Shown: positions 1 through 64,000 of the stretch, piece by piece
How the letters are laid out: every line of letters begins with the position of its first letter
Position numbering within the stretch: the stretch's first letter is position 1
From: Sabulicella rubraurantiaca
Lineage (GTDB): Bacteria > Pseudomonadota > Alphaproteobacteria > Acetobacterales > Acetobacteraceae
Length of the DNA stretch: 64,000 nucleotides
Assembly (NCBI RefSeq): GCF_017355885.1
Contig: NZ_JAFEUU010000004.1
Span: forward strand, 186,001 to 250,000
Direction of reading: 5' to 3'
Made by a program: the position numbers and the translations under genes
The notes under the pieces: generated by a model
What the model saw: the letters and a program-made list of their open reading frames with translations, nothing else
Database searches by the model: none
What the model was told of the DNA's origin: nothing

Positions 1-18
1 CCTTCCAGTCTTCGATGA

Positions 19-129
19 TCAGATGAGCCGCGCCAGGAGCGCGACCAGGGCGAGGACGCCGAAGCCGATTCCGGCAACCTCTGGCGCCGGAGCCCAGGTC
101 TCGTCAGCCAGTCCGCCGAACTCAGGCAT
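19..129 (-). CDS. 36-residue membrane-type small protein downstream of cobA
   Basis: A short frame runs on the minus strand from an ATG that overlaps the cobA stop codon (ATGCCTGA arrangement) to a TGA, giving 36 residues. The N-terminal half is acidic and polar (MPEFGGLADETW) and the C-terminal half is one hydrophobic segment (about residues 18-36) ending at the stop. The overlap suggests translational coupling with cobA, so it may be a small membrane-anchored companion of siroheme synthesis or transport. I do not recognise a family. Coding status rests on the overlap and the clean membrane segment; a chance frame is possible. Confidence 0.4.
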   Translation of the reverse strand: MPEFGGLADETWAPAPEVAGIGFGVLALVALLARLI

Positions 130-916
130 GGGCGGCCTCCGCCGGCAAGGGGAGGTCCAGCGTACCGGCCAGCGCAGCCGCCTCGCCGATCACGACCAAC
201 GCGGGGGCGGGCACTCCGGCGCGGCGCGCATCGAGGGTGCAGGCGCCCAAATTCGTCCGCAGCACGCGCTGCGTCGGCAGGCTGGCCTCGGAGATGATGG
301 CGACGGGCGTGGCAGGGGAGCGCCCGCCTGCAAGCATCCGCGTCGCGACCTCATCCAGCCGGGTCAGCGCCATGAAGGCGACCACCGTGCCGGGCAGCGC
401 GCCCCATTCCAGCGCCGGCAGGCTGCCCGCCTCGTCATGCGCGGTGAGGAAGGTGACGGCCGAGGCGATGCCGCGCTGCGTCAGCGCGATCCCTGCCGCT
501 GCCGGCGCCGCGAGTCCGGACGAGACGCCCGGCACCACGCGCCAAGTCACCCCGGCCGCGTCGCAGGCCGCCGCCTCCTCGCCACCGCGCCCGAAAATGA
601 AGGGGTCACCGCCCTTCAGCCGCACCACGCGCAGCCCCGCGAGCGCACCCTGCACCAACCGCTGGTTGATGCGCGCCTGCGGCACCGGTGCGGCGCCCTT
701 GCGCTTGCCGACGGCGATGATCTCGGCGCCGCGGCGGACGTGCCTCAGCACGGCGCGGCCCGGCAGCGCGTCGTGCAGCACGAGGTCGGCGGCCTCCAGC
801 GCCTGGACCGCGCGCAGGGTCAGCAAGGACGGGTCGCCAGGGCCGGCGCCGACCAGCCACACCTCGCCACGGGCAAAGACGGGCCCGGCGAGGCGGCTCG
901 CGGATTCCACTTTCAT
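122..916 (-). CDS. cobA: uroporphyrinogen-III C-methyltransferase (SUMT)
   Basis: This 264-residue protein uses two S-adenosylmethionine to methylate uroporphyrinogen III at C2 and C7, making precorrin-2 for siroheme and cobalamin. The sequence shows the SUMT signature loop VGAGPGDP at residues 22-29 and the conserved KGGDPFIFGRGGEE stretch at 101-114, and the length is normal for a single-domain SUMT (no CysG dehydrogenase/chelatase half). It is divergent from a siroheme-dependent reductase gene that begins 85 bp away, which points to siroheme supply as the main role. A small coupled frame follows its stop codon. Confidence 0.93.
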   Translation of the reverse strand: MKVESASRLAGPVFARGEVWLVGAGPGDPSLLTLRAVQALEAADLVLHDALPGRAVLRHVRRGAEIIAVGKRKGAAPVPQARINQRLVQGALAGLRVVRLKGGDPFIFGRGGEEAAACDAAGVTWRVVPGVSSGLAAPAAAGIALTQRGIASAVTFLTAHDEAGSLPALEWGALPGTVVAFMALTRLDEVATRMLAGGRSPATPVAIISEASLPTQRVLRTNLGACTLDARRAGVPAPALVVIGEAAALAGTLDLPLPAEAAHA

Positions 917-950
917 ATCGCGGCCAACCCCCTCAGTAATGCTTGCGACG

Positions 951-980
951 ATCGTAGAATCATGTTTTCACTCTTGGCAA
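951..980 (-). promoter_or_regulatory. candidate sigma-70 promoter of cobA
   Basis: On the minus strand TTGCCA (positions 980-975) and TACGAT (956-951) are separated by 18 bases, about 35 bases upstream of the cobA start. It sits in the 85-bp divergent gap shared with the reductase gene. The match was made by eye only. Confidence 0.35.
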
Positions 981-1001
981 GCGCACTGAAAGGACGAAGC
1001 G

Positions 1002-2654
1002 ATGAAGGCGAGCGAAGTCGAGGCCATCAAGTCCGAGAGCCAAGGGCTGCGCGGGTCCATCGCACAGGAAATCGGCAGCCGCGACACCGTCGGCGGGCTG
1101 AGCGAGGCCGCCTATACCTTGTTGAAATTCCACGGAACCTACGAGCAATCCGACCGCGACACCGCCACCGCACGCAAGCAGGCGGGGCAGGACAAGGACT
1201 GGTCCTTCATGGTGCGCGTGCGCGCCCCGGCGGGCCGCCTTACCGGCCCGCAATGGCTCGCCCTGGATGCGTTGGCGGAGAGCCACGCTGATTCCACGCT
1301 GCGAATTACCACGCGCCAAGGCGTGCAATTTCACGGTGTTCTGCGCGAAAACCTGCGCGGGACCATCGCCGGAATCCACGAAGCGCTGCTGACCACCCTG
1401 GCCGCTTGCGGCGATGTGGTCCGCAACGTCATCACCTCCCCCGCGCCGCGTCGCGACGCCATCCATGCGCGGCTGGAACAGGAGGCCTTCCGCCTCTCCT
1501 CCGCCTTGCTGCCGCGCAGCCGCGCCCATCACGAGATCTTCCTGGGCGAGGAGCAGGTGGCGGGCGAGGCGGAGGATTCGCTCTACGGCGCCGCCTACCT
1601 GCCGCGGAAATTCAAGATCGCTCTGGTCCACCCGGAGGACAACTCGGCGGACGTGCTGGCCAACGACCTCGGCTTCATCATGGTGCCGGAGGGGTGGATC
1701 GTGACGCTCGGCGGCGGCATGGGAATGACGCACAACAAGCCTTCCACCTTCCCGCGCCTCGCCGACCCTGTGGCGCTGATCGGTCCGGATGAGGTGTTGG
1801 AGGTGGCGGAGGCGGCCGTGCGCCTCCACCGCGATTTCGGGCGGCGTGACGACCGCAAGCAGGCGCGGCTGAAATACGTGCTGCACGAGAAGGGCGCGGA
1901 TTGGGCACGGGCGCAGCTTTCCGCCGATCTGGGCCGCCCCCTCGCCCCGCCCCCTCCCCTGCCGAAGCTGCACGTGCCGGAGCATCTGGGCTGGCACGAG
2001 CAGGGCGATGGCAAGCTCTGGCTCGGCCTGTCCGTGCCTTCGGGCCGGGTCGCCGGACCCTGGCGGGAAGCTCTGCGCGAGGTGATCGCCCTCACCGGCG
2101 CAAACCCGATCGGGACGCCGCAGCAGGATCTGCTGCTGTCCGACATCGCGCCGGGGCAACGCGCGGCAGTGGAGGCGGTGCTGGCGCGGCACGGCATCCC
2201 CCTGCCCGAGTCCCTGTCGCCCCTCCGCCGGGCCACCCTGGCCTGCGTTGCCCTGCCCACTTGCGGCCAAGCCCTCGCGGAGGGCGAGCGCGTGCGGGAG
2301 GAGATCGTCACCGCCATCGAGGCCGAACTCGAAGCGCTGAAGCTGCGAGGCGAGCGGATCAGCCTGCGCATCACCGGCTGCCCCAATGGCTGCGCCCGGC
2401 CCTATCAAGCGGAGATCGGCGTAGTGGGCCGTGCACCTGGCCTCTACACCCTGTTCGTCGGCGGCGCCTTCGAGGGGACGCGGCTCAACGAGGCCATCGC
2501 GGACAAGGTCCCGCTCGACCGCATCGCCGAGACGCTGCGGCCCGTGCTGGAAGCCTGGGCGGCGTGGCGTCAGCCCGGTGAGGGCTTCGGTGATTTCTGC
2601 GCGAGGCTCGGCCGCCTGCCGGTCCAGCGCCTGCTGGAGCCGGCGGCGGCCTGA
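1002..2654 (+). CDS. cysI: nitrite/sulfite reductase hemoprotein (siroheme and 4Fe-4S)
   Basis: A 550-residue protein of the NirA/CysI/SIR family, which carries out six-electron reduction of sulfite (or nitrite) in the cytoplasm. The coupled siroheme/4Fe-4S ligands are visible as C415, C421, C460 and C464 (CVALPTC and CPNGC). The N-terminal ferredoxin-like half carries the RITTRQGVQFHG motif near residue 101. The start is supported by GAAAGGA 8 bases upstream. It is divergent from cobA. Sulfite versus nitrite specificity cannot be decided here; no electron-donor subunit is adjacent, so a separate flavoprotein or ferredoxin must deliver electrons. Confidence 0.9.
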   Translation: MKASEVEAIKSESQGLRGSIAQEIGSRDTVGGLSEAAYTLLKFHGTYEQSDRDTATARKQAGQDKDWSFMVRVRAPAGRLTGPQWLALDALAESHADSTLRITTRQGVQFHGVLRENLRGTIAGIHEALLTTLAACGDVVRNVITSPAPRRDAIHARLEQEAFRLSSALLPRSRAHHEIFLGEEQVAGEAEDSLYGAAYLPRKFKIALVHPEDNSADVLANDLGFIMVPEGWIVTLGGGMGMTHNKPSTFPRLADPVALIGPDEVLEVAEAAVRLHRDFGRRDDRKQARLKYVLHEKGADWARAQLSADLGRPLAPPPPLPKLHVPEHLGWHEQGDGKLWLGLSVPSGRVAGPWREALREVIALTGANPIGTPQQDLLLSDIAPGQRAAVEAVLARHGIPLPESLSPLRRATLACVALPTCGQALAEGERVREEIVTAIEAELEALKLRGERISLRITGCPNGCARPYQAEIGVVGRAPGLYTLFVGGAFEGTRLNEAIADKVPLDRIAETLRPVLEAWAAWRQPGEGFGDFCARLGRLPVQRLLEPAAA

Positions 2655-2660
2655 CGCGGA

Positions 2661-3305
2661 TCAGAACCGGTAGCGGACCGACGCCCCGATGACGAAGGGA
2701 TTCACGTCGGCCCGCGCCCCGATCAGCCCGCTATTCACGCTGACATCCGGCTGCATCAGGATCCACTTGGCGTCGAAATTGAGCAGCCAGTTCGGCGCCA
2801 CCTCGTAATCCAGGCCGATATTGGGCGCGACGCCAACGGTGTTGCGGACCCGCACGCGGTTCACCGGCGGCGTCATCGCACCGCCATGGCCGTAGAAAAA
2901 GGTCGCGTTGAGCCCGATGCCCACATAGGGGCTGAGGCGCGACTGCGGCAACGGGTGGTACTGCACGGTCAGCGTCGGCGGCAGCGCCCAGACACGGCCC
3001 AGCTTCAAATCGCCCAGCGCGGAGCCGGACACGCGCAGATCATGCCGGGTGGCGGCGGCTATCAGATTCGCCGAAAGGTTCGGCGTGAAGAAATAGGTGA
3101 AATCCAGCTGCGGACTGGCCGCGTTGCTCGCCTGCGGCGTGCCGCCGATGAGCCCCACGCGCCCGCCATTCGTGGGCAGCACGCCGATCGCCCCCAGCCC
3201 CACGGTGAAATCTCCGGCGCGCTTGCCGCGCGGCGCGTCCTGCGCTGCCGCCTGCGCCACGCTCAATGCCAGCAGCCCCGCTGCCAGCAAACCCAATTTT
3301 TTCAT
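2661..3305 (-). CDS. ompW: OmpW family outer-membrane beta-barrel protein
   Basis: A 214-residue precursor with a clear Sec signal peptide (basic MKK, hydrophobic stretch, AQA-AAQ cleavage near residue 21), aromatic/glycine alternation of beta strands, and the C-terminal phenylalanine (VRYRF) read by the BAM assembly machinery. OmpW proteins form narrow eight-strand pores for small hydrophobic molecules. It is convergent with the upstream reductase (6 bp between stop codons). The ribosome-binding site lies in the arm of a perfect hairpin (see 3305-3341), an unusual leader. Confidence 0.85.
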   Translation of the reverse strand: MKKLGLLAAGLLALSVAQAAAQDAPRGKRAGDFTVGLGAIGVLPTNGGRVGLIGGTPQASNAASPQLDFTYFFTPNLSANLIAAATRHDLRVSGSALGDLKLGRVWALPPTLTVQYHPLPQSRLSPYVGIGLNATFFYGHGGAMTPPVNRVRVRNTVGVAPNIGLDYEVAPNWLLNFDAKWILMQPDVSVNSGLIGARADVNPFVIGASVRYRF

Positions 3306-3341
3306 TACATCCTCGCGCGATCTGATTCGTGTTGCGCGAGG
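3305..3341 (-). promoter_or_regulatory. ompW leader hairpin burying the ribosome-binding site
   Basis: In the ompW leader CCTCGCGC (3341-3334) pairs perfectly with GCGCGAGG (3318-3311) across a 15-base loop. The second arm contains the GAGG Shine-Dalgarno core, five bases before the ATG. The all but AT-free 8-bp stem should hold the site closed, so translation would need melting, a protein or an RNA partner. The pairing is read directly; regulation is inferred. Confidence 0.5.
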
Positions 3342-3356
3342 ACAGGGCTATTCCCA

Positions 3357-3386
3357 TTGATGCGACGCGTCGTTGCGCCGCATCAA
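3357..3386 (-). terminator. hairpin downstream of the Bug receptor gene
   Basis: TTGATGCG (3357-3364) and CGCATCAA (3379-3386) form a perfect 8-bp stem with a 14-base loop that can itself pair (GCG/CGC). It lies 24 bases past the stop codon of the leftward Bug gene and upstream of ompW. No U-tract follows, so it may be a Rho-dependent end or RNA-stabilising stem rather than a classical terminator. Confidence 0.35.
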
Positions 3387-3410
3387 CGCTCTCAGCATGG
3401 AGTTGGGCCG

Positions 3411-4391
3411 CTACTCGGCGCGGATATTCGCGGCGCGCACCACCTCGCGCCACCGGCCGATCTCGGCCTCCTGGAAGCGGCGGTAATCCGCGGCGCTGCT
3501 CGCCACCACGTCGAAGCCGATGCCGTTCAGGCGCTGCACGCTTTCCGGGTGGCGCAGGCTTTCGCGGCACATCGTCTCCAGCCGCGCCAGCACCGGCGCA
3601 GGCACGGCGGCAGGCGCCATCACCGCCTGCCAGGAGGTGACGACGAAATCGTCGAGGCCGCACTCGCGCGCCGTCGGCACGTCGGGGATGGTCGGATGGC
3701 GCTCCGCGCTCGTCACCATCAGCGCGCGCATGCGCCCGGCCTGGATATGCGCCGCCACGGTGCCGAGGTTCTGGAAGGTCATCTGCACGTCGCCTGCCAG
3801 AAGCGCCGTCGCTGCCGCCGCGCCCCCCTGGTAGGGCACGTGCTGGATGTCGCTGCGCGTGCGGAGCTTGAACAGCTCCATCGTCATGTGCTCGGAGGAG
3901 CCAACGCCGGAGGTGGAGTAGGAGGCGCGGCCGGAATTGGCGCGCAGCCATTCCATCATGCCGTTGAAGTCGCGTGCCGGCATGGCGGTCGGGTTCGCGA
4001 TCAGCACGTTGGGCGTGGTGACGGCCAGCGTGACCGGCGCGAAGTCACGCACGGGGTCATAGGGCAGGTTGGGCCGCAGCGCGGCGTTGATGGCAAAAAC
4101 GCCGATGGAGCCCGTCAGCAGCGTGTGGCCGTCCGGCGCGGCGCGGGCCAGCGCCTGGGCGGCCACGGCGCCGTTCGCGCCCGGCCGGTTCTCCGCCACC
4201 ACGGGCTGGCTCACCATGCCCGCCATGCGGGTCGCAATCAGCCGGGCGACGATGTCGGACGGGCCGCCCGCCACGAAGGGAACCAGCATGGTCACCGGCC
4301 GCGTCGGCCACGCCGCCTCCTGGGCGCGCGAGAGCGCCGGCGCGGCGATGAAAGGGGCGGCGAGAATCGCGCCGCGACGGGTGACCTGCAT
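3411..4391 (-). CDS. Bug/TctC family tripartite tricarboxylate transporter receptor
   Basis: Periplasmic solute-binding protein of 326 residues, starting at the ATG after GGAGGAAACCC. It has an N-terminal export signal ([21 protein letters not shown]), then the family opening [19 protein letters not shown], the ENRPGANGA loop and the [19 protein letters not shown] segment. Bug proteins bind small carboxylates or related compounds for TctAB-type permeases; no TctA or TctB gene is nearby, which is usual for the expanded Bug families of Roseomonas and Bordetella. The ligand is unknown. It is divergent from formate-THF ligase by 112 bp. Confidence 0.88.
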
Positions 4392-4503
4392 GGGTTTCCT
4401 CCGGACTCTTGTTTTCGGTGCGCGCATCCTGCCGCCGGGTCGCGCCGCTTGTCCAATCCCGCCGCCGCCGTATACCGGGATGGCTACGGGGGAAGCCGCG
4501 TCC

Positions 4504-6177
4504 ATGTCCATTGACCTCGAAATCGCCCGCGCCGCGAAGCTGCGGCCCATCGCCGCCATCGCCGCGCGCGCCGGCATCCCGGATGAGGCGGTGGAACCCT
4601 ACGGCAAGCACAAGGCCAAGATCTCCCTCAGCTTCGTGGAGGAGACGCGGCGGGAGCGCCCCAAGGGCAAGCTCGTCCTCGTCACCGGCATCAGCCCCAC
4701 CCCGGCCGGCGAGGGCAAGACGACCACTACGGTCGGCCTGGGAGATGCGCTGAACCGCATCGGCCGCCGCGCGGTGATCTGCCTGCGCGAGCCCTCGCTC
4801 GGCCCCTGCTTCGGCGTGAAGGGTGGCGCGGCCGGGGGCGGACACGCCCAGGTCGTGCCAATGGAGGACATCAACCTCCACTTCACCGGCGACTTCCACG
4901 CCATCACGGCCGCCAACAACCTGCTGGCGGCGATGCTGGACAACCACATCCACTGGGGCAACGCGCTGGGCATCGACCCGCGCCGGGTCTCCTGGCGTCG
5001 CGCCCTCGACATGAACGACCGCGCGCTGCGGCAGGTGGTCCAGAGCATGGGCGGCGTGGGCAACGGCTTCCCGCGCGAGGACGGGTTCGACATCGTGGTG
5101 GCGAGCGAGGTGATGGCCGCCTTCTGTCTCGCCGACAGCCTGGACGACCTCCAAGCGCGGCTCGGCCGCATCATCGTGGCAGAGACGCGCGACCGCCGCC
5201 CAATCACGGCGCGCGACCTGAAGGCGGATGGCGCCATGGCCGTGCTGCTGCGCGACGCGCTGGCGCCCAACCTAGTGCAGACGCTGGAGGGCACGCCGGC
5301 ACTCGTGCATGGCGGGCCCTTCGCCAACATCGCCCACGGCTGCAACAGCGTGATGGCCACGCGACTTGGCCTGCACCTGTCTGACGTGGTGGTGACGGAA
5401 GCCGGGTTCGGCGCCGACCTGGGCGCGGAGAAGTTCCTCGACATCAAATGCCGCCTCGCCGGCCTCGCCCCCGATGCCTGCGTGATCGTGGGCACGGTGC
5501 GGGCGCTGAAGATGCATGGCGGCGTCGCCAAGGCCGACCTCGGCCGGGAGGACCTGCAGGCGCTGCACCGGGGCGTTGCTAATCTCGCCCGCCATGTCGA
5601 GAACATCCGAAAATTCGGCCTCCCGCCCGTGGTCGCGATCAACCGCTTCACCTCCGACACCGAGGCGGAGCTTGCGGCGGTGCGCGAGGCGATGAAGGAG
5701 ATCGGCGTCGAGGCAGTGCTGTGCACCCACTGGTCCGACGGCAGCGCGGGAACCGAGGCGCTGGCCCATGCCGTCACCCGCCGCCTCGATTCCGGGGAGG
5801 CGCATTTCGCCCCCCTCTACCCGGACCATCTTCCGCTCGCGGACAAGATCCGCGCCGTGGCACGGGAGATCTACCGCGCAACGGACATCGCCCTGCCCGA
5901 TGCGGTGGCCGCCCGGCTGCGCCGCTTCGAGGAGCTGGGCTTCGGCCATGTCCCGGTCTGCATCGCCAAGACGCAATATTCCTTCAGCGCCGACCCGACC
6001 CTGCTGGGCGCCCCCACCGGTCATACCCTGCCGGTGCGGGAGGTTCGGCTTTCCGCCGGGGCTGGCTTCGTGGTAGCGATTTGCGGCGAGGTGATGACCA
6101 TGCCCGGACTGCCACGTGTCCCGGCTGCGGAGGCAATCCGGCTTGACGCGAATGGACGGATCGAAGGCCTATTCTGA
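4504..6177 (+). CDS. fhs: formate-tetrahydrofolate ligase
   Basis: This 557-residue enzyme joins formate to tetrahydrofolate with ATP, feeding one-carbon units to purine, methionine and serine metabolism. The N-terminus ([13 protein letters not shown]) and the ATP loop [10 protein letters not shown] at about residues 66-75 are family hallmarks, and the length matches the usual 555-560. The start at 4504 is preferred over the in-frame ATG at 4480 because GGGGGA precedes it at good spacing and homologues begin with the same DLEIA segment. It appears to be monocistronic. Confidence 0.95.
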
Positions 6178-6294
6178 CGGGAATCCCCGGCAACCGCCTT
6201 GCGTCGTTGGCTTTCCGTCCCTGATGTTTGCTATCGAATGGAAGGCCGCGCGCTCCCGACTCGGCGGCGGCCCGGAGGATTGCCGGCCCGCGCC

Positions 6295-7380
6295 ATGACT
6301 GCCCATCGCCCCGCCCCCCTGTCCCGCCGCCGTGCCCTGCTCGCCGGGCTGATGCTGCCGCCCTCCCTCGCGGGATGCGGCGGCCCCGCCATCGCCCAGC
6401 GCGGCGGGGCTGCCGCCCTGCCCGATTTCGCCGACTTGGCGGAAAGGGTGCTGCCCGCCGTGGTCAACATCTCCGTCGCCTCGGAGACGCAGAGCGCCAT
6501 CCCCCCGGAATTCCGTGGCACCCCGTTGGAGCGGTATTTCCGCGGCCGCCGCGAGCGGACGATGGGTGCCGGCAGCGGTTTCATCATCGATCCGGGCGGC
6601 TACATCGTCACCAACAACCACGTGGTCGGCAATGCCAGCCGCGTAACCGTCTCGATCCATGGCGGGCAGGAGCTGCAGGCCCGTGTCGTCGGCTCCGACG
6701 AGCTGATGGATCTTGCCCTGCTGCGCGTGGAGCCGCGTACCCCACTGGTTGCCGTCCCCTGGGGATCGAGCGGGGCGCTGCGCGTCGGCCAGTGGGTGCT
6801 GGCGGCGGGCAATCCCTTCGGACTCGGTGGCTCCGTCACCTCGGGCATCGTATCGGCCCGCGGCCGCGACATCGGTGCAGGGCCCTTCGACGACTTCATC
6901 CAGACCGACGCCGCGATCAACCCGGGCAATTCCGGCGGCCCGCTCTTCAACGTCGCGGGCGAGGTGGTCGGCATCAACACCGCCATCTACTCGCCCTCGG
7001 GCGCCAATGCCGGCATCGGCTTCGCCACTCCTTCCGATCTCGCGCGGCCCGTGATCGAGGGCCTGCGCCGTGATGGGCGGGTGGAGCGCGGCTGGCTCGG
7101 CGTGCAGGTGCAGGACTTGGTGGCGGAGGATCCGCGCGCCGGCCGCCGCGCCGTGCTGATCGCGGGAGTCGAGCGCAACGGGCCGGCCGCGCGGGCCGGG
7201 CTGCGCTCCGGCGACGTCGTCCTGTCCATCAACGGCCAGCCTGCCGAGACCTCGCGCATGCTGGTCCGCTCCATTGCTGCCGTGGCGCCTGGGCAGACCG
7301 TCCGGTTGACGGTGCTGCGCGACGGGCGCACGCAGGATCTCTCCGTGCAGGTCGGGCGGCGCCCCGGCGGCACTGGATGA
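6295..7380 (+). CDS. HtrA/DegP-like serine protease, lipoprotein form
   Basis: A trypsin-like protease with one C-terminal PDZ domain (361 residues from the chosen ATG). The triad is visible as H109 (TNNHVV), D139 (MDLALL) and S213 (NPGNSGGP). The N-terminus has a twin-arginine-like SRRR segment followed by a hydrophobic run ending LAGC, with C28 a likely lipidation site; most DegP homologues are soluble, so membrane anchoring is notable. One PDZ rather than two makes it DegS/HtrA-short type. The start is uncertain (in-frame ATGs at 6199 and 6238 exist; GGAGG lies 16 bases before 6295). The two-component genes follow, suggesting an envelope-stress context. Confidence 0.85.
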   Translation: MTAHRPAPLSRRRALLAGLMLPPSLAGCGGPAIAQRGGAAALPDFADLAERVLPAVVNISVASETQSAIPPEFRGTPLERYFRGRRERTMGAGSGFIIDPGGYIVTNNHVVGNASRVTVSIHGGQELQARVVGSDELMDLALLRVEPRTPLVAVPWGSSGALRVGQWVLAAGNPFGLGGSVTSGIVSARGRDIGAGPFDDFIQTDAAINPGNSGGPLFNVAGEVVGINTAIYSPSGANAGIGFATPSDLARPVIEGLRRDGRVERGWLGVQVQDLVAEDPRAGRRAVLIAGVERNGPAARAGLRSGDVVLSINGQPAETSRMLVRSIAAVAPGQTVRLTVLRDGRTQDLSVQVGRRPGGTG

Positions 7381-7438
7381 GGTGCTGGAGCGGCATGGCG
7401 CTGGGGCATCCCGCCCCGATGGAAGGCAGGAGCGTATG

Positions 7439-8119
7439 ATGCGAATCCTCCTCGTCGAGGACGATGTGGAAGTTGCCCGCTTCGTGAAGAAGGGCCTGCA
7501 GGAGGCTGGCCACACGGTCGAGCACGCTCCGAACGGGCGAGAGGGCCTGTTCCTGGCCGCCAGCGAGTCCTTCGACATGTTGGTGCTGGACCGGATGCTT
7601 CCTGGTGGCGTGGACGGGGTGCGCCTCGTCGAGACGCTGCGAGGCCAGGGGAACCGGACGCCCGTCCTGTTCCTTTCCGCTCTATCCGCCGTGGATGAGC
7701 GCGTGAAGGGACTGAAGGCGGGCGGTGACGACTATCTCGTGAAGCCCTTCGCCTTCGCCGAACTCCTGGCCCGCGTCGAGGCTCTGGGCCGCCGCCCCTC
7801 CTCCGAGGCCCCTGTCACCAAGCTCCGCGTCGCCGACCTGGAGCTGGACCTCTTGAGCCGCACCGTGACCCGGTCCGGCAAGCGCATCGACGTACAGCCG
7901 CGCGAGTTCCGCCTGCTGGAGCATTTGATGCGCCATGCCGGCCAAGTGGTCACGCGCACCATGCTGCTGGAAAAGGTGTGGGACTACCATTTCGACCCGC
8001 AGACCAACGTGATCGACGTCCATGTCTCGCGGCTGCGGCAGAAGCTGGACAAGGGCTTCGACAAACCGCTGATCCATACGGTCCGCAACGCGGGCTACAT
8101 GATCCGCGCCGAGGGCTGA
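7439..8119 (+). CDS. OmpR-family response regulator
   Basis: A 226-residue response regulator: receiver domain with the acidic pair EDD at 7-9, phospho-acceptor D51 (LVLDRM) and K102 (YLVKPF), then a winged-helix DNA-binding domain ending in the usual HTVRNAGYMIRAEG. ATG 7439 is chosen over the adjacent ATG at 7436 because CAGGAG then sits six bases away. It is followed after 16 bp by its probable sensor kinase and preceded by the HtrA-like protease, an arrangement seen in envelope-stress systems. Target genes are not evident. Confidence 0.9.
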   Translation: MRILLVEDDVEVARFVKKGLQEAGHTVEHAPNGREGLFLAASESFDMLVLDRMLPGGVDGVRLVETLRGQGNRTPVLFLSALSAVDERVKGLKAGGDDYLVKPFAFAELLARVEALGRRPSSEAPVTKLRVADLELDLLSRTVTRSGKRIDVQPREFRLLEHLMRHAGQVVTRTMLLEKVWDYHFDPQTNVIDVHVSRLRQKLDKGFDKPLIHTVRNAGYMIRAEG

Positions 8120-8135
8120 GCACGGCGAGGACGCG

Positions 8136-9533
8136 ATGAGCGAACGCCTCGCTCGCCCCCCGCCGCCGCGCCTGCTGCAATCGGCGGCTTTCCGCTTCGC
8201 GTTGCTGTTCATGGTGATCTTCTCGGTCGCCGCCGGATTGCTCGTGGCGGTGCTCTGGTGGGGCACGGCGGGTGCCATCGACCGGCAGACCGTCGCCGCC
8301 ATTCGTGCCGACACGCTGGCCCTGATGGACCGGCACCGCGATGCAGGCCCGCTGGGCCTCGTCGAGTCTATCGAAGACCGCATGGCCCAGGATGCCGAGG
8401 CGGTGACGATCTACCTCCTCGTGGACAGCGATGGCCGCAAGCTGGCTGGCAACCTGGAGCATTGGCCGGCGGGCATCGCTGGCGACGGCACCTGGTTCCG
8501 CACCGAGCTTCACCATGACGGCGCCACCTCCGAGGCGCGGATCCATCGCCGCGACCTGCCAGGCGGGCTGCGGCTCCTGGTCGGGCGGGACGAGAGCGAG
8601 CGCACGCAGCTGGACATCGTGATGGCGGAAGGCATGGCGTGGTCGCTGGGTGCTATCCTGATGGTCGGCGCCATCGGCGCCTCGCTGGTGCGGAACGCGC
8701 TGCAGCGGCGCATGGCCCCGGCCATGCTGACAGCTCAGGGCATCGCCGCGGGGGACCTGGCCCGGCGCGTGCCAGTCTCTCTACGCCACGACGAGTTCGA
8801 TCAGCTGGGCGCGACCATGAATGCCATGCTCGATCGGATCGAGGCGCTGATGTCCGGCGTGCGCTCGGTGTCCGATGCCATCGCCCACGACCTCCGCACC
8901 CCCATCGCCCGCGCGCGCGGCAAGCTGGAGGAGGCGCTGGCAGCGGCGCGGAGCGAGGAAAGGCTGCGCGCGGCGGTGGAGGAGGGCATCGCCGACCTCG
9001 ACAATATCAGCCGCATCTTCCAGGCCCTGCTGCGCATCGCCGAGGCCGAGGCCGGGGCGCGCCGCGCCGCCTTCGCGCCGCTCGACCTTTCCGCCGTGCT
9101 GTCTGACGCCGCCGAGTTCTATGAAGCGATGGCCGAGGCGCGGAACCAGCATTTCGAGACCAGCCTGCCGGAGCAGCTCGACCTCGTGGGGGACCGGGAC
9201 CTCCTGCTCCAGGCGGTCGCCAATCTGCTCGACAATGCGATCAAGTTCACGCCGCCCGGTGGGGTGGTGCGGCTTTCCGCACGCTGTGACGCCGGGGTGG
9301 CCGAGATCGCCGTGGAGGATTCCGGCCCGGGCCTGTCGCCCAGCGACAGGGAGCGGGCGCTGGACCGCTTCTTCCGCGCCGACGTGTCGCGGAACACGCC
9401 CGGCTCCGGGCTCGGGCTCTCGCTGGTTCGTGCGGTGGCGCAGCTTCACGGCGGCGAGGTGCGGCTGGAGGATGCGCAGCCCGGCTTCACGCCTCCCGGG
9501 CTTCGTGTCTCGCTTCGGATGCCACTGCCCTGA
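8136..9533 (+). CDS. membrane sensor histidine kinase
   Basis: A 465-residue partner kinase of the preceding regulator. It has a transmembrane segment near residues 20-42, a periplasmic sensor region of about 125 residues, a second membrane segment near 165-187, a HAMP linker, the H-box with H251 (AIAHDLRTPIARARG), the N-box NLLDNAIKFT, and ATP lid motifs DSGPGL and GSGLGLSL. The periplasmic domain has no obvious known ligand fold. The signal is unknown; linkage to the HtrA-like protease suggests cell-envelope damage. Confidence 0.9.
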   Translation: MSERLARPPPPRLLQSAAFRFALLFMVIFSVAAGLLVAVLWWGTAGAIDRQTVAAIRADTLALMDRHRDAGPLGLVESIEDRMAQDAEAVTIYLLVDSDGRKLAGNLEHWPAGIAGDGTWFRTELHHDGATSEARIHRRDLPGGLRLLVGRDESERTQLDIVMAEGMAWSLGAILMVGAIGASLVRNALQRRMAPAMLTAQGIAAGDLARRVPVSLRHDEFDQLGATMNAMLDRIEALMSGVRSVSDAIAHDLRTPIARARGKLEEALAAARSEERLRAAVEEGIADLDNISRIFQALLRIAEAEAGARRAAFAPLDLSAVLSDAAEFYEAMAEARNQHFETSLPEQLDLVGDRDLLLQAVANLLDNAIKFTPPGGVVRLSARCDAGVAEIAVEDSGPGLSPSDRERALDRFFRADVSRNTPGSGLGLSLVRAVAQLHGGEVRLEDAQPGFTPPGLRVSLRMPLP

Positions 9534-9569
9534 CCAAAGCTTCACCCCTGGCCAATTCACTCTTAGGGC

Positions 9570-9884
9570 ATGAGGGTGCAGACACCGCCCATGCCCGCTG
9601 CGCCCGCTCCTTTCGCATTCGCTCTCGCCGTGCTGCTCGTCCTTCCGAATCCTGCGCGGGCGGAGCATCAGCCTCAGGATCTGCGCCTGACCACCGACAC
9701 GCTCGAATACTGCCATGCCCTCGCGCGGCGTCTCGAATCCATGCCGGGCCACATGGAGCCGACGCCGCGCCTGCTTGGCCAGCAGGGTCGCCGGCTTTGC
9801 GCGCGCGGGCACGTCAAAACCGGAATCGCCCGCCTGCGCCGCGCCATCCGGATCACGGCAGGCAAGCAAAGCGACGGGGGCTGA
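9570..9884 (+). CDS. small secreted protein with two cysteines, unknown function
   Basis: A 104-residue frame with a signal peptide (cleavage likely after ARA in NPARA-EHQ) and a basic mature part of about 70 residues holding two cysteines (EYCHALA and RLCARGH) that could form a disulfide, and an amphipathic C-terminal helix (TGIARLRRAIR). It follows the kinase gene by 36 bp and may be its third cistron, so a periplasmic accessory or sensor partner is conceivable. A start at 9591 is equally possible. I do not recognise a named family. Confidence 0.6.
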   Translation: MRVQTPPMPAAPAPFAFALAVLLVLPNPARAEHQPQDLRLTTDTLEYCHALARRLESMPGHMEPTPRLLGQQGRRLCARGHVKTGIARLRRAIRITAGKQSDGG

Positions 9885-9897
9885 CCCCGGGACGCCA

Positions 9898-11013
9898 ATG
9901 TCGCCCTTCCTGAGCTCCGCGCTTTCCGGGGCCGCGGCGACGGCAGCGGGAATTGGCCTTGCGCGCTTCGCCTTCGTGCCGCTGTTTCCCGCGCTGGTCG
10001 AGGCAGGCTGGGTGTCGGGCGCGGAGGCAGGTCTGCTCGGCGCCGCGGCGCTCGCGGGGTACCTGATCGGCGTCATGGGCGCGCAGTCGCTGGGACGGAG
10101 CTTCGGCACGCGCGGCGCACTACGCCTGGGCATGGCGGCCGTGTTCATGTCGCTGGCGCTCTGCGCCATTCCGGGTGGGGTGGCCTGGTTGCTGCCCTGG
10201 CGGTTGCTCGCCGGGGTGGCAGGGGGCGTGCTGATGTCGCTCGCCGGGCCTTCGGTGCAGCGCGCGGTGGAGGCGGGGCGGCGTGGCACAGCCTCGGGCA
10301 TCGTCATCGCAGGGGTGGGCGGCGGCATCACGCTGGGGGCGCTCATCCTGCCCGCGCTGCTGCGAGGCGGGCCTTCGCCCGGTTGGCTGGGCGTCGCGGC
10401 GCTGGCGCTGGGGCTCGCCGTCTTCGCCCATCACCGCTTTCCCGAGGATGCAGGCGGCATCCCGCCCGGTGCGCCACCGGCGGCGCCGCGCCTCCTCCTT
10501 GCCTATGCGTTGTCCGGCGCGGGGATGGTGCCGCCCATGGTCTATCTGTCCGACCTCGCGGCGCGTGGTGTCGGGGTTGGGGTGCTGGCGGGGAGTGGCG
10601 TCTGGGCGTTGTTCGGGCTGGGCGCGCTGGCAGGCACGCTTCTGGGTGGGCGCGCCGCGGACCGGTTGGGCGGGGCGGAATCGGTCCGGCTCTGGCTCGG
10701 CGCGCAGGCGGCGGCGCTGGCGCTCGCCCTCGTGCCGCATGGCGCGGCGCTGGCAGGGTCGGCGGTGCTGGGCGGGTTTTCGGGTGTCGGGATTTCCGCT
10801 GTCACCCTGGCCTGGGCGCGGGAGATAGCGGGGCAGCAGGCCGGGGCGCTGTGGGTGCGGGCGACGCTCGTCTATGCGGCAGCGCAGGCGGGGGCGGCCT
10901 TCGCCCTGGCGGCGCTGTTCGGCGCCACCGGCGAAAGCCATGCCGCGGTCTTCGCGGCGGGCCTTGCCTTCTCGCTGGGCGCGCTCATTCCGGCCATGTC
11001 CCATCGGCCTTGA
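9898..11013 (+). CDS. YbfB/YjiJ family MFS transporter
   Basis: A 371-residue integral membrane protein with about 12 hydrophobic segments. The GIGLARFAFVPLFPAL opening and the GYLIGVMGA segment are typical of the YbfB/YjiJ branch of the major facilitator superfamily. Substrates of this family are mostly uncharacterised. The start is the ATG directly after the preceding small gene. Its last 29 bases overlap the end of folC, which is read from the other strand. Confidence 0.82.
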   Translation: MSPFLSSALSGAAATAAGIGLARFAFVPLFPALVEAGWVSGAEAGLLGAAALAGYLIGVMGAQSLGRSFGTRGALRLGMAAVFMSLALCAIPGGVAWLLPWRLLAGVAGGVLMSLAGPSVQRAVEAGRRGTASGIVIAGVGGGITLGALILPALLRGGPSPGWLGVAALALGLAVFAHHRFPEDAGGIPPGAPPAAPRLLLAYALSGAGMVPPMVYLSDLAARGVGVGVLAGSGVWALFGLGALAGTLLGGRAADRLGGAESVRLWLGAQAAALALALVPHGAALAGSAVLGGFSGVGISAVTLAWAREIAGQQAGALWVRATLVYAAAQAGAAFALAALFGATGESHAAVFAAGLAFSLGALIPAMSHRP

Positions 11014-12262
11014 GTACTTCGCCGGCCAGATAGAGGCTGCCGCAGACCAGGATGCGGCCCGGCTTTTCCTCCGCCCTCAGCCTCGCCAGCGCTGTCACCA
11101 CGTCCGGACCGGGACGCGCCACGGAGCCGCTCGCGGCGATGATCTCCTCCACTTCCATGGCGAGGTGCTGCCCGGGCTCGCGCACGGCATGGACCGTGTC
11201 CGCCAGGGGCAGGAGGGGCCGCAGGAAGCCCTCGGCCGTCTTGCCCTGCTTCATCCCGACCACGAGGTGCAGCGGAAGGTCGCGCCAGTCGCGCAGCGCC
11301 TCGGCCAGCGCCTCCCCTGCCCCTGCATTGTGGCCACCATCCAGCCACAGCTCCCACGGCGCGGCCGGTGCGAGGCGCCCGTGCAGGCGCTGGAGCCGTG
11401 CCGGCCAAGTGGCGTTGGCAACGCCCCCGGCAATGGCGGCATCGGATAGCCAAGATGGATTCCAGGCTCGCAGCGCGGCGATGGCGATGCCCGCATTGTC
11501 GTGCTGGTGCGGGCCGCGCAGGCCGAAGCGCGGCAGGGGGATACGCCCCGCCGCATCGGCGTAGGCGCCCTCCGCCACGTCCCAGTCACGGAAACGGGCC
11601 TGGAGCGGCGCGCCCCGTTCACGCGCCACGCGCTCCAGCACCGCCATGGCGTCCGGGTGCTGCGCGCCGGTCGCGCAGGGAACGCCGGGCTTGATGATGC
11701 CCGCCTTCTCGAAGGCGATCTCGGCGAGGTTGCTGCCTAGGAATTCCATGTGGTCCATGGAGATGGAGGCGATGGCGCAGGCGGCCGGGCGTTCGACGAC
11801 GTTGGTCGCGTCGAAGCGCCCGCCCAGCCCCACTTCCAGCACCAGAAGCTCGGCTGGGACACGCGCAAAGAGCATCAAGGCGACGGCGGTGGTGATCTCG
11901 AAGACGGTGATGGGCTCGCCCGCATTCACCGCCTCCACCTCCTCCAGCGCGTCGGCCAGCGCCTCCTCGCCGACCAGCGTCCCGGCGAGGCGGATCCGCT
12001 CGTGGAAGCGCACGAGGTGCGGCGAGGTGTAGGCATGGACTCGCTGCCCCGCCGCCTCGGCAATGGCGCGCAGATGCGCGCAGGTGCTGCCCTTGCCGTT
12101 GGTGCCCGCAACATGGACCACGGGCGGCAAGGACCGCTCCGGATGGCCGAGCCGCGCGAGCAGCCCTTGCAGCCGCTCCAGCGACAGGTCGATCAGCCGC
12201 GGGTGCAGCCCATGTAGCCGGTCAACCAGCGCCTCGGCGCGGCCGGGTGTGGAGGCAGCCAT
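10985..12262 (-). CDS. folC: bifunctional folylpolyglutamate/dihydrofolate synthase
   Basis: A 425-residue Mur-ligase-type enzyme that adds glutamate to dihydropteroate and to folates. The ATP loop HVAGTNGKGST is at about residues 50-60, the EVGLGGRFDATN motif follows, and HQHDNAGIAIAALR marks the central domain. The ATG overlaps the accD stop codon (TGATG), giving the classical alphaproteobacterial accD-folC coupling. The 3' end overlaps the convergent MFS gene by 29 bp. Confidence 0.94.
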   Translation of the reverse strand: MAASTPGRAEALVDRLHGLHPRLIDLSLERLQGLLARLGHPERSLPPVVHVAGTNGKGSTCAHLRAIAEAAGQRVHAYTSPHLVRFHERIRLAGTLVGEEALADALEEVEAVNAGEPITVFEITTAVALMLFARVPAELLVLEVGLGGRFDATNVVERPAACAIASISMDHMEFLGSNLAEIAFEKAGIIKPGVPCATGAQHPDAMAVLERVARERGAPLQARFRDWDVAEGAYADAAGRIPLPRFGLRGPHQHDNAGIAIAALRAWNPSWLSDAAIAGGVANATWPARLQRLHGRLAPAAPWELWLDGGHNAGAGEALAEALRDWRDLPLHLVVGMKQGKTAEGFLRPLLPLADTVHAVREPGQHLAMEVEEIIAASGSVARPGPDVVTALARLRAEEKPGRILVCGSLYLAGEVLKADGTWPE

Positions 12263-13128
12263 CAAGCGGCGTCGGCGGCGGGTTCCGAACGCAGGAGGCG
12301 AATCAGGCGCCCCAGCGTGGCGCGCATCTCGCCGCGCTTCACCACCATGTCGAGAATCCCGTGCTCCAGCAGGTATTCTGCGCGCTGGAAGCCTTCGGGC
12401 AGCTTCTCGCGCACCGTCTGCTCGATGACGCGCGCACCAGCGAAGCCGATCATCGCCCCAGGCTCCGCTATCTGCACATCCCCAAGCATGGCGAAGGAGG
12501 CGGTGACGCCACCCGTAGTCGGGTCGCACAGCACGATGATGAAGGGCAGCCCCGCGTCCTTCACCATCTGCGAGGCGATGACGGTGCGCGGCATCTGCAT
12601 CAGGCTGACCGCGCCTTCCTGCATCCGCGCCCCGCCGGAGGCGGCAAAGATGATCAGGGGCGAGTCCTGCAGCACGGCAAGCCGCGCGGCGGCCACTACC
12701 GCCTCGCCCACGCCGGCACCCATGGAGCCGCCCATGAAGGCGAACTCGAAGGCCGCGACGACGGCGCGCTGCCCTTCGATGGCGCCATGGCCGACCATCA
12801 CCGCGTCATCCATGCCGGATTTCGTCTGCGCGTCCTTCAGCCGCTCGGCATAGCGGCGCTGATCCTTGAAGCGCAGCGGATCGGCCGGGGCGCGCGGTAG
12901 CTCGATGCGCTGCCAGCCCTCATCGAACGTGGCATCCAGCCGCGCCTTGGCCGAAAGCCTCATGTGGTGGCCGCAATGGGGGCAGACGCGCAGATTCTTC
13001 TCCAGATCGGTCTGGAAGATCATCTGCTCGCAGCTTGGGCATTTGTGCCAGAGGTTCTCCGGCACGTCGCGCGTCGCGCCGAAGAGCGTCTTGATCTTGG
13101 GCAGGGCCCATTCGCTGATCCAGTTCAT
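12262..13128 (-). CDS. accD: acetyl-CoA carboxylase carboxyltransferase subunit beta
   Basis: This 288-residue subunit pairs with AccA to move carboxyl from biotin to acetyl-CoA, the first step of fatty acid synthesis. The N-terminal four-cysteine zinc finger is present (C30, C33, C49, C52), followed by the crotonase-like core with SGGARMQEG and CDPTTGGVTASFAMLGD. It overlaps folC by one base, so both are probably made from one mRNA. The gene upstream is not trpA, unlike in some relatives. Confidence 0.96.
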   Translation of the reverse strand: MNWISEWALPKIKTLFGATRDVPENLWHKCPSCEQMIFQTDLEKNLRVCPHCGHHMRLSAKARLDATFDEGWQRIELPRAPADPLRFKDQRRYAERLKDAQTKSGMDDAVMVGHGAIEGQRAVVAAFEFAFMGGSMGAGVGEAVVAAARLAVLQDSPLIIFAASGGARMQEGAVSLMQMPRTVIASQMVKDAGLPFIIVLCDPTTGGVTASFAMLGDVQIAEPGAMIGFAGARVIEQTVREKLPEGFQRAEYLLEHGILDMVVKRGEMRATLGRLIRLLRSEPAADAA

Positions 13129-13222
13129 CGCACATGCCCTCGCTTCGCGCCGGGCGGACCGGCCGGCGCGCGCAGAGCCATGGCGGCGCGCCCGCCGCCG
13201 GTCAAGCCGCCCCGCGCGTGGG

Positions 13223-13705
13223 TCAGCCCGGCGCCTCGGCCAGCAGGGCCGCGAGGTCGAGGTGGCGCGTGTGCATGGTCATCCGTCCTGCCTCGTCGCG
13301 CGGCCACTCCGCCTCCGGCCGGTCGCGGTAGAGTTCGACACCGTTGCCGTCCGGGTCGCGCAGGTAGATGGCCTCGCTCACCCCATGGTCGGAGGCGCCT
13401 TCCAGGGGCCAGCCTGCCTCGGTCACGCGGCGCACGGCAGCGGCCAGGGCGGTCCGGTCCGGATAGAGCAGGGCGACGTGGAATAGTCCGGTATGCCCGG
13501 CGGGAGGCGGCGTGCCGCCCGCGCTTTCCCAGGTGTTGAGGGCAATGTGGTGATGGTAGCCCCCCGCGGAGAGGAAGACGGCGCCTGGGCGCCGCAGCAT
13601 CACCTCCAGCCCCAGCAGGTCACGCCAGAAGCCGAGGGCGCGGTCCAGATCCGCGACCTTGAGGTGGACATGCCCGATGCGGGCGGCGGGATGGATCGGC
13701 GTCAT
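13223..13705 (-). CDS. VOC family protein (glyoxalase/extradiol dioxygenase fold)
   Basis: A 160-residue protein with two vicinal-oxygen-chelate modules: IGHVHLKVADLDRALGFWRDLLG at the N-terminus and a second half with DHGVSEAIYLRDPDGNGVELYRD. Candidate metal ligands are H in the HVHLKV strand, H in the GGYHHHIALNTW strand and E in the VELY strand, as in catechol-2,3-dioxygenase-like proteins. Substrate unknown. ATGs at 13765 and 13789 would add 20 or 28 residues; the shorter start fits homologue length. Confidence 0.75.
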   Translation of the reverse strand: MTPIHPAARIGHVHLKVADLDRALGFWRDLLGLEVMLRRPGAVFLSAGGYHHHIALNTWESAGGTPPPAGHTGLFHVALLYPDRTALAAAVRRVTEAGWPLEGASDHGVSEAIYLRDPDGNGVELYRDRPEAEWPRDEAGRMTMHTRHLDLAALLAEAPG

Positions 13706-13812
13706 GGGGGTGTAGATGGCGCGCAGGAGGCCCGGGCGCCAATCACGTCTCCGGATGGGCTTCATCGCCACCCTTGATGGCAGCCCCACCGCCGCGCCAT
13801 AGCTGAATTCGC

Positions 13813-14526
13813 ATGACTGAGACCGAACTGGTCCCCCTCCGCCGCGACCCCCTGCTGCCGGCCAGCCCCTGCCCCGTCCTGTGGCGCCGCTCCGCGCGGG
13901 CGCGGCGCGTATCCCTGCGCGTGGATCCGGTTGCCGGGGCCGCCGTGGTGACCCTGCCCCGCCGCGCCAGCCGCGCCCAGGGGCTGCGTCTGCTTGAGGA
14001 GCATGCCGCCTGGGTGCTGCGGCAACTGGACGGGCTGACCCCAGCGCTGGAACTGCGCGACGGCGCCACCGTGCCGATCGGCGGGGTGCCGCACCTGATC
14101 CGCCACGCCCCGGACCGGACCGGCGGTGCCTTCCTGGAAGACGGGGTCCTGTTCGTCACGGGCGCCGCGGAGTTCCTCCCGCGCCGGACTGAGCGCTTCC
14201 TGCGGGCGGAGGCGCTGCGCCGCATCGGCGCGGCCGCCATGCGCTATGCCGGGCAGCTGGGGATGCGCCCGAAGGCCATCCGGCTGAAAGACACGCGCAC
14301 GCGCTGGGGGAGCTGCGCGCCCGACCGCACCCTGTCCTTCACCTGGCGGCTAGTGATGGCACCGGACTGGGTGCTGGACTACGTGGTCGCGCACGAAGTG
14401 GCACATCTCAAGGAGATGAATCACTCCGACCGGTTCTGGGCGGTGTGCGAGGCGCTGACCCCCCATCGCGCCGAGGCGACGTCATGGCTGAAGCGCCACG
14501 GCCCCGCCCTGATGCGCGTGGGGTGA
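13813..14526 (+). CDS. YgjP-like zinc metallopeptidase
   Basis: A 237-residue protein of the DUF45/YgjP family. The zinc motif HEVAH is at residues 194-198 and the third ligand H204 lies in the NHSDRFW segment; the preceding DTRTRWGSC stretch is also conserved in the family. It has no signal peptide, so it probably acts in the cytoplasm. Physiological substrates are unknown. Its stop codon lies nine bases from the convergent rpoH stop. Confidence 0.85.
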   Translation: MTETELVPLRRDPLLPASPCPVLWRRSARARRVSLRVDPVAGAAVVTLPRRASRAQGLRLLEEHAAWVLRQLDGLTPALELRDGATVPIGGVPHLIRHAPDRTGGAFLEDGVLFVTGAAEFLPRRTERFLRAEALRRIGAAAMRYAGQLGMRPKAIRLKDTRTRWGSCAPDRTLSFTWRLVMAPDWVLDYVVAHEVAHLKEMNHSDRFWAVCEALTPHRAEATSWLKRHGPALMRVG

Positions 14527-14535
14527 GACGGCGCC

Positions 14536-15417
14536 TCAGCCGACGTTGAGGCGACGCTCCGCGATCTGCTGCTTCATGGACTTCTGCAGCTTCTCGAAGG
14601 CGCGGACCTCGATCTGCCGCACCCGCTCGCGCGAGATGTTGTACTGCTGCGACAACTCCTCGAGCGTCGTCGGCTCGTCCTTCAGGCGCCGCTCGATCAG
14701 GATATGGCGTTCCCGTTCGTTCAGCGTCTTCAGGGCGCCGGCCAGCATGTCCTTGCGATTGGACATGTCCTGCGCTTCAGCAATGGTGGCTTCTTGCGTC
14801 TCGCTCTCATCCACCAGCCAATCCTGCCACTCGCCCTCGCTGTCGGCGCGGACGGGAGCATTCAGGCTGTTGTCGGGCGAGGCGAGGCGGCGATTCATGC
14901 TCACCACGTCCTGCTCGGGCACCTGCAGGGTCTTCGCGATCTTCGCCACGACCTCGGGCTGCAAGTCGCCATCCTCCAGCGCCGCCATCTGGCCCTTGAG
15001 CCGGCGGAGATTGAAGAACAGCTTCTTCTGCGCAGCCGTGGTGCCCATCTTCACCAGCGACCAAGAGTGCAGGATGTATTCCTGGATCGCAGCGCGGATC
15101 CACCACATGGCATAGGTGGCAAGGCGGAAGCCGCGGTCCGGATCGAACCGCTTCACCGCCTGCATCATGCCCACATTGCCCTCGGAGATCAGCTCGCCGA
15201 CGGGCAGGCCATAGCCGCGATAACCCATCGCGATCTTGGCCACGAGGCGAAGATGCGAGGTGACCAGCTTGTGGGCCGCATTCTCGTCTCCCTCGTCGCG
15301 CCAGCGCTTGGCCAGCGAAAGCTCCTCCTCGGGGGAGAGCATGGGAAACTTGCGGATCTCCTGCAGATAGCGGGACAGGTTGCCTTCAGGCGCAATCGGG
15401 ATGCTCAAGGACGCCAT
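14536..15417 (-). CDS. rpoH: RNA polymerase sigma-32 heat-shock factor
   Basis: A 293-residue sigma factor for heat-shock promoters. Region 2 shows YAMWWIRAAIQEYILHSWSLVK, the RpoH box is visible as QKKLFFNLRRLK, and region 4 ends in the helix-turn-helix LSQQYNISRERVRQIEVRAFEKL. The start follows homologues, which begin shortly before SIPIAPEGNLSRYLQEI; a longer frame to 15516 exists but carries no recognisable sequence. The upstream leader of about 120 bases could hold regulatory RNA structure, but none was established. Confidence 0.94.
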   Translation of the reverse strand: MASLSIPIAPEGNLSRYLQEIRKFPMLSPEEELSLAKRWRDEGDENAAHKLVTSHLRLVAKIAMGYRGYGLPVGELISEGNVGMMQAVKRFDPDRGFRLATYAMWWIRAAIQEYILHSWSLVKMGTTAAQKKLFFNLRRLKGQMAALEDGDLQPEVVAKIAKTLQVPEQDVVSMNRRLASPDNSLNAPVRADSEGEWQDWLVDESETQEATIAEAQDMSNRKDMLAGALKTLNERERHILIERRLKDEPTTLEELSQQYNISRERVRQIEVRAFEKLQKSMKQQIAERRLNVG

Positions 15418-15626
15418 CGTGTTCACGAGCCTTCCATCTCTGCCCCCTTCATCCCAAGTAGGGCGATGAAGGGCGACGTTTTCCGACCGAACGCCCCCGG
15501 ACCCGCGAGGCTGCATCCGCCCCCTTTCGGGCGGCAGGATTAAGCCTGCCCTTTGGCTATGGCATCCGGGTTTTCGGTCGGATTGAGAACATCCGTACCA
15601 GAAGTCTCACCTCCTGTCGAGCAAAA

Positions 15627-15643
15627 CCGACCATTCTAGTCGG
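15627..15643 (-). terminator. candidate intrinsic terminator of rluD
   Basis: Directly after the rluD stop codon the minus strand reads CCGAC, seven loop bases, GTCGG, then TTTTG. A 5-bp GC-rich stem followed by four U fits a short intrinsic terminator. Confidence 0.45.
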
Positions 15644-15644
15644 C

Positions 15645-16634
15645 TTAACCGGTGGTCGGACCGCGCAACAGCGACAGCAAGGTTTGGAAATCCTCGGGCG
15701 GGTCGGCGCGAAAGGCCAAGATCTCCCCCGAAACCGGGTGGCGGAAGGAGAGCGAGGCGGCGTGCAGCGCCTGGCGCGGGAAGGCCAGCGCGGCGTCGCG
15801 CACACTGTCCGGCAGCTCCCGTGCCGCGGCCGGAATTCGGCGCAGATAGACCGGGTCGCCGATCAGCGGATGCCCGATATGCGAAAGGTGGACGCGGATC
15901 TGATGCGTGCGGCCCGTGGCGAGGCGGCAGCGCAAGAGAGAGGCCGCGCCCCCGAAGCCTTCCAGGACGGCATAGCGCGTCAGGGCGTGCTTGCCGGCCC
16001 GTGCCCCGCCCCGGCCCACCACCGCCATGCGCTTGCGGTCCGTCGCGTGGCGGCCGATCGCCGCTTCCACCTCCCCTTCCCGCTTCTCCGGCACGCCCCA
16101 GGCCAGGGCGAAGTATTCGCGGTCGAGGTCGCGCTGGAGGAAGGCCTCGGACAGGGCGTTGTGGGCGCGTTGGCTCTTAGCAACCACCATGACGCCGGAA
16201 GTGTCCTTGTCGAGCCGGTGGACGATTCCCGGCCGCGCCTCGCCACCAATCCCTTCCAGCTCCTCCCCCGCATGGCCGAGCAGGGCATTGACCAGCGTTC
16301 CCTCTGCATGGCCGGGGGCCGGATGGACGACGAGGCCGGCGGGCTTGTCCAGGACGATCAGGTGCCGGTCCTCGAACAGGATCGTCAACGGAATGTCCTG
16401 CGCCACCGGCGCGGCAGGACGGGGCGGCGGCATCTCCAGCCGGTAGGTGGCGCCTGGGCGAACCGGCTGGGCTGGGTCCTCGATCACGGTTCCGTCGCGG
16501 GTCCCCTTCCCTTCCTCGAGCAGCGCCTTGACGCGGGAGCGAGACAGGCTGCCTATCCGTGCGGCGAGGAAGCGGTCCACGCGCTCGCCCCGGTCCGTTT
16601 CGGCGGCGGTGAAGGAATGGGTTTCGGAGGCCAC
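15645..16634 (-). CDS. rluD: 23S rRNA pseudouridine synthase RluD family
   Basis: A 329-residue enzyme making pseudouridines in 23S rRNA (helix 69 in E. coli RluD). It has the N-terminal S4 RNA-binding domain (GERVDRFLAARIGSLSRSRVKALLEEG) and the catalytic HRLDKDTSGVMVVAKS motif with its aspartate. A GTG start at 16634 is chosen because no later in-frame start keeps the S4 domain; a TTG lies slightly upstream. The start codon sits one base away from the start of the divergent small membrane protein gene, so each promoter must lie inside the other gene. Confidence 0.9.
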   Translation of the reverse strand: MASETHSFTAAETDRGERVDRFLAARIGSLSRSRVKALLEEGKGTRDGTVIEDPAQPVRPGATYRLEMPPPRPAAPVAQDIPLTILFEDRHLIVLDKPAGLVVHPAPGHAEGTLVNALLGHAGEELEGIGGEARPGIVHRLDKDTSGVMVVAKSQRAHNALSEAFLQRDLDREYFALAWGVPEKREGEVEAAIGRHATDRKRMAVVGRGGARAGKHALTRYAVLEGFGGAASLLRCRLATGRTHQIRVHLSHIGHPLIGDPVYLRRIPAAARELPDSVRDAALAFPRQALHAASLSFRHPVSGEILAFRADPPEDFQTLLSLLRGPTTG

Positions 16635-16635
16635 G

Positions 16636-16926
16636 ATGCGCGCGCTCAAGTTCCTGGTGGTGGCGATGGGGGTGCTGATCGTCGCTGGCACCGTGACGCT
16701 TGTCGTCCTGCTCGTCCAGCGCGCGGGCGGGCGCAGCGGCGATGCCGCGCGCCTCGCCCTCGACTTGCCCGCAGGGACGGAGATCGTGTCCGTCTCGGGT
16801 GCGGGGGACCGATTTGCCCTGTTGCTGCGCGACACGAATGGGCGAAGCCGCGTTCTGTTTGTGGATGGTCGGACCGGCCGCCCGGCTGGCGAGATCATCC
16901 CGGGCGCCAGCATCCCGACGCGATGA
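16636..16926 (+). CDS. small single-pass membrane protein (DUF6476-like)
   Basis: A 96-residue protein with one N-terminal membrane segment (about residues 5-29) and a short mostly soluble tail rich in beta-type residues (TEIVSVSGAGDRFALLLRD). GGAGG precedes the ATG by five bases. Alphaproteobacteria often carry a DUF6476-type gene divergent from rluD; the family call rests on this position and topology. Function unknown. Confidence 0.62.
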   Translation: MRALKFLVVAMGVLIVAGTVTLVVLLVQRAGGRSGDAARLALDLPAGTEIVSVSGAGDRFALLLRDTNGRSRVLFVDGRTGRPAGEIIPGASIPTR

Positions 16927-17111
16927 AGGGACAACGCGGCACCCCGCACCCGGAGAAGCTCTGCGCCCGCCCACTTGCTTGGCGACGCAAAGGGCACGGG
17001 ACTGAGATGCAGTGCGCTACTGCTCCTCTGCCTGCCGCGAGGGGCGATATTCCCGCTCCCGCGGGCTTGCGCCCGGACGTGACGGGCGTTAGACACCCGC
17101 CCACAGGCCAC

Positions 17112-17187
17112 GTCCCCTTCGTCTAGAGGCCTAGGACACCGCCCTCTCACGGCGGCAACACGGGTTCGAATCCCGTAGGGGACGCCA
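17112..17187 (+). tRNA. tRNA-Glu (anticodon CTC)
   Basis: A full cloverleaf: acceptor stem GTCCCCT/AGGGGAC, anticodon stem CCGCC/GGCGG with loop CTCTCAC (anticodon CTC at 17146-17148), T-arm with GGTTCGAATCC, and encoded CCA. It is nearly identical to E. coli tRNA-Glu apart from the anticodon. A patchwork of decayed genes begins directly after it, so it may have served as an integration site. Confidence 0.97.
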
Positions 17188-17417
17188 ATCTTTTCAAGAT
17201 ATTAGGTCAGGCATGACGTGGGATCTCCAATCCCATGTCTAATACCATTCTCTACACCCCAACTCAGGCCGGCAGCTTTACCCCTTTGAGCAGCCAAGAT
17301 CGAATGAACTTGTAGCAAACGGGTGTTTGGCCTGCGGGAAGCAGAGCCAGAGTGATGAAATGACCCTCCCACCCTCCTGCCTTGATAGGTGCAGCGCCGG
17401 ATCTCATCTCCGGTCCA

Positions 17418-17676
17418 TGATGTACCTTGACGAGATGGCGGAAGCGCTTGGCTTGGCTTGGCTCCGGCTTTCGGCGAGACGCGCGAGCGGCTGGAGCAGC
17501 TCTTTGCGGTGGCTGTCGCGGTGTGGAGCTCCGAGGGCGAGGCCCGGGCGTTTTTCTTTCGGCCCCACCCAATGCTGAACGACGATACGCCCTTCCATGT
17601 CGCCTTTCGCTCAGAGGAGGGCGCGCGTCTCGTGGAACGCATCTTCGGGCGCCTCCAGCACGGCACGACGTCCTGA
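17418..17676 (+). pseudogene. remnant of a MbcA/ParS/Xre-type antitoxin (DUF2384)
   Basis: One frame from 17431 reads ETRERLEQLFAVAVAV, then EARAFFFRPHPMLNDDTPF and EEGARLVERIFGRLQHG: the toxin-binding domain of this antitoxin family, whose C-terminus typically ends in a helix followed by HG. The N-terminal part appears to be in another frame (MYLDEMAEALGLAWL from 17418) and a stop at 17428 interrupts the first frame, so a frameshift has separated the halves. No RES toxin is visible downstream. It may still give a 72-residue product from a TTG at 17458. Confidence 0.55.
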
Positions 17677-17888
17677 TCGACCAGAAAGCCGGGCGCCCTA
17701 TTCCTCTTGCATCACGGGCATCGGTCCACCCCGCTCCACGATATCCGGCGACCGCGGGTGACCCGCGCTCCTGGGCGCCGACATGGGCCTTTTCGGCGCG
17801 TCCCGCCTGCTGCAACAATTTCGCGTCGGTGGCCTCGAACTCGTTCATCCCACGGTCGGCACGGAACTGCCTCGCGTAGATAAGCCGC
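17677..17888. other. stretch without a recognisable gene
   Basis: A minus-strand frame starting with GTG at 17914 begins plausibly (SLKGLAHERLIYARQ and MNEFEATDAKLLQQAG) but turns into arginine/proline-rich shadow sequence. It may be another broken gene; I cannot assign it. Confidence 0.3.
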
Positions 17889-18143
17889 TCATGGGCAAGC
17901 CCCTTCAAACTCACGCCACCCGGCCAGAACCGGATTCAAGCGCCGGGCGAGATCGCGCTGCGCCGGCGACATGCGCTGCCACGCCAGGGCAAGCGTCGGG
18001 CATTCATCTGGGAGCAGCAGCGGCATATCCAGCGCGACCCCGAGGGTGCATCGGTCGCTCACGCTCAAAAGCACGCCCCGCATAGCCTCGGTGGCTGCGG
18101 TGCCTTGCTGGATCGCCCAGAAAACGCGCTCGATCTTGTCCAT
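17889..18143 (-). CDS. hypothetical protein, 84 residues
   Basis: An ATG preceded by GGAGG (eight-base spacing) opens a frame of 84 residues: MDKIERVFWAIQQGT, a strand-rich centre, and LAWQRMSPAQRDLARRLNPVLAGWREF. The helical pattern and ribosome-binding site suggest a real small soluble protein. I know no family. It lies back to back with the dead Bug receptor and could have arrived with the insertion that removed that gene's 5' part. Confidence 0.4.
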   Translation of the reverse strand: MDKIERVFWAIQQGTAATEAMRGVLLSVSDRCTLGVALDMPLLLPDECPTLALAWQRMSPAQRDLARRLNPVLAGWREFEGACP

Positions 18144-18212
18144 GCTCCACGCCTCCGCGAACAAAAAAGGAACATCAAAGGCGCATTGGATGCAAGTCCC
18201 ACCCGCGACGGG

Positions 18213-18550
18213 ATCGCTGATGAGCAAAGCGGCACGGCCCGGGCGCTTGGGCAGATGGCGGAGCGCCGTTGGGAAGTGGCCCCGGACGTACCGACCTTTC
18301 GCGAGCAAGGCTAGACATTGTGGAGGGCTCGATGCGCGGCGTTGCGGGCCCTGCCGGGCTTGCCCCAGGACGTGCTGGACCGGCTTGTCGCGGCCGTTCG
18401 GGGGCGGTCGAGAACCCCGAGTTCAAACAACTGGCGGCGCAGCAGGCCCTGCCGCTACGCTTCCTCGCCCCGGACGCCTATCGGACGGAGCTGTTCGCCA
18501 TCCGCACCCGTCTCCAGGCGCTCGGCACCGCTAAGCCCTGGCGCGAATGA
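18213..18550 (+). pseudogene. 3' remnant of a Bug/TctC receptor gene
   Basis: Three frames together spell the C-terminal third of a Bug protein: TARALGQMAERRWEVAPDVPTFREQG in the first (to 18314), LDIVEGSMRGVAGPAGL in the second, PQDVLDRLVAAVRG in the third, then ENPEFKQLAAQQALPLRFL back in the second to the TGA. At least three frameshifts and loss of the first two thirds make it dead. The TGA overlaps the approach to the amidohydrolase gene, so both were probably one operon. Confidence 0.8.
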
Positions 18551-18576
18551 TCCGGCAACGAAGAGGAGAAGATGGA

Positions 18577-19551
18577 ATGATGCGGACCCCCCTCAACCCG
18601 GGCCGTCGGGCCGTCCTGGCTGGCGCCGCCTCCACCTTGACCCTCGCTGCCCTTGCTCCGGCGGCCCGTGCCGCGCAAGGCGTCGAGACGACGGTCAAGT
18701 TCTCCACCGGCACCGCTCCGCCACGCACGGCGGCGCCGGATGGGGCGACGGACTGTCATCACCATGTCTACGACGCCCGCTTCCCGCCCGACCCGCGCGC
18801 CGCGCTGCGTCCGCCCGATGCCTCGCCAGAGGACTACCGCGCGCTCCAGCGGCGCCTTGGCCTGTCGCGCAGCGTGCTGGTGCAGCCCTCGACCTTCGGA
18901 ACCGACAACCGCCTGCACCTCCAGGCCATGGCCGAACTCGGCCCCTCGCAGACCCGCATGGTTGCGGTGGTGGACACCTCCGTAACGGACGAGGAACTGC
19001 GCCGCATGCACGGCCTCGGCGTGCGTGGCATCCGCTTCAATCTCGTCCAGGCGGGTGCGACCACGATCGACATGCTGGAACCGCTGTCGCGCCGCGTCCA
19101 CGAACTCGGCTGGCACTGCCAGATTCATATGCTCGGCAACCAGATTGTTGAGAACGCTGCCCTGTTCGAGCGCCTGCCCTCGCGACTGGTCTTCGACCAT
19201 CTAGGCCGCATCCCCGCGGAGGCGGGCACGAACCATCCGGGCTATGTTGCGATCCGTCGCCTGATGGACCGGGGCAACACCTGGGTGAAGCTGTCGGGGG
19301 CCTACATGGACACGAAGGTCGGCGCGGCCGGGAACTACGCGGACACGGTGCCGATCGCGCGCGGCTACGCGACAGGCGCGCCGGAGCGCTGCGTCTGGGC
19401 GAGCGATTGGCCGCACGTCACCGAGCGCGGGGAGAAGCCGGACGACGCCCAGCTCTTCGACTTGCTGGCCGAGTGGGTGCCGGACGAGCGTGCCCGCGCC
19501 CGCATCCTCGTAGACAACCCGACGGCACTCTACGACTTCCCGCAGGGGTGA
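18577..19551 (+). CDS. exported amidohydrolase family 2 protein (LigI-like)
   Basis: A 324-residue protein with a twin-arginine-like signal (GRRAVLAGAASTLTLAALAPAARA) and a TIM-barrel metal hydrolase body. The metal motif DCHHHVYDARFP and the later FDHLGRIP and ASDWPHVTE segments match the PF04909 group that includes 2-pyrone-4,6-dicarboxylate lactonase. Export is unusual for that relative and suggests a periplasmic lactone or amide hydrolase. AGGAGAA precedes the double ATG. Its Bug neighbour upstream is destroyed, so the present expression signal is unclear. Confidence 0.8.
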   Translation: MMRTPLNPGRRAVLAGAASTLTLAALAPAARAAQGVETTVKFSTGTAPPRTAAPDGATDCHHHVYDARFPPDPRAALRPPDASPEDYRALQRRLGLSRSVLVQPSTFGTDNRLHLQAMAELGPSQTRMVAVVDTSVTDEELRRMHGLGVRGIRFNLVQAGATTIDMLEPLSRRVHELGWHCQIHMLGNQIVENAALFERLPSRLVFDHLGRIPAEAGTNHPGYVAIRRLMDRGNTWVKLSGAYMDTKVGAAGNYADTVPIARGYATGAPERCVWASDWPHVTERGEKPDDAQLFDLLAEWVPDERARARILVDNPTALYDFPQG

Positions 19552-19596
19552 CCCTCCTGTCTGGCGAGCGCCGTCCCCGCCGTCGACGCCGGGGCG

Positions 19597-19773
19597 GGGC
19601 TGGCGGCCGGTGGCATGGCCACAGGCTATATGGGGGTGGAGGACGAGTTGTTCTTCCGCCTTAACATCACGATGCTGTTCAGGAACGCCAAGAAGGTCAC
19701 CCAGCAAATCGTCCAGGCCCTGCAGGCGGGCCAGGGCCAGCAAACAAAGCGACGGCTGCACTGCGGCCTATAA
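19597..19773 (+). pseudogene. pntB: C-terminal scrap of NAD(P) transhydrogenase beta subunit
   Basis: One frame reads MATGYMGVEDELFFRLNITML, then FRNAKKVTQQIVQALQ to a TAA. This matches the invariant end of PntB (pattern GYAGVxNELFFRDNTMMLFGDAKK). Two glycine/aspartate positions of the NADP-site end are altered (FRN for FGD, RLNI for RDNT). The rest of the gene is missing. Confidence 0.75.
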
Positions 19774-19797
19774 ACAACGAAGACGAAAGGAGACACC

Positions 19798-22455
19798 GTG
19801 GACCCCTTCCGTGATCCCGACCCCGTCGAAACCCAGGAGTGGCTCGAATCCCTGGAAGGGGTGATCGAGGTCGAGGGCCAGGACCGCGCCGCGTACCTGC
19901 TCGACAAGCTGAACCGCACGGCCCGGCGCTGGGGCACCCCTGTCCCCTACTCCGTCAACACGCCCTACCTGAACACCATCCCGCCCGACCGCCAGGAGCG
20001 GCACCCCGGCAATCGCGAGATCGAGCACCGCATCCGCTCTTACATCCGCTGGAACGCGCTCGCGATCGTCCTGCGAGCCAACAAGGTCAGCAGCGAGTTG
20101 GGCGGCCACATCGCCTCCTTCCAGTCGGCGGCCACGCTGTATGACACGGGCTTCCAGCACTTCTGGCACGCACCGCACGAGGGGCATGGCGGCGACCTGA
20201 TCTACGTCCAGGGCCACTCTTCGCCCGGCGTCTACGCCCGCTCCTTCCTGGAAGGCCGGCTGACCGAGGAGCAGTTGCTGAACTTCCGGCAGGAGGTGGA
20301 CGGCAAGGGCCTCTCCTCCTACCCGCACCCCTGGCTGATGCCGGATTACTGGCAGTTCCCGACCGTCTCCATGGGCCTCGGCCCGCTGATGGCGATCTAC
20401 CAGGCGCGGTTCCTGAAATACCTCCAGGGCCGCGGACTGGCGCAGACAGAGGAACGCAAGGTCTGGGCATTCCTCGGTGATGGTGAGACGGACGAGCCGG
20501 AGTCGCTCGGTGCCATCTCGCTGGCGGGCCGGGAGCGGCTGGACAACCTCGTATTCGTCATCAACTGCAACCTCCAGCGCCTCGACGGTCCGGTGCGCGG
20601 CAACGGCAAGATCATCCAGGAGCTGGAGGGCATCTTCCGCGGCGCCGGCTGGAACGTCATCAAGGTGCTCTGGGGCACCGGCTGGGACCGGCTACTGGCG
20701 AAGGACACCTCCGGCATCCTGCTCAAGCGGATGGAGGAGGTGGTCGACGGCGAGTACCAGGATTTCAAGTCGAAGAACGGCGCCTATGTCCGCGAGCACT
20801 TCTTCGGCACGTATCCCGAGCTGAAAGCGATGGTCGCCGACATGTCGGACGACCAGATCTGGGCGCTGACTCGCGGCGGCCACGACCCGCTAAAGGTCTT
20901 CGCCGCCTACTCGGCGGCGGTGCGGCACAAGGGCCAGCCCACCGTCATCCTCGCCAAGACCGTCAAGGGCTACGGCATGGGCGAGGCCGGTGAAGGTCAG
21001 AACATCACCCACCAGCAGAAGAAGATGGGGGAGTCGCACCTCAAGGAATTCCGCGACCGGTTCGGCCTGCCTCTGACTGACGAGCAGATCAAGGAGGTAC
21101 CCTTCCTGCGCTTCGAGGAAGGGTCGCCGGAGCACAAGTACCTGCACGAGCGGCGTCGCGCCCTCGGCGGCTACCTGCCGCAGCGGCGGACGAAGTCCAC
21201 CCCCCTGCAGATCCCAACTCTTTCAGCTTTCGACGCGCTGCTCAAGGGCTCGGGCGAGGGACGTGAGATCTCCACCACCATGGCCTTCGTGCGCGTGCTC
21301 AATACGCTGCTCCGCGACAAGAACATCGGCAAGCGCGTGGTCCCGATCGTGCCGGACGAGAGCCGCACCTTCGGCATGGAGGGCATGTTCCGCCAATTCG
21401 GCATCTTCAGCCAGGTGGGCCAGCTCTACCGCCCGCAGGATGCCGACCAGCTGATGTTCTACAAGGAGGACAAGTCCGGCCAGTTGCTGCAGGAGGGGAT
21501 CAACGAGCCGGGGGCGATGTCCTCCTGGATCGCGGCGGCGACCTCCTACTCCCACTCCGACACGCCGATGATCCCGTTCTACATCTACTACTCGATGTTC
21601 GGGTTCCAGCGCGTCGGCGATCTCGCCTGGGCGGCGGGCGACCTTCGCGCTCGCGGCTTCCTCATCGGCGGCACCGCCGGTCGCACGACGCTGAATGGCG
21701 AGGGCCTGCAACACGAGGACGGGCACAGCCACATCCAATCCGCCCTCATCCCGACCTGCGTCTCCTACGACCCCACCTTCGCCTATGAGGTCGCGGTGAT
21801 CGTCCAGGATGGGCTGCGCCGCATGTATGCGGAGCAGGAGGACGTCTTCTACTACCTCACCGTCATGAACGAGAATTACGAGCACCCCCCGATGCCCGAG
21901 GGCGCGGCGGAGGGCATCGTCAAGGGGATGTACCTCTTCCGCTCCACGGAGGGTGCCGGGCCGCGGGTCCAGTTGATGGGCAGCGGCACTATCCTGCGGG
22001 AGGTGATCGCCGGCGCCGAGTTGCTGGAGCGCGACTTCGGCATCAAGTCCGACATCTGGAGCGTGACGAGCTTCACCGAACTGGCGCGCGACGCGCAGGC
22101 GGTGGAGCGCTGGAACCTGCTGCACCCGCAGGAGGAGCCGCGCGTCAGCTACGTGGAGCACATGCTGCGCGGTCGGGAGGGGCCGGTGATCGCCTCCACC
22201 GACTACATCCGCATGTTCGCCGAGCAGATCCGGCCCCACGTCCCAGGCCGCTACCGCGTGCTCGGCACGGACGGGTTCGGGCGCTCCGATTTCCGCCGCA
22301 AGCTGCGCCACCACTTCGAGGTGGACCGGCATTGGGTGGCGCTGGCCGCGCTGGATGGCCTTGCGCGCGACCAGAAGTTACCGCGCGCGAAGGTTGCCGA
22401 GGCGATCAAGCGCTACGGTCTTGACCCCGAGAAGGCAAACCCCGCCACCGTCTGA
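19798..22455 (+). CDS. aceE: pyruvate dehydrogenase E1, homodimeric type
   Basis: An 885-residue thiamine diphosphate enzyme that decarboxylates pyruvate and acetylates the E2 lipoyl group. The ThDP motif GDGETDEPES is at 227-236 and ends with NCN at 256-258. Length and DPVETQEWLESLEGVIE at the N-terminus fit the enterobacterial-type AceE rather than the alpha2beta2 E1 usual in alphaproteobacteria. The start is GTG with AAGGAG five bases before. It is the first gene of aceE-aceF-lpdA and sits between dead gene fragments, which suggests acquisition with a mobile block. Confidence 0.95.
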   Translation: MDPFRDPDPVETQEWLESLEGVIEVEGQDRAAYLLDKLNRTARRWGTPVPYSVNTPYLNTIPPDRQERHPGNREIEHRIRSYIRWNALAIVLRANKVSSELGGHIASFQSAATLYDTGFQHFWHAPHEGHGGDLIYVQGHSSPGVYARSFLEGRLTEEQLLNFRQEVDGKGLSSYPHPWLMPDYWQFPTVSMGLGPLMAIYQARFLKYLQGRGLAQTEERKVWAFLGDGETDEPESLGAISLAGRERLDNLVFVINCNLQRLDGPVRGNGKIIQELEGIFRGAGWNVIKVLWGTGWDRLLAKDTSGILLKRMEEVVDGEYQDFKSKNGAYVREHFFGTYPELKAMVADMSDDQIWALTRGGHDPLKVFAAYSAAVRHKGQPTVILAKTVKGYGMGEAGEGQNITHQQKKMGESHLKEFRDRFGLPLTDEQIKEVPFLRFEEGSPEHKYLHERRRALGGYLPQRRTKSTPLQIPTLSAFDALLKGSGEGREISTTMAFVRVLNTLLRDKNIGKRVVPIVPDESRTFGMEGMFRQFGIFSQVGQLYRPQDADQLMFYKEDKSGQLLQEGINEPGAMSSWIAAATSYSHSDTPMIPFYIYYSMFGFQRVGDLAWAAGDLRARGFLIGGTAGRTTLNGEGLQHEDGHSHIQSALIPTCVSYDPTFAYEVAVIVQDGLRRMYAEQEDVFYYLTVMNENYEHPPMPEGAAEGIVKGMYLFRSTEGAGPRVQLMGSGTILREVIAGAELLERDFGIKSDIWSVTSFTELARDAQAVERWNLLHPQEEPRVSYVEHMLRGREGPVIASTDYIRMFAEQIRPHVPGRYRVLGTDGFGRSDFRRKLRHHFEVDRHWVALAALDGLARDQKLPRAKVAEAIKRYGLDPEKANPATV

Positions 22456-22511
22456 GGAAACAATTGCCCTTCCCCGCCGCTGCGCGGGAAGGGCCATGGG
22501 AGAAGCCGAAC

Positions 22512-23804
22512 ATGGCCGCAGCGAACGCGATCACCGTCCCCGACATCGGGGACTTCAAGGACATCCCGATCATCGAGGTGCTTGTCGGCCCGGGCAGCGA
22601 GGTGAAGGCCGACGATCCGCTGATCACCCTCGAGTCCGACAAGGCGACGATGGAGGTCCCGGCCCCGCGCGACGGCGTGGTGGACCAGGTGCTGGTCAAG
22701 GTCGGGGACCGCGTAAGCCAGGGTTCCCCGGTCGTGACCTTCCGCGGCGGCGAGGGTGCCGAGCCCGCGCCGCCCTCCGCGCCCTCCGTCCTCGCGATGC
22801 AGGAGCCGCCGGAGCCGAAGCACCAAGTGCCAGCCCCGCCGCCCGCGCTCACCCCGGCTTCCCAGCCCGCCTCGGGCGGCGCGGCGGATGGCTTCGCGGG
22901 CGTCCACGCCAGCCCCGCCGTGCGGCGCCTCGCGCGCGAACTCGACGTGGACCTGACGAAGGTCAGGGGCAGTGGCGAGAAGGGTCGCGTCACAAAGGAG
23001 GACGTGCGCGCCTCCTTCAGCGGGCCGGGGGCCGCCCCCGCCGCGGCGCCCGCCGCCCCGGCCGGCGCGGGCATCCCGGAGATCCCGGCGCAGGACTTCT
23101 CGAAATTCGGTCCGATCGAGACCCGACCGCTGTCGCGCATCAAGCGCCTCTCCGGGCCGCACCTGCACCGCGCCTGGCTGAACGTGCCGCACGTCACGCA
23201 TAACGACGAGGCGGACGTGACGGAGACCGAGGCCTACCGGAAGGAGCTGGACGGGGCGGCCAAGGGCGAGGGCTACCGGGTCACCATGCTCGCCTTCCTG
23301 CTGAAGGCGAGCGTCTCGGCGCTGCGGAAGTTCCCGGAGTTCAACGCCTCCCTCTCCCCGGACAAGGACGCGCTGATCCTGAAGAAGTTCTACCACGTCG
23401 GCATCGCGGTGGACACGCCGGATGGGCTGGTCGTCCCCGTCATCCGCGACGTGGACCGTAAGGGGATCACCGAACTGAGCCAGGAGATGGGCTCCATCTC
23501 CAAGAAGGCGCGGGACGGGAAGCTCTCGGCCGCCGACATGTCGGGCGGGACCTTCACCATCTCCTCGCTCGGCGGCATCGGCGGCACCGCCTTCACCCCG
23601 ATCGTCAACGCGCCAGAGGTGGCGATCCTGGGCGTCGTGCGGTCGAAGATGGCACCGGTTTGGAACGGCGCGGAGTTCAAGCCACGGATGATGCTGCCGC
23701 TCTGCCTCTCTTACGACCACCGTGTCATTGACGGGGCGCTCGCCGCCCGCTTCGCCAGGCATCTCTGCACCGTCCTCGAGGACGTGCGGAAGCTGGTGCT
23801 CTGA
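22512..23804 (+). CDS. aceF: dihydrolipoyl acetyltransferase (PDH E2), one lipoyl domain
   Basis: A 430-residue E2: one lipoyl domain with K44 (LESDKATMEVPA), an Ala/Pro linker, a peripheral subunit-binding domain (ASPAVRRLARELDVDLTKVRGSG), a second linker and the catalytic domain ending with DHRVIDGALAARF (active-site histidine and aspartate). Many AceE-type complexes have two or three lipoyl domains; here one is on E2 and another is fused to E3. GGAGAAG precedes the ATG. Confidence 0.94.
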   Translation: MAAANAITVPDIGDFKDIPIIEVLVGPGSEVKADDPLITLESDKATMEVPAPRDGVVDQVLVKVGDRVSQGSPVVTFRGGEGAEPAPPSAPSVLAMQEPPEPKHQVPAPPPALTPASQPASGGAADGFAGVHASPAVRRLARELDVDLTKVRGSGEKGRVTKEDVRASFSGPGAAPAAAPAAPAGAGIPEIPAQDFSKFGPIETRPLSRIKRLSGPHLHRAWLNVPHVTHNDEADVTETEAYRKELDGAAKGEGYRVTMLAFLLKASVSALRKFPEFNASLSPDKDALILKKFYHVGIAVDTPDGLVVPVIRDVDRKGITELSQEMGSISKKARDGKLSAADMSGGTFTISSLGGIGGTAFTPIVNAPEVAILGVVRSKMAPVWNGAEFKPRMMLPLCLSYDHRVIDGALAARFARHLCTVLEDVRKLVL

Positions 23805-23817
23805 GGAGGACGGGACG

Positions 23818-25644
23818 ATGAGCACGATCGAGATCCGCGTCCCCGACATTGGGGACTTCAAGGACGTGCCGGTGATCGACGTCCACGCCACCCCCGGCGC
23901 GACGGTTGCGCCCGAGGAGCCGCTGATCACGCTGGAGAGCGACAAGGCGACGATGGAGGTGCCGGCGCCCCAGGGCGGCAAAGTCGTCGAGGTGAAGGTG
24001 AAGGTCGGCGACCGGGTCGCGGAGGGCAGCCTCATCCTGACCCTGGAGGTCGCGGGCGCTGCCGCCGGGGCGGGTGCGCCCGCAGGCGGCGCCGTGGGTC
24101 ACGCGCCGGGCGAGGGGCAGGCGGGCTACGGCTCCTCCTCGCGGGACGCGGGCCCCGGGCCGGCCTCCGGCGACACTGCGGCCCCATCCGACCCGGTGCC
24201 GGGCGCGAAGCCCGCGGCCGGCTCCAGCGACCTGCACGCGGAGGTGCTGGTGCTCGGCGCCGGCCCCGGCGGCTACACCGCCGCTTTCCGCGCCGCGGAT
24301 CTCGGCAAGAAAGTGATCATGGTGGAGCGATGGCCCACCCTCGGCGGCGTCTGCCTGAACGTCGGCTGCATCCCCTCCAAGGCGCTGCTGCACGCGGCGA
24401 AGGTGATCTCCGAGACGGAGGAGATGGGTGCCCACGGAATCCGCTTCACCGCGCCCGAGGTGGACCTGGACAAGCTGCGCGGCTGGAAGGACGGGGTGGT
24501 CAAGAAGCTGACCGGCGGCCTCTCCGGCCTCGCACGCCAGCGCAAAGTGCAGGTCGTCACCGGCACCGGCCGCTTCACCGCACCGAACCAGGTGATGGTG
24601 GAGGGCGCGGACGGCAAGCGCACCACGATCGGCTTCGACCACGCGATCATCGCGGCGGGGTCGGAGCCGGTGACTCTGCCCTTCATCCCGCATGACGACC
24701 CGCGAGTGATCGACTCCACCGGCGCGCTGGCGCTGGACGGCGTGCCCGGGCGACTGCTGGTGATCGGCGGCGGCATCATCGGGCTGGAGATGGCGACCGT
24801 CTATCACGCGCTCGGCACCAAGGTGACGATCGTGGAGCTGATGGACCAGATCATCCCCGGCGCCGACAAGGACATCGTCACCCCGTTGGCGAAGCGGATC
24901 GGCAAGCAGTATGAGGCCATCCACCTGAAGGCGAAGGTGACGAAGGTGGAGGCTGGGCCGGATGGCCTGACCGCGCATTTCGAGGGCGGCAGCGCCCCCG
25001 CCAGTGCGACCTTCGACAAGGTCCTCGTCTCGGTCGGCCGCAGGCCGAACGGCAGGCTGATCGGCGCGGAGAACGCGGGCGTTCGGGTGGACGAGCGCGG
25101 CTTCATCCCTGTGGACAGGCAGATGCGGACGAACATGCCCAACATCTTCGCCATCGGCGACGTGGTGGGCCAGCCGATGCTCGCCCACAAGGCGGTGCAC
25201 GAGGGCAAGGTCGCGGCCGAAGTGGCGGCGGGCCGCAACAGCGCCTTCGACGCCCGCGTCATCCCCTCCGTCGCCTACACCGACCCTGAGGTGGCCTGGG
25301 TCGGGCTGACGGAGAACGAGGCGAAAGCGAAGGGCGTCAAATACGGCAAAGGCGTCTTTCCCTGGGCCGCCAGTGGCCGCTCGCTTTCGCTCGGCCGCGA
25401 CGAAGGTATCACCAAGGTGCTGTTCGAGGAGGGCACGGAGCGGATCATCGGCTGCGGCATTGTCGGCCCCTCCGCCGGCGACCTGATCGCAGAGGCGGCG
25501 CTGGCCATCGAGATGGGCGCGGAGGCCGCCGACATCGGCGCAACCATCCACCCCCACCCCACCCTCTCTGAGACCGTCGGCATGGCAGCCGAGGCCTTCG
25601 AGGGCACGATCACCGACCTCTACATGCCGAAGAAGCCGCATTAG
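23818..25644 (+). CDS. lpdA: dihydrolipoyl dehydrogenase with N-terminal lipoyl domain (E3)
   Basis: A 608-residue fusion: lipoyl domain (K43 in LESDKATMEVPA), a Gly/Ala/Pro linker of about 55 residues, then the FAD/NAD flavoprotein with redox pair C179 and C184 (GGVCLNVGCIPSK) and the catalytic HPHPTLSE near the C-terminus. It reoxidises lipoyl groups and makes NADH. The lipoyl part is nearly a copy of that of aceF 1.3 kb upstream. GAGGAGGA precedes the start, 13 bp after aceF. Confidence 0.95.
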   Translation: MSTIEIRVPDIGDFKDVPVIDVHATPGATVAPEEPLITLESDKATMEVPAPQGGKVVEVKVKVGDRVAEGSLILTLEVAGAAAGAGAPAGGAVGHAPGEGQAGYGSSSRDAGPGPASGDTAAPSDPVPGAKPAAGSSDLHAEVLVLGAGPGGYTAAFRAADLGKKVIMVERWPTLGGVCLNVGCIPSKALLHAAKVISETEEMGAHGIRFTAPEVDLDKLRGWKDGVVKKLTGGLSGLARQRKVQVVTGTGRFTAPNQVMVEGADGKRTTIGFDHAIIAAGSEPVTLPFIPHDDPRVIDSTGALALDGVPGRLLVIGGGIIGLEMATVYHALGTKVTIVELMDQIIPGADKDIVTPLAKRIGKQYEAIHLKAKVTKVEAGPDGLTAHFEGGSAPASATFDKVLVSVGRRPNGRLIGAENAGVRVDERGFIPVDRQMRTNMPNIFAIGDVVGQPMLAHKAVHEGKVAAEVAAGRNSAFDARVIPSVAYTDPEVAWVGLTENEAKAKGVKYGKGVFPWAASGRSLSLGRDEGITKVLFEEGTERIIGCGIVGPSAGDLIAEAALAIEMGAEAADIGATIHPHPTLSETVGMAAEAFEGTITDLYMPKKPH

Positions 25645-25836
25645 CCTCCGGCGCAATCAGGTTCATCCGATGAGGATGGCGCATGGTCTAGCCGGCCCGG
25701 CTAGAATGGGGCACCGGCACCGAATTTTCTGTTCCTAGCGACCAGCCGAGGCGCAGGATCAGCACCCCCGGCGCCAAAAGCAACGGCGCCTTAAGTCGTT
25801 AAGCCCCCCGGCGGCTGTAGCACACGGGAGTTGGCC

Positions 25837-26050
25837 ATGCGCGTCCTTGTCCTCGGCGCCGGCGCGGTCGGCGGATACTTCGGCAGGCGTCCGCTCGAGG
25901 CCGGCGTGGCCGAGGAGGTCGCCTTCCTTGTGCGGCCCGGCCCCACGGCGCAGCTCGAGCGCGATGGTCCTTTGACCGAGGACCCCGCAGGCGACTTCCG
26001 CCGCCCCGAGTCGGTGCTGGTCCCCGGCGAGGGAGTCAGGGTCGGGCGGA
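25837..26050 (+). pseudogene. 5' remnant of a ketopantoate reductase-like gene
   Basis: The frame from ATG 25837 opens MRVLVLGAGAVGGYFG and continues EEVAFLVRPGPTAQLERDG, a clear ApbA/PanE nucleotide-binding fold. After about 65 residues similarity ends and the frame runs into unrelated arginine-rich sequence. A full enzyme has about 300 residues, so this is a truncated gene. Confidence 0.7.
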
Positions 26051-26062
26051 TCCTGCTTGGGG

Positions 26063-26215
26063 GCCGCGCGCCCCGCCCACGTCCTCACGCCCACCAGCAA
26101 CGTCCGGCGCATCGTCAACATGACGGCGCTGTACAGCGTCGATGCCGACGGGCCGGGGGCCGCCGCCGAGACGACGGCGATCGATATGGTCCTCGGCACC
26201 CAGGCGGCGAATTGA
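26063..26215 (+). pseudogene. C-terminal scrap of a phosphate acetyltransferase-like gene
   Basis: In a frame different from the preceding remnant the sequence reads [30 protein letters not shown] and ends at TGA 26213. The pattern HVL-TP[10 protein letters not shown] resembles the C-terminus of alphaproteobacterial phosphate acetyltransferases. Only about 50 codons remain. The assignment is from memory of the motif. Confidence 0.45.
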
Positions 26216-26270
26216 CCAGGTCGCGGCGCGGTCGAAGGAACCGCAACAGCCGCATCAGAGGAGACCCAGC

Positions 26271-27686
<1,416 letters not shown>

Positions 27687-27758
27687 CGCGCCGGGGTCCG
27701 CTTCGGGCACCCGGCAAGGAACGCCGCCGAGCCCGGCGACGGCGAAGGGAGGCGAAGG

Positions 27759-29183
27759 ATGGTGCAGCAGGCCACCGAGGAACCGCAGCCGAAGGACGAG
27801 GCCGCCGCCGGGCTCGCGGCGGAGCATCCGGCGTCGAAGCCCGCCCGCAGGAACCTGACCGCAACACCGCTGCACAAGGTCGTCGTCGTGGGCGGCGGCG
27901 CCGCCGGGCTGGAACTGGCGACCAAGCTCGGCGACAGCCTCGGCCGACGGGGCCAGGCTTCGATCGCCCTGGTCGAGCGTGCGCGCAGCCATCTCTGGAA
28001 GCCGCTGTTGCACGAAGTGGCGGCCGGAAGCATGGACCCAGACGAGCACGAACTCGACTACCTCGCCCAGGCGCACTGGCACCATTTCCGCTTCCGCTTC
28101 GGGGAGATGACCGGCCTGGACCGCGTGCGAAAGGAGGTGCTGCTCGCCCCGACTTTCGACGAGGAAGGGCGCGAGATCACTCCGCGTCGCTCCTTTCCCT
28201 ACGACACGCTGGTGATCGCCGTCGGCAGCGTCACCAATGACTTCGGCACGCCGGGCGTGAGGGAGCACGCCATCGCGCTGGAGACCTCGGAGCAGGCGAT
28301 GCGCTTTCACCGGCGCCTCGTGAATGCCTGCCTGCGCGCGCACACCCAGCCTGGGCCGGTGCGGCCGGGCCAGTTGCACGTCGCGATCATCGGTGCCGGC
28401 GCTACCGGCACCGAGCTTGCCGCCGAGCTTCACCGCACTGCCCGCGCGGTGATCGCGTATGGGCTCGACCGAATTGACCCGGAGAAGGATATCCGGATCA
28501 CCCTGATCGAGGCCGCCGACCGGGTCCTGCCGGGCCTGCCGCCCCGCATCTCGGAGGCGGCGACGCGCCTGCTTCAGAAGCTCGGCGTTGAGATCTGCAC
28601 CGGCGGCCGCGTGAACGAGGTGGGGCCGGATGGCGTGCAGCTCGCCGACGGGCGCTTCGTGCCCGCGGAGCTGGTGGTCTGGGCCGCCGGAGTGAAAGGA
28701 CCGGAGGTGCTCAAGGACCTTGATGGTCTGGAGGTGAGCCGGAGCAACCAGCTGGTGGTGCTGCCGACGCTCCAGACCACCCGTGATCCGGATGTCTTCG
28801 CCCTCGGCGACTGTGCCTGGTGCCCGCGCGACCCGGAGAGGCCAGAGGCCGGGCCCGTGCCGCCGCGCGCCCAGGCCGCGCACCAGCAGGCGAGCCACAT
28901 GGTCCGGCAGGTCCGCCGGCGGCTGCTTGGCGAACCGTTGCGCCCCTTCGCCTACCAGGATTTCGGCTCGCTGGTCTCCTTCGGGGAGTACTCGACGGTC
29001 GGAAACCTGATGGGCTTCCTCTCCGGCAAGAGCATGATGATCGAGGGCTGGTTCGCCCGGCTGATGTATCGCTCGCTCTACAAAATGCATGAGCGCGCGC
29101 TGCACGGCACGGCTAAGACCGCGCTCAGCACCCTCGCCCGCACGCTCACGCGCCGCACCGAGCCGCGCGTCAAGCTCCACTAA
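27759..29183 (+). CDS. ndh: type II NADH dehydrogenase (NDH-2)
   Basis: A 474-residue FAD enzyme passing electrons from NADH to quinone without proton pumping. It has the FAD fold VVVVGGGAAGLELATKLG, a second nucleotide fold VAIIGAGATGTELAAEL, the ATG-like DVFALGDCA motif and a C-terminal amphipathic region for membrane binding. The first 38 residues are an acidic and lysine-rich extension not needed in the family. It lies between dctA and the thiolase remnant and would help reoxidise NADH made by PDH. Confidence 0.88.
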   Translation: MVQQATEEPQPKDEAAAGLAAEHPASKPARRNLTATPLHKVVVVGGGAAGLELATKLGDSLGRRGQASIALVERARSHLWKPLLHEVAAGSMDPDEHELDYLAQAHWHHFRFRFGEMTGLDRVRKEVLLAPTFDEEGREITPRRSFPYDTLVIAVGSVTNDFGTPGVREHAIALETSEQAMRFHRRLVNACLRAHTQPGPVRPGQLHVAIIGAGATGTELAAELHRTARAVIAYGLDRIDPEKDIRITLIEAADRVLPGLPPRISEAATRLLQKLGVEICTGGRVNEVGPDGVQLADGRFVPAELVVWAAGVKGPEVLKDLDGLEVSRSNQLVVLPTLQTTRDPDVFALGDCAWCPRDPERPEAGPVPPRAQAAHQQASHMVRQVRRRLLGEPLRPFAYQDFGSLVSFGEYSTVGNLMGFLSGKSMMIEGWFARLMYRSLYKMHERALHGTAKTALSTLARTLTRRTEPRVKLH

Positions 29184-29237
29184 ATGAGGAGAGTGCTGGC
29201 CATGCCCCAGTCCTTCCTCCCCACCGCTGTGATCCTG

Positions 29238-29364
29238 ACCAAGGCATCCGGCGCACGGGTGCTGAACATGCTGCCCTTCGCGATGCAGCGGCGCGAAGCG
29301 CGGACTGGCGACGCTGTGCATTGGCGGCGGCATGGGTGTGGCGATGTGCGTCAAGCGCATGTGA
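29238..29364 (+). pseudogene. phaA: C-terminal scrap of an acetyl-CoA acetyltransferase
   Basis: Frame one reads ASGARVLNMLPFAMQRREARTG and, after a single-base shift, the sequence continues ATLCIGGGMGVAMCVKRM and stops. This is the end of a thiolase (usual pattern GASGARVL, then GxATLCIGGGMGxA, the active-site CIGGG loop). The first 350 or so codons are gone. It stands 47 bp before phaC, the classical phaA-phaC neighbourhood. Confidence 0.8.
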
Positions 29365-29411
29365 CAAGTGACTGACGACTGCAGCGAACAAGCCTTCGGA
29401 GGAGAGGCGCT

Positions 29412-31394
29412 ATGGCGAGCGGAAGCAGGGACAGCGGCGGTCACCCGGATGAATCTTCGCAGCCGGGCGGCGCGGACCGTGGCGGGAGCGACGCCTCCGC
29501 CCCGCCGGGTGCGTCCAACTCCGGAATCGCCATCGGGCCCGACCTCATGCTCGGCATCTGGGCGTCCTTGATGGAGGGCGGTTTGAAGGGGGCACGTGAG
29601 CCCTGGTGGCAGATGACGCCAGCCGAACTGGCGGGAGAGATGCTCGCCGGCGGGATGCGACAGCTGAACGAGTTGATGCGGCAGGATCCTGTGCTGCGCA
29701 CGCTGGACCAGATGTGGAACGCCAATCCGTTCCGCGATATCGTGCCGGTCGACTGGGCGGAAGTCGCGCGAGCGCTGCGCAGCGTCTGGCTGCGGCGCCT
29801 CGCCCGGCCTGCATCTCTGGCGGCGGCCACAGCGGAGCTGAACGCCTCGCTCCTGCGCTCCGCCTTCGAGATCTGGAACGAGGCCGGCCGGCGCTGGTGG
29901 GAAGGCACTTCGGCCACGCGGCCCGGCGCGAGCTCCGACAAGCGCTTTGTCGCACCAGAATGGGACAACAACCCCGTCTACCGTGTGCTCAAGGAGACCT
30001 ACCTGCTCGCCTCGGACTGGCTGCTCAGGCAGAACCGGGCCGAGGACCTCGATGAGAAGGAGCGGCTTCGGCTCGACTTCCATCTGCGGCAGTTCGTCGA
30101 CGCGATGAGCCCGACGCTGCTGCTGGCCTCCAACCCCGCGGCGCTGCGCCGGGCCATGGAGACCGGTGGCGCCAGCCTGTCCGCCGGGCTGCGCAATCTG
30201 CAGGAGGACCTGAAGGCCGGCCGCCTTTCCATGACAGACCTCAGCGCGTTCGCGCCGGGGCGCAACCTTGCGCTCAGCCCGGGGAAGATCGTGCTCCGCA
30301 ACAATCTCATCGAACTGATCCAGTACGCACCGGTCACGCCGGAGGTGCACGCGACGCCGATCCTCATCGTGCCGCCCTGGATCAACAAGTTCTACATCCT
30401 CGACATGCAGCCGAAGAGCAGCATGGTGAGATACCTCGTCGGCCAGGGCTTCACCGTCTTCCTCATCTCCTGGAAGAATCCCGACGCCGCGATGGAGGAC
30501 ATCGGGATCGAGGATTACATGGACCTCGGCCCGCTCGCCGCGAGCGACGCGATCCGCGAAATCGCAGGCAGCCCGACGCTGAACGTGATGGGCTACTGCA
30601 TCGGCGGCACCCTGTTGGCGATGACGTTGGCCTGGCTCGCCGCCAGGGGCGACGCGCGCTTCAATGCAGCGACGTTCATGGTGTCGCTGCAGGACTTCTC
30701 GCGTGTCGGGGACACCGCGGTTTTCATGGACGAGCCTGCGGTCGATCTGGTCGAGCAGCAGATGATGGAACGCGGCTATCTCGACAGCCGCGAGATGTCC
30801 AACATGTTCAACCTGCTGCGATCAAACGACCTCATCTGGTCGAACGTGGTCAATAACTACCTGATGGGAGAGAAGCCACCCGCCTTCGATCTGCTCTACT
30901 GGAACAGCGACGGCACCCGCATGTGCCGCGCCGCGCATGCCTGGTATCTGCGCAATACCTATGTCGAGAACAACCTGATCGAGCCGGGCAAGGTCGCGCT
31001 CGAGGGCGAGAGGCTCGACCTTGGCCGGATCGCGCTCGATACCTACGCCGTCGGGGCGGAGAAGGACCATATCGTGCCCTGGGACGCTGCTTGGCGGATC
31101 ACCCGTCTGGTCGGTGGCAAGGTGCGCTACGTGCTCGCCTCGTCCGGCCACATCGCCGGCATCATCAACCCCCCCGGCGGCAAGGGAAGCTATTGGACCA
31201 ACGACGCCGCGCCGCCGCCCCTCACGCCTGTGGCCTGGCTAAAGGGCGCGACGAAGCACGATGGAAGCTGGTGGACGGATTGGGCGACTTGGCTGTCGGC
31301 ACGGTCCGGCGCGCGGGTCCGCCCTCCCCCGCTCGGCAGCGCTGCCCACCCGCCGCTGCAGGACGCCCCAGGCAGCTACGTGCTGGAGCGGTGA
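29412..31394 (+). CDS. phaC: class I polyhydroxyalkanoate synthase
   Basis: A 660-residue PHB/PHA polymerase. The lipase-like box GYCIGG holds C396; the catalytic D552 (AEKDHIVPW) and H580 (SGHIAGIINPPGGKGSYW) are at the spacing known from Cupriavidus PhaC. The N-terminus has a 40-residue low-complexity extension. Length is about 70 residues above C. necator PhaC. With phaA reduced to a scrap and no phaB, monomers must come from genes elsewhere. Confidence 0.94.
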   Translation: MASGSRDSGGHPDESSQPGGADRGGSDASAPPGASNSGIAIGPDLMLGIWASLMEGGLKGAREPWWQMTPAELAGEMLAGGMRQLNELMRQDPVLRTLDQMWNANPFRDIVPVDWAEVARALRSVWLRRLARPASLAAATAELNASLLRSAFEIWNEAGRRWWEGTSATRPGASSDKRFVAPEWDNNPVYRVLKETYLLASDWLLRQNRAEDLDEKERLRLDFHLRQFVDAMSPTLLLASNPAALRRAMETGGASLSAGLRNLQEDLKAGRLSMTDLSAFAPGRNLALSPGKIVLRNNLIELIQYAPVTPEVHATPILIVPPWINKFYILDMQPKSSMVRYLVGQGFTVFLISWKNPDAAMEDIGIEDYMDLGPLAASDAIREIAGSPTLNVMGYCIGGTLLAMTLAWLAARGDARFNAATFMVSLQDFSRVGDTAVFMDEPAVDLVEQQMMERGYLDSREMSNMFNLLRSNDLIWSNVVNNYLMGEKPPAFDLLYWNSDGTRMCRAAHAWYLRNTYVENNLIEPGKVALEGERLDLGRIALDTYAVGAEKDHIVPWDAAWRITRLVGGKVRYVLASSGHIAGIINPPGGKGSYWTNDAAPPPLTPVAWLKGATKHDGSWWTDWATWLSARSGARVRPPPLGSAAHPPLQDAPGSYVLER

Positions 31395-31424
31395 GCTGTG
31401 CCCAAGCGGAAGGAGGCAGACACG

Positions 31425-31907
31425 ATGGCGACCGATATAGATGCGGCGGCCGGCATGCTAGCGGAGCCCAGGGGTGAGCTGGCGGTGCGGACCCTGGCCA
31501 TGCCCGCGGATACCAACCCCGCTGGGGACATTTTTGGCGGATGGCTGATGTCCCTGATGGACGTTGCCGGCGGCATCGCGGCCGGTGCTCGCGCGCAGGG
31601 CCGCGTGGCCACCGTCGCCGTGACCGACATGACGTTCCTGCGCCCGGTGAAGGTGGGCGATGTCGTCTGCTGCTACACCGACCTCACGCGCACGGGCAGC
31701 ACCTCGATGACCTTCCGCGTCGAGGCCTGGGTGCTACGCCAGCGCTTCGGCGACCGCATCCAGGTGACCTCGGCCGACTTCACGTATGTTGCTCTGGATG
31801 GAGAAGGCAGGTCGCGCCCCATCCCGCGCCAGGACGCCAGCGCCAGATCCTGTGAAGCTCCCGTTCCAAGCGCCTCGACAGGCACAGAAGAAGGAGACGC
31901 GAGATGA
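31425..31907 (+). CDS. acyl-CoA thioesterase, YciA-type hotdog fold
   Basis: A 160-residue hotdog-domain protein: ELAVRTLAMPADTNPAGDIFGGWLMSLMD carries the family's N/D-containing catalytic loop, and VATVAVTDMTFLRPVKVGDVV the central strand. It hydrolyses acyl-CoA. AGGAGG lies eight bases before the ATG. It starts 30 bp after phaC and its stop overlaps the next gene, so phaC, thioesterase and TAXI receptor form one operon. The last 35 residues are disordered. Confidence 0.85.
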   Translation: MATDIDAAAGMLAEPRGELAVRTLAMPADTNPAGDIFGGWLMSLMDVAGGIAAGARAQGRVATVAVTDMTFLRPVKVGDVVCCYTDLTRTGSTSMTFRVEAWVLRQRFGDRIQVTSADFTYVALDGEGRSRPIPRQDASARSCEAPVPSASTGTEEGDAR

Positions 31908-32884
31908 AACCACGGCGGTTCTGGATTGCGGCGCCGATCGTTGCCGCGGGGCTGGCCTGCGGTGCATCGCCCGCCCGCTCCGCGGAGCCGCATTGGCCCC
32001 GCGCGCTCCTCATCGCCACGGCCTCACCCGGCGGCACATACCACGCCTACGGGATCGGCCTTGCCCGCATCCTGACGCGCGAACTCGGCGTCGCGGTCTC
32101 GATACGGGAGACGGATGGCCCGAGCGAGAACATCAGGCTGATCGAGAACGGCATCGCGCAGATTGGGTTCGTGACGAAGGGCGCCGCCCTCGAAGGTTGG
32201 ACCGGCTCGGGCGAATGGACCGGCGGCAGGCAGTTGCGGGCGATCAGGGCGATGTTCGCGATGTACGACACGCCCTTCCACTTCGTGGTGCGCCAGGACT
32301 CCGGCGTGGCGCAGATCTCCGCGCTGGAGGGCAAGCGGGTCGGCGTCGGCCCGGAGGGCGGCACCGCCGCCACATACGTTCCGCGCTTGCTGCCCAGGCT
32401 CGGCGTGCAGGCCCGCTTCGTTCACGGCACATGGGCCGACCTCGCCACCGCCCTGCGCTCGCGGGAAGTCGACGGGCTGGCCGTGGCGGCTGGGGCGCCG
32501 TTTCCCGCGATCGCCGAACTCGAGGCGCAGCGCGCCATCCGGTACCTCCCGCTCACACGGGACATGGTAGCGACACTGCGCATAGCGGTGCCGGAACTGG
32601 CCGCATCCGTGATCCCGCCAGGTACCTATCCATCTCTCAACTCGAGTTACGAGACTGTTGGAATCTACAACCTCGCAGTGGCGCAGCGGGACCTGCCGGC
32701 GGATCTTGTTTATCAGATCGTCAGGCTGGTCTTCGACTTTCATGCCGAGATGGTGGAGGCGCATCCGGCGGCCGTGGCGACCGTGCCGGCCAACTTCGTG
32801 CACAACACCCTGCTGCCGTGGCACCCGGGGGCAGCGCGGTACTACGAGAACAGAGCTGTGCGCGGCATCCTCCGCGGGGACTGA
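31904..32884 (+). CDS. TAXI family TRAP transporter solute-binding protein
   Basis: A 326-residue periplasmic receptor with signal peptide (AAGLACGASPARSA) and the TAXI signature LIATASPGGTYHAYGIGLARIL, plus GPSENIRLIENGIAQIGFV and GKRVGVGPEGG. Related receptors bind glutamate or dicarboxylates for a fused DctQM permease; none is present nearby. It starts inside the thioesterase stop (ATGA). A transposase remnant abuts its 3' end directly. Confidence 0.87.
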   Translation: MKPRRFWIAAPIVAAGLACGASPARSAEPHWPRALLIATASPGGTYHAYGIGLARILTRELGVAVSIRETDGPSENIRLIENGIAQIGFVTKGAALEGWTGSGEWTGGRQLRAIRAMFAMYDTPFHFVVRQDSGVAQISALEGKRVGVGPEGGTAATYVPRLLPRLGVQARFVHGTWADLATALRSREVDGLAVAAGAPFPAIAELEAQRAIRYLPLTRDMVATLRIAVPELAASVIPPGTYPSLNSSYETVGIYNLAVAQRDLPADLVYQIVRLVFDFHAEMVEAHPAAVATVPANFVHNTLLPWHPGAARYYENRAVRGILRGD

Positions 32885-33496
32885 AAGCCCGCTTTGCTCT
32901 GTAGAAATCTCAGTAGTCTCGGCAAGAAGCATGAGGTTGTGAGTGAGGACGCGCAGGACGAGTTCACGAGCCTGCGATGCGTCGCCACGTTGGGTGAGTG
33001 CTCAGCCGAGGCGTCGCTTGTGCTGGCTAAAGCCGCTCTCAGCATGCCATCGCTGATTGTAAGTGGCTTTCGGAAAACGACGGCGCATGGCGCGACGGTA
33101 GGGCGTTTTCGACCATCGGCGGCCAGCGTTTCGGCGGTTGAGGCGGATGACCGCTTCCCGCACGCCAAGATCCTCGCGGCAGAGTCGGCGGTAGTGTTCG
33201 GCCTCGTCGGCCGCATCGCCCAAGGCGGTGTCGACCCGGACAAGTGCTGCGGCCTGCCGCAGGGTCGGCGCGAAGTCCGGCAAGTCCTGGCTCGGGCCGG
33301 CCCCCGGCGCGGCCCGCGGGCAAGCCGTCAGCTGGACCAGCGAGCCTCCTTCACCCGGCCCGAGGTATGCGCGGCGGCGTGCATCAGGATCTGTGCACGG
33401 GTCAGGCCCCAGGCACTGGCCAGCTAGCGGATCATGGGCAAGCCTAGGCCTATCAGGTGCGTCATGCGCTGCGCCTGAGGATCTTCGTGTAGCCAC
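32885..33496 (-). pseudogene. decayed IS5/IS4-type transposase
   Basis: Minus-strand frames spell the C-terminal half of a DDE transposase: EAEHYRRLCREDLGVREAVIRLNRR, KTPYRRAMRRRFPKATYNQRWHAESGFSQHKRRLG, and in another frame LMLLAETTEISTEQSG near 32930. YNQRWHAESGFSQHKRRLG is the Y-x2-R-x3-E signature of these elements. Frameshifts and loss of the N-terminal half make it inactive. I saw no terminal inverted repeats. The element meets the end of the TAXI receptor gene without a gap. Confidence 0.72.
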
Positions 33497-33599
33497 CCCT
33501 CACTTCCTGCACCACGCGATCAGTCGCCGTCGGCGCCTGCCTGCTCAATCAGAGCAAGATGGGTTGGTAGGCAGCTGCAAGCCACATGCAAAAGCGGCT

Positions 33600-33617
33600 C
33601 TGGCTCGTGGGAGCCAG
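33600..33617 (-). terminator. candidate terminator of the PEP-CTERM gene
   Basis: CTGGCTC and GAGCCAG form a perfect 7-bp stem with a four-base loop, 42 bases past the stop codon; GCTTTTGC follows on the minus strand. Confidence 0.45.
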
Positions 33618-33658
33618 GGGCGCCCTTGTTTCACATCGCTAGAGAATGCGGATCGTGC

Positions 33659-34345
33659 TCAGGCCACGACCTTGCGGCGAATAGCCGCGAGGCCGAGCAG
33701 GCCAATGCCCAGGAAGACGAGGCCCTCAGGCGCCGGCACGGCTACCTCGGACGCGCTCGCATTGCCGCTCACGCTCGCGGTGAAGCTGCAGATCGTCGAG
33801 CCGCAGATGCCAAGTGCCTCAGAGAGGGCCGTGAAGGTGAAGCCGACGGAGGACGGGTCACCCAACTGAGAAGCCGGGATCTGGTCGGAGGTGAAGCTCA
33901 CGGAGCCCGGCGGCTGGCTCGCGACCAGGCTGGTCTGGAAGCCCCCCGCTGGTCCTGCCAGACGCGAGCCGGCCAGTGCGATGTCGGCGAAGCTGCCCGA
34001 CAGGTAGTTGATGCCGGTGCCCCCCGGGCCCGAGGTGATAGTGAAGGTGCCAGCGAAGGGCTGGAAGATATCGGTTCCCATGACAAGCGACGCGGCGCCC
34101 GTGCTGGTCGCAGTCAGGTTCAGGAAGGCGTCGAAGGGCACTGGCGTGCTGTCCGCGTAGCCCGACACCGTCACCGCGACATTCATCCCGGTCACGGTGG
34201 TGGACATGCCGCCGTTGGCGGTGACGAAGATGGTGTTGTTCGTCGCATCCTGCGCGAAGGTGATGATCGTCGTCGGCGCCGCCTGGGCGATGGCACTCAG
34301 GCCAAGAAAGGAGGCGGTCATCGCCAGAAGTGCCAGCTTCCTCAT
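33659..34345 (-). CDS. PEP-CTERM sorting-domain protein
   Basis: A 228-residue exported protein with a signal peptide (KLALLAMTASFLGLSAIAQA), a threonine/serine/glycine-rich beta-type body with only two close cysteines (GICGSTICS), and the tripartite C-terminal anchor VPAPEGLVFLGIGLLGLAAIRRK. PEP-CTERM proteins are processed by an exosortase (EpsH/XrtA type) during export, often with exopolysaccharide. No exosortase is in the window. GAGGAGG precedes the ATG. Confidence 0.82.
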   Translation of the reverse strand: MRKLALLAMTASFLGLSAIAQAAPTTIITFAQDATNNTIFVTANGGMSTTVTGMNVAVTVSGYADSTPVPFDAFLNLTATSTGAASLVMGTDIFQPFAGTFTITSGPGGTGINYLSGSFADIALAGSRLAGPAGGFQTSLVASQPPGSVSFTSDQIPASQLGDPSSVGFTFTALSEALGICGSTICSFTASVSGNASASEVAVPAPEGLVFLGIGLLGLAAIRRKVVA

Positions 34346-35100
34346 ATTGGGTCCTCCTCAGACCGGCAGTCTGTTGGCGCTTCCAACCTTTCCAGGAGAG
34401 AGACCTTATCCCTGAAAGTGTCGCAACGAGCGCTAGGCAGTCTCAGACCACCAAGCAATTCCCATGCCACGCAGCTAAGTGTATGTTAGGGCATCTTCTT
34501 TTTCAGGCTGCTTCCGCGTGACGCCGCCAATCTGTAAAGGAACCCGACAAAAATTTTAGTTCCAGCAGACAAGTCTCCGGCCCTAAATCGGCGGATTTTC
34601 TTCTGTAGCTTTGAAATCGAAGCCTGCGTCGGCAACCCCTGTCCCCGTTACGGGCAGTCATTCCGGAATACATAGCCACAGGCGTAGTTTTAAGGCAGGA
34701 AGAAAAATTGGCCTGTGGTACCAAAGAGCCAGCGTCTCACTCAGCACCTGAAGCCGAACTGCTTGCGCTTCTACTGTAGGACCAATGCATTTGCTCCAAT
34801 TCAGACGCCTCGCGAAGCCGATTGTCGTTTTGCGCGGCAAACCCTGCCATACAGCGCGGAACGCACTCACACTGTTCGATCAGGTCATGCACGTGAAAGG
34901 TTGGTGCACCTCGTTCACGAAGGCACTGCACGGTTGGGTGTTACGGCCGCCATCAGGTCCGGGATGCCCTCCGTCACTTCAGGCGACACTGCCCCCCACC
35001 ATGAGCACTGGCAGCCTTGGCTCAGGAGCGCCGTGACGTCAGCAACGATACTGCGTAACCCGGATGGTTCCCTGGCCTCATTCTCGTCGAACCGAACGTG
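34346..35100. other. 755-bp region without a recognised gene
   Basis: The first 400 bases are AT-richer than the surroundings (for example CAAAAATTTTAG near 34550), then normal GC returns. Short frames on both strands show no family motif or ribosome-binding site. It holds the promoter of the leftward PEP-CTERM gene and the 3' flank of tam; possibly foreign or decayed sequence. Confidence 0.4.
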
Positions 35101-35874
35101 TCATCCGTGGGTCGCGACGAAGAACAGCCGGGGAAAGGGCAGCAGAACAGTGCCGTCTGCAAGTGCAGGATAGGCCTGCGCCACTTCCGCTACATAGCGA
35201 TCTAGAAACTCCACACGCTCCTCGTCGTCCAGTCGGTCGAGGAAGGGCCGCAATCCGCTGCCCTTGAACCACTCCACAATGGCTGACGCGCCTCCGGCCA
35301 AGGGATGATGATAGATAGTCACCCAGACGTCGGCCCGCGCTCCCAACTGGCGCAGCATGTTGAAGTACCAGCTTGGCTGACGACGTGGTTCACGGGAGGC
35401 TCCGACTGCGGCCAGTTTTGCGGCCCACTTCCCCTCGGCCGCGACCTTCCGAATCAGGTGATGCGCAGGTTCGTCGTAGTTGTCGGGCATCTGCACCGCG
35501 AGCACGCCATTCGGCGCCAAGCGCTGCATCAGGGCCGGCATGAGCGTGGCGTGATCCGGTACCCAATGCAGCGAGGCATTGGCCAGGATCACGTCGTACA
35601 GCTCCGGGCCGCGCCACACCGCGATATCGCCGAGGACGAACTCGACTTCCGGCAGGCGCTTCCGCGCGGCGGCCAGCATGTCGGCCGAGCTGTCGAGGCC
35701 GGATACTGCAGCGCCGGGGTAGCGCGCCAGCAGCAGCTCGGTGGAGTTCCCGGGGCCGCAGCCAAGATCCATCACCGCTGCCACTCGCCGCTCGGGAAGC
35801 TGCGCCAGAAGGTCCCGCACCGGTCGGGTGCGCTCATCCTCGAACTGGGTGTACTGAGCCGCTGACCAACTCAT
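35101..35874 (-). CDS. tam: trans-aconitate 2-methyltransferase
   Basis: A 257-residue SAM-dependent enzyme that esterifies trans-aconitate, a toxic isomer of the citrate-cycle intermediate. It shows the SAM loop VMDLGCGPGNSTELL, the ASLHWVPDH segment and the QMPDNYDEPAHHLIR stretch typical of Tam. It stands alone; the base composition matches the core genome. Confidence 0.9.
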   Translation of the reverse strand: MSWSAAQYTQFEDERTRPVRDLLAQLPERRVAAVMDLGCGPGNSTELLLARYPGAAVSGLDSSADMLAAARKRLPEVEFVLGDIAVWRGPELYDVILANASLHWVPDHATLMPALMQRLAPNGVLAVQMPDNYDEPAHHLIRKVAAEGKWAAKLAAVGASREPRRQPSWYFNMLRQLGARADVWVTIYHHPLAGGASAIVEWFKGSGLRPFLDRLDDEERVEFLDRYVAEVAQAYPALADGTVLLPFPRLFFVATHG

Positions 35875-36183
35875 GTCACTTCTCCGTCCTTCGCGCGGCG
35901 CACCTCACGGTCTCCGGTGGAATGTGCGGCCGATGCGGCATAGGTACTAGACCGGCGCAAGGTGCTCCACCCGGTGCCGAGAGGAGCGTCAGTCTGCGGT
36001 GATGCGTGCCTCCCTGATCAGGGTGGCTGGCTTCCGCTGCCCTTCGCCCATCCAGGGTGCGAACACGCTGGGCGGGCTGCCGGCGTGGAGGCAACCAGGG
36101 TCTCAAGCCTGCATCGCAAAGCAAATTCTTAGGCCACCTCCATTGGTCCGCTTCGATCTCATGCACATGCTAACCGGACCCTC
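35875..36183. other. 309-bp gap without a recognised gene
   Basis: Upstream flank of tam. Frames in both directions lack motifs; nothing could be assigned. Confidence 0.4.
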
Positions 36184-36996
36184 ATGTTCGAGCCGTACTT
36201 TTCCGCCGAGGCCTCGTTCCCGACAGCGATCTGATCACAACCCCTGCCGCTCGGCTGCTGCCGGTCATCTGGAGCAGCGAGCCGGCCATGCTCAAGCTTT
36301 CCGTCATGGAGGATGAATGATCCGGCAGCGCGCTGATGGAATGGTGGGAAGGCGATGGAGCGGCGCGTGTGTTGGCCCAGGACGGCGGAGCCCTCCTGTT
36401 GGAACGCGCCACGGGGCCGTGCTCCCTGGCCGAGATGTCGCGCTCGGGACAGGATGACGAGGCCTTCCGCGTCCTGCGCGGCGTGGCCGCTCGGCTGCAC
36501 GCGCCTCGGACGAGACCGCGGCCGGATCTGGTCCCCCTCCCGCTCTGGTTCCACGAGCTGGAGCCGGCGGCACGGACCCACGGCGGCATCCTCGTTCGCT
36601 TGCGCCGAGGCTGCGCGCGCCCTCCTGGCCGAGCCGCACGAGGTCGGCGTGCTACACGGCGATCTGCGCCACGGCAACGTGCTGGACTTCGGCCACGCAG
36701 CCGGCTGGCGATCGACCCCAAGTGCCTTGTGGGCGAGCGTGGCTTCGACTTCACCAACATCCTCACCAACCCGGGCTTGGCCGACCCGACCCGGCCCGAC
36801 CGGTGGCCATCAGCCCGACCGCTTAGTGCGGCGCGTGGGGATCATGGCCGAGGCTGAGGGGCTGGAGCGGTGGCGCCTCCTGCTCTGGGTGCTGGCCTGG
36901 ACCGGGCTGTCGGCGGCGTGGTTCCTCACTGACGGCGATTCAGCCCGAACTGACCTGCTGGTGGCGGAACTGGCAGCAGCGGAGTTGGACCGGTGA
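36184..36996 (+). pseudogene. broken aminoglycoside phosphotransferase, APH(6)-like
   Basis: Joined frames give a whole PF04655-type kinase: MFEPYF start, LVPDSDLITTPAARLLPVIW, EPAMLKLSVMEDE, then a TGA at 36318 where a tryptophan codon (TGG) is expected, SGSALMEWWEGDGAARVL, the catalytic loop EVGVLHGDLRHGNVLDFG in another frame, IDPKCLVGERGFDF back in the second, and GIMAEAEGLERWRLLLWVLAWTGLSAAWFL at the end. At least three frameshifts plus one stop. APH(6) enzymes inactivate streptomycin; this copy cannot. Confidence 0.78.
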
Positions 36997-37271
36997 CGAT
37001 CGAGCCCGGGGATACGTCCCTCCTGAAGGAGGTACGGGCATGCGGCTTGTTGTTCATCGTGACCCGCGAAGCCGTGCCACCGTTCAACGGACCGGGCCTT
37101 GAACGGTGCCTTGTGCGCTCCGTGTGAGTTCAAAGGCAGGCACACAAAGCAGACAGTGACGGACAGCGCTGAAACTTGCCGCGGTAAATACCGGCACGGC
37201 GAGCAGTTTCCTCCGCCACCTCGCGGAAGCTGAGCGCCGCGACGCGGCGCCACGCTCTCCGGAGCCGCGGA

Positions 37272-38435
37272 TCAAGCCTGAATGCTCTCACAGCGCGCGA
37301 GGTAGTCCATGTTCGGCTCGATCCCCAAGCCGGGGCGGGTGGGCAGCGCCATCTGGCCGCGCTCGATACGGCGCTCATACGGATCGTCCACCAGGTCCAG
37401 CCGGTCATCCTCTGGCCAGACCGGGAAGACTTCCTGGATCAAGAAGTTGGGGATGGAAAAGGAGAGATGAATGCAGGCCGCGGTGGAGACCGGCCCGCCG
37501 CAATTGTGCGGCTGGATGTAAATGCTATGCGCATGCGCCAGCGCGGCGATGGCGCGGACGCCGGTGAAGCCGCCGGCGATGCCCATGTCGGGCTGCGCGA
37601 CGTTGATGGCGCGCAACTCGAAGAAGCGGCGGAATTCCACCGGCGTGCAGAGCCGCTCGCCGGCTGCGATCGGCAGGCCGGTGCCTTCCGCGACCTGACG
37701 CGCGGCCTCGGCATCCTCGGCATCCGCGACCTCCTCCAGGAAGAAGGGATCGAAGCGCGCGACCTGCTTGCCGAAATGGATGGAATCCATCGGCCACATG
37801 TTGCCGTGCATCTCCACCAGGATGTCCACGTCCGGCCCAACTGCCTCCCGCACCGCCTCGACACGGGAGATCGCCAGGCGCTCGTGGCTGCGCTCGATAC
37901 GGCGGTTCGGATAGGCGCCCTTCCCGCCACGGTCGAGCTTCATGGGGTCGAACTTCATGGCGTCGAAACCGCGCGCCACGACGCCACGCGCGGCTTCCGC
38001 ATAGGCCTCTGGCTCACCCAGGCTGCGGTACCAGCCATTGCAGTACATCCGCAGCGCGTCCCGGCAGGCACCACCGAGCAGCACGTGTACAGGCTGGTTC
38101 AGCGCCTTGCCCTTGATGTCCCAGAGCGCTTGGTCGATGGCGCTGATCGCCGCACCAAAGATCGGCCCAGGGACGTGGCCCCAGAAGGTCTTACGGCGCA
38201 TCGCATCGTGGATCGCCTCGGTGCGGAAAGGATCCTTGCCGATGACGTAGCCGCGAGCCAGTTCCAGAACGATCTCCGCTGCGCCGCGGCCACCAGCGCC
38301 ATAAGCCAGGCCGATCTCCCCCACCCCGGCGATGCCCACATCCGTCTCCACCCGCACCATCAAGATGGCATGCGCCGCCGCTTCCTTCATCGCGGCGAGT
38401 TGCGCGCGATACACTGTGACCGACCTGACCTTCAT
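37272..38435 (-). CDS. mandelate racemase/muconate lactonising enzyme family protein
   Basis: A 387-residue enolase-superfamily enzyme. The capping domain is followed by the barrel with DAMKFDPMK (base lysine), metal-site acids in VEMHGN, FLEEVAD and AAGERL, and the catalytic-histidine region IQPHNCGGP, an arrangement close to acid-sugar dehydratases such as galactonate dehydratase. It abstracts the proton alpha to a carboxylate. It is the last gene of gntR-Bug-enolase, so the Bug protein probably imports the sugar acid or related substrate. Confidence 0.85.
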   Translation of the reverse strand: MKVRSVTVYRAQLAAMKEAAAHAILMVRVETDVGIAGVGEIGLAYGAGGRGAAEIVLELARGYVIGKDPFRTEAIHDAMRRKTFWGHVPGPIFGAAISAIDQALWDIKGKALNQPVHVLLGGACRDALRMYCNGWYRSLGEPEAYAEAARGVVARGFDAMKFDPMKLDRGGKGAYPNRRIERSHERLAISRVEAVREAVGPDVDILVEMHGNMWPMDSIHFGKQVARFDPFFLEEVADAEDAEAARQVAEGTGLPIAAGERLCTPVEFRRFFELRAINVAQPDMGIAGGFTGVRAIAALAHAHSIYIQPHNCGGPVSTAACIHLSFSIPNFLIQEVFPVWPEDDRLDLVDDPYERRIERGQMALPTRPGLGIEPNMDYLARCESIQA

Positions 38436-38449
38436 CGCAATTCTCCCCC

Positions 38450-39403
38450 TCAGCGCCGCATCCGCGCATAGGCGGCGCGGAAGCCCTCGAACATCTCTGA
38501 CACAGCGGTCTCCAATTCCGGGCCGTGAATGCCATCGGCCAGGAAGGCATCGGCCGCGGCATGGGCCTGGAACTCCGGCGAGAGCACCGCATCGCGGAAC
38601 AGCGTGACCAGGCCGGCACGGATCGGTTCCGGCATGCCGGCGGGGCCGACGGCGTAGGTCATCTGTAGCATGCGGCCATTAGGGAAGACGTTGATGCCCT
38701 TCTCCGCCGCGGTCGGTACGTCCGGCAGTTGCGCCAGCCGCGCCTCGCCCAGCACCGCCAGAGTGCGCAGTTCGCCGTTCCGCACCTGGCCGAAAACATC
38801 GGCCGGCTTCACCAGGCCGAGCCCGAGGTGATTGCCCAGAAGCTCCGTCGCCACGCGGGACGCGCCGGGATAGGCGACATAGATATACTCGGCACCGACC
38901 GCCTCCGCGAAGGCATTGAGAGAGAGATGGCCGAGCGTGCCCTCCGGTCCCGCGGCGCCAGCCGAGAAGGTCCCGCGACCCGCCCGCATCGCCTCCACCA
39001 GATCTTCCAGCGTACGGATCGGGCTGTTGTGGCCCACCACGAGGATCGCCGGGTCCTGCGAAATACGCACGAGGTTGACGAACTGAGAAAAGCGCAGCGG
39101 GACCTCGTTGCTGGCGATCAGGGAGATCAGACCGCCGGAGGCGAAGCCCAGCGTGCGCCCGTCCGGCCGCGCCTGCGCCACGCGGGCCAACGCGATGGCG
39201 GAGCCGCCGCCGGGGATGTTCTCCACGATCAGCCGGTGACCGCGCCGGTCGAATAGCGGTTGCAGGCGGCGGGCCAGCATGTCGGTGGCGCCACCTGCGG
39301 CAAAGCCGACGAGGAGGCGGATCTCGGCCGGCAGGTCCTGGGCGGACGCGATACGGACCAGCGGGCAAGCGAGGCCGGCGGCCAGCATGTGACGACGCTT
39401 CAT
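38450..39403 (-). CDS. Bug/TctC family receptor
   Basis: A 317-residue periplasmic receptor: signal MKRRHMLAAGLACPLVRIASA, the LPAEIRLLVGFAAGGATDMLARRLQ opening, the ENIPGGGSAIA loop and AYPGASRVATELLGNHLG. The start at 39403 follows GGAGGAACTGCC. It lies between a GntR-family regulator and an enolase-family enzyme, both same strand, so ligand and enzyme substrate are probably the same acid. Confidence 0.87.
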   Translation of the reverse strand: MKRRHMLAAGLACPLVRIASAQDLPAEIRLLVGFAAGGATDMLARRLQPLFDRRGHRLIVENIPGGGSAIALARVAQARPDGRTLGFASGGLISLIASNEVPLRFSQFVNLVRISQDPAILVVGHNSPIRTLEDLVEAMRAGRGTFSAGAAGPEGTLGHLSLNAFAEAVGAEYIYVAYPGASRVATELLGNHLGLGLVKPADVFGQVRNGELRTLAVLGEARLAQLPDVPTAAEKGINVFPNGRMLQMTYAVGPAGMPEPIRAGLVTLFRDAVLSPEFQAHAAADAFLADGIHGPELETAVSEMFEGFRAAYARMRR

Positions 39404-39457
39404 TGGCAGTTCCTCCTCCACACTGCGCCGCCGGCTTGGCTGCCGGCTGACGGGTCT

Positions 39458-40162
39458 TCAGGCTGCTTGCTGCTGGCGGGCGAGCAGGGCAAGCATGTCG
39501 TCGCGTGCAGCCCGCACATGAGCGGCCTGGACTGTCCTGGCCGTTTCGCCGTCACCGCGCGCGAGCGCCTCGATCAGCGCCAAGTGCTCCCCTCGAATGG
39601 CGTCCGGACGGCCCGGCGCATAGCCGAGGCCGATGCGCAGTGCGCCGATCAGGGCGGCGTGCTGATCCAGAAGGCGGACGGCTTCCTCATTGCCGGCGGC
39701 GCAATGCACGACGCGGTGCAGCGCCTTGTTCAGCCGGACCATGGCTGGCACCTCGCCCTCCCTGGTAGCGGCGTCGTAGTCCTCGTGAATTTTGCGCAGG
39801 GTGGCGATTGTGGCGGGCGTGATGGAAGCCGCCGCTTCCGCGGCAAGATGGCCTTCCAGCGCTTCCCGGATGCCGAAGAGATTGCGGATCAGCGTGGCAT
39901 CCACAGCGCGGACGCTGGCGCCACGGTTCGGCGAGAGGGTGACTAGCCCCTCCCCCTGCAGGGCCTGCAGCGCCTCGCGTACCGGCATGTGGCTGAGACC
40001 GTAGCGCGCCGCGAGATCGGCAATCTTGATCCTTGAGCCCGGCGGCATGCGCCCGGCGAGGATCTCCTCCCGCAGCTTCTCCTGCACGCGCTGAGTGATG
40101 GTGCTCGCCAGGGGCAGGTCCCGCTGCAGGTCTGGCACGAATTGCGCCTCCTGCTCATCCAT
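39458..40162 (-). CDS. GntR-family transcription regulator (FadR subgroup)
   Basis: A 234-residue regulator: N-terminal winged helix with KIADLAARYGLSHMPVREALQALQGEGLV and GASVRAVD, then an all-helical FCD ligand domain with metal-type histidines (HRVVH, EHLALIEALARGD). It heads the operon with Bug and enolase-type genes and likely senses their acid substrate. In-frame ATGs at 40201, 40213 and 40273 would lengthen it. It is the only local regulator gene within region 3. Confidence 0.86.
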   Translation of the reverse strand: MDEQEAQFVPDLQRDLPLASTITQRVQEKLREEILAGRMPPGSRIKIADLAARYGLSHMPVREALQALQGEGLVTLSPNRGASVRAVDATLIRNLFGIREALEGHLAAEAAASITPATIATLRKIHEDYDAATREGEVPAMVRLNKALHRVVHCAAGNEEAVRLLDQHAALIGALRIGLGYAPGRPDAIRGEHLALIEALARGDGETARTVQAAHVRAARDDMLALLARQQQAA

Positions 40163-40710
40163 TGGGAGCGCTACCGTGCCGCAGCGCGAACTGTCGATCA
40201 TGGATTTGATCATATCGATAGGGGCGGGGCGGTTGCAAGTCTTGCGCGCGAAAACCTGAAGCCTGAGGGGCAATGGATTAGGCGGATTTGGGACGAACCT
40301 GCGAAGGCCGATCAGGCTGAGTCCGGGTCGGAACTGTCGGTGCCTTGGAAAGTGCGGGGAAACTGACCGACGTGAGGGCGCTCAACTTCCACTGCGCAGC
40401 GCCGTTTGCGCCCAGATGGTCAGCGCCGGCTTCGTTAGCTGATGCCACTCCGACGGACGCTTCCCGGCTCGTTAGCATTCAGAAGGATATGGGCTGCCGG
40501 CCGCGATGATTGGCGCAGACCGCCGATGGAGATGATCTGCGCCTGCAAGACGCCAGCTTGGCGTGACCCGTGAGGACGCCGTTGCTGCCATGATCCCGCG
40601 CCATCGTCGCCAAGCACGCGACGCACGCACCGGCACCTCGACCGACTCCCCTTTTTAGCCAGTCGCACAGCTCTGGCCCGGTGGTCTGCGTCGTTCCCAG
40701 TGCCGTCTCG
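40163..40710. other. 548-bp gap between gntR and the AtzE-like gene
   Basis: It contains the gntR leader, with an ATGATC motif repeated at 40197-40214 that may be operator sequence, and about 400 bases where no coding frame with motifs was found on either strand. Confidence 0.4.
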
Positions 40711-42105
40711 TCAGCGGTCCGCGGGAGAACCGACGACACCCGCGCGCTCCAGCACGGCAGCCACGCGGAACAGGGCCTGCTCGTTCCAGGGCGCGCCAAT
40801 GAGCTGCACGCCAATCGGCAAGCCACCGGGCGCGCCAGCCGCGCTTGGATCGGCCAGAGGTACGGCCAGCGCAGGCAGTCCGATGCAGGAGATCGGCTGC
40901 GTAAAGATGCCAAGGTTTGGGCGCACCGGGATCTCTTCCCCATCCACCTCGACCATCTGCTGCCCAATGAGCGGGGCGACATAGGGGGCGGCTGGAGTGA
41001 TCACCACATCCACCTCGTCGAACACCTTCAGTGCAGCGGCGCGGTAGGCGGCGCGCACCCGTTGCGCCTGCATCAGCCAGTGGGCCGGTAGCAGCGCGCC
41101 GGCGAGGAAGCGGTCTCGCGTCATCGGGTCGAAGTCGTCGGGCCGCATACGCAAGTCGGGCATGTGCAGGTTGCCGCCCTCGGCCATGGTGATCAGAAAT
41201 GCCGCAGCGCGACCTGTTGCGGCGTGCGGGATCTCGATCTTGGCTGTCACGTTGAGCGCGCGGGCCACCACTTCCACCGCGCCAAAGGCCTCCTTGTGGC
41301 CATTACAAGCGAAGTGCCCACCCGCCACGGCGATGCGTAGCCCCGCAACCCCTGCCTCCAGTATCGGAGACGCAGGCTCGATGGGTCGCCACTGCTGTGC
41401 ATGGTCCTCCGCGTCCACGCCCTGCAACACGTCGTAGACCAGGGCGAGGTCACGAACATCGCGCGCAAAAGGGCCGAGATGGTCGAAGCTGCCGGCGAAC
41501 AGATAGGACCCAGCGCGCGAGAGCCGGCCATACGTCGGCTTCAGCCCGAAGATTCCACAGAGCGAAGCGGGCACGCGGATCGACCCATTCGTGTCGGACC
41601 CAAGCGAGAGCGGCACCAGTCCAGCCGCGACCGCCGCCGCCGAGCCGCCCGAGGAGCCGCCTGTCATCCGCGCCGTATCATGTGGATTTCGCGACGGCCC
41701 GTAGTGGCTGTTCTCCGTCGTGAAGCCGTAAGCGTACTCATCCATGTTAAGCGCGCCGAGGCATACCGCACCCGCCGCCTGGAGCTGCCGCACAAGGAAG
41801 GCGTCGCGCGCCGCCGGCGCGCGATCCTTCTCAATCACCGAGCCAGCGAGGGTGGTGATTCCCTCAAGGTCGAAGAGGTTCTTCACCGCATAGGGCACGC
41901 CTGCGAGAGGCCCTGGGTCACGACCTGCGGCGATGGCGGCATCGACACTGGCAGCCTCGGCGCGTGCACGGGACGCTGTCACCTCTGTGAAGGCGTTATA
42001 GCTTCCGTCCCGCGCGGCGATATCGGCCAGCGCGCGCTCAACAAGCTCGGTGGCCGTGACCTCGCCAGCGCGGACCGACTGGGCGCTCGTTGCGGCGGAG
42101 ATCAC
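40711..42105 (-). CDS. atzE: AtzE-type amidase (1-carboxybiuret hydrolase family)
   Basis: A 464-residue amidase-signature enzyme with the Ser-cisSer-Lys triad: K75 (YAVKNLFDL), S151 ([11 protein letters not shown]) and nucleophile S175 in [11 protein letters not shown]; the N before GS is typical of the AtzE branch. It starts with GTG overlapping the stop of the DUF4089 gene (GTGA), the AtzG-AtzE pairing known from cyanuric acid breakdown. In many Rhodospirillales the pair occurs outside s-triazine pathways, so the real amide is uncertain. Confidence 0.82.
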
Positions 42106-42305
42106 TTCGGCACCTCGCGCGCGACGACGTAGACCGGCGCCGCCTCGTCCGCGGGGGTGATCGGCATGGCTTCGACGATCTCCGCCATCCGGGCCGCGAG
42201 TCTCAGATTGAGGGCAACACCCGGAAGGTGTCGCGGGTCCAGCGGCAGTCCAGCAGCGGCCGCCGCAGCCTTCGCGTAGGCCTCGGCATCAAACTCATGT
42301 TCCAT
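42102..42305 (-). CDS. atzG: AtzG-like DUF4089 subunit
   Basis: A 67-residue protein, FDAEAYAKAAAAAAGLPLDP then ALNLRLAARMAEIVEAMP, matching the small helical AtzG partner that stabilises AtzE. A start six codons upstream is possible. Its stop overlaps the GTG of the amidase gene, implying coupled synthesis of a 1:1 complex. Confidence 0.8.
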   Translation of the reverse strand: MEHEFDAEAYAKAAAAAAGLPLDPRHLPGVALNLRLAARMAEIVEAMPITPADEAAPVYVVAREVPK

Positions 42306-42446
42306 GCGCGGCGGGTCCCTCATTGCTCAGCGGAAATGGCGCAGACGAGACGTCGGTCCTGCCCCGTAGACGATCGACGCGGTTCAGCCCTACCTCATCT
42401 ACGCCTGCATTGGTCGAGAGGCGGCAGACCGAAAAGTTGCTGCAAC

Positions 42447-42465
42447 CCCCGCCGAAGCGGCGGGG
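42447..42465 (-). terminator. candidate terminator of the SDR-to-hydrolase operon
   Basis: CCCCGCCG and CGGCGGGG form a perfect 8-bp stem with loop AAG, about 110 bases past the alpha/beta hydrolase stop. A second small palindrome (GTTGC-T-GCAAC) and a TTTT follow on the minus strand. It would separate the seven-gene operon from atzGE. Confidence 0.45.
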
Positions 42466-42577
42466 AACGCATGCAAGGCTTCGCGCATCCACAGCGACAC
42501 GCTGCAAGGCAGGTACCCAGGAGCCCGGAGCGTGAGCACGGAAGCGGGAGCCACGCGGCACGGACTGAGCCGGCTCG

Positions 42578-43432
42578 TCAGCGCTGGCCTTTGAACACCA
42601 TCCAGCTCCCGCTCTCCGAAGCCGCGAAGAGTTCGGCAAGCGCAGCATTCACGGCCGCTGGCTCCTCCGTGGTGATGGTATGACCGGCGCGCGCGATCAC
42701 GGTCAGACCCGCCGTCGGCACGGCTCGCTTGAGGAAGAATGACCCTTCGAGGCACGGCGCGTCCTCGTCCCCGACAATCACAAGCAGGGGCGGGACGAAG
42801 CTGCGCAGTTCGTCCTGCAGGTCCCACAGGGTCGGCCGGGTCATTTGCAGGTTCAGCATCGTCATCGCCGAGCCGTGGCCGGAGTGCTCGGCCAGCATAC
42901 TGACGAACTCCGCGAAGCCGCGTGGATCCTTTGCCTTGAAGGTGAGGCGCATCGGGAAATGCGCGTAGGCCTCTGCCGCCTCCTGGATGGGCTTCTCGTG
43001 GAACAGAGCGGCGATGTCGCGGCAGGCCTCGGCTGCGGCGTCGCGCTCGGCGGGGTTCGAGCCCCAGCCGCAGCCCAAGGCAGCGACGGAAAGGCACCGC
43101 TCCGAATGGCGCAGCCCGACATGCAGCGCGGTATAGGCGCCCATGGAGTGGCCGACGACATGGGCGCGCTCGATCCCGAGCGCATCCATGACCGCGACCA
43201 CATCGAGCCGCGCAATGTCCTGCCCATAGCGGTCTGCCGCCTCCGGCACATCGGAAGGCGGATAGCCGCGCGAAGAGAAGGCGACGCAGCGGTGCGAGCG
43301 CGAAAAGTGCCGCATCTGCGGCTCCCAGGAGCGGAGGTCGCCGGCAAATTCGTGCACGAAGACGATCGGCGTCCCCGATCCAGCTTCCTCATAGGCCAAG
43401 CGGGTGCCGTCATGGCTGGTGACGAAGGGCAT
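42578..43432 (-). CDS. alpha/beta hydrolase
   Basis: A 284-residue hydrolase with the oxyanion VFVHEFAGDLRSWEPQM, nucleophile serine in VVGHSMGAYTAL, the acid in VGDEDAP, and histidine in RAGHTITTEEP. This is the ester/C-C bond/enol-lactone hydrolase type common at ends of aromatic pathways. It begins four bases after the amidohydrolase stop and is the last gene of the operon beginning at 49911. Confidence 0.85.
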   Translation of the reverse strand: MPFVTSHDGTRLAYEEAGSGTPIVFVHEFAGDLRSWEPQMRHFSRSHRCVAFSSRGYPPSDVPEAADRYGQDIARLDVVAVMDALGIERAHVVGHSMGAYTALHVGLRHSERCLSVAALGCGWGSNPAERDAAAEACRDIAALFHEKPIQEAAEAYAHFPMRLTFKAKDPRGFAEFVSMLAEHSGHGSAMTMLNLQMTRPTLWDLQDELRSFVPPLLVIVGDEDAPCLEGSFFLKRAVPTAGLTVIARAGHTITTEEPAAVNAALAELFAASESGSWMVFKGQR

Positions 43433-43436
43433 GTGC

Positions 43437-44438
43437 TCAATCCAATTGGAAGAGGGTGCGCGCATTTCCCTCGCGGATGAGGGTAGCCTCCGCTTCAGGC
43501 AACGCCGCAGCTGCGAGCGTCGCCAGCGGATTACGGTCCATGGGCGGAAATGCGTCGTCGGTGCCGAGCAGCACGCGGTCAGCGCCAACCATGCCCACCA
43601 AACTCCGCACGAGGTCGCCGCCGTGCAAAATGGTGTCGTAATGGCAGCGCTGGAGGTAGTACGAGGGAGGGTGCTTAGCACCGCTTCCACCCGCCGCGGC
43701 CGGCAGGCGCTCATACATCACATCGAAGCGGCCACTCAGCCAGAGCAGCGCGCCGCCGCCGTGCGGCAGGAACAGCTTCATCTCGGGAAACCGATCGAGC
43801 ACCCCGGCGTGGATCAGGCTACCGACCGCCAGGGTCGTGTCGAAGGTGTAGCCGGCCACCTGCGTCAGCCCCCAACGCCGGACCCTCGGCCCAGGCGCGA
43901 GGTCCACAGGGTGGATCAGCAACGGCACGCCGAGTTCCTGCACCGCCGCCCAGTAGGGATCGAGCTCCATCTCGCCCAGGTTGACGCCACCGAAATTGGC
44001 AGGCGCCGCGGCGCCCTTTGCTCCGCCTTCCCGGACGGCGCGACGCAGCTCAGCTGCTGCCTCCGCCGGATCCTGCAAGGCGCCGGAGGCGAGCCAAGCG
44101 AAATGTCCAGGCCGCCGGCAGCACAAATCGGACAGCGCGTCATTCATCACGCGGTGCCAGCGTGTCGCCTTCTCGGCGGGAAGGCCAAAGCCGAACATGT
44201 CGGTCCAGACGGAGAGTACCTGCATGGACAGGCCCATCCCTTCCATGGCGGCGATGCGCGCTTCCTCCGTCTCGATCAGGCGCGGAAAGAACGGGCGGAG
44301 CCGCGTGCCGTCCATGTAGGTCAGGGCAGGCGGGCCCTCTCCGGGGGAGATGGACACGCCCAGAGCCTCGCCCTCGTGCCGCACGGCCTCCAGGACGGCG
44401 GCCGGGATGTAGTGGGCATGCGCGTCAATGGCGGTCAT
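43437..44438 (-). CDS. amidohydrolase family 2 protein (ACMSD-like)
   Basis: A 333-residue metal-dependent TIM barrel with the metal motif IDAHAHYIP, later HP in LLIHPVDLAPG, HGGGALLWLSGR and the GTDDAFPP acid. This group includes aminocarboxymuconate-semialdehyde decarboxylase and gamma-resorcylate decarboxylase, so a decarboxylation or hydrolysis step on a ring-derived acid is likely. The start overlaps the coxL stop (ATGA). Confidence 0.83.
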   Translation of the reverse strand: MTAIDAHAHYIPAAVLEAVRHEGEALGVSISPGEGPPALTYMDGTRLRPFFPRLIETEEARIAAMEGMGLSMQVLSVWTDMFGFGLPAEKATRWHRVMNDALSDLCCRRPGHFAWLASGALQDPAEAAAELRRAVREGGAKGAAAPANFGGVNLGEMELDPYWAAVQELGVPLLIHPVDLAPGPRVRRWGLTQVAGYTFDTTLAVGSLIHAGVLDRFPEMKLFLPHGGGALLWLSGRFDVMYERLPAAAGGSGAKHPPSYYLQRCHYDTILHGGDLVRSLVGMVGADRVLLGTDDAFPPMDRNPLATLAAAALPEAEATLIREGNARTLFQLD

Positions 44439-46741
44439 GGGGCGGGTTTCTCTGGAATGAGTCGCAGCAGCCGGTCCGGCCCCAGCGGCAGGTGGTTGAT
44501 CTCGACGCCGAGCGGACGGAGAGCATCGGCAATGGCATTGGCGATGGCGGCGGCGCAGGCGACCACGCCCCCCTCCCCTGCCCCTTTGGCGCCGAGCGGG
44601 TTCAGCGTGGAGGGCGAATTCTCGAGCGTGATGGACTCGATGTTCGGAAAACAGGAGGAAGTGGCGACGAGGTAGTCCGCCAGGCTGCCGGTCAGCAGCT
44701 GGCCATTCTCGTCGTAGACGAGCTCGTCCAGGAAGACGGCGCCGATGCCCTGTACCGCCGCGCCGATCGCCTGGCCATGAACCATGAGGGGGTTGATGGC
44801 ACGCCCCACATCCTCGCTCGCGATGTAGCGCAGCACCTCGACCTGACCTGTCTCGGTGTCCACGGCGACATGCGCAGCGTGGGCGCCACAGGTATATGTG
44901 CGCCCGTCCGGCTTGAAGGTCTCGGTGGCGTCGGGAGTCTCACCGGCTTCGCGCATCCAGCCACGGACTTCCGCGAGGGCGGCCAGCTTCTGCACGCTCC
45001 CCTCGCGTCGAAGGTGGCCTTCGGCAAGCACGAGGTCCTCTGCGCGGAGCTGAAGCCGGGCGGCGGCCACGCGCAGCAGCTTTGCTCGCAGGCTCCGCGC
45101 GGCGAGGTGGATCGCGCTGCCGCCGACCACCACGGCCCGGCTGTGATAGGTTCCGAAGCCGCCCTCGATCAGCGAGGCCGTGCCGTTCAAAAGCTCGATC
45201 TCGGAGGGCGGCACGCCGCCATCGAAGGCATCGGCAGCGATCTGCGAGAGCACGGTCTGATGCCCCTGCCCCTGGGTGGAGACGCCCGAGATGACCCGCA
45301 GCCCACCATCTTCGCGCAGTTCCACCCGCGCCGTCTCGGACGGGCCGGCACCGCTGCTCTCCACGAAGCAAGCGAGGCCGATGCCGTGCAGCCTTCCATC
45401 GGGCTGGGGTTTGCGGACCTCCCATCGCAGTTCTTCGTAGCCGATCGCGTCCGTCACGGCGTCGAAGGCGGCGGGAACGTCGCTGCTGTCAACGGCGCTC
45501 GGCGGCTCGTAGGGCACGAGGTGGCCGATGGACCAGGGCATGTCCTCCGGACGCAGCAGGTTGCGCCGGCGGATCTCCGCGGGGTCGAGGCCGAGTTCTT
45601 CGGCGGCAAGGTCGATGAGCCGCTCGCGGAAGAAATGCGCCTCGTAGCGGCCGGGGCCCCGCAGCGTGCCGACCGGCGTCTTGTTGGTCAGAAGCGCCTC
45701 GACATCGAGCGCCACATCCTTCATGCGGTAAGGGCCAGGGAGGAACTGTGCCGCCTTGGCCGGAACCACGCCGCCATTGGTGCGCACATAGGCGCCCATG
45801 TCGGCGGAAACCTTGGCACGCATGCCCAGCATGGTGCCGTCGCGCGCGAAGGCAATGGCGACGGTTGCCTCCATCTCGCGCGAATGATTGGTGGTCAGGA
45901 GATGCTCCCGCCGGTCCTCGATCCATTTCACCGGCGCGCCGAAACGCAGCGCGGCAAAGGGAATCAGGAAGTCCTCGGGATAGAATTCGCCCTTGGCGCC
46001 GAACCCGCCGCCGACATCCACTTCGATGAGGTCCATGGAGTGTTCAGGCCGTCCCAGCATGACGGCGAGCGCCCTGCGGTTCCACTGCGTGACCTTGGTG
46101 GCCCCCCAGCAGCGCAGAATTCCATCCGCCTCCTCATGGGCAATCAGACCGCGCGTCTCGAGCGGGAGGGCGGTATGGCGGTGCGCCGTCATGTGGCGCT
46201 CGATGACGAGGTCGGCGCGCGCAAACGCAGCATCGGCGTCGCCCATGGACGCGCTGTAGCGGGTTGCCACGTTGGTGCCAGCCTCGGGAAAAAGGAGCTC
46301 CGCGCCTTCTCGTGCCGCGTCGTAGGTGACGACCGCCGGCAGGGGCTCGTACTCCACCTCCAGCTGCTCCAGCGCGTCCTCGGCCGCGTGGCGGCTGGTG
46401 GCGACGATCAACGCCACCGCCTCACCCACGAAGCGGACACGATCCGACGCGAGCGGCCGCTGGAGAAAACGCTGGAATCCCTCGAGCGGCGCCAAGCGGA
46501 TCGGGATCTCCGCGGGGAGATGTGCGATGTCGTCCGCGGCGATCACGCCGACGATGCCCGGCAACCCCTCGATCGATGCCTTGTTGACCCCAAGCAAGCG
46601 CGCGTGGCCGTAAGGGCTTCGCGCGATGACGGCGTGCAGCGCGCCCTCGGGCCGGATGTCGTCAACGTAGCGCGCGCGACCAGTGAGGAAGCGAACATCC
46701 TCCGCACGGGGGACCGGCTGGCCGACAAAGGGCGCGTTCAT
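44435..46741 (-). CDS. xanthine dehydrogenase family molybdopterin-binding subunit
   Basis: A 768-residue large subunit of a molybdenum hydroxylase that inserts water-derived oxygen into a heteroaromatic or other C-H. It shows FLTGRARYVDDI, VDVGGGFGAKGEFYPED, TLRGPGRYEAHFFRERLID and the active-site glutamate in LGAKGAGEGG. It lacks the CO dehydrogenase loop with the selenated cysteine, so the substrate is not CO. Start and stop overlap neighbours by four bases. It forms a heterotrimer with the two genes upstream. Confidence 0.9.
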   Translation of the reverse strand: MNAPFVGQPVPRAEDVRFLTGRARYVDDIRPEGALHAVIARSPYGHARLLGVNKASIEGLPGIVGVIAADDIAHLPAEIPIRLAPLEGFQRFLQRPLASDRVRFVGEAVALIVATSRHAAEDALEQLEVEYEPLPAVVTYDAAREGAELLFPEAGTNVATRYSASMGDADAAFARADLVIERHMTAHRHTALPLETRGLIAHEEADGILRCWGATKVTQWNRRALAVMLGRPEHSMDLIEVDVGGGFGAKGEFYPEDFLIPFAALRFGAPVKWIEDRREHLLTTNHSREMEATVAIAFARDGTMLGMRAKVSADMGAYVRTNGGVVPAKAAQFLPGPYRMKDVALDVEALLTNKTPVGTLRGPGRYEAHFFRERLIDLAAEELGLDPAEIRRRNLLRPEDMPWSIGHLVPYEPPSAVDSSDVPAAFDAVTDAIGYEELRWEVRKPQPDGRLHGIGLACFVESSGAGPSETARVELREDGGLRVISGVSTQGQGHQTVLSQIAADAFDGGVPPSEIELLNGTASLIEGGFGTYHSRAVVVGGSAIHLAARSLRAKLLRVAAARLQLRAEDLVLAEGHLRREGSVQKLAALAEVRGWMREAGETPDATETFKPDGRTYTCGAHAAHVAVDTETGQVEVLRYIASEDVGRAINPLMVHGQAIGAAVQGIGAVFLDELVYDENGQLLTGSLADYLVATSSCFPNIESITLENSPSTLNPLGAKGAGEGGVVACAAAIANAIADALRPLGVEINHLPLGPDRLLRLIPEKPAP

Positions 46742-47223
46742 GCCTCGGCTCCCGCCGCCGCGTCCATGACCGCCTCGACGATCTGAACATACCCAGTGCA
46801 ACGGCAGATATTGCCCGAAAGGGCATCGCGGACCTGCTCGGCAGAGGGGCTGGGGTTGCCAGCGAGCAGCGCGGTGGCCGTCATCAGCATCCCAGGCGTG
46901 CAGAAGCCGCACTGCACGGCGTGGTGGCGCTGAAACGCGGCCTGCAAGGGCGTCAGCCCGCCACCCGCAGGGGTCAGCCCCTCGACGGTGGTCACGCTGT
47001 GCCCACGGGCCTGCACCGCGAGCATGAGGCAGGCGCGGACCGGCTCGCCATCCAGGAGGACAGTGCAGGCGCCGCACACTCCGTGCTCACAGCCGAGATG
47101 CGTGCCGGTGAGTCGCAGCTCCTCGCGAAGGAAGTCCGCAAGCGAGAGGCGCGCGGGAACCTCGCGGGCAACCGTCGCGCCATTGACACTGAGGGTGATG
47201 GACAGGCTTTCGGTGGGCGTCAT
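46738..47223 (-). CDS. 2Fe-2S subunit of the molybdenum hydroxylase
   Basis: A 161-residue electron-transfer subunit with two clusters: plant-type C45, C50, C53, C65 (GCEHGVCGACTVLLDG) and helical-domain C105, C108, C140, C142 (CGFCTPG and CRCTGY). It hands electrons from molybdenum to the FAD subunit. Overlaps both neighbouring genes by four bases. Confidence 0.94.
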   Translation of the reverse strand: MTPTESLSITLSVNGATVAREVPARLSLADFLREELRLTGTHLGCEHGVCGACTVLLDGEPVRACLMLAVQARGHSVTTVEGLTPAGGGLTPLQAAFQRHHAVQCGFCTPGMLMTATALLAGNPSPSAEQVRDALSGNICRCTGYVQIVEAVMDAAAGAEA

Positions 47224-48098
47224 GAGGCGAGACGGGCTTCCGGCAGGGAAAGGGCATCCGCGAGGGCCCGGCGGACCATTACGGGCGCGACGCGGCGGCG
47301 GTACTCGGCGGAGGCGTGCAGGTCCGAGGGGGGATCGATCCCCTGCGCCGCCAGGGATGCGGCCTCGCGCAGCAGCGCTGCGCCCGGCACCTGACCTCGG
47401 AGCCGCGCCTCCGCCTCCCGCCGGCGGACGGGGCGGCTAGACGCGCCGAAAAGGACGATCCGCGCATCGGTGCAAGTACCGTCGGCGCCGAGATCCACCG
47501 TCACGGCGGCCCCGACCATGGCGAAGTCGCCGTCGCGCCGCGCCACTTCCGCGAAGCCGGCACGGCGCGAAGCTGGCCAAGCAGGAAACCGGATAGCGAC
47601 CAACAGCTCCCCGGGTTCGATCGCCGTGGTGAAGATGCCGAGGGAAAACTCCTCGGCCGGCACGTCGCGCCCACCACCAGGTCCGCGAACCTCCATGACA
47701 GCATCCGAAGCGAGGCAGACGGCGGGCCACTCGGCAGAGGGATCAGCATGAGCCAGGCTGCCGCCGATGGTGCCGCGCGTGCGGACCGGGCCATGTGCGA
47801 TGTGCGGGTAGGCAAGGCCGAGCAAGGGCACCGCACCGGCGATCGCAGAATTCGTGCCGATGCGACTATGCCGCACCAGCGCCCCCAGCCTGAGGCCTGC
47901 GGGCGTGATCGACACCTCGGACAGCTCGGGAATGGCGTTGATGTCCACCAGCACGCTGGGTGCTGCAAGACGCAGATTCAGTGCCGGCATCAGGCTTTGT
48001 CCGCCCGCCAGCACCTTTGCATCCTCATGCGCCGCGAGCAGCGCTAGCGCGCCTTCGATGCTGGCTGGCGCGGCATAGGCGAAGGGGGGCGCCTTCAT
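47220..48098 (-). CDS. FAD-binding subunit of the molybdenum hydroxylase
   Basis: A 292-residue CoxM-type subunit: AKVLAGGQSLMPALNLRLA and RGTIGGSLAHADPSAEWPAV are the FAD pyrophosphate and isoalloxazine loops. It passes electrons to the final acceptor. The ATG overlaps the stop of the Bug gene upstream, which links uptake and oxidation tightly. Confidence 0.93.
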   Translation of the reverse strand: MKAPPFAYAAPASIEGALALLAAHEDAKVLAGGQSLMPALNLRLAAPSVLVDINAIPELSEVSITPAGLRLGALVRHSRIGTNSAIAGAVPLLGLAYPHIAHGPVRTRGTIGGSLAHADPSAEWPAVCLASDAVMEVRGPGGGRDVPAEEFSLGIFTTAIEPGELLVAIRFPAWPASRRAGFAEVARRDGDFAMVGAAVTVDLGADGTCTDARIVLFGASSRPVRRREAEARLRGQVPGAALLREAASLAAQGIDPPSDLHASAEYRRRVAPVMVRRALADALSLPEARLAS

Positions 48099-49078
48099 GT
48101 CATCCTCACGCCGGTGATCCGCACGATCTCGGCCCAGCGCGCCACCTCGGCGCGGAAGAACTCGCCGAAGCGATCCGGCCCCCAACCCAACGCTTCCAGC
48201 CCTTGCGCGGGCAGGGCCGCGCGCAGCGCTTCGGAACTGACCGCCGCCTGCATCGCCGCGTTCAAACGCTCGAGGATCGGGCGCGGCGTCCGTGCCGGGC
48301 AGAAAGTGCCGAACCAAGCGGAGAAGTCGAAGTCTTGGTCGCCCAGTTGCTCGCCCACGGTCGGCAAGTTGGGAAGCAGCGCCACGCGCTCCTGCGTGGA
48401 GGCCGCGAGCGGACGCAGCGCACCGTTCGCCACATGCGGCAGCGTCGCCGGGATCTGATAGGAAAGCATGTCGATCGTGCCGTTGAGCACATCCGCCAGG
48501 GCTGGTCCGAATGCACGGTAGGGCACGTGCTGCAGCGGAACATTGTGCCGAATGCGAAGCATCTCGCCCACCAGGTGGGACGTCGTACCATTCCCGCCGG
48601 AGACGAAGGTCGAGCGGCCGCGCTGCCGGGCCCAGGCGAGATATTCGGGCAGCGTCGTCGCGGGAATACGGCTGTTGACCAGGATGATGTTCGGCGCATT
48701 CACCAAGTTGGTGAGCGGCTCGAAATCATTCAGCAGGTTGTAGGGTAGCGGGTCCGTCGCCATGGCGGCCGAGACGGCATGGGAAGCGACGGTGCCCAGG
48801 CAGATCGTGTGCCCATCGGGCGGCGCCTTGGCGACGAGGTCGGCCCCGATGATGCCGCCCGCCCCTGGCCGGTTGTCGATCACCAGGGGCTGGCCGAGGC
48901 GCTCGCCGGCCTGCGCCGCGACGATGCGGGCCAGGGCATCGGCGGTGGAGCCCGGGCCGAATGGCACCACGAAGCGGATCGGCCGGCTCGGGAAGCCATC
49001 CTGCGCGAAGGCCGGAGCAACGAGGCAAGAGGTCGCCGCCCCCATGAGGGTGCGGCGCGTGGTCCCGAAGCGTCTCAT
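48095..49078 (-). CDS. Bug/TctC family receptor
   Basis: A 327-residue receptor: twin-arginine-like start (TTRRTLMGAATSCLVAPAFAQ), FPSRPIRFVVPFGPGSTADALARIV, ENRPGAGG-type loop (DNRPGAGGIIGADLVAK) and HVPYRAFGPALADVLNG. It is the second gene of the seven-gene operon, so its ligand is probably the compound hydroxylated by the following enzyme. Confidence 0.88.
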   Translation of the reverse strand: MRRFGTTRRTLMGAATSCLVAPAFAQDGFPSRPIRFVVPFGPGSTADALARIVAAQAGERLGQPLVIDNRPGAGGIIGADLVAKAPPDGHTICLGTVASHAVSAAMATDPLPYNLLNDFEPLTNLVNAPNIILVNSRIPATTLPEYLAWARQRGRSTFVSGGNGTTSHLVGEMLRIRHNVPLQHVPYRAFGPALADVLNGTIDMLSYQIPATLPHVANGALRPLAASTQERVALLPNLPTVGEQLGDQDFDFSAWFGTFCPARTPRPILERLNAAMQAAVSSEALRAALPAQGLEALGWGPDRFGEFFRAEVARWAEIVRITGVRMT

Positions 49079-49098
49079 CGGCTTCTATCTCCCGGTCA

Positions 49099-49911
49099 TC
49101 ATGGGCGATCGCGCAGGCGGTCCATCAGGGCCTTCTCTTGCCCCCCATCGATCTCGATCATCGTGCCGTTGACCATGTGCATCAGCGGCGAGGCGAGCAT
49201 GGCAACAAGCTTGCCGCACTCCTCGCTTTCCGCGATGCGGCCCAGCGGGATCGAGGCCGGCGCGAGCTTGTCGGCCTCCTCGTAAGGAAGGCCCATGTCA
49301 CGCGACATGGCCGCGACCAGCCCGGCCCAGCGCTCCGTGCGAACGGGGCCCGGGTTCACCGCGACGAAGCTGATATTGTGCTTGCCGTACTGGCCTGCGA
49401 GCGCCTTGGTCAGGTTCTGACCGGCAGCATTGGCCGCGCCGGGAACGACCTCCCAGTAGGAGGGCTTCACGCCGTCATTGCCGATGAGGTTCACGACGCG
49501 CCCGCCGCCCTGCTTCACCATGATCGGCAGCGCGTGACGGAGGCAGCGGACGTAGCCCATGAACTTGAGCTGAAGCCCCTTCTCCCAATCCTCCTCGCTC
49601 AAGGTCTCGATCACGCCGCCAGGGGCCGAGCCCGCATTGTTCACCAGGATGTCGATGCGCCCCAGGGTCTCATGACCCTTGCGGATGAAGTTCGCCGCGT
49701 CCGCATCCTTGGTCAGATCCGCCGCAACGGGAACGATCTTACGGCCAGTCTCCGCCGCCAGCTCCTTGGCGGCCGCTTCCAGCACATCCGGACGGCGTGC
49801 GCAGATCACGACATCGCAGCCCTCTCGCGCCAGGGCGCGGGTGATCGCCTTGCCGATGCCCTCGCTGCCGCCGGTGACGAGCGCCTTCTTGCCGCTGAGC
49901 TCCAGATCCAT
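49099..49911 (-). CDS. SDR-fold protein lacking the catalytic Tyr-Lys motif
   Basis: A 270-residue Rossmann protein with the classical cofactor site GGSEGIG (14-20), ADLT and NNAG (91-94). Where the YxxxK catalytic motif should be, before the conserved NLTKAL helix, it reads PGAAN (157-161), and the catalytic serine position lies in NLIGN. The enzyme may have another chemistry or be a binding protein. The 20-bp spacing and same strand make it the first gene of the operon to 42578. Upstream lie two palindromic sites. Confidence 0.8.
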   Translation of the reverse strand: MDLELSGKKALVTGGSEGIGKAITRALAREGCDVVICARRPDVLEAAAKELAAETGRKIVPVAADLTKDADAANFIRKGHETLGRIDILVNNAGSAPGGVIETLSEEDWEKGLQLKFMGYVRCLRHALPIMVKQGGGRVVNLIGNDGVKPSYWEVVPGAANAAGQNLTKALAGQYGKHNISFVAVNPGPVRTERWAGLVAAMSRDMGLPYEEADKLAPASIPLGRIAESEECGKLVAMLASPLMHMVNGTMIEIDGGQEKALMDRLRDRP

Positions 49912-49954
49912 GAATCGTTTTTCCCTTTCGACGTTGCGCTCAGTGCGGCGCGAT

Positions 49955-49969
49955 TTGAGTGACGTTAAA
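49955..49969. promoter_or_regulatory. operator-like site, copy 1 (SDR operon)
   Basis: TTGAGTGACGTTAAA, 44 bases upstream of the SDR start. It shares TTGAGTGAC and TT-x-AA with the near-perfect copy at 58201 and TTGAGTG with the copy at 54638. Confidence 0.5.
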
Positions 49970-49974
49970 CACGG

Positions 49975-49989
49975 TGCAGAACTTCTGCA
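49975..49989. promoter_or_regulatory. perfect 15-base palindrome upstream of the SDR operon
   Basis: TGCAGAACTTCTGCA has perfect dyad symmetry around the central base. It lies in the 127-bp gap between livK and the SDR gene, five bases from the shared operator-like site, and may bind a second regulator or stabilise the livK mRNA end. Confidence 0.4.
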
Positions 49990-50038
49990 ACCGGCGCTGC
50001 GTCAGCAAGGAGCGAAGCGCCGGCCGCAAAATGGGCCC

Positions 50039-51172
50039 TCAAGCCCGCGCGTCCGCCTCACGCCCGTTGCGGATCTGCACGACAGGCGAGACCAGTGTCG
50101 GATCGCCGGTCTGGTCGAAGCGCAGCCGCCCACGCGTGCTGTCCATGTCGGTCTGGCGCAGCGCGTCGCGGATCGCGCGGCGGTCGGCGCGCCCTGCCCG
50201 CTCGATCGCGGCGTAGGCGGCATTCGCAGCGTCATAGGCCAGGGCGTGGGTGCCGTCGGGCACCTTGTTGTGGGCGGAGTGAAGCTCCGCCGTCAGGCGC
50301 TGCGCCACCGGGTTGCTCGCCGCGGTCGCGATGCTGAAGGGGGTGACGTAGGTGACGCCCTCTGCCGCCTGCCCGGCGAGTTCGACATAGGCCGGCACAG
50401 CATAGCCGTCGGAGCCGAAGACTGGCAGGTTGGACTGCATCTGCCGGAGCTGCCGCACAATCAGCGCACCTTCCGTATAGCGTGACCAGTCGAGGATCGC
50501 ATCGGGGTTCGCGCCGCGAAGCCGCGTGAGCTGCGCCGTGAAGTCGATGTCGCCGCGCGCATAGCGCTCCTCCGCCACGGTGCTCAGCCCCTTGGCGCGG
50601 GCAAGCTCGTTGAATGCCTCGACGCCGCCGCGGCCGAAGTCATCGTTCACGCAGATCGCCGCGAAGCGTTTGACCTGCGGGTGCCGCTCGGCGATGAAGT
50701 CCACGAGGTCAGCGACCTGCTTCCGGTCGGGCACGGTCGAGCGGAAGATCCACTCATTGCCAACGCGCGTCAGCCGCTGCGACGTCGCCGTGATGGCGAT
50801 CTGCGGAACCTCCTCCTCCCGGAAGACCTGCGAGGCGGAGAGGCTCGCGGGGCTGCTCACGCTGCCGAAGGCCAGCAGCACCCGGTCGCGCGTCGCGAAG
50901 CGGCGGGCGATCGTCGCCGCCTCCTCCGGCCGGCCGCCATCGTCGGCGAAGGTCACCTCGATGCGCTGCCCGCGAATCCCGCCCGCCCGGTTGCGCGCCT
51001 CGGTGACGAGTTCGATCCCCTCGCGCATGCTCTGCCCGAAAGCGGCAGCGCTGCCGGAGTAGGGCCCGAAGGCGCCGACCCGCAGGGGTTCCCCACGGCT
51101 TTGCGCGACGGCAAGGGCCGGTGCTGTGATGAAGGGGATGGAGGCCAGAAGGCTTCGGCGTCGGATGGTCAT
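50039..51172 (-). CDS. livK: branched-chain-type ABC transporter substrate-binding protein
   Basis: A 377-residue periplasmic receptor of the LivJ/LivK (Peripla_BP_6) family: signal MTIRRRSLLASIPFITAPALAVA, then LRVGAFGPYSGSAAAFGQSMREGIEL, and AGGIRGQRIEVTFADDGGRPEEA. In catabolic regions such receptors often bind aromatic acids, not amino acids. It is the fifth gene of the liv operon; the start overlaps the livF stop. Confidence 0.88.
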   Translation of the reverse strand: MTIRRRSLLASIPFITAPALAVAQSRGEPLRVGAFGPYSGSAAAFGQSMREGIELVTEARNRAGGIRGQRIEVTFADDGGRPEEAATIARRFATRDRVLLAFGSVSSPASLSASQVFREEEVPQIAITATSQRLTRVGNEWIFRSTVPDRKQVADLVDFIAERHPQVKRFAAICVNDDFGRGGVEAFNELARAKGLSTVAEERYARGDIDFTAQLTRLRGANPDAILDWSRYTEGALIVRQLRQMQSNLPVFGSDGYAVPAYVELAGQAAEGVTYVTPFSIATAASNPVAQRLTAELHSAHNKVPDGTHALAYDAANAAYAAIERAGRADRRAIRDALRQTDMDSTRGRLRFDQTGDPTLVSPVVQIRNGREADARA

Positions 51173-51930
51173 GGAGGATTCCCTTCCAGTGTTGAGGCGC
51201 CAACATGCTGGGGTTCGGAGCGGGCCCCGGCGCCGAGGTAGCTCGCCCTTACATCCGGATCGCGGAGCAGGCTGGCGGCCGCCCCCTGCGCGACGATTCG
51301 CCCAGTCTCCATGACATAGCCGCGGTCTGCGAGGCCGAGCGCGAGGTTGGCGTTCTGCTCCACGAGCAGGATCGTGATGCCCTCGGCGCGGAAGGCGCGC
51401 ACGGCCCGCGCCACCTCGACCACCATCAGCGGCGCAAGGCCGAGTGTCGGCTCATCCAGCATCAGCAGGCGCGGGCGCGCCATCATGGCGCGGCCGAAGG
51501 CCAGCATCTGCTGCTCCCCGCCCGACAGCGTGCCAGCGCGCTGCCGATGGCGGTCCTTCAGCCGAGGGAAGCGGTGATAGGCCGCCTCGAGCCCATCGCG
51601 CATCTCCGTCGCGCGGCGCCGCGCGTGCCCGCCGACGCGCAAATTCTCCTCCACCGTCAGCTCCGGGAATATCCGCCGCCCTTCGGGGACATGCACCAAG
51701 CCCTGTGCGGCGATGCGGTCCGGCGTCATCCCGGCGAGACTCTGGCCGTCGAACCAGATGCCGCCCTCCCTGGCCCGAAGCAGACCGGAGATGGCGCGCA
51801 ATGTTGTGCTCTTTCCCGCGCCATTGGCGCCGATGAGGGTGACGACCTCTCCGGCCCCGACCTCAAGCGACACGCCCCGCAGGCAGGTCACATCCCCGTA
51901 GCCAGCGACAAGGCCCTTGACGCTCAGCAT
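51169..51930 (-). CDS. livF: ABC transporter ATPase LivF
   Basis: A 253-residue nucleotide-binding subunit with Walker A GANGAGKST, signature LSGGEQQML and Walker B LLMLDEPTLGLAP. It overlaps livG by seven bases and livK by four. Confidence 0.92.
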   Translation of the reverse strand: MLSVKGLVAGYGDVTCLRGVSLEVGAGEVVTLIGANGAGKSTTLRAISGLLRAREGGIWFDGQSLAGMTPDRIAAQGLVHVPEGRRIFPELTVEENLRVGGHARRRATEMRDGLEAAYHRFPRLKDRHRQRAGTLSGGEQQMLAFGRAMMARPRLLMLDEPTLGLAPLMVVEVARAVRAFRAEGITILLVEQNANLALGLADRGYVMETGRIVAQGAAASLLRDPDVRASYLGAGARSEPQHVGASTLEGNPP

Positions 51931-52709
51931 GCCAGCGCCTCCGCGAGCGCATCCTGGCCGAGATACGCCTCGACCACGCTTGCGTCAGCCTGAATCTCCG
52001 CCGGAGTGCCGGTGGCGAGGTGCCGGCCATGGTTCAGCACCGTGATCCGGTCGCAGACGCGCATCACCACATCCATGTGATGCTCGACCAGGATGACCGT
52101 CGTCCCTGCGTCGCGGATGCGCGCGATCAGGCCCGTCAGGGAGGCGGCTTCCGTCGGATTCAGCCCGGCCGCCGGCTCGTCCAGCAGCAGCAGCTTCGGG
52201 CGTGGCGCGATGGCGCGGGCAATTTCCAGGAGGCGCCTGTGTCCATAGGCCAGCGTCCCGGCCACGTGCTGCGCGTGGGCCGCGAGGCCGACGAATTCCA
52301 GGGCCTCGGCAGCACGGGCCATGATCGCCCGCTCCTCGCGCCGCTGGCCCGGCGGGCGAAACAGGGCGGCCAGCACACCCGCCCTCGAATCCGTGTGCAG
52401 CCCGATGGCGGCATTCTCCAGCGCCGTCATCTCCGCGAAGAGCTTGAGGTTCTGAAAGGTCCGCCGGATGCCGAGGCGCGCGCGCTCCGCCCCGGCCAAG
52501 GATGTGATGTCCCGCCCCTCAAGCAGAAGCCGGCCGCCGCTGGGCGGAAAGGCACCGGCGATCACGTTGAGGAAGGTGGTCTTTCCTGCGCCATTCGGGC
52601 CGATCAGCCCGTGCACCGTGCCTGAAGCCACCTGCATATGTACGGCCTCGAGCGCCACCAAACCGCCGAAGCGGCGCGTCACGGCTTGGACCTCGAGCAG
52701 CGGCGTCAC
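51924..52709 (-). CDS. livG: ABC transporter ATPase LivG
   Basis: A 261-residue ATPase: Walker A GPNGAGKTT, Walker B LLLLDEPAAGLNP, H-loop VEHHMDVVM. The signature reads LAYGHRRLLEIARAI rather than LSGGQ, which is common for LivG proteins. GTG start overlapping the livM stop (GTGA). Confidence 0.9.
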   Translation of the reverse strand: MTPLLEVQAVTRRFGGLVALEAVHMQVASGTVHGLIGPNGAGKTTFLNVIAGAFPPSGGRLLLEGRDITSLAGAERARLGIRRTFQNLKLFAEMTALENAAIGLHTDSRAGVLAALFRPPGQRREERAIMARAAEALEFVGLAAHAQHVAGTLAYGHRRLLEIARAIAPRPKLLLLDEPAAGLNPTEAASLTGLIARIRDAGTTVILVEHHMDVVMRVCDRITVLNHGRHLATGTPAEIQADASVVEAYLGQDALAEALAC

Positions 52710-53635
52710 GGCGCGGCCCCGCGTGGACGGCGAATCGCCCCCCAGAGCCCTGCGAGTCCGCCGGAGCCGAACAGCATCAGGACCACCACCGTGGCACCGA
52801 AGACGAGCAGGCGGTAGTCGCCGATCAAGCGCAGCCATTCCGGCAGCAACACCACAACGGCTGCACCCAGCACCGCGCCGGCCGCGCTGCCCACGCCGCC
52901 GATCACCACCATGATCAGCACCTCGACCGACTTCCAGAAGGAGAAGTCGGCAGGACCGAGATAGCGGATGTGGTGGGCGAAAAGCGCCCCCGCGAGACCG
53001 GAGATAACGGCAGAGACGACGAAGCACTGGGTCTTGATCAGCGTGACCCGAAGCCCGCTGGCGCGCGCCGCGTCCTCGTCCTGGCGTATGGCGTGGGCGG
53101 CGCGGCCGAAGCGCGAATCCGCAAGCCGGCACAGTCCCAGCCAGACCAGCGCCGCGAGGCCGGCACAGAGCCAGTAGACATGAGCGGGATCACGCAGCCG
53201 CAGGCCGAAGAGTGTGGGGCGCGATATGCCCATCAGCCCGAGTGAGCCCCCGGTCAGCCACTCCTCGTTCTTGATGACGAGATAGGCGGCGATGCTGAAG
53301 CCAAGTGTCGCCACCGCCAAATAGGGTCCACGCAGCCGCGTTACGGGGATCAGAATGAGGCTGGAAGCACCGGCAGCCATCGCTGCCAGCGGCACGGCCA
53401 CCAAAAAGGGCACGCCCGCCCCGGTCATCAGCGCCGAGCCATAGGCGCCCACCCCATAGAAGGCTGCCTGGCCGAGCGAGAGCTGCCCCGAGATGCCGAG
53501 AAGAAACTGCAGCCCGAGGGCGAGGATGGCCGCGATCGCGACCGAGGTCATGAGATGAAGCAGGAAAGGGTCGGGTAGAACGAAGGGCAGCAACGCCAGG
53601 GCAAGGAATGCCAAGGCCGGTGCAACGCGGATCAT
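52706..53635 (-). CDS. livM: ABC transporter permease LivM
   Basis: A membrane permease of about 309 residues with 8-10 helices; LGLQFLLGISGQLSLGQAAFYGVGAYGSAL and RQDEDAARASGLRV (coupling loop) are family marks. An ATG five codons upstream (53650) is an alternative start. Overlaps livH by four bases. Confidence 0.9.
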   Translation of the reverse strand: MIRVAPALAFLALALLPFVLPDPFLLHLMTSVAIAAILALGLQFLLGISGQLSLGQAAFYGVGAYGSALMTGAGVPFLVAVPLAAMAAGASSLILIPVTRLRGPYLAVATLGFSIAAYLVIKNEEWLTGGSLGLMGISRPTLFGLRLRDPAHVYWLCAGLAALVWLGLCRLADSRFGRAAHAIRQDEDAARASGLRVTLIKTQCFVVSAVISGLAGALFAHHIRYLGPADFSFWKSVEVLIMVVIGGVGSAAGAVLGAAVVVLLPEWLRLIGDYRLLVFGATVVVLMLFGSGGLAGLWGAIRRPRGAAP

Positions 53636-54516
53636 CGCAGGCGCCGCCACAGCCCTGCCAGCCCCTGCGGCAGCACCAGAAGGATGGCTATCAGCAACAT
53701 CATGCCGATCGCATCCTTATAGGCGGATGAAATGAAGACCGCGCCGAAGGTCTCGATCAGCCCGAACAGGATGCCCCCGAGCATCGCACCCCCGATGCTT
53801 CCCAAGCCTCCGAGAGTGGCCGCGACGAAGGCTTTAAGGCCGGTGATGAAGCCCATCTCGAAGAAGGAGAAGAAGAGCGATCCGAGCATCACCCCTGCCG
53901 CCCCCGCCATGGCGCCCGCCACCGCAAAGGTGGCGGCCATGCTTCTCGACAGGTTCACGCCCATGAGCTGCGCAGCGTCCGGGTCCTGGGCCACAGCCTG
54001 CATGGCCAGGCCCGGTCGCGTCTTCGAAAGGAAGATCTGCAGCGCCACCATGATCACGAAGCCCGAGGCGGCGACCCACAGCAATTGCGGGGAGATGCGA
54101 ATGCCGCTGACCTCCACTGCGCCACGGAACATGTCGGGATAGCGCAGCGGCTCCGACCCCCAGCCGAGGCGCGCCGCGTTCATCAGGAAGATGGAGAAGC
54201 CGACCGTGGCGGTGATGATGCTCACCAACGGCACGCCGCGCCGCCGCAGGGTGCGGTAGACCAGAAGCTCCATCGCGCCCGCCAGGGCACCGCCCGCCAG
54301 CATGCCGACGAGAAGCACGAGGGCCGGGTGCAGGGACGGCGCGACCCAGAGCGCGGAAAGGCCGCACATGCTGCCCAGCATCATCACCTCGCCCTGGGCG
54401 AAGTGGATGATGCCGCTCGCACGGATGATCATGGAGTACCCAAGCGCCAGCAGGGAGTACACGCATCCAACGGCGACGCCGCCGACCGTGACTTCCAGCA
54501 AGGCGGTCATGTTCAT
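53632..54516 (-). CDS. livH: ABC transporter permease LivH
   Basis: A 294-residue permease: VGCVYSLLALGYSMIIRASGIIHFAQGEVMMLG at the N-terminus and the coupling loop AVAQDPDAAQLMGVN. First gene of livHMGFK, which is complete here. A start two codons later is possible. The divergent gap to the SnoaL-like gene has a copy of the shared operator-like site. Confidence 0.91.
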   Translation of the reverse strand: MNMTALLEVTVGGVAVGCVYSLLALGYSMIIRASGIIHFAQGEVMMLGSMCGLSALWVAPSLHPALVLLVGMLAGGALAGAMELLVYRTLRRRGVPLVSIITATVGFSIFLMNAARLGWGSEPLRYPDMFRGAVEVSGIRISPQLLWVAASGFVIMVALQIFLSKTRPGLAMQAVAQDPDAAQLMGVNLSRSMAATFAVAGAMAGAAGVMLGSLFFSFFEMGFITGLKAFVAATLGGLGSIGGAMLGGILFGLIETFGAVFISSAYKDAIGMMLLIAILLVLPQGLAGLWRRLR

Positions 54517-54637
54517 GTCTGGTGGTCCCAGCCCGCCCGCCGGCGCGCGGCGCATCGATGCATCATCGCGGTCACGTCCTCGTCGGGCCCTCGTGGCGGA
54601 GAGTATGGGCGCGACACCTTGCGGCCGGCAACTGATT

Positions 54638-54677
54638 TTGAGTGTGGTTGAAATTCCTGTCGGCAGCGGCAATGATG
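54638..54677 (+). promoter_or_regulatory. operator-like site, copy 2, with candidate promoter
   Basis: TTGAGTGTGGTTGAA (54638-54652) lies between livH and the SnoaL-like gene. On the plus strand TTGAAA (54649-54654) and AATGAT (54672-54677) with 17-base spacing would form a promoter for the SnoaL-like gene whose -35 overlaps the site. Confidence 0.42.
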
Positions 54678-54700
54678 ACCGAACCGCGAGGAGGAAGCAC

Positions 54701-55312
54701 ATGGACCAGGACGCGATCAGCCGGCAGAGGATCGTGGAGCTGCTCAACAACTGGGTCGTGTGGCGCGACGCCGGGGACTGGACGCGGTTCCGCAGCTGCT
54801 GGCACGCGGATGGGCAGATGTTCGCCACTTGGTGCCAAGCCCCCGCCGAGGAATTCGCGCGCCAGACTGAAGCCGCGTGGGACCGCGGGATCACGATCCT
54901 CCATTTCCTCGGCGGGATTTCGGTGGATGTGGCGGGCCGCAGGGCGGTGAGCCAGACCAAGATGACGATCAACCAGCGCGCCCCCGTGGGCGGCGTTCCG
55001 GTGGATGTCGTGTGCACCGGCCGCTTCTACGACTTGCTGGAGGAGCGCGACGGCAAGTGGGGCATCGTACTGCGCCAGCCCATCTACGAGAAGGACCGCC
55101 TCGACCCAGTGGTCCCTGGAACACCCGTGCCTCTCGAGCAGGACCTGCTTGAGCGCTTCCCTGCGGAATACCGGCACCTCGCCTATGTACAGACCAAGGC
55201 AGGCTTCACGGTGAAGACCGATATGCCCCTGCTCCGGGGCGAAAAGGTGCAGCGCCTCTATGCATGCGGCGCCGCTTGGCTGAAGGGCGGGGACCACGGC
55301 TGGACGGGTTGA
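54701..55312 (+). CDS. SnoaL-like/NTF2-fold protein
   Basis: A 203-residue cone-shaped alpha+beta-barrel protein: RQRIVELLNNWVVWRDAGDWTRFRSCWHADGQM is the helical start of SnoaL-like dehydratases and isomerases, and KWGIVLRQPIYEKDRLDPV the later strands. Members act as hydratases, isomerases or small subunits of ring oxygenases. GAGGAGG precedes the ATG. It is alone on the plus strand between two leftward operons. Confidence 0.75.
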   Translation: MDQDAISRQRIVELLNNWVVWRDAGDWTRFRSCWHADGQMFATWCQAPAEEFARQTEAAWDRGITILHFLGGISVDVAGRRAVSQTKMTINQRAPVGGVPVDVVCTGRFYDLLEERDGKWGIVLRQPIYEKDRLDPVVPGTPVPLEQDLLERFPAEYRHLAYVQTKAGFTVKTDMPLLRGEKVQRLYACGAAWLKGGDHGWTG

Positions 55313-55324
55313 GGCCCGTCCCCC

Positions 55325-56293
55325 TCATTCCGACAGCCGCTGCACCCTCCCCGCGCGGAGCAGGGAGGCCCAGCGTTCGACGTCCTCATTGAAATAGGCG
55401 CTGAAGCTCGCAGCGCTGGTCGGAATGGGGATCGCCCCACCTTGGCGCAGCCGTTCCTGCACCGGCGGCGTGGCGAGCGCGCGGAGGCAGGCCTCCTCCA
55501 GTCGGGCGCGGGCCGCCTGCGGCGTCGCCGCATGGACGAAGAAGCCGAACCACGTGGCAAAAGAGAATCCGGGCAGGCCCTGTTCTGCAATGGTCGGGAG
55601 GTCAGCAAACTCTGCCACGCGCTCGGCAGAGGTGACGCCAAGGCCGCGGGCCTGACCTTGACGCGCGCGGGCCGCGCCAGCGCCCAGAATGTCGAGCATG
55701 GCATCGAGGCGTCCGGCGATCAGGTCAGTGTAGATCGCCGCCGAACCACCTCGATAGGGAACATGGGTCATCTGCACACCCGCCGCCGCCGCCAGCAACT
55801 CCATGCCGAGATGCGTGCCGGTCCCAGGGCCGGAGGAACCATAAGTGAGCGGTCGCGCCCGTGCCGCAGCCAGGAACTCGGCGAGGTTTCGGATCGGGGA
55901 GTTCGGCGGAACGATCAGGATGGAGGGGATGGCACCCACCCCGGCCACGGCCGCCAGGTCGCGCACCGGGTCGAAGCTCAGCGACGCCAGCGAGACGGAG
56001 GAGGCGAGGCCCGAGGCGGTGAAGAGAAGAGTGTGGCCATCAGGCCGGGCCTGCTGCGCGACGTAGGCGGCACCAATATTGCCGCCGGCGCCGGGCCGGT
56101 TCTCCACCACCACGGGCTGGCCCAGCACCGCCGCCATCTCCGGCGCCATTGCACGGCCGAGCACGTCGTTGTTCCCGCCAGCGCCATATGGGACGATCAT
56201 GGTCACGGCCCGGTCGGGGAAGGCCAGGGCCGGGCTCGCCAACGCTGCGGCCGCCACGAGCGGCGTGGCGAAAAGAGGCCGGCGCGCGATCAT
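55325..56293 (-). CDS. Bug/TctC family receptor
   Basis: A 322-residue receptor: signal MIARRPLFATPLVAAAALASPALA, FPDRAVTMIVPYGAGGNNDVLGRAM, ENRPGAGGNIGAAYVAQQ, HVPYRGGSAAIYTDLIAGR. The start overlaps the stop of the cyclase gene (ATGA), so it is third in the operon Bug-cyclase-Bug. Confidence 0.89.
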   Translation of the reverse strand: MIARRPLFATPLVAAAALASPALAFPDRAVTMIVPYGAGGNNDVLGRAMAPEMAAVLGQPVVVENRPGAGGNIGAAYVAQQARPDGHTLLFTASGLASSVSLASLSFDPVRDLAAVAGVGAIPSILIVPPNSPIRNLAEFLAAARARPLTYGSSGPGTGTHLGMELLAAAAGVQMTHVPYRGGSAAIYTDLIAGRLDAMLDILGAGAARARQGQARGLGVTSAERVAEFADLPTIAEQGLPGFSFATWFGFFVHAATPQAARARLEEACLRALATPPVQERLRQGGAIPIPTSAASFSAYFNEDVERWASLLRAGRVQRLSE

Positions 56294-57144
56294 CCGAAGC
56301 GCCGAGTGAAGATGGCCTTCGCGACGTCACCCACTGCTTCGACCTTCTCTTCCGTATCCTGGATGACAAGGATGCGGCATGGGCAGGCCTCGAGCCCTTC
56401 GTAGCGCCAGGGGAAGGCGCCAATGAGGCCGCGCTGGTTCAGCACCAGCTCGATGTCGCCACCCACATTCTCGGCGTGGATCAGCCCCTCCTGGAACCCG
56501 TAGGCGTGGAAGGGGAAGATATCCTCTTGCACCTTGCGGCCGGATTTCTTGTGTTCGTACTCGTAGGTTCCGAAATACTCCGCGCAGCTCATGCCGACCT
56601 TGTCCTCGAAGCGCTTCGCCAGATCGGGTCGCATGTGGCGGATGGACGTGTTCATGGCGTGGTCGCCAGACCCGCAATCGACCCCGAACCACTTGATCTT
56701 CTTTTTCAGCATCCACTCGAGCAGCTCGATCCCGCCCCCTGGGTGCATGCAGAAATAGCGGACGAGGTCCTGCTGGGGCTTGCCCTCCCAGTAGCGTTGC
56801 CAGCCCGTGTGGATGATGAGGATGTCGCCCTCGCGTATCTCGACCGGTGCCGCCTCGAGCATGGCCGGCGTGATCATCGCCCAGTCGTCCATGTGCTGTG
56901 AGACGTCCACGACGCAGCCAGGACCAATCAGGAAGTCGAGCGGGTAGGAAGCCATGTCGCCCATGCCGTCCGTACCGTGCATGGCGCCGTCGATATGCGT
57001 GCCGACATGCAGCGCCGTGTCGATGCGCTGCGCGACGATCATCTTCGTCTGCAGATTCTGCGCGTAATACATCTGGTTGCCGGCATAGCCGACCCAACCG
57101 GGCGTGTGCACATTCATCAGATGAGAGAGGTCGGTGATCTTCAT
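56290..57144 (-). CDS. cyclase family (kynurenine formamidase-like) metal hydrolase
   Basis: A 284-residue protein with the zinc motif HVGTHIDGAMH (H46, H50, D52, H56) of the cyclase/KynB family, and IIHTGWQRYWEGK and GVDCGSGDH segments. Members hydrolyse formamides, amides or cyclic imides. Flanked by Bug receptors on both sides in one operon; a ring-opened or cyclic amide is a reasonable substrate guess. Confidence 0.84.
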   Translation of the reverse strand: MKITDLSHLMNVHTPGWVGYAGNQMYYAQNLQTKMIVAQRIDTALHVGTHIDGAMHGTDGMGDMASYPLDFLIGPGCVVDVSQHMDDWAMITPAMLEAAPVEIREGDILIIHTGWQRYWEGKPQQDLVRYFCMHPGGGIELLEWMLKKKIKWFGVDCGSGDHAMNTSIRHMRPDLAKRFEDKVGMSCAEYFGTYEYEHKKSGRKVQEDIFPFHAYGFQEGLIHAENVGGDIELVLNQRGLIGAFPWRYEGLEACPCRILVIQDTEEKVEAVGDVAKAIFTRRFG

Positions 57145-57169
57145 TCGCTCGTTTCGTCCTTTTCCGGTC

Positions 57170-58144
57170 TCAATTCATGCGCGCGCCCGACGCGCGAACC
57201 ACCTCGCCCCATTTCGTGTGTTCGGTGCGAAGAAATTCATTCAGTTCCTGCGGCGTGCTGGCCTGCACGACGCCACCGAGGTTCGCCAGCGCCCGCCGCG
57301 TCTCATCCTGAGCCAGACCCTCGACGATCGCGCGATTGAGCGTGGCGATGCGGGCGGCGGGCACACCAGCTGGTGCGTAAATCGCATACCAGCCCTCGGC
57401 GATGACGCCGGGCACGCCGGCCTCGATGATGGTCGGCACATCCGGCAGCACGCCGATCCGCTGTTCGGCGGCCAGACCCAGCGCGCGGAAGGCGCCGCTC
57501 TGCACATGTGCCATCACCACGGGAATATCCACGAGCAACATGTCGATCTCGCCCGCCAGCAGCGCGGTCACGGCTGGAGCGCCTCCGCGATAGGGCACGT
57601 GCAGGATGTCCACGCCGGCGCGCATCTTGAAGAGCTCGCCGGCCAGATGGAGTGTGCTTCCGCTGCCGGTGGAACCGAAGGTGAGCCGCCCAGGCCGCTC
57701 ACGGGCGAGCCGTACGAGGTCCTGGACGGATTGCGCCGGCACTTGCCTCCCGGCCACCAGGAGCTGAGGCGTGGACACCGTCCGTGTGACTGGGAGGAGG
57801 TCTCGGAACGGGTCATAGGGCATGCTCGCCTGCATGTGCGGGATGACGGCAAGCGCGCCTGCCGAGGCGAGGACGAGGGTGTGTCCATCTGCCGGGGCGC
57901 GCGCCGCCATTTCCACGGCCAGCACCCCCGCTGCGCCGCCGCGGTTCTCGATTACAAGTGGCTGACCGAGTCTGGCGGAAATCGGCGGCGCGATGATGCG
58001 CGCGATGGTGTCGGCCGTTCCGCCAGGCGGAAAGCCGACGAGCAGCCGCACGGGCCGGTCAGGAAAAGCCGGCGTCTGAGCGGAGGCGGCGCGTGCAGCG
58101 CCGAATCCTGCCAGAGCCACGCTGAGACTGCGCCTCGTCAGCAT
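57170..58144 (-). CDS. Bug/TctC family receptor
   Basis: A 324-residue receptor starting nine bases after GGAGG: signal MLTRRSLSVALAGFGAARAASA, FPDRPVRLLVGFPPGGTADTIARII, ENRGGAAGVLAVEMAA, HVPYRGGAPAVTALLAGE. First gene of Bug-cyclase-Bug. Two receptors in one operon suggest either two ligands or affinity variants. Confidence 0.89.
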   Translation of the reverse strand: MLTRRSLSVALAGFGAARAASAQTPAFPDRPVRLLVGFPPGGTADTIARIIAPPISARLGQPLVIENRGGAAGVLAVEMAARAPADGHTLVLASAGALAVIPHMQASMPYDPFRDLLPVTRTVSTPQLLVAGRQVPAQSVQDLVRLARERPGRLTFGSTGSGSTLHLAGELFKMRAGVDILHVPYRGGAPAVTALLAGEIDMLLVDIPVVMAHVQSGAFRALGLAAEQRIGVLPDVPTIIEAGVPGVIAEGWYAIYAPAGVPAARIATLNRAIVEGLAQDETRRALANLGGVVQASTPQELNEFLRTEHTKWGEVVRASGARMN

Positions 58145-58185
58145 CCTTTTGGAGCCTCCTGTGCCCGCGTAGTCCGATCTGAGGG

Positions 58186-58215
58186 AGCATAGAGAGATTT
58201 TTGAGTGACATTCAA
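58186..58215 (-). promoter_or_regulatory. operator-like palindrome, copy 3, over a candidate promoter
   Basis: TTGAGTGACATTCAA (58201-58215) follows the dyad pattern TTGA-x-TG-x-CA-x-TCAA. On the minus strand TTGAAT (58215-58210) and TATGCT (58191-58186), 18 bases apart, form a candidate promoter for the leftward Bug operon, so a bound regulator would cover its -35 element. Confidence 0.5.
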
Positions 58216-58260
58216 CTACCATCGCCGCATGCTCCGCTGAGATCTTGGATGGTGGTGCGC

Positions 58261-59100
58261 ATGACGGACGATCCGGTGCTCTATCAGCGGCATGGCCGCG
58301 TCGGCTGCGTGGTGCTGAATCGCCCTTCCAAGTTGAATGCCATCAGCGACAGCATGAAGGGCCTCCTCGTCGAGGCCTTCCTCTGTGCGGATCGCGACAA
58401 GGAAGCCAGCGTCATCCTGCTCCGCGGCGAAGGTCGCAGCTTTTGCGCCGGACACGACCTCGACAACGAGGAGGACGAGGCGGGCGGCACGAATGCCTGG
58501 CTCTGGTGGTCGCAGCTCAACGAAAGCCTGCGCTCCGAGCTCATGCCCTTCGAGGTGTCGAAGCCCGTGGTCGCCGCGGTTCAGGGGCATGTGCTGGGTG
58601 GCGGCTGCCAGATGGCGATGGTCTCCGACCTCGTCATCGCCGCCGAGGATGCAAGATTCGCCGAGCCCGAGGTGCGCTTCTCCAACACCGGCCCGCTTTT
58701 CGTCATGCCGTGGCTCGCCGGCTTTCGCCGCGCGCGCGAATTCCTCTACTTCGGCGACGCAATCGACGCGCGCACGGCGCTCGAATGGGGCATGGTGAAC
58801 CGCGTCGTCCCAACGGCTGAGCTGCAGGACACCGCCATGGCCTATGCCGAGCGGCTGGCGAACATCTCACCCGAGGCGCTGACGCGGACGAAGCTCGCCC
58901 TGAAGCGCGGGCTGGAAGCCGCCGGGTTCCGCAATGCGCTCCATGCGGGTCTCGACGTCATCTCCACCCTTTATGCGACCGAGACAGACATCGGCGCGGA
59001 GTTCAACCGCATCGCCGAGAGCGAAGGGCTGAAGGCAGCGCTCGCCTGGCGTGCCTCCCACTTCAAGGTCGCTTCCGGCACCAAGGCAAAGGAAGGGTGA
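58261..59100 (+). CDS. enoyl-CoA hydratase/isomerase family protein
   Basis: A crotonase-fold protein of about 279 residues: LNRPSKLNAIS, oxyanion-hole ILLRGEGRSFCAGHDL and GHVLGGGCQMAMVSDLVIAAEDARFAEPEVRF. Acts on acyl-CoA esters by hydration, isomerisation or ring cleavage. ATG 58249 is an alternative start. It is four bases upstream of the acyl-CoA synthetase gene, which would supply its CoA ester. Confidence 0.86.
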   Translation: MTDDPVLYQRHGRVGCVVLNRPSKLNAISDSMKGLLVEAFLCADRDKEASVILLRGEGRSFCAGHDLDNEEDEAGGTNAWLWWSQLNESLRSELMPFEVSKPVVAAVQGHVLGGGCQMAMVSDLVIAAEDARFAEPEVRFSNTGPLFVMPWLAGFRRAREFLYFGDAIDARTALEWGMVNRVVPTAELQDTAMAYAERLANISPEALTRTKLALKRGLEAAGFRNALHAGLDVISTLYATETDIGAEFNRIAESEGLKAALAWRASHFKVASGTKAKEG

Positions 59101-59103
59101 GCC

Positions 59104-61197
59104 ATGCCGCGGCTTCAGCCGCTTCTCGCTCCGCGCTCCATCGCGGTCGTTGGCGCCTCCGAGCGCCCCTCACCCGGGCGCGCGATCATGGCGTCACTGG
59201 CCCGCATGGGATTCGAGGGGAAGATCTGGCCGGTGCATCCGCGGCTGCCCGCCGTGCTGGGCGTGCCCTGCTTCGCCTCCATCGCCGATCTGCCCGAGCC
59301 GCCCGATGTCGTCGCCATCTGCCTCGGTGTGGACAATGCGGTGGAGGCATTCCGCCAGGCAGCGGCGCGGGGAGCACGGGCAGCCGTCATCTACTCCGCG
59401 GGCTTTGCCGAGGCGGGCAGCGAGGAGGGGCGCCGCCGCGCCTCGATGGTCACGGCTGCTGCGCGCGAGCACGGCACCCTTCTTTGCGGCCCGAACGGCA
59501 TGGGCATCCTCAGCCCGCACACGCGCAGCAGCACCTATCTGCACGAGGTGTTCGATCTTAAGCGGGTGCGCGGCAACGTGGCCCTCATCTCGCAAAGCGG
59601 GTCCATCTGCATCAGCATGGCCGCCGATTGCCGACGCTTCGGCTTCAGCTACATCATCTCGACAGGCAACGAGATGGTGCTGACCGCCGAGGCCTTCCTT
59701 GAAAGCGTCATCGAGGACCCGAACACGCGGGTGGCGGCGATGTTCCTCGAAACGGCAAGGCAGCCGGAAAGGCTGGTCGCGGCCCTCGACCGCGCCGCGA
59801 CTCTTGGTAAGCCGGTCATCGTGCTGAAGGCGGGCAAGTCAGCGCGCGCAGCCCATGCCGTCGCCAGCCACACGGGCGGGCTAGCGGGCGAGGCGCCGGC
59901 CTTCTCTGCCCTCCTGCGCGCCCATCGCGCCATCGAGGTCGCGGACCTTTCGGAGCTTACGGAGGTGCTGGCCGCCGCACAGGGCCGCCATATGCCCGCT
60001 GGGCCGCGCCTCGCCATCGTCACCGGCTCGGGGGGTCAGGCGGAGTTGCTGCTCGACCTTGCCGAGGCGACCGGCATTCGCCTCGACCCCATGGCCGAGG
60101 CCGACCGCGCCTCGGTGAATTCCGTCATCGGCGACGTGCCAGGTGACGGCAACCCGCTCGATGCCTGGGGCAACGGGCAGGCAGAGGTGAACTACCCCCA
60201 TGCGCTGCGGGTCCTTGGAGCCTCAGCCCATTACGATGCAGTCGCCTTCACCATGGACGGGATGGACGGGCATCCGCTCGACGCCCCCGAGGAGGACCTG
60301 CCCTATGCCGAGATGCTGGCCGAGGCGGCGCTTGCCTCGCCCAAGCCCTTCTATGGGCTGAGCACGCGCGCCGGCACCTTCCGCACCGATCAGGAGCGCG
60401 TGCTGCGCGCGGCTGGCGTGGGGCTGGTCAGCGGTGCGTCCCAGGGCCTCCGCGCCATCGCGAAGCTCGCGCAGTGGGCGCAAACGCCGCTGCAACCCCG
60501 CCCTCCGCGCGCCTTGGCGGCTGAGACGCCGGGCCGAGAGCGGCCGACGATCCACGAGCACGATGCCAAGCAGATGCTCGCCGCGGCGGGCCTCCCCGTG
60601 CCGCCGGAGCGCCTGGTGCACACCCTGCCTGAGGCATTGGCCGCCGCCGAGGCGCTGGGCTTCCCGGTGGTTCTCAAGGCCGTCTCCGACGTCATTCCTC
60701 ACAAGACCGAGCATGGCCTCGTTGCGCTCGACTTGAGCGATGCCGAGGCCCTCCGGACTGCCTGGGCGACCCTGCAGGAACGGCTCGCGGGCCATGGTCA
60801 GGTGGCAGGCATCCTTGTCCAGCCCATGCTGCGCGGGGGCGTGGAGGTGATCGCCGGAGTCAAGCAGCACGAGGGCATCGGCCCGGTCATGGCCTTCGGC
60901 GTCGGCGGGACCTTGGTGGAGGTGATCGGCGAGGTCGCGCTGCGCGCTCTCCCGCTGCGGCAAGGCGAGGCCGAGGCGCTGATCGCTGAGGCCCGCCTCG
61001 CTTCAGCCCTGCTCGCCGGGGTACGTGGCGCTCCGCCCTCCGATCTCCCTTCCCTCGCGGCAGCGCTCTACGCGCTTAGCGACTTCGCGGTAGCGAATGC
61101 CGGCTGGATCGCGGAGGTGGACGTGAATCCCATCAAGGTCTTCGCGCGCGGCCAGGGATGCCTCGCGCTCGATGCCATCATCATCCCCCGGAGCTGA
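59104..61197 (+). CDS. ADP-forming acyl-CoA synthetase (acetate-CoA ligase family)
   Basis: A 697-residue fusion: N-terminal CoA-binding domain (SIAVVGASERPSPGRAIMASL), succinyl-CoA-ligase-like domain with the phospho-histidine H256 (SHTGGLAGEAPAF), and a C-terminal ATP-grasp domain (EHDAKQMLAAAGLPVPPERLV, GFPVVLKAVSDVIPHKTE). It makes acyl-CoA from an acid with ATP giving ADP. In this operon it probably activates the product of ring cleavage or an aromatic acid. Confidence 0.9.
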   Translation: MPRLQPLLAPRSIAVVGASERPSPGRAIMASLARMGFEGKIWPVHPRLPAVLGVPCFASIADLPEPPDVVAICLGVDNAVEAFRQAAARGARAAVIYSAGFAEAGSEEGRRRASMVTAAAREHGTLLCGPNGMGILSPHTRSSTYLHEVFDLKRVRGNVALISQSGSICISMAADCRRFGFSYIISTGNEMVLTAEAFLESVIEDPNTRVAAMFLETARQPERLVAALDRAATLGKPVIVLKAGKSARAAHAVASHTGGLAGEAPAFSALLRAHRAIEVADLSELTEVLAAAQGRHMPAGPRLAIVTGSGGQAELLLDLAEATGIRLDPMAEADRASVNSVIGDVPGDGNPLDAWGNGQAEVNYPHALRVLGASAHYDAVAFTMDGMDGHPLDAPEEDLPYAEMLAEAALASPKPFYGLSTRAGTFRTDQERVLRAAGVGLVSGASQGLRAIAKLAQWAQTPLQPRPPRALAAETPGRERPTIHEHDAKQMLAAAGLPVPPERLVHTLPEALAAAEALGFPVVLKAVSDVIPHKTEHGLVALDLSDAEALRTAWATLQERLAGHGQVAGILVQPMLRGGVEVIAGVKQHEGIGPVMAFGVGGTLVEVIGEVALRALPLRQGEAEALIAEARLASALLAGVRGAPPSDLPSLAAALYALSDFAVANAGWIAEVDVNPIKVFARGQGCLALDAIIIPRS

Positions 61198-61206
61198 GTC
61201 CGCCGA

Positions 61207-62508
61207 ATGAGCCAGATGCACCTTGGCCTCTTTGTCCTCGGCAGCGGACACCATGTCGCAGGCTGGCGAATGCCGGGGGCGGAGGCTGGGGCCGAGAACT
61301 TCCCACTCATTCAGCGCATTACCCGCACCGCCGAGCGAGCCCGATTTGACTTCGTGTTCTTCGCCGATGCTCTGAACGCTGCCCCGGGGATGCACCCCTC
61401 CGTGCTGGTGCGGCTCGAGCCCCTCACTCTGCTCGCCGCGCTGGCTGCCAGCACGACGCATATCGGCCTCGCCGCGACTTGCAACACCACCTACACCGAG
61501 CCCTACAATCTGGCTCGCCTGTTCGGCTCGCTCGACCACATCAGCGGTGGGCGTGCAGCTTGGAACGTCGTCACCGGCGCCTTCGCGGAGGCCTCGCAGA
61601 ATTTCGGAACCCGCCCGCACCCGCCGCACGAGGAGCGCTACGCCATCGCGGCAGAATTCGTCCGCGTCGTCCGCGGCCTTTGGGATAGCTGGGAGGACGG
61701 CGCCATCACGATGGACCGCGCCACGGGGCAGTTTGCCGATGCTTCCCGTCTGCATGTGCTGAATCACCGCGGGGCGCATTTCGAGGTAAAGGGGCCGCTC
61801 AACCTGTCACGCCCTCCGCAGGGCCACCCGGTCCTGATCCAGGCGGGCGCCTCCGACACGGGCCGCGACCTCGCAGCCTCAATCGCCGAGGTGGTGTTCG
61901 CGGTGCAGCAGGATGTGGAAAGTGCGCGCGCCTTTGCCGAGGATATCAAGGCGCGTGCCGCGCGGATGGGCCGCGATCCCGCCCATGTGAAGGTCATGCC
62001 CGGCGTCAGCCCGATCCTGGGCGGCAGCGTAGCCGAGGCGCGCGCGAAGCTGGACCAACTCGGCGAGTTCCTCGATCCGGTGGCGGCGCTGACTGTGCTT
62101 TCGGAGCGGCTCGGGCAGGATCTTTCGGGCTACGACCTCGACGGGCCGGTGCCGGAGCTGCCGGAATCCACGATCATGCGGGGCCACGCCGCGGTGCTGA
62201 CGGCGCTGGCGCGGCGTGAAGGGCTGACGCTCCGTCAGCTTCGCAACGTGGCTGCGGGAGCGATGGGGCACCGGTTGCTGCTTGGCACCCCGGAGCAGGT
62301 GGCCGACGATCTGGAAGCCTGGTTCCGGGCTGGCGCCGCAGATGGCTTCAACATCATGCCGCCGTGGTTTCCCGGCGCCTTCGACGACTTCGCCAATGAG
62401 GTCGTGCCCATCCTCCAGAAGCGCGGCCTGTTCCGTGAGGATTACTCCGGCACCATGTTGCGCGACCATCTCGGCCTGCCACGGCCGACGCATCCGACCG
62501 CGCTCTAG
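61207..62508 (+). CDS. flavin-dependent monooxygenase of the NtaA/SnaA/DszA family
   Basis: A 433-residue LLM-class (luciferase-like) oxygenase that uses FMNH2 made by a separate reductase. Family segments are QMHLGLFVLGSGHHVAGWRMPGA, WNVVTGAFAEASQNFG and HFEVKGPLNLSRPPQGHPVLIQAGASDTGRDLAA. Relatives attack nitrilotriacetate, EDTA and dibenzothiophene sulfone; N- or S-dealkylation or ring oxygenation is likely. No flavin reductase gene is in the window. It follows the synthetase by nine bases. Confidence 0.88.
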   Translation: MSQMHLGLFVLGSGHHVAGWRMPGAEAGAENFPLIQRITRTAERARFDFVFFADALNAAPGMHPSVLVRLEPLTLLAALAASTTHIGLAATCNTTYTEPYNLARLFGSLDHISGGRAAWNVVTGAFAEASQNFGTRPHPPHEERYAIAAEFVRVVRGLWDSWEDGAITMDRATGQFADASRLHVLNHRGAHFEVKGPLNLSRPPQGHPVLIQAGASDTGRDLAASIAEVVFAVQQDVESARAFAEDIKARAARMGRDPAHVKVMPGVSPILGGSVAEARAKLDQLGEFLDPVAALTVLSERLGQDLSGYDLDGPVPELPESTIMRGHAAVLTALARREGLTLRQLRNVAAGAMGHRLLLGTPEQVADDLEAWFRAGAADGFNIMPPWFPGAFDDFANEVVPILQKRGLFREDYSGTMLRDHLGLPRPTHPTAL

Positions 62509-62544
62509 GAGTGCCCGTTCCGTACGCGCCGCGGATAGGAAGTT

Positions 62545-64000
62545 CTAAGCGCTATCCCCCATCCAGCGCCGCAGCTGCGCCGGCGAGATGGGGAGCTTGC
62601 TGACGAAGACTCTGCCGCCGAGCGCCGCATCCACCGCCGCAGCGATAGCCGCGCCCACGGCGGTCGTGCCTCCCTCCCCTGCGCCCTTCACGCCCAGCAG
62701 GCCGATGCCGCTCGGCGCATCCTCGGTCAGAAGCACGTCTATCTCTGGCGTCTCATTGGCAGTGGGCATCAGGTAGTCGGCCAAGGTGATGGAGAGAGGC
62801 TGGCCTTCGGCGTCGTAGCGGAACTCCTCCAGCAGCGCGCCGCCCAGCCCCTGCGCGAGGCCACCCGCAATCTGCCCTTCGACGAGCATGGGGTTCACCG
62901 CGCGGCCCATGTCGTAGCCAGCCATTAGCCGCTCAAGCACGACGCCACCGGTTTCCACGTCCACCCGCGCCACGGCCATGTGCACGCCGTAGGGATAGGT
63001 CATGTGGTGGGATTCAAAGCTCGCCTCCTCGCACAGCGCATCGCCCCCTGTCTCGGCAAGGCATGCCGCCACCGCGTCGCCGATTGCGACAGAGGCGCCA
63101 GAGCCGTCGGTGGCGCGGATGACGCCGCCGACCAATTCGAGCCTGTCGGCGGGGCGCTGCAGCAAAAGGGCGACCTGTGCTATGAGCTTCTGCCGCAGCT
63201 TCTCCCCGGCCATGGCAATGGCCGTCCCGGTCATTACCGTCACGCGGGTCGCGAAGGCGCCCATGCCGCGCGAAACCGCATCGGTCTGACCGTGGATGAC
63301 GCGAATGTTGGCGGCGGGAATCCCAAGCGCCTCCGCACCCACCTGTGCCAGCGCCGTCGCGACCCCCTGCCCCACCGAGGCCGCGCCGGTAGCGATGGTC
63401 GCGCGGCCTGCCCGGTCGAGTTCGATCCGCACATCGTCAAAGGGACCAAGGCCACTCTTCTCCACGAAGAGGGCAAGACCGGCGCCGACCCTTTCGCCCC
63501 TCGCGCGGCGTTCAGCCAGGCGGGCCTGCAGCGCCTCCCAGCCGACGTGGCGGAGCGTTTTGTCGAGCAGCTTCTCGTAGTCGCCGCTGTCATAGACGAG
63601 CGGCGTCCCCAGCGTGTCTATGCCGCGGTCGAAGGGCATCGCTTCGCGCGGGATAAGATTGATCCGCCGGATCTCGACAGGATCCCGGCCGAGGCGTTCA
63701 GCGACGGCGTCCATCAGCCGCTCGCGCACGAAGGAACTCTCGTAGCGTCCCGGCGCGCGGTAGGTGCCGCCCGGCGTCTTGTTGGTCAGGCGCACATGCC
63801 CAACGGCGCGATAGGCGGGAAATACATAGGGCCCGGGAAGCATCGCCGCCGCGAGGTCAGGCACGGTCACGGCGTGGGTACGGACATAGCCGCCCTGGTC
63901 GTGGAAGAACTCCACATCGGCGCCGAGCACGAAGCCCACCGCATCCACGGCTGCGCGGATGCGGTGGGTCTGCTGCCTGGAATGGTTCGCGGCCATCAGG
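62545..64000 (-). CDS. second molybdopterin-binding hydroxylase subunit (5' end outside window)
   Basis: The C-terminal 480 or more residues of a xanthine-dehydrogenase-family large subunit: ANHSRQQTHRIRAAV, GGTYRAPGRYESSFVRERLMD, GQGVATALAQVGAEALGI and the active glutamate in GVKGAGEGGTT. The frame runs off the right end. It differs clearly from the copy at 44435, so it is a separate hydroxylase. Small subunits should lie to the right. It converges with the flavin monooxygenase gene. Confidence 0.9.
   Translation of the reverse strand, partial: LMAANHSRQQTHRIRAAVDAVGFVLGADVEFFHDQGGYVRTHAVTVPDLAAAMLPGPYVFPAYRAVGHVRLTNKTPGGTYRAPGRYESSFVRERLMDAVAERLGRDPVEIRRINLIPREAMPFDRGIDTLGTPLVYDSGDYEKLLDKTLRHVGWEALQARLAERRARGERVGAGLALFVEKSGLGPFDDVRIELDRAGRATIATGAASVGQGVATALAQVGAEALGIPAANIRVIHGQTDAVSRGMGAFATRVTVMTGTAIAMAGEKLRQKLIAQVALLLQRPADRLELVGGVIRATDGSGASVAIGDAVAACLAETGGDALCEEASFESHHMTYPYGVHMAVARVDVETGGVVLERLMAGYDMGRAVNPMLVEGQIAGGLAQGLGGALLEEFRYDAEGQPLSITLADYLMPTANETPEIDVLLTEDAPSGIGLLGVKGAGEGGTTAVGAAIAAAVDAALGGRVFVSKLPISPAQLRRWMGDSA

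Follow-up and report, generated by a model that had tools for sequence, protein, structure and literature searches.

A shared operator in a catabolic and uptake cluster of Sabulicella rubraurantiaca and its probable XRE-cupin regulator

Operons of the cluster and their operator sites

The window analysed here is a 64,000-nt stretch of the S. rubraurantiaca genome (C47:186001-250000; genome G000, an assembly of 5,017,681 bases, or 5.02 Mb, in 64 contigs). Its right-hand part carries the following genes, in window coordinates; families were assigned with Pfam and, for the first operon, also with PDB.

42578..49911 (-): SDR, Bug1 receptor, Mo-hydroxylase (FAD/FeS/MoCo), ACMSD-family amidohydrolase, alpha/beta hydrolase
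50039..54516 (-): liv-type ABC importer (SBP, two ATPases, two permeases); promoter gap with site 2
54701..55312 (+): SnoaL_4 protein; promoter gap with site 2
55325..58144 (-): Bug3 receptor, PF04199 cyclase-type hydrolase, Bug2 receptor; promoter gap with site 3
58249..62508 (+): ECH, ADP-forming acyl-CoA ligase-like protein, NtaA/DmoA-family FMN monooxygenase (LLM); promoter gap with site 3
62545..64000 (-): second large subunit of the Mo-hydroxylase encoded by the last operon, running on past the window

The first operon, with presumed limits at 42578 and 49911, lies downstream of site 1 and has the same gene order in two related genomes, G020 (same genus) and G209. The last operon encodes a Mo-hydroxylase of FAD / MoCo / FeS / MoCo composition; it starts with the FAD2 gene at C47:254475, downstream of site 4, and its final gene is the one cut by the right edge of the window. 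In total, the cluster comprises two importers (liv and Ssu-type), three Bug receptors, two Mo-hydroxylases (one with an extra large subunit) and an OYE-type reductase, in addition to the enzymes listed above. This gene set fits degradation of an aromatic or N-heteroaromatic acid; a literature search for a picolinate-like pathway returned nothing usable. Elsewhere in the window, at 36355-36996 (+), an ORF matches the C-terminal part of the APH_6_hur kinase family only.

Promoters of the cluster carry a 15-nt element. The first three copies are given in window coordinates, the others on contig C47 beyond the window edge.

Site 1: TTGAGTGACGTTAAA, 49955..49969 (+), 43 nt before the SDR start codon (49911, -)
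Site 2: TTGAGTGTGGTTGAA, 54638..54652 (+), in the gap between livH (-) and SnoaL (+), 48 nt before the SnoaL ATG
Site 3: TTGAGTGACATTCAA, 58201..58215 (+), a near-palindrome in the gap between Bug3 (-) and the ECH operon (+)
Site 4: TTGAGTGTGATTAAA, C47:254503-254517, 27 nt before FAD2, an exact pattern match
Site 5: TTGAGTGGGATTGAA, C47:257586 (-), preceding the gene of an SsuA-type binding protein, an exact pattern match
Site 6: TTTAATCTGGCTCAA, C47:257689, preceding the divergent SsuB/SsuC genes, found with the matrix (19.4 bits)

An earlier note, made from the window sequence alone, had pointed to three 15-mers (sites 1 to 3), and all three were found on the forward strand in the gaps that it gave. 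The dyad TTGA-x-TG-x-CA-x-TCAA that it described is a good account of the copy at 58201; the other two have an imperfect right half. Its observation that the window holds no comparable copy was borne out by a symmetrised matrix, which at ≥12 bits returned the three sites alone. Distances from the operators to the start codons of the catabolic and uptake operons range from ∼18 to 121 nt, and sites 4 to 6 lie at only about 18–28 nt.

The genome-wide scan was done with patterns; matrix scans covered the window, neighbourhoods and selected loci. Exact matches to the pattern TTGAGTGNNNTTNAA number five in the whole genome, and all of them fall into 22 kb (C47:235955-257600), in comparison with 0.107 matches per genome expected under a second-order Markov model. 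They are the three sites noted earlier plus sites 4 and 5, just beyond the window edge, each of which precedes another operon of the cluster. Sites 4 and 5 played no part in defining the pattern; in the 12.6 kb containing them 0.00027 matches are expected (Poisson P of two or more, about 4e-8). Read backwards, the pattern has no exact match in this genome.

A regulator gene within the cluster

The same contig carries a gene for a transcription factor between sites 4 and 5.

C47:254550-255278 (-): XRE-cupin regulator, 242 aa, 4.6 kb to the right of the window

The protein has an HTH_3 domain at residues 69-122 (44.7 bits) followed by a Cupin_2 domain at 168-237 (57.6 bits), both above the curated cut-offs. 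This combination of an XRE/Cro-CI helix-turn-helix and a C-terminal cupin in one chain characterizes XRE-cupin transcription factors. A scan of genome contigs with the regulator gave a single remote partial match. The statement of the earlier note that no regulator gene lies beside these operons thus reflects the position of the window edge, just beyond which the gene is found; nor is the protein of the TetR, GntR or IclR type expected there. A further expectation, that the regulator's own promoter has the site, holds in four related genomes (G209, G424, G316 and G091) and fails in S. rubraurantiaca and G020, so autoregulation is not conserved. In all these four relatives, as in S. rubraurantiaca (site 4), an operator occupies the gap between the regulator gene (its stop codon in S. 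rubraurantiaca) and FAD2.

The gap between the regulator and OYE genes, outside the window, contains a tandem 22-nt repeat, CTTGATGGGTGCCGAACC(A/T)TAT, present twice at C47:255287-255330 (L012:6287-6330) and followed by TTGAGTCGCC. The repeat, which is not visible in the corresponding gap of G020, could be a control element of its own.

Strict orthologues of the regulator (44–64% identity) were found in G020, G209, G078, G316, G091, G424 and G498, and a class-wide draw of 385 genomes yielded none outside the family. Among 21 genomes of the genus, the orthologue is confined to G000 and G020, each of which has five exact TTGAGTGNNNTTNAA sites; the others have none or one. In a family draw of 249 genomes, the cyclase orthologue is present in four, all of which are among the five that have the regulator (P about 3e-8; 1.6e-6 without G000). 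The XRE-cupin protein is the sole regulator found to be common to the loci. Its orthologues share the recognition-helix region SxSMLSLLERG, where paralogues differ.

A similar dyad precedes a few XRE-cupin genes of remote relationship (e.g. TTTAGTAGGACTAAA and TTTAATGTCAATAAA), which links this kind of site to this kind of protein; most upstream regions of paralogues have no strong site. Since the paralogue loci yield four matches at ≥14 bits in 128 kb, this type of motif is not confined to the regulator described here. Upstream dyads resembling TTNART-N3-AYTNAA were observed at the distant XRE-cupin genes of loci L050 (G308), L061 (G288) and L082 (G007), which suggests a common operator architecture for part of the XRE-cupin class in the family.

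Conservation of the sites in related genomes

Seven sites from G000 and G020 served to train a test matrix, which was applied to 222 kb around six more distant orthologues of the regulator (44–55% identity). At ≥16 bits it produced 15 matches vs 0.2 in dinucleotide shuffles, and with one exception (position 38480 of G078) these matches are at corresponding places. Sixteen sites outside the training genomes define the cross-genus consensus TTKART-N3-AYTMAA. Palindromic operators of this form are present at promoters of the S. rubraurantiaca genome and of orthologous loci, as judged by sequence.

Individual promoters show the same picture. The 15-mer of site 1 recurs unchanged before the SDR orthologue in G020 and G209, within an invariant run of 18 alignment columns, and that of site 2 is identical in both genomes within an invariant run of 19; in the alignments of the SDR and SnoaL gaps (G000, G020 and G209) the site is the longest invariant run. 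Site 3, between ECH and Bug3, is unchanged in G020. The Bug3-LLM promoter carries a site in G209 and G424, as well as in G316 (at a separate locus, C43). G078 has the regulator, yet just one weaker Bug3-LLM site (13.6 bits). In G498, no site was found upstream of the regulator; its SnoaL orthologue is preceded by TTCAACCCCACTCAA. Dinucleotide shuffles of promoter gaps seldom reach the observed scores.

Operons that are placed elsewhere in the relatives keep the site: the Ssu operon in G020 (C400), G316 (C11) and G091 (C37), and FAD2 in G498 (C120). In two of these genomes, G316 and G091, the Ssu operon has its site one gene further upstream. The SDR and SnoaL sites of G209 are located on C355 and C277. 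Conservation upstream of orthologous operons, which the earlier note had named as a test of its proposal, therefore extends to corresponding promoters in related genera. The other test named there, on whether the motif is as frequent genome-wide as chance would make it, likewise left the proposal standing. The sites, their clustering, this conservation and the linkage to the regulator gene are all established at the sequence level.

Additional strong sites were observed in G020 at C293:7595, C383:11765, C393:5534 and C417:23990, some of them close to genes for Bug receptors and other transport functions (two of the four belonged to the training set of the matrix); the G020 regulon is possibly enlarged. 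A perfect palindrome, TTGAATGCCATTCAA, was considered as a further site of the regulon (G000:C36:200418-200432). It occurs once each in ten of the twelve genomes compared, including congeners that lack this regulator, and was for this reason set aside; it is probably the operator of another conserved regulator.

Proposed regulation and comparison with known systems

We consider it highly probable that the sites are operators of the local XRE-cupin factor, which would act as a dimer and most likely as a substrate-released repressor of the cluster. In the proposed mechanism, the 15-bp dyad TTKART-N3-AYTMAA is recognized by the HTH_3 domains of a dimer, which most likely occludes the target promoters as long as the pathway compound is absent. 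This compound, a substrate or an intermediate, would bind the cupin domain and release the promoters. Release would lead to joint expression of liv and Ssu-type import, the two Mo-hydroxylases, the decarboxylase, the cyclase-type hydrolase, the FMN monooxygenase and the CoA steps. Binding by the regulator, repression, the ligand and the pathway substrate are inferred, repression by analogy with characterized XRE-cupin factors.

Those XRE-cupin factors of Pseudomonas aeruginosa whose regulons have been determined act as dimers on palindromic sites, most of which lie in core promoters, and they probably obstruct RNA polymerase (PMC7901475). A role of the S. rubraurantiaca protein as a ligand-dependent activator or a dual regulator is unlikely: some sites do lie 48–121 nt upstream of start codons, but sites 4 to 6, at about 18–28 nt, are placed as suits occlusion, and the P. 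aeruginosa factors just mentioned all inhibit their targets, as local repressors (PMC7901475). Repression of the cluster is thus the most likely mode of action.

Much less probable is that the operators belong to another regulator. The candidate is a GntR-FCD protein encoded at 39458-40273 (-) of the window, the only other regulator identified near the cluster among the window ORFs scanned. Its homologue is absent from the orthologous neighbourhoods examined, whereas the XRE-cupin gene is present in all seven regulator neighbourhoods. The GntR-FCD gene is grouped with genes for an amidase, a Bug receptor and an enolase-superfamily (MR_MLE) protein; this separate catabolic group occupies a part of the window in which the matrix detects no site. 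Finally, relaxed patterns give a few scattered matches elsewhere (with two mismatches, the window has an uninformative 5 vs 2.6 expected), but a reading of the three sites as chance AT-rich intergenic matches with no common function is refuted by the exact genome-wide clustering, the cross-genus conservation and the shuffled gaps.

The XRE-cupin repressor is therefore retained as the preferred reading. The proposal that one regulator joins uptake, Mo-hydroxylation and CoA steps is supported by both the genome-wide and the cross-genus evidence; the original finding is correct, and stronger than could be known from the window. We offer more tentatively, as a possibility with rather less than even chances, that the cluster is a pathway module common to several genera (two Mo-hydroxylases, ACMSD-family decarboxylase, PF04199 hydrolase, NtaA-type monooxygenase and CoA steps) for an aromatic or N-heteroaromatic acid pathway not yet described, governed by one XRE-cupin switch and possibly transferred horizontally. 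If so, the operator would list the scattered genes of the pathway in each genome.

In this way a row of generically annotated genes is resolved into a single defined regulon, its regulator and operator named. The regulon predicts membership in the pathway, including genes that relatives carry on other contigs or at distant loci, and the regulator would be a testable sensor for the pathway substrate. Genome comparison can validate an operator first noticed by eye in raw sequence.

The closest known systems are the Pseudomonas XRE-cupin factors (PauR, PsdR, ErfA and others; PMC7901475), which likewise have a helix-turn-helix followed by a C-terminal cupin, palindromic operators, targets beside the regulator gene and control over metabolic genes; the comparison covers domain layout, operator symmetry and targets. 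Most Pseudomonas members have one or two targets, the exception being PauR with 29 genes at 12 places (PMC7901475). In contrast to most of them, the cluster described here has at least six sites serving about five operon groups. Among curated families, the best match of the regulator is PuuR (NCBIfam NF007408), with the same domain layout; at 58.6 bits, far under the cut-off of 211, the protein is not PuuR, and no putrescine genes were identified among its neighbours. BzdR/BoxR-type proteins (NF006015) are also XRE regulators of catabolic clusters, but the match is weak and extends over the helix-turn-helix part (42.2 bits vs a cut-off of 204), so this identity was rejected as well. BzdR/BoxR proteins have a shikimate-kinase-like domain, whereas the regulator described here carries Cupin_2. 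The regulon is well supported and new, and its kind is already known.
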